A DNA stretch of 29,871 nucleotides from a virus, in IMG/VR virus record IMGVR_UViG_3300046777_002241, positions 1 to 29,871 of that record. One strand, 5' to 3'. This document shows positions 1-29,871 of this stretch, in pieces. A model generated the notes under the pieces. That model was not told where the DNA came from, ran no database searches, and was given only the letters and a program-made list of their open reading frames with translations. Position numbers and translations under genes: made by a program. Numbering within the stretch: the stretch's first letter is position 1; each line of letters opens with the position of its first letter.

Positions 1-156
1 ATCACGTAGTCTCTGACGGTCACGCATCAGATCAGCTTTGGTTGGTCTGAGTTTTGGTATCTTTGTTCTCAGCCATTTACGTGCTTCACGGGTGCGTGGT
101 TCATAGCCAGATTTAGCTAACGAATCTTTAACTCGGTCTAATAGTGTTTTTGCCAT
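1..156 (-). CDS. Probable DNA end protector protein gp2-like, N-terminal part (runs off the window)
   Basis: The first 52 codons of a minus-strand gene are visible; it begins MAKTLLDRVKDSLAKSG and continues beyond base 1. The visible part is basic and rich in Arg and Lys (ending near LMRDRQRLRD). It lies 12 bases downstream of gp4 on the same strand. In T4, genes 2 and 4 are adjacent; gp2 protects the ends of packaged DNA from host RecBCD and helps complete the head. The basic N-terminus with an early LLxRVK motif agrees with my memory of gp2-type proteins in marine T4-like phages, but the diagnostic central region is outside the window. The assignment therefore rests mainly on neighbourhood. 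A different head or neck completion protein is possible. Confidence 0.5.
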   Translation of the reverse strand, partial: MAKTLLDRVKDSLAKSGYEPRTREARKWLRTKIPKLRPTKADLMRDRQRLRD

Positions 157-160
157 CTAG

Positions 161-168
161 TATTTATC
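161..168 (-). promoter_or_regulatory. Late-promoter-like box GATAAATA (minus strand)
   Basis: Read on the minus strand this is GATAAATA, matching the NATAAATA consensus of T4-type late promoters. It lies between the gp4 stop codon and the start of the gp2-like gene, only 4 bases before that ATG. A transcript starting at the usual distance would begin at about the start codon. It may be a real promoter giving a leaderless message, or simply AT-rich spacer. Confidence 0.35.
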
Positions 169-600
169 TCAGATGCCAAGATGCTTTTCAGTCAGCACAA
201 GAAACTGCCAGCCGTGATCTTTACAGAACTCTTCTGCTGCTGTCCACTTGGCTTTGTTGATTTCCCAAGTCATTGCTTCTTGAATGAATGTCTTTGTTTT
301 TCGTTTCTGAGTTGGTGGCTTTGTTTGTTTTTCGGGTTTAACTTCAATAATATAAGTCATCAGACTACCATCAGACTTACGCATCTGTGCAATAAAGTCT
401 GGAAAGTAACGATGTTTTTTCTTGTCTATGGGACTATAATATGGTATGGGAAGTTCTTCTGATGCCCACCAAATGACGTTTGGATTCGTATCCAAATAGC
501 CCATGACTTTGATTTCCCACGTAGATCGGTAGATGATGTTGTTGGGATTGCCCTTGTATTTCTGAGGGTTGCGTGGCTTAAACTTACCTTTATTTGACAT
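169..600 (-). CDS. 4: Head completion protein gp4 (PD-(D/E)xK nuclease fold)
   Basis: A 143-residue protein that closely resembles T4 gp4 (about 150 residues), which is needed to complete the filled head before tail joining. Shared blocks include the N-terminal GKFKPRNPQKYKGNPNNIIY, the RYFPDF motif, the EVKP motif and the C-terminal LTEKHLGI. Candidate active-site residues of a PD-(D/E)xK (TnsA-like) nuclease are visible: Glu29, Asp68 in PDF, and Glu86-Val-Lys88. What gp4 cuts in T4-like phages is not settled, so a cleavage role is inferred from fold only. It is transcribed divergently from the baseplate genes, and its start codon shares bases with the plus-strand late box. No clear Shine-Dalgarno sequence precedes the ATG. 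Confidence 0.9.
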   Translation of the reverse strand: MSNKGKFKPRNPQKYKGNPNNIIYRSTWEIKVMGYLDTNPNVIWWASEELPIPYYSPIDKKKHRYFPDFIAQMRKSDGSLMTYIIEVKPEKQTKPPTQKRKTKTFIQEAMTWEINKAKWTAAEEFCKDHGWQFLVLTEKHLGI

Positions 601-605
601 AAATA
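598..605 (+). promoter_or_regulatory. Late promoter box CATAAATA for the baseplate operon
   Basis: CATAAATA matches the NATAAATA late consensus of T4-like phages. The box ends 27 bases before the ATG at 633, leaving room for a short leader that carries an AGGAA ribosome binding site at 623-627. It heads the whole plus-strand run. Its first three bases are also the minus-strand start codon of gp4. Confidence 0.65.
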
Positions 606-632
606 CTATCTAGTCAACTCATAGGAACTCTC

Positions 633-1940
633 ATGGCATTTTTCGGTCTAGGTGACATCAATTTCAATCAAGATGCAAAGCGCACCTTTGGTCCATTATC
701 AGCGTTAGAAGGTAGTCCTTTTGAAAAATCAACTCTAAAATATCCCTTAGATGTTGGTAGTTTTGATAAGGGTCACTACATGGTTTTCTTTGTTAGAGAA
801 CAAAAGAAAACGAATTACAGTGCAGCAAAAAGAGGAGGTATTTCTTTTTCGTCTGAGCAAGAAAAAGCAATACAAGATCAACTTGCAAAGGGTGTTTCCG
901 TTTCCGATAGAATATCAACAAGTAAGATAAAGAACGTTTACGCTGCACAGGTCAATCAAGGTTTAGAAAATCTGATTGCTAAAGGCACAAATCAACTTAG
1001 ACAATCTTTTGGTATTTCTGGAGCAAAAGTTGCCAATGCAATAGATGGATTTGTTTCTGGACCAACTAAAGCTACTGGTCAACAAAAAACAAATGATGTA
1101 ATAGAAAACTCTATTAAAAGTATTACTGACAAAAGTGCTTTTGGTATATTGAACACAACTCAGTTGACCACTGATGCTATTGCTCTTTATATGCCAGATT
1201 CAATTGCATTTAGTAGCAGACAATCTTATGATGGACTGGCTCCAGGTAAAGAACTTATTGGACAGGGTTTGGTTGCAGGCTCTTCAATTTATGAAGAGTA
1301 TCAATCTGGTGGATTTCAGGGTGCCTTCAATTCTCTAAAAAAATCTGGTGCTTTACAGATGGCAGCAGGAAAAGCACTTGAGAAATTTAATCTTGGTGGT
1401 GACACTGCAAGACTTGGTATCTTTGCAGCGACTGGTAAAGTACAAAATCCAATGTTGGAACTAATCTATAGTTCTCCAGATTTTCGTCAATTCCAATTTG
1501 AGTTTTTCTTCTGGCCAAGAAGTGAATCAGAGGCGTATGAAGTTCAAAAGATTATAGATCGTTTTCGTTTTCATCAGTCACCCGAGCTTGATAAAATAGG
1601 AAGTAATCAAAGCGGTTTATTAATTCCACCTTCAGAGTTTGAGATTAAATTTTTCTATGGTGGAAAACAAAATCCAAATATTCCCGCAGTATCATCTTGT
1701 ATTTTGGAAAGTTTAGATATTAATTATACACCAAATGGTTGGGCTGCTTATGAAGTTCCTGGTGAAAACAATCCCGCATTAGGACGTACTGGTATGCCAG
1801 TTGGTATTCAATTAACTCTTCAGTTTAGAGAAACAACGTATATCACAAAAGAAGATTTCTCTGAGCAAAGAATCGGTCGCTCCACATCAACAACATCTTC
1901 ATTAGCTGGAGTAATTAACTCTGGTGGGAGATTTGGATAA
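633..1940 (+). CDS. 48: Baseplate tail-tube protein, gp48/gp54-like
   Basis: A 435-residue protein beginning MAFFGLGDINFNQDAKRTFGP, a start typical of the gene just upstream of gp53 in marine T4-like phages, usually called gp48. In T4, gp48 and gp54 sit on top of the hub and nucleate the tail tube. The N-terminus (FEKSTLKYPLDVG, then HYMVFFV) and the C-terminus (about residues 280-415, with FRQFQFEFFFWPRS and the final strand IQLTLQFRETTYITKED) look like the tube-type beta fold. The middle (about 65-270) is Ala/Gly/Ser-rich and probably helical or flexible. It is somewhat longer than T4 gp48 (about 364 residues). An AGGAA site precedes the ATG. The stop overlaps the gp53 start. The choice between gp48 and gp54 is less certain than the tube/baseplate role. 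Confidence 0.7.
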   Translation: MAFFGLGDINFNQDAKRTFGPLSALEGSPFEKSTLKYPLDVGSFDKGHYMVFFVREQKKTNYSAAKRGGISFSSEQEKAIQDQLAKGVSVSDRISTSKIKNVYAAQVNQGLENLIAKGTNQLRQSFGISGAKVANAIDGFVSGPTKATGQQKTNDVIENSIKSITDKSAFGILNTTQLTTDAIALYMPDSIAFSSRQSYDGLAPGKELIGQGLVAGSSIYEEYQSGGFQGAFNSLKKSGALQMAAGKALEKFNLGGDTARLGIFAATGKVQNPMLELIYSSPDFRQFQFEFFFWPRSESEAYEVQKIIDRFRFHQSPELDKIGSNQSGLLIPPSEFEIKFFYGGKQNPNIPAVSSCILESLDINYTPNGWAAYEVPGENNPALGRTGMPVGIQLTLQFRETTYITKEDFSEQRIGRSTSTTSSLAGVINSGGRFG

Positions 1941-2608
1941 TGGCAAAATACTTTAACTATTTTCCTTCCACATATTATAAGTTAAGTGATACTGATGTCA
2001 ACAATTTAGATATTGTTACCAATATTATTAATCGTTATGGATTTGAATCGTCTATAAAACAAAATGTAAATGCTTTTTACAAGTATGAAATAAAAGAAAC
2101 CGATACGCCGGAAATAATTGCTTCAAAATATTACGGTTCACCCGAAAGACATTGGATTGTTTTAATGTTCAATGATATAGTAGATCCACAATATGATTGG
2201 CCATTACAATACGATAGTTTTAATCAATACGTAGATAAAAAGTATAGTGCTAACGGTTATGCAAATAGTACTACATCTGGTGCTGGTTTAGCTTGGGCAC
2301 AAAATGCCAACAACATACATTCGTATTATCAAGTTAATACCAGAACTTCAATATTCAATACCTCAGATAAAAAAACTATTTCAGAGAAAATTCAGATAAC
2401 TGCGAATGCTTATGCAAACGTGCAGCAGACAACTGTTCAGTATACATTACAGAATGGCTCTCAAATATCTGAAACAGTTACAAAAGAAAAACAAACTTTT
2501 TATGAATATGAGTATAATCTGAATGAATCAAAACGAACTATAAAACTTTTAAAGCCTGAGTTTGCTGAACAAGTTTTCAGAGAATTTAAAGAAGTGATTG
2601 CGCTATGA
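1940..2608 (+). CDS. 53: Baseplate wedge protein gp53
   Basis: A 222-residue protein matching T4 gp53 (196 residues), a baseplate wedge component that helps join wedges around the hub. The signature block is around residues 55-95: DTPEIIASKYYGSPERHWIV followed by NDIVDPQYDWPL, which is very similar to T4 gp53. This block resembles a LysM-type fold in which the peptidoglycan-binding use has been lost. The ATG overlaps the stop of the previous gene by one base (TAATG). The stop overlaps the next start by four bases (ATGA), so translation of the three genes is probably coupled. The C-terminal third (from about residue 110) is Asn/Thr/Gln-rich and less conserved. Confidence 0.88.
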   Translation: MAKYFNYFPSTYYKLSDTDVNNLDIVTNIINRYGFESSIKQNVNAFYKYEIKETDTPEIIASKYYGSPERHWIVLMFNDIVDPQYDWPLQYDSFNQYVDKKYSANGYANSTTSGAGLAWAQNANNIHSYYQVNTRTSIFNTSDKKTISEKIQITANAYANVQQTTVQYTLQNGSQISETVTKEKQTFYEYEYNLNESKRTIKLLKPEFAEQVFREFKEVIAL

Positions 2609-3939
2609 GCTTTACAGTAACAGATGCATCGCAATTTAGAGTTAAGGAAATTGTCTTAATCACCAAAGGTGGACCAGTGGATTTAACTCCGATATACGAA
2701 GAGTTAAATCTTTTCGACTCTCTGTTTTTACCAATTATTTCTGGTAACATAATGATTACCGATGCAATTGGTCTTTCTGATAAATTAAACTTTGACGGTT
2801 CGGAAGTTATTGCTTTAAACATTGAAAAAAGTGCAGATTCAGAAATAGCGGCATTCAAAAAATCATATAGAATTTACAAACAGAGTGATAGAAGAAATGT
2901 TAATCAATCAAGTGAAAGTTATGTGTTACATTTTGTTTCGGATGAACTGATATTTTCAGATCAGCAAAGAGTAAATCAGTCTTATGAAACCACTTATTCA
3001 AAAATAGTACAAAAGATTTTAGATAGTTATTTAAAGGTTGGAGAGAAAAATAAAGCTGTTTTGGAAGATTCTACAGGCATCAAGAAAGTAGTTATTCCAA
3101 ACATGCGTCCATTAGAGGCTATTGAATGGTGCGCTAAAAGAGCAATAGATTCAAGAAATTCTCCAAACTTTGTTTTTTTCTGTAACAATATTGGATACAA
3201 TTTTGTAAGTCTTTCTACTTTGTTAAAGCTGAAACCTCTTCTGGATATAAACTTTGAGCCAAAAAATTTAGAAAGTAAAAATTCACTGGAAGAAATAAGT
3301 AGTGCTAAAAGTTTTGAGGTACTGGTGCAAAACGATGCTATTGATAAAACAAGAAGTGGTGTGAACGCTGGTAAATTTATAGGATTTGATCCTATGACAA
3401 GAACGTTCGGTGAGAAAAGAATAGATTTGGATTCACACTACTCTGCCATGTCTCATGGAAATAAGGGTTCAAATTCAACTGAAATTCATAACAGAGATGG
3501 TACTTCAAATTTTACCACGTTCGATTCTCGTAAAGTGGTAAGCATTTTTGGACCAACAAGAAAAAATAGTAATTACATTAAAAAGAATGATCCAGAGTCA
3601 ATCTCAAAAATTGAAGATTATGAAAACTTTGCGTTTCAGAGAAAAGCAATTTTAAAAAATTTAATGGCTAAAAGATTGAAGATTGTTATGCCTGGTAATT
3701 TTCAGCTAACTTCTGGATTCAATATTAATTTTAAAGCATCTGGATTTAATGTCAAAAGTAAAGCCGATGATAACGATGATACATCAGTCAGTGGAAAATA
3801 TTTAATTGTTGCAACAAGACATATTATCACAAACAATAAACATGAAACGATAATAGAAGTTGCTACAGATTCTACAAATGATAATCAGAGATATGTAAGT
3901 AATCCTCAACAGAATCAAGTTATAGGATCGTATTCATAA
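2605..3939 (+). CDS. 27: Baseplate hub protein, gp27/gpD-like
   Basis: A 444-residue protein directly upstream of the gp5 homologue. It has features of gp27/gpD/VgrG-type hub subunits. An N-terminal beta domain (about 1-110) contains LFLPIISGNIMITDAIGLSD and then a YRIYKQS strand. A helical-beta segment follows (about 130-200), with IVQKILDSYL and MRPLEAIEWCAKRAID. A second beta domain lies at about 340-430. In T4, gp27 (391 residues) forms the trimeric ring that adapts the threefold gp5 spike to the sixfold tail tube. Position next to gp5 and the PAAR protein supports this role. Direct identity to T4 gp27 is not obvious by eye, so I rely on pattern and context. It overlaps both neighbours. 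Confidence 0.65.
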   Translation: MSFTVTDASQFRVKEIVLITKGGPVDLTPIYEELNLFDSLFLPIISGNIMITDAIGLSDKLNFDGSEVIALNIEKSADSEIAAFKKSYRIYKQSDRRNVNQSSESYVLHFVSDELIFSDQQRVNQSYETTYSKIVQKILDSYLKVGEKNKAVLEDSTGIKKVVIPNMRPLEAIEWCAKRAIDSRNSPNFVFFCNNIGYNFVSLSTLLKLKPLLDINFEPKNLESKNSLEEISSAKSFEVLVQNDAIDKTRSGVNAGKFIGFDPMTRTFGEKRIDLDSHYSAMSHGNKGSNSTEIHNRDGTSNFTTFDSRKVVSIFGPTRKNSNYIKKNDPESISKIEDYENFAFQRKAILKNLMAKRLKIVMPGNFQLTSGFNINFKASGFNVKSKADDNDDTSVSGKYLIVATRHIITNNKHETIIEVATDSTNDNQRYVSNPQQNQVIGSYS

Positions 3940-4751
3940 TGAGTGATACTGAAAAAGATTTTGCTGGTAAAAATGGTTTTGTTTGGTGGGTTGGTGTTGT
4001 TGAAGATAGACAAGATCCACTCAAACTTGGTCGTTGTCGTGTTCGTTGTGTTGGTTGGCATTCAGAAAATAAAATGCAATTACCAACAAATATGTTGCCA
4101 TGGGCTATGCCAAGTATACCAATAAACATGTCAAATGTTTATACACCCAAAGAAGGTGATATGGTATTTGGATTTTTTGTAGACGGTGAAAATGCACAAG
4201 AACCAGTAATGCTTGGAATGTTTCCTAGTATTCCACTTAAAGCAGGTAATCCTCAAGAGGGTTTTCAGGATCCAAGAACAGCATCACAGTTATCAGCGGC
4301 ACCAGTAAAACCATATGAATCTGCTGCAAATTATCCACGCAAACTAGATGAACCAACGACATCTAGATTGGCACGAAATGATTCTGATTATCCATCAGAG
4401 ATTGTAGCAGCAAAGAAAAGTAAAAGAGCAAGTAAGGTTGAACCTGCATCATATTATGCAGCAAAGTATCCATACAATAATGTGTACGAATCTGAATCTG
4501 GTCATGCATTAGAATTCGATGATACAAAAGGTGCTGAACGAGTTCACGTTTATCATCGCTCTGGCTCTTATACAGAATGGGGTCCAGATGGTGATCGTTC
4601 AGAAAGAATACAGAAAAACAAATATACTGTAGTTGCCGGTGATGAAGCAGTTTACATTCAAGGTGATGTACAGATTTATGTTGATGGTGATTATAGATTG
4701 AATGTAACTGGTGATGTAATAATCAATGGTAAAACAATTAATCTAAACTAA
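3939..4751 (+). CDS. 5: Baseplate central spike protein gp5, lysozyme-less form
   Basis: A 270-residue homologue of T4 gp5. The N-terminal OB-fold domain (about 14-100) is clear: WWVGVVEDRQDPLKLGRCRV is almost the same as in T4 gp5. The C-terminal part (from about 177) matches the T4 region after the lysozyme: YPYNNVYESESGHALEFDD, GAERVHVYHRSGSYTEW. A short run of octad-like VxGxxxxx repeats follows from about residue 229 and would form the triple-stranded beta-helix needle. T4 gp5 is 575 residues because a lysozyme domain sits between these parts; here only about 75 linker residues (about 100-176) are present, with no Glu/Asp/Thr lysozyme pattern. The spike would pierce the envelope but not digest peptidoglycan. 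The needle is also short. It overlaps the gp27-like gene by one base. Confidence 0.88.
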   Translation: MSDTEKDFAGKNGFVWWVGVVEDRQDPLKLGRCRVRCVGWHSENKMQLPTNMLPWAMPSIPINMSNVYTPKEGDMVFGFFVDGENAQEPVMLGMFPSIPLKAGNPQEGFQDPRTASQLSAAPVKPYESAANYPRKLDEPTTSRLARNDSDYPSEIVAAKKSKRASKVEPASYYAAKYPYNNVYESESGHALEFDDTKGAERVHVYHRSGSYTEWGPDGDRSERIQKNKYTVVAGDEAVYIQGDVQIYVDGDYRLNVTGDVIINGKTINLN

Positions 4752-4752
4752 T

Positions 4753-5058
4753 ATGCCAGCAGTTGCTAGAAAATCAGGATCAGATTCAGTATCAACAGGA
4801 CATGGCTGTGATGCCACGACTGTCACCGATCAAGGTTCGTCTGATGTTTTTGTGAATAAAATTGGAGCAGTTCGTGCTGGAGATTTGTGTCAAGTTCATT
4901 TGATACCAGCCGGTTCATCTTGTGTGCCACATACAGTTCCTTTAACTTCGTATTCTGGCACAGTATTTGTTAATGGAAAAGGTATTGGTAGAAAGGGCGA
5001 CGAATATTCTGGACACACTGTAACATCTGGTTCCGGTAATGTTTTCGCTGGAGGCTGA
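4753..5058 (+). CDS. PAAR-domain spike tip protein
   Basis: A 101-residue protein of PAAR type, the small cone that caps a gp5/VgrG needle (T4 equivalent gp5.4). Visible features are alternating short strands and Gly-rich turns. The histidines and cysteines expected for metal binding at the tip are present in GHGCDATT (about 17-24), in CQVHL (about 47-51), in CVPH (about 58-61), and at His89 in GHTV. It starts one base after the gp5 stop, so tip and spike are probably made together. The length is normal for stand-alone PAAR proteins, and there is no C-terminal effector extension. Confidence 0.88.
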   Translation: MPAVARKSGSDSVSTGHGCDATTVTDQGSSDVFVNKIGAVRAGDLCQVHLIPAGSSCVPHTVPLTSYSGTVFVNGKGIGRKGDEYSGHTVTSGSGNVFAGG

Positions 5059-5065
5059 ATAAATA
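5058..5065 (+). promoter_or_regulatory. Late-promoter-like box AATAAATA before gp25
   Basis: AATAAATA matches the NATAAATA late consensus. It overlaps the PAAR stop codon and ends only 4 bases before the gp25 ATG at 5070. If used, transcription would begin at about the start codon. It may instead be A-rich initiation context. Confidence 0.35.
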
Positions 5066-5069
5066 AAAG

Positions 5070-5492
5070 ATGGCTACGACAATAACACAACAAAATCCCG
5101 CTTTAGAATCATCAAGAATTTTCAGAGATTTGGATCTGAAATTCAATGTACATCCAGTAAAAAAAGATGTTACAAAGCATGTAAACGAATATGCTATTAT
5201 TAATTCTATAAAAAATCTGGTATCTACAAACTTCTACGAAAGACCTTTTAGACCAGAGATTGGATCTGGAATAAGAAATTTGTTATTCGAAAACATCGAT
5301 CCAGTTGTTGCTGCACAATTAGAAAGAGCGATACAAGAAACTATTTTGAATTATGAACCCAGAGTTCAGATATATGATATACAAACAAAAGCATCACCAG
5401 ACGAAAATCGTTACGATGTAACCTTGACATTCTTTATTATAAACAATCCTAATCCAATCACAATTGATTTCTTCTTAGAGAGAATTAGATAA
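5070..5492 (+). CDS. 25: Baseplate wedge protein gp25
   Basis: A 140-residue protein of the GPW/gp25 family, similar in length to T4 gp25 (132 residues). The conserved core is present: SIKNLVSTNFYERPFRPEIG (about 47-66), followed by GIRNLLFENID. The hallmark EPR motif is in ILNYEPRVQIYDI (about 95-107). In T4 and in type VI secretion (TssE), this protein bridges the wedge core to the sheath, and the EPR loop is essential for sheath assembly. It is followed after 2 bases by gp6, its known wedge partner. Confidence 0.93.
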   Translation: MATTITQQNPALESSRIFRDLDLKFNVHPVKKDVTKHVNEYAIINSIKNLVSTNFYERPFRPEIGSGIRNLLFENIDPVVAAQLERAIQETILNYEPRVQIYDIQTKASPDENRYDVTLTFFIINNPNPITIDFFLERIR

Positions 5493-5494
5493 AA

Positions 5495-7552
5495 ATGGTA
5501 GACCGTTTAAGAGTAACCGAACTTGATTTTGATACAATCAAGCAAAACTTAAAGACATTTTTAAATCAGCAATCTGAGTTTACAGACTATGATTTTGAGG
5601 GTTCAGGTCTATCTGTTCTATTAGATATTCTTGCTTATAATACTCACTATCAAGCATACTATCTTAACATGATTGCAAATGAAGCATTCATGGACACAGC
5701 ATTGTTACGTGACTCCGTTGTTTCTCACGCTAAGACGTTGGGTTATGTTCCATATTCACGTAAAGCTCCAAGAGCAACTATCAATTTTACTGCTAACACT
5801 AATTCAAATACTTCAGCATCTTTAACAATACCAAAAGGCTTTCGTTTTCTTTCAAATGATATTGACGGTATAACTTATTCTTTTGTCACATTATCGGATA
5901 CTACGGTAACAAAATCAAATACAAGTTTTTCTTTTTTAAATCTACCAATTTATGAGGGTCAATTAGTAACATATTCTTATACTCATAATGAATTAACTAA
6001 TCCTAAACAAGTTTTCACACTACCAGATTCTGGTGTTGATACATCAACCGTTACCGTAACAGTTCAACCATCATCTACAAATACCGAAATTTCAGTATAT
6101 ACTTTAGCATCTGATGCAAGTAATACCACAACTCAATCTGAAGTTTTCTATTTGCAAGAGGGAAAAGCTCAACAATATCAAATTTATTTTGGTGACAATG
6201 TAATTGGTAAAAAAATCTCCGATGGTTCTGTAGTTACTATTAGTTATCTTGTTACGAATGGAGATGCAGCAAACAAAGCAAATAACTTTATAGCGACTGG
6301 CACATTATCGGATTCATTAAATAACTCATTATCCAATTTTACAATTGATCCAGTCAGTGAAGCAGCTGGTGGTGCAGAACGTGAGTCTGTGGACGATATA
6401 AAGTTTGCTGCTCCACTTCAGTACACAACTCAAAATCGTTTGGTAACTTTCAGTGACTATGAAGCATACATTACAAAAAATTATCCATCGGTAGAATCTG
6501 TATCTGTTTGGGGTGGCGAAGATGAAACGCCACCATCTTTTGGTGTTGTTTATGTTGCTCTGAAGCCAAAACAAAACTATTATCTGTCAGATGCCGAAAA
6601 GCAAAGAATTATTGATGAGATTATTAAACCAAAAGCAATTGTTGCTGTTCAAACAGTAATTCGTGATCCAGAATATCTGTATCTTATTGTCTCACCTACA
6701 GTTACATATAATCCAAATAAAACAACTCTAACAGATACTCAACTGAAGAACGCAATTAAAAACGCAATTCTTCTTTATAAAACTACCAACTTAGATAAGT
6801 TTGACTCACAGTTCATTCTTTCTAAGATGCAAGATCAAATTGATTCTGTAGACACTAATTCAATTATTGGTTCGAGTGTTTCCGTTCGTGTGCAGAAAAG
6901 ATTTACTCCTTCATTGAACTCATCTAGAGCGTATACAGTAAACTTTAACGTACCACTTCGTCGTGGTACAATTGGTAATAAACTAACATCAACATTTTTT
7001 ACGGTAACAGACTCACAAGGTGTTGATCGTGAAGTTCAGTTTGATGAGATTCCACAATCATTCTCTGGTATCTCTTCAATTAGTGTTACAAATCCCGGTC
7101 AAGGTTTCGTTACTGAACCTACGGTGACTATTGATGGTGACGGTACTGGTGCATCAGCACGTGCAATTATTGTTAACCAAAGAATTCAGAGAATTGAAAT
7201 TATAAATCGTGGTATTGATTATACACGTGCTACTGTTACCATTTCTGGTGGCGGTGGTTTTGGTGCTACTGCAACCGCAGTAATTGATGGTCGCATCGGT
7301 ACAATTCGTACAGTTTACTACGACTCATTGGCTCAACGTCAAGTTGTTGATGAGAATGCCGGTGAGATTGATTACGATGCTGGTATTATTACGATTACAA
7401 ATATCGCAATCAAAGGTGTACAATCCGTAGAGGGTGATATTCGTTTATCAATTGAGTCGGAAAAAGGCATTATAAGTACAACTAAAAATACAATCGTCAC
7501 GATTGACGAGAATGATCCAACTGCAATTAGCACAACATTAGAAACTGTATAA
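5495..7552 (+). CDS. 6: Baseplate wedge protein gp6 (baseplate J-like)
   Basis: A 685-residue protein, close to T4 gp6 (660 residues), whose dimers form the continuous ring of the baseplate inner wedge. The N-terminus is typical: TELDFDTIKQNLKTFLNQQS, then YDFEGSGLSVLLDILAYNTH and ANEAFMDTALLRDSV. A baseplate-J-like core at about 285-360 contains GGAERESVDDIKFAAP and the conserved LVTFSDYEAYI. The last part (about residues 530-605) holds two GxGY-type beta-repeats (NPGQGF..., NRGIDY...) of a kind found in other proteins of this window. The gene starts 2 bases after gp25, and its stop overlaps the next ATG by one base. Confidence 0.9.
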   Translation: MVDRLRVTELDFDTIKQNLKTFLNQQSEFTDYDFEGSGLSVLLDILAYNTHYQAYYLNMIANEAFMDTALLRDSVVSHAKTLGYVPYSRKAPRATINFTANTNSNTSASLTIPKGFRFLSNDIDGITYSFVTLSDTTVTKSNTSFSFLNLPIYEGQLVTYSYTHNELTNPKQVFTLPDSGVDTSTVTVTVQPSSTNTEISVYTLASDASNTTTQSEVFYLQEGKAQQYQIYFGDNVIGKKISDGSVVTISYLVTNGDAANKANNFIATGTLSDSLNNSLSNFTIDPVSEAAGGAERESVDDIKFAAPLQYTTQNRLVTFSDYEAYITKNYPSVESVSVWGGEDETPPSFGVVYVALKPKQNYYLSDAEKQRIIDEIIKPKAIVAVQTVIRDPEYLYLIVSPTVTYNPNKTTLTDTQLKNAIKNAILLYKTTNLDKFDSQFILSKMQDQIDSVDTNSIIGSSVSVRVQKRFTPSLNSSRAYTVNFNVPLRRGTIGNKLTSTFFTVTDSQGVDREVQFDEIPQSFSGISSISVTNPGQGFVTEPTVTIDGDGTGASARAIIVNQRIQRIEIINRGIDYTRATVTISGGGGFGATATAVIDGRIGTIRTVYYDSLAQRQVVDENAGEIDYDAGIITITNIAIKGVQSVEGDIRLSIESEKGIISTTKNTIVTIDENDPTAISTTLETV

Positions 7553-10500
7553 TGTCATTCGAAGATTTAAAAACATCTATACTTGTCAATAGACAGTTAC
7601 CAGAATTTGTTCGTGATGAATATCCAAAGTTCATCACGTTTCTGGAAGCGTATTACGAATTCTTAGAAGCGCAGGCAAACACTGCTGTAACATCAAACAA
7701 TCTCGTAACCACAGCAAAGTCTTTACGTTACATCAGTGATGTCGATGATTCTATTGATGCATTCGAAAAGAATTTTTATAATACATACGCTGCAATTGTT
7801 CCGTTAGACGTTCAAGCAAACAAAGCACTTTTATTCAAACAATTACTACCTCTTTATAAAACAAAAGGTAGTGAGAATTCATTTAAGCTATTATTTCAGT
7901 TAGTTTTTGGTGAGGATATTGATGTTATTCTTCCAAAAAATAATGTTCTAAGAGCCTCAGCAAGTGATTGGCAAGTAGATAACAAACTAAGAATCAATCC
8001 AGATATTTCAAGTAATTATACTGGAGATGGAACAACAAAAACTTTTTATCTAGCACAGCAAGTTGGAACAGATGAAGTCAGTATTTTTGTAAACGGAGTC
8101 TTAAAATCTGCTGGCGTAGATTACTTTATCAATAAAGAGTATCGTCAACTAAACTTTATAACTGCACCAGCAAATGGGGCAACGATTCGTGCAACTTACG
8201 ATAACTTTAATATTGCTTTATTAAACAATCGCAAAGTTACAGGTATCACTTCAAAAGCGTCAGCGATTATTGAATCAGCAAGTCGAAGAATTATTTCTGA
8301 CACATTAAATCTCGGTTTGCCAGTCGAACTTCTGATTACTGCCGAGTCATTGAGTGGATCATTCTTAAATGGTGAGACCATAACGATACCAATCAACGAT
8401 GAAATCAATAACATCAGTATTGATATTCGTGCATCAACGTTCTCAATTATTCGTCGTTTAAATGTTGTCAATGCTGGTAATAACTATAGCGTTGGTGATA
8501 TTGTTTCCGTTTTTGGTGGTAATGCATCAACAAATGCTTTTGGTACTGTAGAACGAGTTGTTACTGGTGAAATCGACACAGTTCAAGTGCATCATGGTGG
8601 GGCTTCATTTACTATACTATCACCAATCTCGGTATCTGGCAATAATCCATTTTCAACAATGACGATTGTTGTCGATGCTATTGATGCAAGCGGTGCAAAT
8701 GCTGCGAACTCATTTACAGTATCTCCAGATGTTATTTCAAATCTTAATACACAGATTGCAATAACAAATTCTAACTGGGGTTCAGCATTCTCCAAAGCAA
8801 ATATAAGTGCGTCAAATACGATTGCTGACGCATTAAATTATATAACACTACAAGTTGGTCCAATTAGTAACATAAGCGTTCTTTCATCTACAGTTCCACT
8901 AACAGAAAAAAATATTGTTAGATTGGATGCAGCGGGTGCTCAATATGGTGCAAATGTGCCATATCGTTACTCTAAGAGTTTACGTTCAATTGGTCGTTAT
9001 AAAATTAATGCTGGTGGCACAAATTATAAAGTTGGTGATGAAATTATTTTTGGTTCAAATCCACCTAGCACTTATGGTCAACATGCAGCGGCTACCGTCA
9101 CACGAGTTGCTGCAAATGGATATATTCTAAGAATCGATTCAGCTAATTCACGTATACGTGGAACGGGAACAACTGATCACACTGGTACGACAATACCTGC
9201 AAACAGAATCGCAGGAACAAGTACTTTCTTTACCCAAGATTTAAAAATTGGCGATAAGATTGATATTAATAACGAGTCTAGAATTGTTACAACAATTAAT
9301 AATGATTTGAGTGTTGATGTTGATGTTAATTTCACATACTCAACAACAAACAAAAAGATTGGTGTATATAATCGTTGGCCTCTAGGTGGCTATGGTTATA
9401 CACAAAATAACTTCCCATCAATTAGCGTAAGTTCTGCAACAGGTTCAGGCGCTAATGTACAAATCGACTCTTTGGTCGGTGATGGTGAAAGATTATCTGC
9501 AACAGGTTTTGGTGCAAACGGTCAAATCGTTTCTATTAAGGTTGTAAATCCCGGTTCAGGATATGAATTTAATCCGATTGTCAGCGTTTCTGGTGGAGAT
9601 GGTACAGCAACAGCGAACGCTGAAATTGAACGTTCTTATGTCTCAGCACCAGGTCGTTGGATAACTTCAGACTCTATTATCTCATCTACTGAAAGAAAAA
9701 TTCAAGGTGAAGATTATTACGTAGATTATTCTTATATTATTTCTTCACAGACTGAGTTTAGTAAATATAAACAGATGTTGAAACAACTTTTACATCCTGT
9801 TGGAATGGTAAATTACGCATTCTTTAATACAGAGAAAGTTGTTGAACTTACAGATGTTACAATTCAAGACGTAAAGACAAATACTATCTCTGGTATAGTA
9901 AGTGTTGGTAATGGACGAATTGTAGTTGCTGGCACAAATACAAAATATAATATTGCCAATACACGTGGAATACTGTCATTAGGTTCAACTATTGCGGTAA
10001 ATGGTGAACTGCGTACAATCAATACAATTGTAAGTAATACCACATTACTAACAACATCTAATATTTCAAATCTTAGAATTGCTAATTCAGGTTCGGGATA
10101 CTCAAACGGATATCTGGTATTTTCAGATGGTGGTGGACAGGTAACGAGTCTTACAATTACAGCGGCTGGTTCCGGCTATGAAAATGGATTTGTTTCGTTC
10201 TCTGGTACAGATGAAGCAATTGCTGCTGTTGCTAATGTAGAAGTTTATGCATCCAATGGTGCAGTTCGTACATTAACGCTTGTTTCTGGTGGTTTATATT
10301 CAGGCACACCTATTGCTATTCCAGACAGCAATCCTCATCGTGTTGTTTATGCAAATGGTATTTCTATCGTATCACGTGGTGAGGGTTATTCTAATGGTTG
10401 GTTAGTGTTCTCTGGAGGTTCACCATTACGTGATGCAAATGCATCTGTTGAGGTGTTCCCAAGCAATGGAGCAATTCGTTCAATCACTGTTTATGATTCT

Positions 10501-11631
10501 GGTCTATATCAATCAAATCCAACGGTTAGACCAGATTCAAATGCAAATGTAGTTATATCTTCTGTAAGCGTTGCTAATGTTGGTAATGCACATTCTAATG
10601 GTGTATTGACTTTTTCTGGTGGTAATCCAAAACGTGCTGCTGTTGTACGTGTGGAAGTTTATCCTGCAAATGGTTCAATTCGTCGTGTAACGATTGTTGA
10701 TCCTGGTTTATATTCTACAACGCCAACTGCCGTATTGAATACCACTCCAGTATCAATTTCTTCAATTGCGGCGAATACTGCAACTTATAATGGTCGATTC
10801 ATTGCAAATGGATATCTTGTATTCTCTGGTGGTAATCCTGTAAGAGATGCTAATGTTTCGTATGAAGTTTATTCAGCAAATGGTGTCATTCGTTCATTTA
10901 CTATCAATGATGCTGGTTTATATCGTTCAACACCAACTGCAACGCCTAACGTAACTCCGGTGTCTATTACTGAAGTTTATCCAGTTCAACCAGGATTAGG
11001 ATATGTGAATGGTAATGTGATTTTCACGACATCTCAGGGAACTGCTAACATCACTGCAAATGCTACCGTAACAGTAAATGGTACTGGTGCAATTTCTTCT
11101 ATCGTGATTAATACTGTTGGTTTATATGCCAATGGTGCAGATGTTATTGTTTATGGTATTCTGAATCCAGCAACAAGTACAGTTCAATCACCAACATATC
11201 CAGCATCATTTAGAATTGGCTATGCTGCAAACACATTGAATGTTGCAAATCTTGTTGTGACAACTACGGCTAACGGTCAACAAACTGCAAATGTAACAAT
11301 TACTGCAAATAGTAACACATATACAAATGCAACATTCTCAGTTGTTGCTGTTCCAAACGTTGAAACAAGTGCAGTTATTACTGTAGGATTTACAGGCAGA
11401 AATACGGCTGCAAATGTTGCTATTGAAGTTTATGATAATAGTTCGGGCTTACTACCTCCATCAAATACAGTAAATGGAGAGATTGTAAAACTAACGATAA
11501 ATAGTCCAGGTAATTATTATTACACACCAAATGTGACTCCAAATTCAGCTGGTTCTGGAGCATTGATTACATTTAATCCAGTTTCTTGGTACCAAACAGC
11601 AAATGCTCAAACAGCAATTATATTCAATTAA
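7552..11631 (+). CDS. 7: Very large repeat-rich baseplate protein in the gp7 slot
   Basis: A 1359-residue protein between gp6 and gp8, the position of T4 gp7 (1032 residues), which starts wedge assembly. The N-terminus (about 10-125) is distinctive: VNRQLPEFVRDEYPKFITFL, then LLPLYKTKGSENSFKLLFQL, a pattern I associate with large structural proteins of marine T4-like phages. Residues 156-219 form a fibre-like beta domain (GDGTTKTFYL ... VNGVLKSAGVDY ... ITAP). GxGY-type repeats are scattered from about 305 to 700. Residues 842-1203 hold a tandem array. The C-terminus is Asn/Thr/Val-rich and low in charge. Sequence similarity to T4 gp7 itself is not visible to me; the gp7 name is positional. 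It could also carry an adhesive or decorative function. Confidence 0.6.
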   Translation: MSFEDLKTSILVNRQLPEFVRDEYPKFITFLEAYYEFLEAQANTAVTSNNLVTTAKSLRYISDVDDSIDAFEKNFYNTYAAIVPLDVQANKALLFKQLLPLYKTKGSENSFKLLFQLVFGEDIDVILPKNNVLRASASDWQVDNKLRINPDISSNYTGDGTTKTFYLAQQVGTDEVSIFVNGVLKSAGVDYFINKEYRQLNFITAPANGATIRATYDNFNIALLNNRKVTGITSKASAIIESASRRIISDTLNLGLPVELLITAESLSGSFLNGETITIPINDEINNISIDIRASTFSIIRRLNVVNAGNNYSVGDIVSVFGGNASTNAFGTVERVVTGEIDTVQVHHGGASFTILSPISVSGNNPFSTMTIVVDAIDASGANAANSFTVSPDVISNLNTQIAITNSNWGSAFSKANISASNTIADALNYITLQVGPISNISVLSSTVPLTEKNIVRLDAAGAQYGANVPYRYSKSLRSIGRYKINAGGTNYKVGDEIIFGSNPPSTYGQHAAATVTRVAANGYILRIDSANSRIRGTGTTDHTGTTIPANRIAGTSTFFTQDLKIGDKIDINNESRIVTTINNDLSVDVDVNFTYSTTNKKIGVYNRWPLGGYGYTQNNFPSISVSSATGSGANVQIDSLVGDGERLSATGFGANGQIVSIKVVNPGSGYEFNPIVSVSGGDGTATANAEIERSYVSAPGRWITSDSIISSTERKIQGEDYYVDYSYIISSQTEFSKYKQMLKQLLHPVGMVNYAFFNTEKVVELTDVTIQDVKTNTISGIVSVGNGRIVVAGTNTKYNIANTRGILSLGSTIAVNGELRTINTIVSNTTLLTTSNISNLRIANSGSGYSNGYLVFSDGGGQVTSLTITAAGSGYENGFVSFSGTDEAIAAVANVEVYASNGAVRTLTLVSGGLYSGTPIAIPDSNPHRVVYANGISIVSRGEGYSNGWLVFSGGSPLRDANASVEVFPSNGAIRSITVYDSGLYQSNPTVRPDSNANVVISSVSVANVGNAHSNGVLTFSGGNPKRAAVVRVEVYPANGSIRRVTIVDPGLYSTTPTAVLNTTPVSISSIAANTATYNGRFIANGYLVFSGGNPVRDANVSYEVYSANGVIRSFTINDAGLYRSTPTATPNVTPVSITEVYPVQPGLGYVNGNVIFTTSQGTANITANATVTVNGTGAISSIVINTVGLYANGADVIVYGILNPATSTVQSPTYPASFRIGYAANTLNVANLVVTTTANGQQTANVTITANSNTYTNATFSVVAVPNVETSAVITVGFTGRNTAANVAIEVYDNSSGLLPPSNTVNGEIVKLTINSPGNYYYTPNVTPNSAGSGALITFNPVSWYQTANAQTAIIFN
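10160..11160 (+). repeat. Tandem 67-70 residue protein repeats inside the gp7-slot gene
   Basis: Five copies of a unit with the pattern G-x-G-Y-x-N-G-x-L-V-F-S-G-G, then V-E-V-Y-x-x-N-G-x-I-R, then G-L-Y-x-x-x-P. The Tyr-equivalent codons are at 10177, 10387, 10591, 10801 and 11002, giving spacings of 210, 204, 210 and 201 bases. A shortened unit starts just upstream (Tyr codon at 10099). Copies are diverged in DNA, so the duplication is not recent. Confidence 0.85.
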
Positions 11632-11633
11632 GC

Positions 11634-11641
11634 GATAAATA
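11634..11641 (+). promoter_or_regulatory. Late-promoter-like box GATAAATA before gp8
   Basis: GATAAATA matches the late consensus in the 16-base gap between the gp7-slot gene and gp8. It ends 6 bases before the gp8 ATG at 11648, and no Shine-Dalgarno sequence lies between them. It could direct an almost leaderless message. Confidence 0.45.
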
Positions 11642-11647
11642 TAACTT

Positions 11648-13219
11648 ATGACTTCGGTTACATCTAAAAAGATAGCATATACTTCAGCGGTTCAGTTCAA
11701 AGAATCGTTCTATGAACCTAGCCCAGAAGTTGGTTACGTTTATATTGGTAATCATTTACCATACGCAAACGAAAGCAGTCCCAACTCAATCGTAGATTCC
11801 ATCAACGACGAAAAGTTGACATGGGATAATATGATTGCAGCCAAAAAGATTACTGGTAATGATGTTGAACTTGTGATTCCTAAGATCACATGGACAGCAA
11901 ATACAAAGTATAAGCAGTATGATGATTTAGTTGCTCTTGATTCATTGCTGACGGGTAATACTTCACTTAATGTGAAGCCAATGTATGTCTACACTTCACA
12001 GCGCAATGTTTATAAATGTCTGTCAAATAACGCTTCAGCAAATTCTACTGTAGAACCAACTGGCGACTATACATCGTCAAATGGTAACATTGCGACTGCT
12101 GATGGTTACATTTGGAAGTACATGTTTAATGTCAAGCCATCAAATCGTTTTCTATCAGACGATTGGATTCCAGTTCCCACAAGCACAAATCAATTAGATT
12201 ATAGTGTAAATGATATTGGGGTTGTTGATGGCGAATTAACTACAATCGTCGTTACAAATACTGGTTCGGGTTTCTACGAAAATAATGTTGCAGTCGTTCC
12301 TATCTTCTTCTCCGGTTGCACAGTTCTTTCATTAGCAAACACAACAAACGTTGCTGCTAATATGTCTGTGTCTGGAACTGGTATTTCTCCTGGCACATTT
12401 ATTACACGTGTTGATGTACCCAACAATAATATTTTCTTATCTACTGCAACATCTGGTGCGGGTGGTGGAAACACAACGGCAAATCAAATTGCTCTGACAA
12501 CTAGAGTTTATATTGATGGCGATGGCACAGGAGCAGTTGCAGCAGCTACAATTAATGCCACGGGTTACTTGACTAAAGTTACAGTAACAACAATTGGTAC
12601 GGGTTATAGCCGAGCAAATGCTTTTGTATATGGAACTGGTTCCAACTCATCTGTTCGAGTAATACGTGATATGAAATATGGTCATGGATACAATCCAGCA
12701 CGTGAACTTGGTGCAAACAGTGTAATGGTAACTTCACGTATAGGTGAAATTGATTCAACTGAAAACGGAAAAGTGCCTGCTAATACGACATTCAGACAAT
12801 ATGGTATCTTTGTAAACCCACATAAATATGGCGATGCTAATGTTGTTAGTCCTGCAAATGCAAATTCTGTAATATCACAAGCAACCATATTAAGTGTAAT
12901 TACTGGTGCCCCGTATTCTATTGACGAATTTGCGTATCAGGGATTACCAAACGACACAACAGCCGCGAACACAACAGCTAGTGGCTTTGTAATAGACCAA
13001 ATATCAGATCAAGTTAGACTAACAAACGTAATTGGAACATTTAGAACTGGTGTCCCTCTTAGAGGTGCAAGTTCTGGTGTTGATGATCGTTTGGTAGTAA
13101 CAGTTACAAATCCAGAGTTTGAACCTTATAGCGGCGATATTCTTTATACAGAAAACGCAATAAAAACAACAAGAGCAGAAGGTCAGGCTGAGAACATCAA
13201 ACTTATTGTTAGATTCTAA
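11648..13219 (+). CDS. 8: Baseplate wedge protein gp8, enlarged
   Basis: A 523-residue homologue of T4 gp8 (334 residues), which bridges gp7 and gp10 in the wedge. Matching features are the N-terminal YIGNHLPYANE region (T4 has ITFGRSEPW), EPTGDY and then DGYIWKYMFNV (T4 DGYVWEYLFEI), and the C-terminal YSGDILYTENAIKTTRAEGQ followed by IKLIVRF (T4 HSGEMIYMENRPPI... ILFTF). The extra length lies mainly at about residues 198-330, where a Gly/Thr/Asn-rich segment with GxGY-type beta-repeats has been inserted (NTGSGF..., IDGDGTGA..., TIGTGY...). This segment resembles modules in gp6, the gp7-slot protein and the DUF4815 protein. No Shine-Dalgarno sequence is evident. Confidence 0.85.
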   Translation: MTSVTSKKIAYTSAVQFKESFYEPSPEVGYVYIGNHLPYANESSPNSIVDSINDEKLTWDNMIAAKKITGNDVELVIPKITWTANTKYKQYDDLVALDSLLTGNTSLNVKPMYVYTSQRNVYKCLSNNASANSTVEPTGDYTSSNGNIATADGYIWKYMFNVKPSNRFLSDDWIPVPTSTNQLDYSVNDIGVVDGELTTIVVTNTGSGFYENNVAVVPIFFSGCTVLSLANTTNVAANMSVSGTGISPGTFITRVDVPNNNIFLSTATSGAGGGNTTANQIALTTRVYIDGDGTGAVAAATINATGYLTKVTVTTIGTGYSRANAFVYGTGSNSSVRVIRDMKYGHGYNPARELGANSVMVTSRIGEIDSTENGKVPANTTFRQYGIFVNPHKYGDANVVSPANANSVISQATILSVITGAPYSIDEFAYQGLPNDTTAANTTASGFVIDQISDQVRLTNVIGTFRTGVPLRGASSGVDDRLVVTVTNPEFEPYSGDILYTENAIKTTRAEGQAENIKLIVRF

Positions 13220-13229
13220 AGGTTAATAA

Positions 13230-16200
13230 ATGGCAATAACTACAAATTTAAATGTTGATCCGTACTACGACGATTTTAATGAAGATAAGAATTTCTATCG
13301 TATTTTGTATAAGCCTGGCTTTGCGGTTCAAGCACGTGAATTAACTCAGTCTCAGTCTATTCTTCAGGATCAAATTAAGAAGTTTGGTGACCATGTATTT
13401 AAAACTGGTTCTATCGTTTCTGGTGGACAAATCTTTGTTCAGAATACCACATATATTAACGTAGCTACAGCATATGGCACATCGGATGTCGATTATAGTG
13501 TTTTTAATAATGAGTATATTACGAATACAACTGGCACCAAAAAAGCTTACGTATTAAGATCATACGCAGCAGATTCTACTGCTGGTCAACCAATTACGTT
13601 TATTGTAAATCAGTTATATGGTTCAGATTTTGATGTCAACGAAACTATTGTTACTGCAAATACGCAAACTGGAGCAATAAATTACTTTGCTAATGTTGCA
13701 GCATCTAATCCTACTGGTAACTCAAAGACATTCTCTATTAATAATGGTGTGTTTTACTATGAAGGTTTCTTTGTTCGTAATGATGCTCAATCAATTGCAC
13801 TGTCAAAATATGATCGCAACGCAAATGCAATTGTTGGATTTCAAGTAACAGAAGAAATTATTGATTATACAGAAGATACGTCATTACTTGATCCGGCACA
13901 AGACGCTTCAAACTTCCAAGCACCTGGTGCAGATCGATTCAAGATTTCATTAACCCTAACAACTCGTCCATTAAACAGCACGGATCTTTCGCAGTTTATT
14001 GAGTTAAGTCAGTTTGAAGGTGGCATTCAACAGAAAGTAATTCAGACACCAATCTATTCTACACTTGGTGATGAACTTGCTCGTCGCACTTATGATGAAT
14101 CTGGTGATTATCTTGTACGTCCATTTGATATTGCAGTTACAGATGCTGCAAATACTGCACGTGCAAACGTCACATTAGGTGCTGGTAAAGCATACGTTCG
14201 TGGTTATGAATTCCAAACAATTGCACCTACTGTTATTTCTTTAGATAAACCAAGAACTACAGACAATGTAAACAATCGTCGTGTAACTGCCGATTTGGGT
14301 TACTATGTTTATGCTAATACTATCTACGGTACATTCCCAACAAATCAAATTGCCAACGTTGAACTTTATGCAGTTGACGCTGGTTCATTGATAAGTATTC
14401 AAGCAAACACAGCAAACTTAACTAACGTAAGAGTTGGCTCCGCTAAAATTAAGATGATCTCTTTTGATTCATCTTCAAATACACAAGATTCAAACACTTA
14501 CATTTACAAAGCATATCTCACAGATATTAATGTAGCTACATTATATAATACTGCAACTGGTAATGGTTATAACGCTGTAGCTGGTAACACAACATCTATA
14601 ACATTACCATCAGGTTTTTCTGCAAATAATAACACTTATGTTGGTGCAAAGATTAGAATTGTTGCTGGTCCAGGTGCGGTAGATGGTTCAAGAACAATTA
14701 AATATTATCAGGGTGGAGATGCAGGTAGAATAGTTACTGTTGATATACCATTTTCAACACCAATTACGACAGCATCACAGTTTATGATAGACTTTGATTT
14801 TGGTGAAACAGATTCACTTGCTGTTATGACTGGCGCAGGAGCAACACGTTCAGTATCAGCAAATATTCATCCATATTCTAAGAAAGTAATTTATGCACCA
14901 GTTGAACATGAAGTATCATATGTATCTGATGTTGGCAATGAACCTCTTCTAATTAAAATTGGTCAAGATAATGTAGCAGATAATACAATATCAGATTTTA
15001 GTTATTCATATCGACGTTTGTATCCAAGCGTTGGATTTAATTCGGGTGTTTCATCACCATTATCTTTGGGTACAGGTGAAACTTTACTCTCTGCATCTTC
15101 TACTGCAACAAAACAACAATATTATACAATAGTTGTAACAACAAAGGGAACAGGTATCTATGATGTAGGCACTATTGTTCCAGCTCATGTAATTTCTGTT
15201 GATACGTCAGCACGTACAATTTCGGTAACAGATGGTGGCTCAATGTCGGCAAACATCTATGCTGGTATTAGTGTATCAAATCCCACTTCCAAAACAAAAA
15301 CGTTTGTTCGTGCGAATACTAGACTTGCAGCAAATGGTACAGGTGTAACAACATCTAACAACGTATTTGGTAACGGTGCAATTTTTGTTTCATCACCAGA
15401 TGGTCAAACAATTATCAATGCAAATACAATTCTGGTAAGAACACCTGGTGTCGATCAATCGTTGTTCGTATCCGATGTTCATTCTATCAATGCTATTTTT
15501 GACTTTAATGGCACACCAATTACAACAACAAATTATAACGCTGGATCATATTCAAATGTAACATCTTACTATACATTAGTAAACGGTCAGAAAGACTCTT
15601 ACTATGATTGGGGTGCAATTCGCTTGAAACCTGGTTATCCAGCACCAAAAGGTCCTTTGCTTGTTCGTTATAACAGATTTATTTCATCGGGCACTGGTTA
15701 CTTTGATGTTGACTCATACACTCGTTTGGGACCCGGTAATCTTGACTATGCTGAGATTCCTAGTTTTGTAACACAAGATGGTTCAGCAGCACCATTAAGT
15801 GATTATTTGGATTTCCGTCCAGTTCGTTTAGATGCTACAAATACAGTTACAGCAAACAATTATGTGTTTGATGTTGAACCATTGGGTGCTGGTCCAAAAA
15901 TTGTTGAAACTGGCACTGATTTAATTCTTGATTACAGCTACTATCTACCACGTATTGATCGTGTTGTTTTAAACAAAAATGGATCGTTTGAGGTTATTGA
16001 AGGTATTCCATCACTGTCTCCTACTGAACCAGCAGAACCAGCAGATGCGATGACCTTGTATGTTTTATCATATCCAGCGTATCTTGGTTTTGCATCTGAA
16101 ACAAACATCAAAACGTTTAAAAACAAACGTTACACAATGAAAGATATTGGTGCATTAGAGAAACGTATTCAAAATCTAGAATACTACACATCTCTATCAC

Positions 16201-19200
16201 TAATGGAACAAGCAACAATCAATAAACAAGACTTGTCTATTCTTGATACTACAGGATTGCCAAGATTTAAGAATGGTATTATGGTTGATCCATTTACCGA
16301 TAAAACCGTAGCAAACTTTAATGCATCAGATTTCGCTGCGGCAATTGATATCGTTGGTAATCTTGCTCGTAATAGTTACAATCTGGCATCTGTGAGAATC
16401 TTTTCAAATAATGCAACATCAGATTCTGGCGTTGACTTTAATGGTCCATTGCTAACACTGACTGGTACAGATGAGAACTTCTTAACACAAAACCTTGCTT
16501 CTAAATCTGTAAATATTAATCCATTTAATATTGTAAATTATGTTGGGTCAGTTAAACTCGATCCAACATCGGATGTATGGACATCTGATACTCGTGTAGA
16601 AGCACAAAATATTGACTTGACAGGTGGAGAAGCCGCACGTGATGCATGGTCATCAATTCAAAGTACATCGTGGGGTTCATGGCAAACAACATGGACTGGC
16701 GTCGAACAAAGTCCTATTGGTGGTCTAAAAACAACAGATACAAAAAGAACTGAAACTACTACAAATTCTAAAGGACAAACAAAAACAAAAACAGGAACTT
16801 GGCGCACAGTTACACAAGATGTTTTAGAAGTACGAACAACACAAGAAACTCGTACTGGCATTCTTTCGCAAATTGTACCACAACAATTAACACGCTCGTT
16901 AGGAGATCGTTTAATTGATGTTACTGTTGTTCAATTTATGAGAGAAACAAATATTCTTGCAATTGGTACAAATTTCAAACCTTCAACAACGTTATACACA
17001 TACTTTGATAATCAAAGAGTTGATAATTACGTTTATCGTGCGAATCTATTAAAATTTGTAGGTAACGATCTTCAATATCAAACTACTATTGGTGATCCTG
17101 AATTTGTTGAATTCTACGATAACTCAAATGGTCAATTGATGGGTGAAGGTGTTGTTGTTCTCACTGCAAATAATCATGCGTTTATTACTAATATTGTTCC
17201 GAATTCTGATTATGGATCGTGGGCAAATGCGACAATTGGTATTCGTGTAATTGGTGTTGCAACTGAAGCAAACAATACGACTAATAACTGGCAACACTAT
17301 TCCGGTAGTATTCGTGCTGCAACTGTGTCAACAGTTCAATTGGATTATCATGCAGGTGGCGCGGCAAACACTTCAGATTATGTTGGACAAACGATTCGTA
17401 TCATTGATGGTTTAGGAAAAGGTCAAACAGCAACAATTAATGCTTATAACACAAGCACACGTACTGCCAATATTTCTACAAACTGGACAACAACTCCAGA
17501 TACAACATCATCATACTCAATTGGTACATTAACAACAACGATTGAGGGAGCAACTGCTGGTATTTTTGCGGCACCAACTGACACATTCCGTGTTGGTGAA
17601 AAACTGTTCCGTCTGATTGATGATCCTAATGGTTCATTGGAAAGTTCGACAACTAATGGTGAGACATCATTCTTCTCACAAGGTTTGATTCAAACTAAAC
17701 AAGAAACTACAATTTCTGTATTTGTTCCAACTGTAACACGTTCGACTGTAACGGAGAGTCGTGTAAATCAAACTTCTTCTGTTCGTTCAGCGGTTGTTCG
17801 TCAGGGTTGGAAAGATCCACTTGCACAAACATTCCTTGTAAATGCTGACCAGTATCCGCAGGGTATTATGTTGTCGAGTGTTCGTGTTTGCTTTAGAACA
17901 AAAGACTCACAAGCACCTGTAACATTACAGATTCGTACTGTAGTGAATGGATATCCTTCAACAGTAGTTTATCCATATGCAGATGTTTCATTAACACCAG
18001 ATAAGGTTAAGACAAGCGTATTACCAAGTCTAACAGATTCTAATAAGTATACAGAATTTACATTTGATGTACCAATTTATTTGTTACCTGGTGAACACTC
18101 AATCGTTCTACTTTCCAACTCTGTTGGTTACGAAGCATATGTTGGTGAAATTGGTCAAGTTAATCTTGCAAACTCAGTTAAGATTTCCGAGCAGCCATAC
18201 ACTGGTGCATTGTTCTTATCACAGAACGGTTCAACATGGACTGCTGACCAAACTTCTGATCTGATGTTTAGTCTGTATAAGAAAGCATACTCAACAACAA
18301 CTCCCGGTTATGCATACTTTGAAGTTGATATGTCACAAAGAACTGCTAATGCATTGTTTGATGTTATGCAAGTTATGTCTACGGATGTTGTTCTTGCAAA
18401 CACTTCATTAGATTATCAGTTTATTTCTGAAAATACTACAGGAACAACTCATCCATATATTTCATTTACGCCAAATTTTGATTATAAGATGGTAGATGGA
18501 TATGGTCGCCGTTCATTGAACACTGCTACAGGCAATACAACATTCTCACTACGTACAGTTCTATCTACAACAAATCGTGATATTACTCCGATGCTTGATA
18601 AGACAAGATTGAATTTGCTTGCTATCGAGAATCGTATTAACAATCTGCAACTGAAGAATACTGGTTTTGTAATTACTGCACCTGGTTCTGGTTACACTTC
18701 CGCATCAGTTTCAATTACTGGTGGTGGTGGAAGTGGTGCAACTGCTACTGCTACCGTTTCTGGAGGTCAAGTAACAGGGATCACATTAACAAGTGCTGGT
18801 TCTGGTTACACATCTTCACCGACAGTTGCAATTACTGGTGATGGTTCTGGTGCAACTGTAACATATAACGGTGAAGATAAGAAGTCTGGTGGTAATGCAG
18901 ATGTTCGTTACATCACACGTAAAGTGCAACTTGCATCTGGTTTCGATTCTGGCGATCTTCGTGTTTATCTGCTAGGTTACAAGCCACCACAAGGTAACAT
19001 TTATGTGTACGCCAAGTATCTTGCAGCGGGTGATCCTCAGAAGTTTGAAGATAAGAACTGGTCATTGTTGACACAAATTGGTGGTGGTAATTTTGTGTCT
19101 GCTGATGAAACAGATTATCGTGAAATGACTTTTGCTCCTGGTGCAAACGGAGTTGAAACTAATAATATTAGTTACACATCTGGTGCAGTGACATATACAA

Positions 19201-19304
19201 CATTCGCTACATTTGCAATTAAAGTTGTAATGACAAGCACTGATCCTACAGATGTACCTAAGATTAGAGACTTACGAATCATTGCTTTACCTGAGTCATT
19301 ATAA
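13230..19304 (+). CDS. Giant DUF4815-type virion structural protein
   Basis: A 2024-residue protein with the N-terminus typical of DUF4815 proteins of T4-like marine phages: [20 protein letters not shown], then [20 protein letters not shown]. This is followed by beta-rich modules. A helical segment lies at about 970-1010 ([20 protein letters not shown]), then a Trp-rich stretch near 1145 ([11 protein letters not shown]) and a Thr/Lys-rich linker. A conserved module at about 1525-1600 contains [20 protein letters not shown]. Two GxGY-type beta-repeats occupy about 1811-1884, before a final domain of about 130 residues. It occupies the place where T4 has gp9/gp10/gp11, so a peripheral baseplate or fibre-anchoring role is inferred, not shown. 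An AAGG site precedes the start (TAAAGGTTAATAAATGG). Confidence 0.75.
18660..18880 (+). repeat. Pair of GxGY beta-repeats in the DUF4815 protein
   Basis: Two successive units of about 35 residues: [20 protein letters not shown] and [20 protein letters not shown], separated by a V-x-G-x-V-x-x-I-x-L strand. This is the cleanest example in the window of a module also seen in gp6, the gp7-slot protein and gp8. Confidence 0.85.
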
Positions 19305-19525
19305 TGTTAGTGCAAATTAAAGATGATCCCAAACTGGTTCGTGATGTTACGAATCGTGCTATATTAAATACTGATCGTGAAGGTCTTGAACGTTATAAAG
19401 CACAAAGATTGCTTGCTAAAAAAAGATTGGACGAACAAGAAGAAATGAAAAACAAAGTAAATAAACTAGAGCAAGATGTGTCTGAAATCAAAGACCTTTT
19501 GCGTCAACTTGTAACGAGAACATAA
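19304..19525 (+). CDS. Small coiled-coil protein
   Basis: A 73-residue, highly charged protein. The first 20 residues ([20 protein letters not shown]) look globular. From about residue 36 to 70 the sequence has heptad spacing of hydrophobics (MKNKVNKLEQDVSEIKDLL), predicting a parallel coiled coil. Its ATG overlaps the DUF4815 stop by one base (TAATG), and the next gene begins one base after its stop. It may be a linker or assembly factor between the baseplate periphery and fibres. I do not recognise a named family. Confidence 0.75.
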   Translation: MLVQIKDDPKLVRDVTNRAILNTDREGLERYKAQRLLAKKRLDEQEEMKNKVNKLEQDVSEIKDLLRQLVTRT

Positions 19526-19526
19526 G

Positions 19527-20021
19527 ATGGCAATAGATCAAATTTCAACAGCCAATACGTTTGAAGAGTGGTTAACTACCACATCAACATTAGTTGCGGT
19601 AGCAAATAATTTAACAGACAATACCGGTGGTGGTTTTGTTATGAACTCTTCAATCTTTATTGAAGGTTCTGCTGCATCTTTGAATGTTCGCACACTTGCT
19701 AATATTAATGAATTAACAGTAAATACGATTAGTATTCTTGGTGGTTCTGTTACAGGTAATCTAGAAACTGTTAATGTTACAAGTAACTTATATGTTGGTA
19801 AAGATGCTTTTATTCATGGTAATCTTACGATTTCTGGTAACGTAACACTCGATTCTTTAGGCTTTGATGATTTATCTGTTGCTGGTTCTGTAAACTCTAC
19901 AAACTTAAATACAAGCACAGCTAATATCACTTTACTTACTGGTACATCAAACACAGCAATTTATAACACTATCACTGCGGCGATTGACTCATCGATTGCA
20001 TTTGCGATTGCTTTAGGTTAA
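19527..20021 (+). CDS. Short tail-fibre-like protein (fibre base with shaft repeats)
   Basis: A 164-residue protein. The N-terminus (IDQISTANTFEEWLTTTSTL) resembles the baseplate-attachment end of fibre proteins in marine T4-like phages. The rest consists of short hydrophobic strands separated by Asn/Gly/Thr turns (LNVRTLANINELTVNTISIL, NLYVGKDAFIHGNLTISGNV), typical of a trimeric beta-shaft. It stops after about 130 shaft residues with no head domain. It may be a truncated fibre base whose distal part is supplied by the following genes, or a small fibre in its own right. It lies one base downstream of the coiled-coil gene. Confidence 0.65.
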   Translation: MAIDQISTANTFEEWLTTTSTLVAVANNLTDNTGGGFVMNSSIFIEGSAASLNVRTLANINELTVNTISILGGSVTGNLETVNVTSNLYVGKDAFIHGNLTISGNVTLDSLGFDDLSVAGSVNSTNLNTSTANITLLTGTSNTAIYNTITAAIDSSIAFAIALG

Positions 20022-20028
20022 ATAAATA
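20021..20028 (+). promoter_or_regulatory. Late promoter box AATAAATA before the adhesin array
   Basis: AATAAATA matches the NATAAATA late consensus. It is followed after 22 bases by the ATG at 20051, with an AGAGGA ribosome binding site at 20041-20046. Spacing is good for a late promoter with a short leader, and it heads the array of adhesin-like genes. Confidence 0.65.
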
Positions 20029-20050
20029 CTGACGAAAAACAGAGGATTTA

Positions 20051-20386
20051 ATGGCTAATAATTTTAGAAACTACACTCTTAAAGCTGCTGGAACTACAGC
20101 ACAAAATGTATATGCTGCTGGTGCTGGTGTACAAGCAACTGTGATTGGTATGACAATCGCTAACATTACAGCGTCACCAATTTCAGCAAACGTTATTCTT
20201 AAAACATCAGGTGCATCACCACCCGATGTATATGTGATTAAAGATGCTACGATTGCTCCTGGTGGTGCACTGGTACCAGTTGGTGGTGACCAAAAACTTG
20301 TATTGGAAGCTGGTGATTATTTACAAGTAAATACTTCGGTTGCATCATCTGCTGATGTTATTACTTCTGTTCTGGAGATTACCTAA
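20051..20386 (+). CDS. Small beta-rich virion-associated protein 1
   Basis: A 111-residue protein predicted to be all-beta: YTLKAAGTTAQNVYAAGAGV, then IGMTIANIT, ISANVILKT, then KLVLEAGDYLQVNT and VITSVLEIT. The layout (Thr/Val-rich strand pairs, central TIANIT, late LEAGDYLQV, ending VLEIT) is shared with two other small proteins in the window, at 22302 and 27648. No signal peptide or catalytic motif is seen. The stop overlaps the next fibre gene by one base (TAATG), so it is probably made together with that fibre and may be a capping or decorating subunit. Function is unknown. Confidence 0.7.
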   Translation: MANNFRNYTLKAAGTTAQNVYAAGAGVQATVIGMTIANITASPISANVILKTSGASPPDVYVIKDATIAPGGALVPVGGDQKLVLEAGDYLQVNTSVASSADVITSVLEIT

Positions 20387-21360
20387 TGGCATATATTGGT
20401 AACAATCCTGATGTAAATGCGTTTACTGTAGGAGTTGAAAGATTCAATGGAACTGGTGCTTGCACACAGTTTACTCTAACTCGTTCAATTTCTGACGCAA
20501 AAGCGATTGAAATTGTTGTAAATGGTGTTCAACAAGATCCAGATAATTCTTATACTGTAGCAAGTGGTTTAATTACATTTGATGAAGCACCATCTTTGGG
20601 TGCAAATAATATCATCGTAACATATCGTGCGCCTGTTGTTGTTACTTTTAATCAAGTCACATCTTCACAGTTACAACCAAATTCTGTAACTTCAACTGCG
20701 CTTAGTTCCGATTCGGTTATTAATAATAAAATTTCCAATGGTGCAATTACTGGAAATAAAATTGCTGAAAATCAGATTACTGGAAACTTAATTGCTGTTG
20801 CAGCAATTTCAGGTAATCAAATTGGTACTGGCGCTATTAGTGCAAATAACTTTGCTGGTGGTGGTATTACATCGAACGTTCTTGCATCCAATTTAACAAT
20901 TTCTGTTGCACGTGTATCCGAAGCAATAAACATAAATGCAACTGTTGTAGGTTCTAACAGTGCGTCTGGCACAAATGTAAATATCGATGTTTTAAACACA
21001 ACGGTTTATTACTTCAGTTCAAACACCACAGGTAATGTTACATTCAATCTTCGTGGTAATAACACAACTCGTTTTGATGATGCAGTTCAAGTTGGTAACA
21101 CTGTCTCTGTTGTTGTTACTTTACGACACAATACAGCGGCATTCCGTTCTGGTGCAAACGTTATGATTGATGGGGGATTAATTAGAACAACACTTGCTAA
21201 TCCAGATTCTGGTAATATAATGGTATATTCTGGAAATACTTTACCGTCACATTCGGTAATTAATGCATTAGAATTTAATATTATTGGATTTAATATTATC
21301 AAAAAAGCAGCAAATTCATATATTGTTTGTATGTCTAACACACTATTTGGATTGACATAA
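20386..21360 (+). CDS. Tail fibre protein 1 (full-length form)
   Basis: A 324-residue fibre-like protein in three parts. Residues 1-85 form a beta domain (MAYIGNNPDVNAF ... FNGTGACTQFTLTRS ... VVNGVQQDPDNSYTV ... ITFDEAP) common in phage fibre and baseplate proteins. Residues about 90-145 are a stalk of short repeats (ISNGAITGNKIAENQITGNL), as in trimeric beta-helices. Residues about 146-324 form a C-terminal beta domain starting IGTGAISANNFAGGGITSNV, also present in the genes at 24068 and 26081. The stop overlaps the start of a glycine-rich gene (TAATG). It is likely a fibre stalk presenting or partnering the glycine-rich protein; this pairing is inferred from repeated gene order. Confidence 0.75.
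   Translation: MAYIGNNPDVNAFTVGVERFNGTGACTQFTLTRSISDAKAIEIVVNGVQQDPDNSYTVASGLITFDEAPSLGANNIIVTYRAPVVVTFNQVTSSQLQPNSVTSTALSSDSVINNKISNGAITGNKIAENQITGNLIAVAAISGNQIGTGAISANNFAGGGITSNVLASNLTISVARVSEAININATVVGSNSASGTNVNIDVLNTTVYYFSSNTTGNVTFNLRGNNTTRFDDAVQVGNTVSVVVTLRHNTAAFRSGANVMIDGGLIRTTLANPDSGNIMVYSGNTLPSHSVINALEFNIIGFNIIKKAANSYIVCMSNTLFGLT
20821..21357 (+). repeat. Shared fibre C-terminal block, copy 1
   Basis: Codes for the block starting IGTGAISANNFAGGGITSNV and running to the stop. It includes YYFSSNTTGNVTFNLRGNN and FNIIKKAANSYIV. Related to 24545-25093 and 26201-26737. The protein is well conserved while the DNA differs at many third positions. Confidence 0.85.
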
Positions 21361-22286
21361 TGCCTTTTCAAGCTACATTCGGTAATGGTTCTTTTAGAAC
21401 TTATGGTTTAGGTGCAACAAAAAGAAGATTCGGTGCAAACGTAGCTATTCAATATCTTGTTATTGCTGGTGGTGGAGGTTCTTACACAGCACCATATACC
21501 TCTACAGGTAGAACGGGTGGTGGAGGTGCTGGCGGTTTTAGAACAGGAACTTTAAATGCGTTTGGTGGTGAAAGATTAGTCATCGCAGTTGGTGCTGGTG
21601 GTTCTGGATGTACACCCGGTACAAATTCATCTATTCTAAGAAGTGATGGTGCTCAAGGAATTTGGAGTAATGTTGTAAGTGATGGTGGCGGTAATGGTCT
21701 TATGTTTGGCAATCCTGGTGGAGGTGGTCCGGCATTTCCAGCATTTGATGGTAATTCGGGCGGTTCTGGTGGAGGTTATGCTGCTACTCCACAATGGAAT
21801 GGAGTGATTGGAACTAACACATATAAGGGATATGCTCCTCAAGGATTTGGTGGTGGTGGCGGTTCTGCTGCTTCAGCTGGTGATAATGCTGGTGCTGGAG
21901 GTGGTGGAGGTGCAGGCGGTCAAGGTGGAGATGGTGGATATCCAAGTTTTCGTGGTGGTGCTGGTGGTGCAGCACTTGCATCTTCAATTACAGGCACACC
22001 AATAAATTTTTCTGGTGGGGGAGCTGCTGCTGGTAGTGGAGGAAGTGGTGCAACTTCTTCTCCTGGTGGTGCTGCGAATTCTCCAGCGGCAGCAAATCGT
22101 GGTGGTGGTGCTGGGGGTTCACCTGGTCAAGGACCATCAAATTTAAATGGTGGAAGTGGATTTGTTGTTGTTCGTAGCGTCACACGTGCATCAAACACTG
22201 TAGGTAATCCTACTGAAACTCAAGTTAGTGGTGAATGGGTTTATCAATTCACTGGTGCAGGTGAAATTGTTATAGGAACACCATAA
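21360..22286 (+). CDS. Glycine-rich adhesin-like protein 1 (strand at the C-terminus)
   Basis: A 308-residue protein with a very high glycine content. It opens MPFQATFGNGSFRTYGLGAT, then has IQYLVIAGGGGS and GGGGAGGFRTGTL, followed by many polyglycine runs. It ends GFVVVRSVTRASN ... VYQFTGAGEIVIGTP. The core (YLVIAGGGG, GGGGAGG, final VVVR-type strand) is the phage glycine-rich domain pattern. Polyglycine-II sandwiches of this style are known in gp38-type receptor-binding adhesins of some T4-like phages; use of such a fold here is inference. The strand with F-T-G-x-G that precedes the core in other copies is found here at the end. It overlaps fibre 1 by one base. Likely a tail-tip or receptor-binding protein. 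Confidence 0.7.
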   Translation: MPFQATFGNGSFRTYGLGATKRRFGANVAIQYLVIAGGGGSYTAPYTSTGRTGGGGAGGFRTGTLNAFGGERLVIAVGAGGSGCTPGTNSSILRSDGAQGIWSNVVSDGGGNGLMFGNPGGGGPAFPAFDGNSGGSGGGYAATPQWNGVIGTNTYKGYAPQGFGGGGGSAASAGDNAGAGGGGGAGGQGGDGGYPSFRGGAGGAALASSITGTPINFSGGGAAAGSGGSGATSSPGGAANSPAAANRGGGAGGSPGQGPSNLNGGSGFVVVRSVTRASNTVGNPTETQVSGEWVYQFTGAGEIVIGTP

Positions 22287-22301
22287 GTTTAGGAAAATTA
22301 A

Positions 22302-22640
22302 ATGGCAAGAGCATATAAAATTTTAGGTCAAAAAAATCCATCAGCAAATGTATTGACTACATTGTATGAGGTTCCTGCTGGAAATTCTGCAATTATATCT
22401 TCAATTACGATTGCAAATCTTGATGAGAATGCTGCTAACGGTGCAGCATTTAGAATTGCTGCGAACAACTCAGGTGTTTCTGTTGCTAATGCCAATTATC
22501 TTTCTTATGGCGTAAATGTTCCAGGTCGTGATGCAATTACTCTTACTCTTGGCATTACATTAGCACCGGGTTCAATTGTATCTGTAAACGCAAACTCTGC
22601 TCTTGTAGCCTTTTCAGCATTTGGAACAGAAATTTATTAA
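22302..22640 (+). CDS. Small beta-rich virion-associated protein 2
   Basis: A 112-residue all-beta candidate: TLYEVPAGNSAIISSITIAN, then YGVNVPGRDAITLTLGITLA, and ending FSAFGTEIY. The arrangement (a VPAG turn, SSITIAN strand, xVPG-type hairpin, late SIVSVNANSALVAF strand) corresponds to the proteins at 20051 and 27648. A TTTAGGAAAATTAAATGG start context gives a good ribosome binding site. The next gene, a glycine-rich protein, starts 11 bases later, as for the 27648/28031 pair. Function is unknown. A role in capping or mounting the glycine-rich protein is a guess from repeated pairing. Confidence 0.7.
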   Translation: MARAYKILGQKNPSANVLTTLYEVPAGNSAIISSITIANLDENAANGAAFRIAANNSGVSVANANYLSYGVNVPGRDAITLTLGITLAPGSIVSVNANSALVAFSAFGTEIY

Positions 22641-22650
22641 TGAGCTTTGA

Positions 22651-23595
22651 ATGAGCCTTCGTAGATTAAATGTAAATCGTTTAGTAACTAAGAAAGCTGG
22701 TAAATCAATTAAACAATTGGTTTCAAGAAAACGAATTTCTGTTCCACCAGCACTTCCTGGAAATGTAGTAGTAATATTTGTGGGAACAGGTACATTTACC
22801 ATTCCTGCAGGTATCACTTCTATAAGTTATCTTGTCATTGCAGGCGGTGGCGGTGGTGGTGGAGCTAGAGATGGTAACCACAATGCTGCTGGTGGTGGTG
22901 CTGGTGGTTATCTTTTTTCACCCGCAATTTCAGTTACACCAGGTGCAACGTATAGTGTTAGTATAGGTGGTGGTGGTCTTGGTGCTCAAATAGGTACTGG
23001 TTCTATTGGTGGTCAAGGTAGTTCAAGTTCAATTTCTGGACCCGCACCATTTCCAACAGTAACAGCAGTGGGTGGCGGTGGTGGTGGATGTCAGTGTCCA
23101 TTTCCATCATCACCATTTGGACAATCAACAGCCGGTGGTTCTGGTGGCTCTGGTGGTGGTAGTGGCGCAGGACCACCACCAAGTTCGGGTAGTTTCGGAG
23201 TTGGTGCTGGAACACCCGGACAAGGAAATAATGGCGGTGATAGAATTTCTCAAGCACCCGCTGCACCCACAAGTTATGCTACTGGTGGTGGAGGCGGTGC
23301 TGGTGGTGCTGGTAATTTTCCAGCAGGAGGAACAATTGTTCCCGCAGTTGGTGCTGGCGGCATAGGACTTTATAATAGTATTAGTGGTTCTAATGTTGGC
23401 TACGCTGGTGGTGGTGGTGCAACAGGTCAATCTGGTGCGATTCTTTATGGTGGAGCAAATGGTGCTGGACCTTTAGTGGCAGGTTCGGGTGCAAATACTA
23501 CTGGTGGTGGCGGCGGCGCCGGAGCGGCAAGTCCGAATCCTGCAATAATAATCGGCGGCAATGGCGGATCTGGAATAGTTATTATCAAATGGTGA
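22651..23595 (+). CDS. Glycine-rich adhesin-like protein 2
   Basis: A 314-residue protein. The N-terminus is basic (MSLRRLNVNRLVTKKAGKSI), then comes the edge strand VVIFVGTGTFTIPAGITSIS leading into YLVIAGGGGGGG. Polyglycine runs fill about residues 68-300. It ends directly after the strand GSGIVIIKW. A Cys-x-Cys pair (GGCQCPFPSS) sits near residue 148. This is the ordinary arrangement, with the F-x-G-x-G-x-F strand first, unlike the genes at 21360 and 25096. The start at 22651 is preferred because an ATG at 22640 runs into a stop after four codons. Likely a receptor-binding or tail-tip component. Confidence 0.7.
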   Translation: MSLRRLNVNRLVTKKAGKSIKQLVSRKRISVPPALPGNVVVIFVGTGTFTIPAGITSISYLVIAGGGGGGGARDGNHNAAGGGAGGYLFSPAISVTPGATYSVSIGGGGLGAQIGTGSIGGQGSSSSISGPAPFPTVTAVGGGGGGCQCPFPSSPFGQSTAGGSGGSGGGSGAGPPPSSGSFGVGAGTPGQGNNGGDRISQAPAAPTSYATGGGGGAGGAGNFPAGGTIVPAVGAGGIGLYNSISGSNVGYAGGGGATGQSGAILYGGANGAGPLVAGSGANTTGGGGGAGAASPNPAIIIGGNGGSGIVIIKW

Positions 23596-23597
23596 CG

Positions 23598-23605
23598 CAT
23601 AAATA
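23598..23605 (+). promoter_or_regulatory. Late promoter box CATAAATA before the 139-residue gene
   Basis: CATAAATA matches the late consensus. The ATG at 23637 lies 31 bases after the box, with a strong AGGAG site at 23625-23629. This is one of the largest gaps in the window (41 bases), and it starts a new transcription unit inside the adhesin array. Confidence 0.65.
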
Positions 23606-23636
23606 TTATAGATTCTTTTTTATTAGGAGTGATTGA

Positions 23637-24056
23637 ATGAACAACAAAGATATTGAATATGCACAATATTTAATTGGCAACAACAACAAATTAGTTTGTG
23701 GTATTGATACTGCGATCAAAACATTAAGACCAACAGCACGTTATGATATGTCTGCATCCGGCGGACACTTTGAATTTACACGTTGGGAAGATGAAGCAGG
23801 AACTAAGCCACCAACTAAAGAAGAGATTTTCAAAGAACTAGAATATCAAAATCAGTTTATTGCATATTGGCAGCATTTTGTTGATCGTGCAGCGAACTAT
23901 CCTGATATTGTAGTTATTATTAATAGTTTATGGGAAGCTATTGATTCTGGTGATATTCCAGGTAAAGGAACAAAATTCTATGAATCTATCAAAAAGATTA
24001 ATGATCAATTTCCTAAACCTGATGGTGAACCACCAGTAAGACCAACATACGAATAA
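23637..24056 (+). CDS. Conserved small phage protein of unknown function (fibre-region type, possible chaperone)
   Basis: A 139-residue acidic, mostly helical protein, unlike its glycine-rich neighbours in composition. The first half holds a short beta segment (IKTLRPTARYDMSASGGHFE, then FTRWEDE) followed by PPTKEEIFKELEYQ. The second half carries a pattern I recognise from many small proteins encoded beside tail fibres: RAANYPDIVVIINSLWEAID, then SGDIPGKG, FYESIKKINDQFPKP. The family's role is not established to my knowledge; a fibre assembly chaperone is plausible from position. It has its own late-type promoter and a strong ribosome binding site. It separates the two halves of the adhesin array. 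Confidence 0.65.
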   Translation: MNNKDIEYAQYLIGNNNKLVCGIDTAIKTLRPTARYDMSASGGHFEFTRWEDEAGTKPPTKEEIFKELEYQNQFIAYWQHFVDRAANYPDIVVIINSLWEAIDSGDIPGKGTKFYESIKKINDQFPKPDGEPPVRPTYE

Positions 24057-24067
24057 TAGGAAATTAA

Positions 24068-25096
24068 ATGTCATATATTGGCAATCAAGTTACATCAGTA
24101 CCACACACTGTAGATGTATTTACGGGTAATAGTGTTACTACAACATTTGGTCCGCTAACAAGAGCGCCTGCTGGTACTGCTGCAATCGCAGTTTTTGTTG
24201 GTGGTTTTTATCAAACACCAGGTATTGATTATACTTTAAATGGTGATGTCATTATTTTTAATGTTGCTCCACTTACTGGAACAAATAATATTGTTATTCA
24301 TCATTTGGGTAATGGCACAACAACTCAAGTGCCATCAGATGGTTCTGTAACAGGCACAAAACTTACTTCAAACTCTGTTCGTAGTAATAATATTGTTGCT
24401 GGACAAATTACAGGTAATTTAATTGCTGATACGTCGATCACATCTAATCAAATTGTTGTAGGAGCAATTACTGGTAATTTGATTGCTACAAATTCAATAA
24501 ACGCAAGTAACATCATCAATCAACTTTCAATTACAGGTAACTTAATTGGTACTGGTGCGATCAGTGCGAACAACTTTGCTGGTGGTGGTATCACATCAAA
24601 TGTGTTGGCATCCAATTTAAGCATCTCTGTAGCACGTATATCAGAAACATTAGGAATTAATGCTTCTGTTATTGGTTCAAACAGTTCAGTTGGTGCAAAT
24701 GTTACACTTAATATTTTAGATGGAACAGTTTATTACTTTAATGCAAATACATCTGGAAATGTGACATTTAATCTTCGTGGTAACAACTCAACTCTTTTTG
24801 ATCAAGCAGTGCAAGTTGGTAATACTATTTCTGTTGTTGTTTCTTTAAGACATAATACAGCAGCACATCGTTCTGGAGTAAATGTTGCGATTGATGGTGG
24901 TTATATAAACACAACAAGAGCGAATCCAGATATAGCCACAGGTAATATAATTTTTTACGCTGCTAATACTACAGCAAATCACTCTGCAATTTCTGCAATG
25001 GAATCTAACATGATTGGATTATCTATTTTTAAGAAAGCATCCAATTCTTATATTGTTTATCTATCACAAACAATTTATGGATTAGGGTATAATTAA
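24068..25096 (+). CDS. Tail fibre protein 2 (full-length form)
   Basis: A 342-residue paralogue of fibre 1. It keeps the N-terminal beta domain (MSYIGNQVTSVPHTVDVFTG ... FVGGFYQTPGIDYTLNG ... APLTGTNN) and a stalk (about 95-158) made of short repeats such as SITSNQIVVGAITGNLIATN. It has the shared C-terminal block from residue 160 (IGTGAISANNFAGGGITSNV ... YYFNANTSGNVTFNLRGNN). The stalk is a few repeats longer than in fibre 1. A TAGGAAATTAAATG start context provides the ribosome binding site. The stop overlaps the next glycine-rich gene by one base, exactly as for fibre 1 and the gene at 21360. Confidence 0.75.
   Translation: MSYIGNQVTSVPHTVDVFTGNSVTTTFGPLTRAPAGTAAIAVFVGGFYQTPGIDYTLNGDVIIFNVAPLTGTNNIVIHHLGNGTTTQVPSDGSVTGTKLTSNSVRSNNIVAGQITGNLIADTSITSNQIVVGAITGNLIATNSINASNIINQLSITGNLIGTGAISANNFAGGGITSNVLASNLSISVARISETLGINASVIGSNSSVGANVTLNILDGTVYYFNANTSGNVTFNLRGNNSTLFDQAVQVGNTISVVVSLRHNTAAHRSGVNVAIDGGYINTTRANPDIATGNIIFYAANTTANHSAISAMESNMIGLSIFKKASNSYIVYLSQTIYGLGYN
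24545..25093 (+). repeat. Shared fibre C-terminal block, copy 2
   Basis: Second copy of the fibre C-terminal block, closest to copy 1 at 20821-21357. The opening 20 residues are identical to copy 1, while the DNA differs mostly at third positions. Confidence 0.85.
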
Positions 25097-26061
25097 TGCC
25101 TATTCAAGCAGCATTTGGAAATGGTTCTCTTAAAAGTTTTGGATTAACTGGCACTCAGTTAGAATCCAGAAGATATAACCTAGTATTAGATTATCTTGTT
25201 GTAGGTGGCGGCGGTGGCGGTGGACGCAATCGAGCTGGTGGAGGTGGTGCTGGTGGTTTTTTAACAGGTAGTAATATACCATTTCAATTTGGTGGAAGAA
25301 TATATTCGGTAGGTGTTGGCGGTGGTGGTGCTGGTTTTACCACACCTAATGCACAGGGTGCAGGTGGTGATGGGACAAATTCAAGTATCACATCAACATA
25401 CGGAATTAATGTTACGTCAATAGGTGGTGGCGGTGGTGGTGGTGCTGGTGCACCTATTAATTCAGGTCGCTCGGGCGGTTCTGGTGGCGGCGGTGGACCC
25501 AGTGGTAGTGGTGGATCGGGAACACCAGGACAAGGTTTTGTTGGAGGAAATGCTACAACTTTCCCTGGTGGAGCTACTGCCGGTGGCGGTGGTGGTGGTG
25601 CAGGTGGAACAGCGACTTTTAATACTTCTCCTCCTTACTACGGAGCATGTTGTCCTGTTCAATGGATTGGTGGAGTGGGTTTAACTTCATCACTCTCAGG
25701 AGCTTCGGTTGGTTATGCTGGTGGTGGCGGCGGTGGTGGGAATTCAAATACGGGTGTTGGTGGTCCTGGGGGTGCTGGTGCTGGTGCTGGTGGTTCACCA
25801 ACTGCTGGTCCACCATATAACGCTATTCCAGGAACAGCTAATCTTGGTGGCGGTGGCGGTGGCGGTGGTGATACTGAGACTGGTGGTGGAAACACAAACG
25901 GTGGAGCTGGTGGTGATGGGGGTAGTGGTATAGTAATTGTTCGTCATTCAAGCACGATACCAACTGCACAAACAACCGGTTCACCAACATTTACTGATAA
26001 TGGAACATATAAAATATATAAATTCACCGGTTCCGGTTCATTTTTTTGGAACATTTTATAA
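25096..26061 (+). CDS. Glycine-rich adhesin-like protein 3 (strand at the C-terminus)
   Basis: A 321-residue paralogue of the gene at 21360. It has the same opening (MPIQAAFGNGSLKSFGLTGT), then LDYLVVGGGGGGG and GGGGAGGFLTGSN. Long polyglycine runs follow, then SGIVIVRHSS and a C-terminal tail ending TYKIYKFTGSGSFFWNIL. Two Cys lie together in YGACCPVQW (near residue 180). As in glycine-rich protein 1, the F-T-G-S-G strand is at the C-terminus. It is translationally coupled to fibre 2. The pair 24068-26061 mirrors the pair 20386-22286 and is best read as an old duplication. Likely receptor-binding or tail-tip protein. Confidence 0.7.
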   Translation: MPIQAAFGNGSLKSFGLTGTQLESRRYNLVLDYLVVGGGGGGGRNRAGGGGAGGFLTGSNIPFQFGGRIYSVGVGGGGAGFTTPNAQGAGGDGTNSSITSTYGINVTSIGGGGGGGAGAPINSGRSGGSGGGGGPSGSGGSGTPGQGFVGGNATTFPGGATAGGGGGGAGGTATFNTSPPYYGACCPVQWIGGVGLTSSLSGASVGYAGGGGGGGNSNTGVGGPGGAGAGAGGSPTAGPPYNAIPGTANLGGGGGGGGDTETGGGNTNGGAGGDGGSGIVIVRHSSTIPTAQTTGSPTFTDNGTYKIYKFTGSGSFFWNIL

Positions 26062-26080
26062 AACAATTTAAGAGAAAAAA

Positions 26081-26740
26081 ATGCCTTTAATTAGAATAAC
26101 GTCAGATAGTATCGCATCAAATGCAATTACAAATGTTGGAATTGCAAATGGTACTATCGTGTCAGTAGATTTGGCAGATGGTTCTGTTACTGGACCAAAA
26201 ATTGGACCAGGTGCTATTAGTGCAAATAATTATGCTGGTGGTGGTGTTACAACAGATGTTCTTGCACCAAATTTATCAATATCATTAATAAGAACAAATG
26301 AAACAACTAATTTATTTTCTACAGCACCGTCAGGAAATTTAAATATAGATGTTGCAAATACTACTCTTTATTATTTTACATCAAATACAACAGCAAATGT
26401 AACATTTAATCTTCGTGCAAACAATACTAATACGTTTGATTCGATTGTTAGAGTTGGTGAAACTGTTACTGTAACTATTATGTTGCGTCACTCAACAACT
26501 TCTGGTGGTCGTCATGCAGCAAACATTTATATTGATGGTGGTTTAATTACGACAAATAGAACAACCCCAGATCAAGCTGGCGCAAATAATATCTTCTATG
26601 TTGGTAATTTAGTGCCTTTATATGCTGCAACAATTCCAGGAACTGGCGTTGAAATGAATATGTTTAATATTAGTGTGTTCAAACGAGCAGCGAATACATA
26701 TACAGTTTTCACATCAAACGCTACTGCACAAATAGGCTAA
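26081..26740 (+). CDS. Tail fibre protein 3 (short form lacking the N-terminal beta domain)
   Basis: A 219-residue paralogue of fibres 1 and 2. It starts MPLIRITSDSIASNAITNVG, goes at once into a short stalk (about 6-40), then the shared C-terminal block from residue 41 (IGPGAISANNYAGGGVTTDV ... YYFTSNTTANVTFNLRANN ... FNISVFKRAANTYTVF). The 85-residue beta domain at the front of the other two is absent. I see no sign of a broken reading frame upstream: the 19-base gap (ending AAGAGAAAAAAATG) only serves as a leader. The next glycine-rich gene begins one base after its stop. Confidence 0.75.
   Translation: MPLIRITSDSIASNAITNVGIANGTIVSVDLADGSVTGPKIGPGAISANNYAGGGVTTDVLAPNLSISLIRTNETTNLFSTAPSGNLNIDVANTTLYYFTSNTTANVTFNLRANNTNTFDSIVRVGETVTVTIMLRHSTTSGGRHAANIYIDGGLITTNRTTPDQAGANNIFYVGNLVPLYAATIPGTGVEMNMFNISVFKRAANTYTVFTSNATAQIG
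26201..26737 (+). repeat. Shared fibre C-terminal block, copy 3
   Basis: Third and most diverged copy of the fibre C-terminal block (IGPGAISANNYAGGGVTTDV to the stop). Compare 20821-21357 and 24545-25093. Confidence 0.8.
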
Positions 26741-26741
26741 T

Positions 26742-27626
26742 ATGTCTAGACTGGCTTCATTATTAACATTATCAACTGCGGCATTGAGAAATAAAAGGGT
26801 TGCTGTTGGACAAATATTTACTAGTAGTGGTACTTTAACCATACCGCCAGCCGTTACTGGTGTTGATGCTTTAATTATTGCTGGTGGTGGTGGTGCTTCA
26901 AGTTCTAGTCCATGTGGTGGTGGTGGTGCTGGTGGTGTGAGAATACTTAGCGGTATTGCAGTAAACAGAGGTGATGTTTTAAATATTCAAATAGGTGGTG
27001 GTGGATCGGGTGGTGGATCAGTAGGTTCAAATTCTGGAATTTGGGCAGCATCACCTTTTCCCGCTTTATGGTCTGCTGGTGGCGGTTATGGTGCAGGAGC
27101 TAATCCAAGTCCTGGAGCAGGTAATAATGGTGGTAATGGTGGCTCTGGTGGTGGTGCTGGAGGAGGTGGTAATGCTGGGGTATATAGTGGAGGTGTTCCA
27201 ACACCAAATCAAGGCTATGCTGGAGGTAATGCTGGATTTTTAGGTGCCGGTGGTGGTGGAGGTGCTGGTGGAATAGGACAAGATGGTCCATATCTTTATG
27301 GAGGCAACGGTGGCATAGGAATATTCTCCACAATTTCGGGATCAAATACAGCATATGCTGGTGGTGGTGGAGGTGGTGCACCGTCCCATCCAATTTATGG
27401 ACCAGGACATTTTGGAATTGGTGGCGGTGGAATATATCGTGGTTCGGGACAATATGGTTCTCCAAATTCCACAGTATCACCTTATGGCGCATTTTTCGGA
27501 ACACCTTTTGGTGGTGGTATGTCTGGAACTGGTGAAAGTGGTGTTACTAATACTGGTGCTGGTGGTGGTGGTAGTTCGGGGGGTGGTGGTAATGGTGGAT
27601 CAGGTATTGTTATTATCAGTTACTAA
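26742..27626 (+). CDS. Glycine-rich adhesin-like protein 4
   Basis: A 294-residue protein. A short N-terminus (MSRLASLLTLSTAALRNKRV) precedes the edge strand GQIFTSSGTLTIPPAVTGVD, then ALIIAGGGGAS and GGGGAGGVRIL. Polyglycine runs fill the centre, with aromatic loops between them (FPALWSAGGGY, GPYLYGG, PIYGPGHFGIGG). It ends immediately after GSGIVIISY. The strand order is the ordinary one, as in glycine-rich protein 2. It is paired with the short fibre 3. The aromatic-containing loops between glycine runs are where receptor contact would be expected if the fold is a polyglycine sandwich; this is inference. Confidence 0.7.
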   Translation: MSRLASLLTLSTAALRNKRVAVGQIFTSSGTLTIPPAVTGVDALIIAGGGGASSSSPCGGGGAGGVRILSGIAVNRGDVLNIQIGGGGSGGGSVGSNSGIWAASPFPALWSAGGGYGAGANPSPGAGNNGGNGGSGGGAGGGGNAGVYSGGVPTPNQGYAGGNAGFLGAGGGGGAGGIGQDGPYLYGGNGGIGIFSTISGSNTAYAGGGGGGAPSHPIYGPGHFGIGGGGIYRGSGQYGSPNSTVSPYGAFFGTPFGGGMSGTGESGVTNTGAGGGGSSGGGGNGGSGIVIISY

Positions 27627-27647
27627 TAAGAATTTAAGGAAAAATAA

Positions 27648-28031
27648 ATGGCAGCACCTAATATAGTAGCAGTCACAACTATCAGAGGCAAAAGTAATGT
27701 TGCCAATCTTACTACGACCTCATCTAGTGTTATAGTAAATCCTGTCAACTCAGGACAAGTATTTAAAATCAATACAATTATTATTTCAAATGTTGACGGC
27801 ACAAACTCGGGTAACGTAACAGTAGAGTTGTTTAAGTTTGGTGCACAAAATGTTGCGACTGGTACAGGTAACTCTGTATATTCATTAGCAAACGTTGTTA
27901 CCGTTCCAGCAAAATCATCTTTAGATGTGATGAGTAAATCATTATATTTGGAAGAAGGTGACCATCTCAAAGCAAAAGCAGATTCAAACAATCGTCTACA
28001 TTTAATTACATCGTTCGAAGAGATTAGCTAA
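27648..28031 (+). CDS. Small beta-rich virion-associated protein 3
   Basis: A 127-residue all-beta candidate: FKINTIIISNVDGTNSGNVT, then VELFKFG, NVVTVPAKSSLDVMSKSLYL, EEGDHLKAKAD and a final LITSFEEIS. This matches the plan of the proteins at 20051 and 22302, with the clearest EGDHL turn (compare AGDYL in copy 1). The start context AAGGAAAAATAAATGG contains a good ribosome binding site. The stop overlaps the following glycine-rich gene by one base (TAATG). Function is unknown, perhaps a mounting or capping subunit. Confidence 0.7.
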   Translation: MAAPNIVAVTTIRGKSNVANLTTTSSSVIVNPVNSGQVFKINTIIISNVDGTNSGNVTVELFKFGAQNVATGTGNSVYSLANVVTVPAKSSLDVMSKSLYLEEGDHLKAKADSNNRLHLITSFEEIS

Positions 28032-29871
28032 TGGGTGTTCGTTTCAACGGCGGTATTATTGGTTCACGAAATCTAACTACTGGTGGCGGCATCGGTCAGG
28101 GTACCGCTGTTGGTATTTGGTCAATGAATGAAGTATCAGTAGCAAAACTTGCTGGTATATGGCCACAAGAAATTGCTTCCGGTGTATTTCAAGGTGTTCA
28201 AATCTTCACAGAAAGTTCATCTTGGGTACCACCAACAGGTGTATCACAAATTGATTATCTTGTAGTTGCTGGAGGAGGCGGCGGTGGTGCTAGAGTTGGT
28301 GGTGGAGGTGGTGCTGGTGGACTTCTTACTGGTTCATCTTTTCCTGTAACATCAGGACAACGATATTCGGTTGTTGTCGGTGCAGGTGGAGCGGGTGGTT
28401 TAGTTCCGGGTATACAGTATGATGGTGCAAATGGTTCAAATGGTTCAAACTCTGGTATTTGGAGTGCTGCTCCGTTTCCTGCTATTTGGGGTATTGGTGG
28501 TGGCGGTGGTGCTGGTAGTGATAACAAGATAGCTTTTTCTGGTGGCTCTGGTGGTGGCGGTGGACTCAATTATTTCCCAACGAATCCCCAAGGTGCTGGT
28601 TACGTTGGTGGTTTAGGAACTCCAGGTCAAGGAAATAATGGTGGCGGAGGTGGTCAAGCATTCAATCCTTCACCTTTAGTTTTTGGTTCTGGTGGTGGTG
28701 GAGGTGGTGCAGGAGGCGCTGGTTATGGTGGATCAAACGCTACAGTTTCTCTAACAAATGCAAATGGTGGCATAGGAATATTCAGTAGCATTACAGGTTC
28801 AAATACTGGATATGCTGGCGGCGGTGGCGGTGCTTTGAACACAGCAACTCCATCGGGTTATTATGGTCATTTTATTTGTGGTGGAGCAAACGCAGCACCT
28901 TTTGGTACAGCTACTTCTGGAGCAAATGCAGCAGTTTATACTGGTGGTGGAGGTGGTGCTGGCGGAATTTCCAGTCCTGATCCGGGATATCCTGGAGGTT
29001 CGGGTGGTTCTGGTGTGGTGATTTTAAGATATTATCTTCAATCAACAAATGGACTTTTTGTTTTTGCTAACACAGGACAATTTATAGTGCCTGATGGTGT
29101 AACATCAATCGATTATCTTTTAGTTGCTGGTGGTGGAGGTGGTGGTGATGATGCAGGAGGCGGCGGTGGCGCTGGTGGCGTTTTAATCGGTACAGGATAT
29201 CCTGTAGGACCAAATCAACTATACACAATTCAAATTGGTGCTGGTGGTGCCAAACAAGCAAATGGTATTAATACTGTTTTTTTATCAGGTAATACTGCAA
29301 ATGCTATATTACTTAATGCTTTAGGTGGTGGTTATGGTGGTAGCGGTATAGCGTCACCTATTACGCAATATGGTGCTTCAGGTGGATCAGGTGGAGGCAG
29401 TTGTGGAGATAATCCTGTTATTTCTGCTGTCGGAGCTTCTGGTACACCAGGTCAAGGGTTCAGTGGCGGTGGTGGTTTTCATACACCAGGATTTAACACT
29501 GGTGGAGGCGGCGGCGGTGGTGCTGGTGGTGCTGGTGCAAATATGCAAAATTATCCTGGACCATCAAGCAATCCAGTAAATGCTGGTAATGGTGGTATAG
29601 GAATCTTCTCAACAATTACTGGTGCAAACGTAGCTTATGCTGGCGGCGGTGGCGGTGGAATTAATAATGATGGTTCTCCAGCAAATGGCGGTTCTGCGGG
29701 TAAAGGTGGTGGAGGTTATGCAGTATATTCTTCTGGTTCACCTTGGTTAGGTACACCATATGGTGGTGGTAATGGAAATAATAATGGTAATGGATTTGCT
29801 GCTAATAATAACACAGGTGGTGGCGGTGGTGGTGGTTCTAGAACTGCACCAGCATATTCTAATGTTGGTGC
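28031..29871 (+). CDS. Glycine-rich adhesin-like protein 5, double module (3' end beyond the window)
   Basis: An open frame of at least 613 codons with no stop before the window ends. It starts MGVRFNGGIIGSRNLTTGGG. After about 55 residues comes the first module: VQIFTESSSWVPPTGVSQID leading to YLVVAGGGGGG, polyglycine runs, and GSGVVILRYYLQ ending near base 29040. A second module begins at once: LFVFANTGQFIVPDGVTSID, then YLLVAGGGGGGDD and further glycine runs to the edge. It is therefore at least twice the length of the other glycine-rich genes. Aromatic loops (FPAIWGIGGGG, YYGHFICGG, FHTPGFNTGG) interrupt the runs. It is coupled to the small protein at 27648. Likely a large receptor-binding or tail-tip protein. 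Confidence 0.7.
   Translation, partial: MGVRFNGGIIGSRNLTTGGGIGQGTAVGIWSMNEVSVAKLAGIWPQEIASGVFQGVQIFTESSSWVPPTGVSQIDYLVVAGGGGGGARVGGGGGAGGLLTGSSFPVTSGQRYSVVVGAGGAGGLVPGIQYDGANGSNGSNSGIWSAAPFPAIWGIGGGGGAGSDNKIAFSGGSGGGGGLNYFPTNPQGAGYVGGLGTPGQGNNGGGGGQAFNPSPLVFGSGGGGGGAGGAGYGGSNATVSLTNANGGIGIFSSITGSNTGYAGGGGGALNTATPSGYYGHFICGGANAAPFGTATSGANAAVYTGGGGGAGGISSPDPGYPGGSGGSGVVILRYYLQSTNGLFVFANTGQFIVPDGVTSIDYLLVAGGGGGGDDAGGGGGAGGVLIGTGYPVGPNQLYTIQIGAGGAKQANGINTVFLSGNTANAILLNALGGGYGGSGIASPITQYGASGGSGGGSCGDNPVISAVGASGTPGQGFSGGGGFHTPGFNTGGGGGGGAGGAGANMQNYPGPSSNPVNAGNGGIGIFSTITGANVAYAGGGGGGINNDGSPANGGSAGKGGGGYAVYSSGSPWLGTPYGGGNGNNNGNGFAANNNTGGGGGGGSRTAPAYSNVG

Follow-up and report, generated by a model that had tools for sequence, protein, structure and literature searches.

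The tail fibre of cyanophage Pam3, gp24 (PDB 7YPX/7YFW), is a single protein that bears a TNF-like and glycine-rich host-recognition fold, possesses its own helical baseplate-docking domain and is served by a tail-fibre-assembly (TFA) chaperone (PMC9608196). In Salmonella phage S16 (gp37-gp38) and the T-even phages (gp38), a separate adhesin gene lies directly downstream of the fibre gene, and the adhesin carries a glycine-rich recognition domain. Several receptor-binding proteins per phage, whose docking parts stay constant while their recognition parts are exchanged, are described for the Ackermannviridae, whose tailspikes (CBA120 TSP1-4) carry XD/gp10-like docking domains (PMC11721090), and for Alcyoneusvirus RaK2 (PMC10253068). 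Finally, the metaviromic islands of marine phages comprise hypervariable clusters of fibre, lectin and C1q-like genes (PMC3909814).

The locus analysed here contains small beta-rich (S), fibre (F) and glycine-rich (G) genes, and shares features with each of these systems. The body of the G proteins is predicted to resemble the Pam3 recognition fold, but G has a short anchor in place of a docking helix and occurs in several copies, each encoded behind a separate F or S partner. The placement of G downstream of a fibre gene and its glycine-rich domain appear analogous to those of gp38, but the array holds several adhesin copies and two kinds of post. As read from its genes, this phage too would have several receptor-binding proteins, built however on small beta posts and 20-50-residue anchors; scanning the array against Pfam and PHROGs revealed no XD/gp10-like docking domain. 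The part of the metaviromic-island account considered here reports variability, whereas partner-specific anchors, post-plus-adhesin pairing and a hinge are features of the present array.

The window is a 29,871-nucleotide stretch comprising positions 1 to 29,871 of IMG/VR record IMGVR_UViG_3300046777_002241. On the explanation we favour, the following region is the distal tail-fibre and adhesin locus of a T4-like myovirus of aquatic bacterial hosts.

20051..20386, +: S1, 111-residue small beta protein (long open reading frame; phrog_1276, E 5.7e-10)
20386..21360, +: F1, fibre with N-terminal domain (FN), repeat shaft, hinge and C-terminal domain FC1 (phrog_18673 tail fibre, E 5.9e-11; phrog_5906; alignment)
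21360..22286, +: G1, glycine-rich adhesin; anchor residues 1-27 (21360-21440), then PF21722-like body (24.2 bits against a cut-off of 24.3; phrog_2295, E 3.4e-15; TAATG overlap with F1)
22302..22640, +: S2, 112-residue predicted jelly-roll (AlphaFold2 pLDDT 87.8, pTM 0.77; fold matches)
22651..23595, +: G2, adhesin; anchor residues 1-39 (22651-22767), glycine-rich-fold body (PF21722, E 3.8e-21; AlphaFold2; Pam3 fibre and Bxb1 tail-tip fold matches)
23637..24056, +: X, 139-residue conserved gene preceding the slot-2 F (95% identity to related locus L115)
24068..25096, +: F2, fibre with FN, shaft, hinge and FC2, which resembles FC1 (FC 65% and FN 36% identical to F1)
25096..26061, +: G3, adhesin behind F2; anchor residues 1-28 (25096-25179) (PF21722, E 1.7e-17)
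26081..26740, +: F3, truncated fibre with short shaft, hinge and FC3, without FN (FC3 84% identical to the slot-2 FC of related locus L039)
26742..27626, +: G4, adhesin behind F3; anchor approximately residues 1-24 (26742-26813) (PF21722, E 1.3e-6; start aligns at the DNA level with the L039 slot-2 G)
27648..28031, +: S3, 127-residue small beta protein (phrog_1276; hundreds of viral contigs carry homologues, as do cyanophages, pelagiphages and other phages)
28031..29871, +: G5, two or more G domains; anchor of S3 type, residues 1-55 (28031-28195); continues past the window end (PF21722, E 2.6e-32, two stretches)

The three S, three F and five G genes listed in the initial annotation are all present as long open reading frames in the order it gave, and every G gene in the window lies directly behind an F or S gene, as it had claimed. 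Its G spacings hold for the TAATG overlaps (G1, G3 and G5) and the single base before G4, but the gap before G2 is 10 bases rather than 11; the S1-F1 junction is likewise a TAATG overlap. G5, which it had called double, has at least two G domains, a minimum since the gene runs off the window. Of 120 distinct G genes counted in the window together with related loci, 89 come immediately after an S or F gene (68 S, 15 FN-FC, 3 FC only and 3 FN only), which excludes chance as the source of this order, and 28 sit behind another G. Profile matches relate the G copies to one another (PF21722 Gly_rich_2; phrog_2295, E 3e-15 to 2e-72), with G2, G3, G4 and G5 above the PF21722 gathering cut-off and G1 0.1 bit short of it. 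F1, F2 and F3 are clear paralogues (blastp 43-53%), and S1-S3 constitute one family (phrog_1276; alignment) in which identity to S2 is just 20% for S1 and 18% for S3.

The S and F families were told apart with domain-wise profiles, and profile comparison revealed no S-F homology. In relatives, an S domain is fused to the F C-terminus (E 2e-22 and 5e-23), and S-like domains occur inside tail-fibre-like proteins of S-CAM1 and P-SSM2. Given such fusions, the S-G and F-G arrangements look like two variants of a single post-plus-adhesin plan. Whether a G follows an F is predicted by the FC domain: a G gene directly follows 18 of 21 F genes with FC and 3 of 83 without it (Fisher p 2e-14), or, with F clustered at 65% identity, 14 of 16 versus 3 of 39 (p 2e-8). 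FN is conserved by slot and FC is not, as seen between F1 of locus L040 and F2 of L101 (FC 81%, FN 45%) and between F1 and F2 of the window. Furthermore, Mantel tests link FC to the G body (r 0.47, p 0.0002) and to the anchor (r 0.32, p 0.003), and FN shows hardly any covariation. By these comparisons, FC domains move between slots and genomes and F N-termini do not.

The N-terminal 20-50 residues of the adhesins form a shared anchor from which the upstream partner can be told. Hidden Markov models of the anchors, trained on glycine-bodied proteins, assigned the right partner to 84 of 84 such proteins in leave-one-out tests. The nearest neighbours of the bodies match the partner in 42% of cases (21% by chance), and bodies have been replaced behind the same anchor by DUF7483, Laminin_G_3 (LamG), SPRY and SBBP propeller domains. 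Proteins with these other bodies scored with the correct anchor in 10 of 10 S2, two of three S3 and two of four FC cases; one S3 case fails the S3 model, and the FC-linked anchors are loosely conserved, the other two FC cases being without a convincing match (one further FC case, which wins at 0.0 bits only, was left out of the count). The S3 anchor model exceeds 5 bits in just 38 of 72 distant S3 followers. The partner of S1 is F1, not a G: an S1-type gene is followed by an F-type gene in relatives and in isolates S-TIM5, CRP-9 and Ochrobactrum phage OC. The parts are thus not freely interchangeable. The anchor appears fixed to its partner, and exchange affects the body, or the FC-G pair as a unit.

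These observations also bear on whether receptor binding falls to the S proteins, as lectins with C1q/TNF-like heads, and the downstream adhesin-like genes encode fibres or accessories that S caps. Isolate homologues of S are labelled putative lectin or C1q globular head-like, TNF-family proteins are among the weak fold matches of the S2 jelly-roll model, and host-recognition metaviromic islands show an enrichment of C1q-like genes (PMC3909814). A binding head, however, is expected to be the variable part, whereas S2 is among the more conserved array proteins (73-88% across relatives) and the bodies downstream of it are replaced wholesale. We consider this explanation improbable.

We instead favour, with a probability of roughly 0.7, a model in which repeated posts carry cognate adhesins and in which bodies and FC-G cassettes are exchanged. 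The post would be a small beta domain at the fibre end, either a separate S jelly-roll or a domain fused to the shaft; the fused post would here be FC, a putative beta domain, and in some relatives S itself. The gene directly downstream, usually translationally coupled, would encode the adhesin seated on that post, consisting of a short post-specific N-terminal anchor and an exchangeable receptor-binding body, here of the Pam3-type glycine-rich fold. Recombination would swap bodies behind a constant anchor or, alternatively, move whole FC-G cassettes between fibres at a conserved shaft hinge. Under this model the adhesins would dock physically on their posts, assemble as trimers and bind receptors, several of them would be displayed per virion, and host range would be affected. 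Keeping the plug constant while the body is swapped, duplicated or replaced is a likely route to new host recognition.

The gain, loss and shuffling of cassettes that the initial annotation proposed to look for is strong among relatives. Across 120 related loci, which are mutually related so that the counts are not independent, each locus has 0-7 G genes, 0-11 G domains, 1-6 S genes and 1-3 F genes, and gene content is not fixed at constant copy number. Because named phages hold almost no close relatives, the comparison rests on IMG/VR contigs and on isolates with S or distant baseplate genes. One difference from the closest relative, L039/L115, has copies of an 85-bp shaft-hinge repeat at its edges:

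20819..20903, +: hinge repeat copy 1, 85 bp, encoding GAISANNFAGGGITSNVLASNL (repeat search)
24543..24627, +: second copy of the hinge repeat (identity to copy 1, 70/85)
26199..26283, +: third copy of the hinge repeat (identity to copy 1, 70/85; to copy 2, 62/85)
24543..26198, +: 1656-bp FC2-G3(-F3 start) unit, 552 codons in frame, absent from L039/L115 (blastn against L039, join test)

Joining the cassette flanks at the first repeat base gives a stop, and a crossover anywhere else in the repeat leaves a 338-residue frame open. The window phage has probably gained one extra FC-G cassette, a direction read from few relatives. The claim that the phage encodes interchangeable receptor-binding complexes is well supported genetically, by cassette variation, the in-frame unit and body swaps, but the partner-specific anchors argue against free exchange.

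Such extra cassettes might instead serve mainly as a recombination reserve, with one or two G proteins assembled and the others rarely displayed. The absence from F3 of the N-terminal domain that would attach it fits this idea, as do relatives with as few as one or zero G genes at the locus. Yet every copy is intact and has a coupled start, the window revealed no decayed copy, and the S and X partners are maintained, which makes a reserve less probable still than the lectin explanation.

The fold predicted for G2 fits the favoured model. The AlphaFold2 model of G2 (pLDDT 83.4, pTM 0.82; first 20 residues below 50 pLDDT, and no helix in residues 1-39) best matched, among PDB folds, the siphovirus tail-tip protein of mycobacteriophage Bxb1 (9D93 chain Qb, E 1.4e-5), and also matched the Pam3 fibre (7ypx_A, E 3.3e-5, probability 1.00, TM 0.43/0.52); these matches are moderate (TM 0.36-0.52). 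A PDB sequence search had given a weak Pam3 match for G (E 0.96) that became clear by fold, and searches with the S, F, G and X profiles yielded nothing usable. On the model, the G body has a phage fibre/tail-tip glycine-rich fold. Identity with the T-even/S16 gp38 adhesin was dropped: the Pfam scan of the array gave PF21722 alone and no gp38 family, and 6F45, the S16 gp38 polyglycine sandwich fold, is missing from the top 50 PDB matches of the G2 model, a list that extends to E 5.7. Glycine-rich repeats can serve structural roles, multi-domain G proteins are long and the S2 model weakly resembles cement proteins, but the placement of G after fibre tips, its Pam3 fibre and Bxb1 tail-tip fold and the replacement of its body by lectin-like domains behind the same anchor make a structural role in decoration or fibre spacing, rather than receptor binding, very improbable for the glycine-rich proteins.

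Unrelated contigs also show the pairing of S3 with its anchor, as do isolates DSL-LC04, S-SKS1 and HTVC033P. Tentatively, and at somewhat below even odds, unrelated aquatic tailed phages may share a plug-and-socket system in which a few beta-domain sockets, S1, S2, S3 and FC, take cognate anchors and several adhesins are mounted per virion; since each socket would accept a short cognate anchor, any recognition body with the right anchor could be mounted. For genes usually called hypothetical, the post-plus-adhesin pairing offers a readable rule, with the partner and the first 20-50 residues indicating the post and the remainder a possible target. If confirmed, anchors could pick host-recognition proteins from metagenomic phages, and the mounting and exchange of several adhesins by aquatic phages would be directly testable.

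A psbA-type gene was absent in eight relatives checked for cyanophage identity, whose records may be incomplete. Sigma-70-type promoters in the array were not above shuffles (27 found, 30.2 expected). Phase variation by inversion was rejected, as the array shows only short, imperfect inverted repeats and no recombinase match among its genes. X matches PHROGs of unknown function and gave no Pfam match, TFA families included, and no TFA hit among PDB sequences; it is possibly an assembly factor.

The window is a 29.9-kb fragment of a virus genome in which T4-like baseplate genes, recognised by profile matches, precede the adhesin array:

tail-tube cap, gp53, gp5-like hub, PAAR, gp25, gp6 and gp8 genes, upstream of the array
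baseplate wedge protein, 1359 aa, upstream of the array
DUF4815/phrog_358 protein, 2024 aa, upstream of the array
phrog_473 protein, 73 aa, upstream of the array

A short repeat module is apparently common to several baseplate proteins: the 2024-aa protein (window 18697-18845), the gp6-like protein and the 1359-aa protein (phrog_701/phrog_460 matches). The 164-aa orphan g12 (window 19527-20021), upstream of the first small beta gene, ranges from ~71 to 364 aa in relatives and is perhaps a proximal shaft. The closest kin of the region are IMG/VR contigs, and matches to named phages are distant. A psbA-type gene was absent from the eight large relatives examined, the records of which are possibly incomplete, and there is thus no indication that the relatives are cyanophages.

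The initial annotation had read the array as small beta (S), fibre (F) and glycine-rich adhesin (G) genes in the order S-F-G, S-G, a 139-residue gene (X), F-G, F-G and S-G(double). All of the S, F and G genes are present as ORFs in the window, and nearly all of the spacings hold, the gap before G2 being 10 bases rather than 11. F1, F2 and F3 are paralogues by comparison within the window, F3 consisting of the C-terminal half alone, and G5 is truncated by the end of the window. The core idea, a reiterated and exchangeable set of likely receptor-binding units, proves right in kind when relatives are compared, and the same comparison supplies an apparent rule by which the units are organised.

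Three scans yielded 120 related loci, several of which overlap as pieces of a shared contig. Copy number varies widely among these relatives, as had been proposed for checking, and the locus maps have a common backbone, S1-F1 ... S2-adhesin-X-F2 ... S3-adhesin. Long F proteins comprise an N-terminal domain (FN), a shaft and a C-terminal domain (FC); short forms comprise FN and shaft, and terminate in DIFDDAFLFGGM or SGxVGSIIFGG-like peptides. In the related loci G directly follows 18 of 21 long F genes and 3 of 83 others, and S comes next after 59 of these 83. Of the three exceptions, two have an end that resembles a Peptidase_S74 chaperone, judged by eye. The association persists after clustering F at 65% identity (p 2e-8). 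Among individual loci, L121 has two tandem copies of X (12919-13335 and 13368-13784), and L010, L012 and L018 each carry, downstream of the array, a very large fibre gene (1756-1820 aa) with three FN copies. Between S1 and F1 lies a GIY-YIG homing endonuclease-like gene in L049 (12971-13621; PF01541 E 7e-10, plus NUMOD3) and a GIY-YIG-like gene in L083 (12793-13380; SegE match sub-threshold); such putative homing endonuclease genes could help to mobilise the locus.

Genes after S or FC start with one of a few recognisable N-terminal types, or anchors (20-50 residues), matched to the partner encoded directly upstream: M(S/A)L(N/R/K)R...SL(R/K)R(M/F) behind S2-type, GLNGGIIGxxN...GIWSLxE...LWP behind S3-type and MPIxxxxGNGSxxxFG behind FC, with a variant of the last in the FC3 subtype (window G4, L115, L007, L022). 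Anchor models trained on Gly-bodied proteins alone paired 84 of 84 of them with the correct partner (leave-one-out), a result for part of which orthology within slots accounts. Applied to non-Gly proteins, they recognised 10/10 behind S2, 2/3 behind S3 and 2/4 behind FC, the last count omitting a third FC protein that was formally best at 0.0 bits. In place of a Gly body the non-Gly proteins have DUF7483, LamG, SPRY or beta-propeller domains. The nearest neighbour of a Gly body has the same partner in only 42% of cases, versus 21% by chance; it is the body replacement and this low agreement, rather than the 84/84 itself, that show adhesin modularity.

The S2 model is a jelly-roll of eight strands (pLDDT 88). 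It strongly matches many uncharacterised phage proteins and stretches within tail-fibre-like proteins from S-CAM1 and P-SSM2, and weakly matches PDB entries for a metagenomic phage pentamer, a cement protein, TNF-family proteins and the spore protein ExsF in complex with a peptide of a fibre anchor. In L032/L060/L085 and L068 F carries a C-terminally fused S domain (E 2e-22, 5e-23), so S can sit at the fibre end, where FC sits in the window; in L046 it is fused to a shaft-like protein. In L087 (12667-12903) S1 is just 78 aa, the middle part apparently missing.

Exchange of units is apparent between slots 1 and 2, the F1 and F2 positions. FN groups by slot (51-87% identity in slot 1, 54-96% in slot 2, 29-45% between them). 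FC does not: it is 65% identical between window F1 and F2, L040 slot 1 and L101 slot 2 have 81% identity in FC versus 45% in FN, and L041, L094 and both L098 slots form another FC group. FC identity correlates with that of the downstream G body and anchor, FN identity hardly. The window and L039 are 85% identical across 12 kb, in an alignment that runs through X and F2 to an 85-bp shaft repeat, the hinge, and picks up again in FC3 and G4. The unmatched 1656 bp of the window are an in-frame FC2-G3 unit flanked by two hinge copies. Simulated crossover within the hinge leaves an open 338-aa gene at every offset except the very first, and the protein from such a join aligns along its length with the 336-aa L039 protein at 78% identity. 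Because FC3-type domains occupy slot 2 in L039, L007 and L022, gain of the unit by the window appears likelier than loss elsewhere, among the few genomes compared. Identity between hinge copies is only 73-82%, with uninterrupted matches of 13-20 bases, and recombination was therefore not necessarily recent; the motif may be retained for structural reasons and exploited incidentally by recombination.

These sequence comparisons suggest an array of repeated, exchangeable units that are likely receptor-binding; physical docking, binding to receptors, joint display and an effect on host range are what we infer for them. The architecture belongs with the modular receptor-binding proteins already known, as a variant with posts of small beta domains and cognate short anchors, of which we found no description in the open-access literature.

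G2-G5 score above the PF21722 cut-off, and G1 falls 0.1 bit short of it. The G2 model, built from 54 sequences (pLDDT 83, pTM 0.82), is low in confidence at the N-terminus, its folded body starting at about residue 40. Among solved structures the predicted fold best matches the tail tip of Bxb1 (E 1.4e-5) and the fibre of cyanophage Pam3 (E 3.3e-5), with weaker matches to the glycine-rich region of ALK below both. By analogy, G proteins may work like the S16 gp38 adhesin; gp38 was missing from the 50 best fold matches, so they are not established as members of its family. PF21722 genes also lie tens of kb from the array (G001, the contig of L111, 54301-55896; G008, that of L008, 54988-59625; G005, 10697-11377); in relatives with such distant genes, S genes were located at the array only.

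The S3 family is very common among viral contigs, with at least 527 confirmed members. In 38 of 72 distinct distant loci the S3 anchor model scored the next gene above 5 bits; half of the followers in these 72 loci are Gly-rich, and some others look FN3-like or LamG-like by eye. S-CBWM1 is a counter-example, with no adhesin gene after its S3-like gene. Isolates DSL-LC04 and pelagiphage HTVC033P have the S3/anchor pairing with Gly bodies, S-SKS1 has it with a LamG body plus a second anchor copy, and in Bellamy S3 is followed by a Gly-rich gene whose N-terminus is less similar to the anchor. S1-type then F-type genes occur in S-TIM5, CRP-9 and Ochrobactrum phage OC, and Gly genes follow S2-type genes in ct2KA10.
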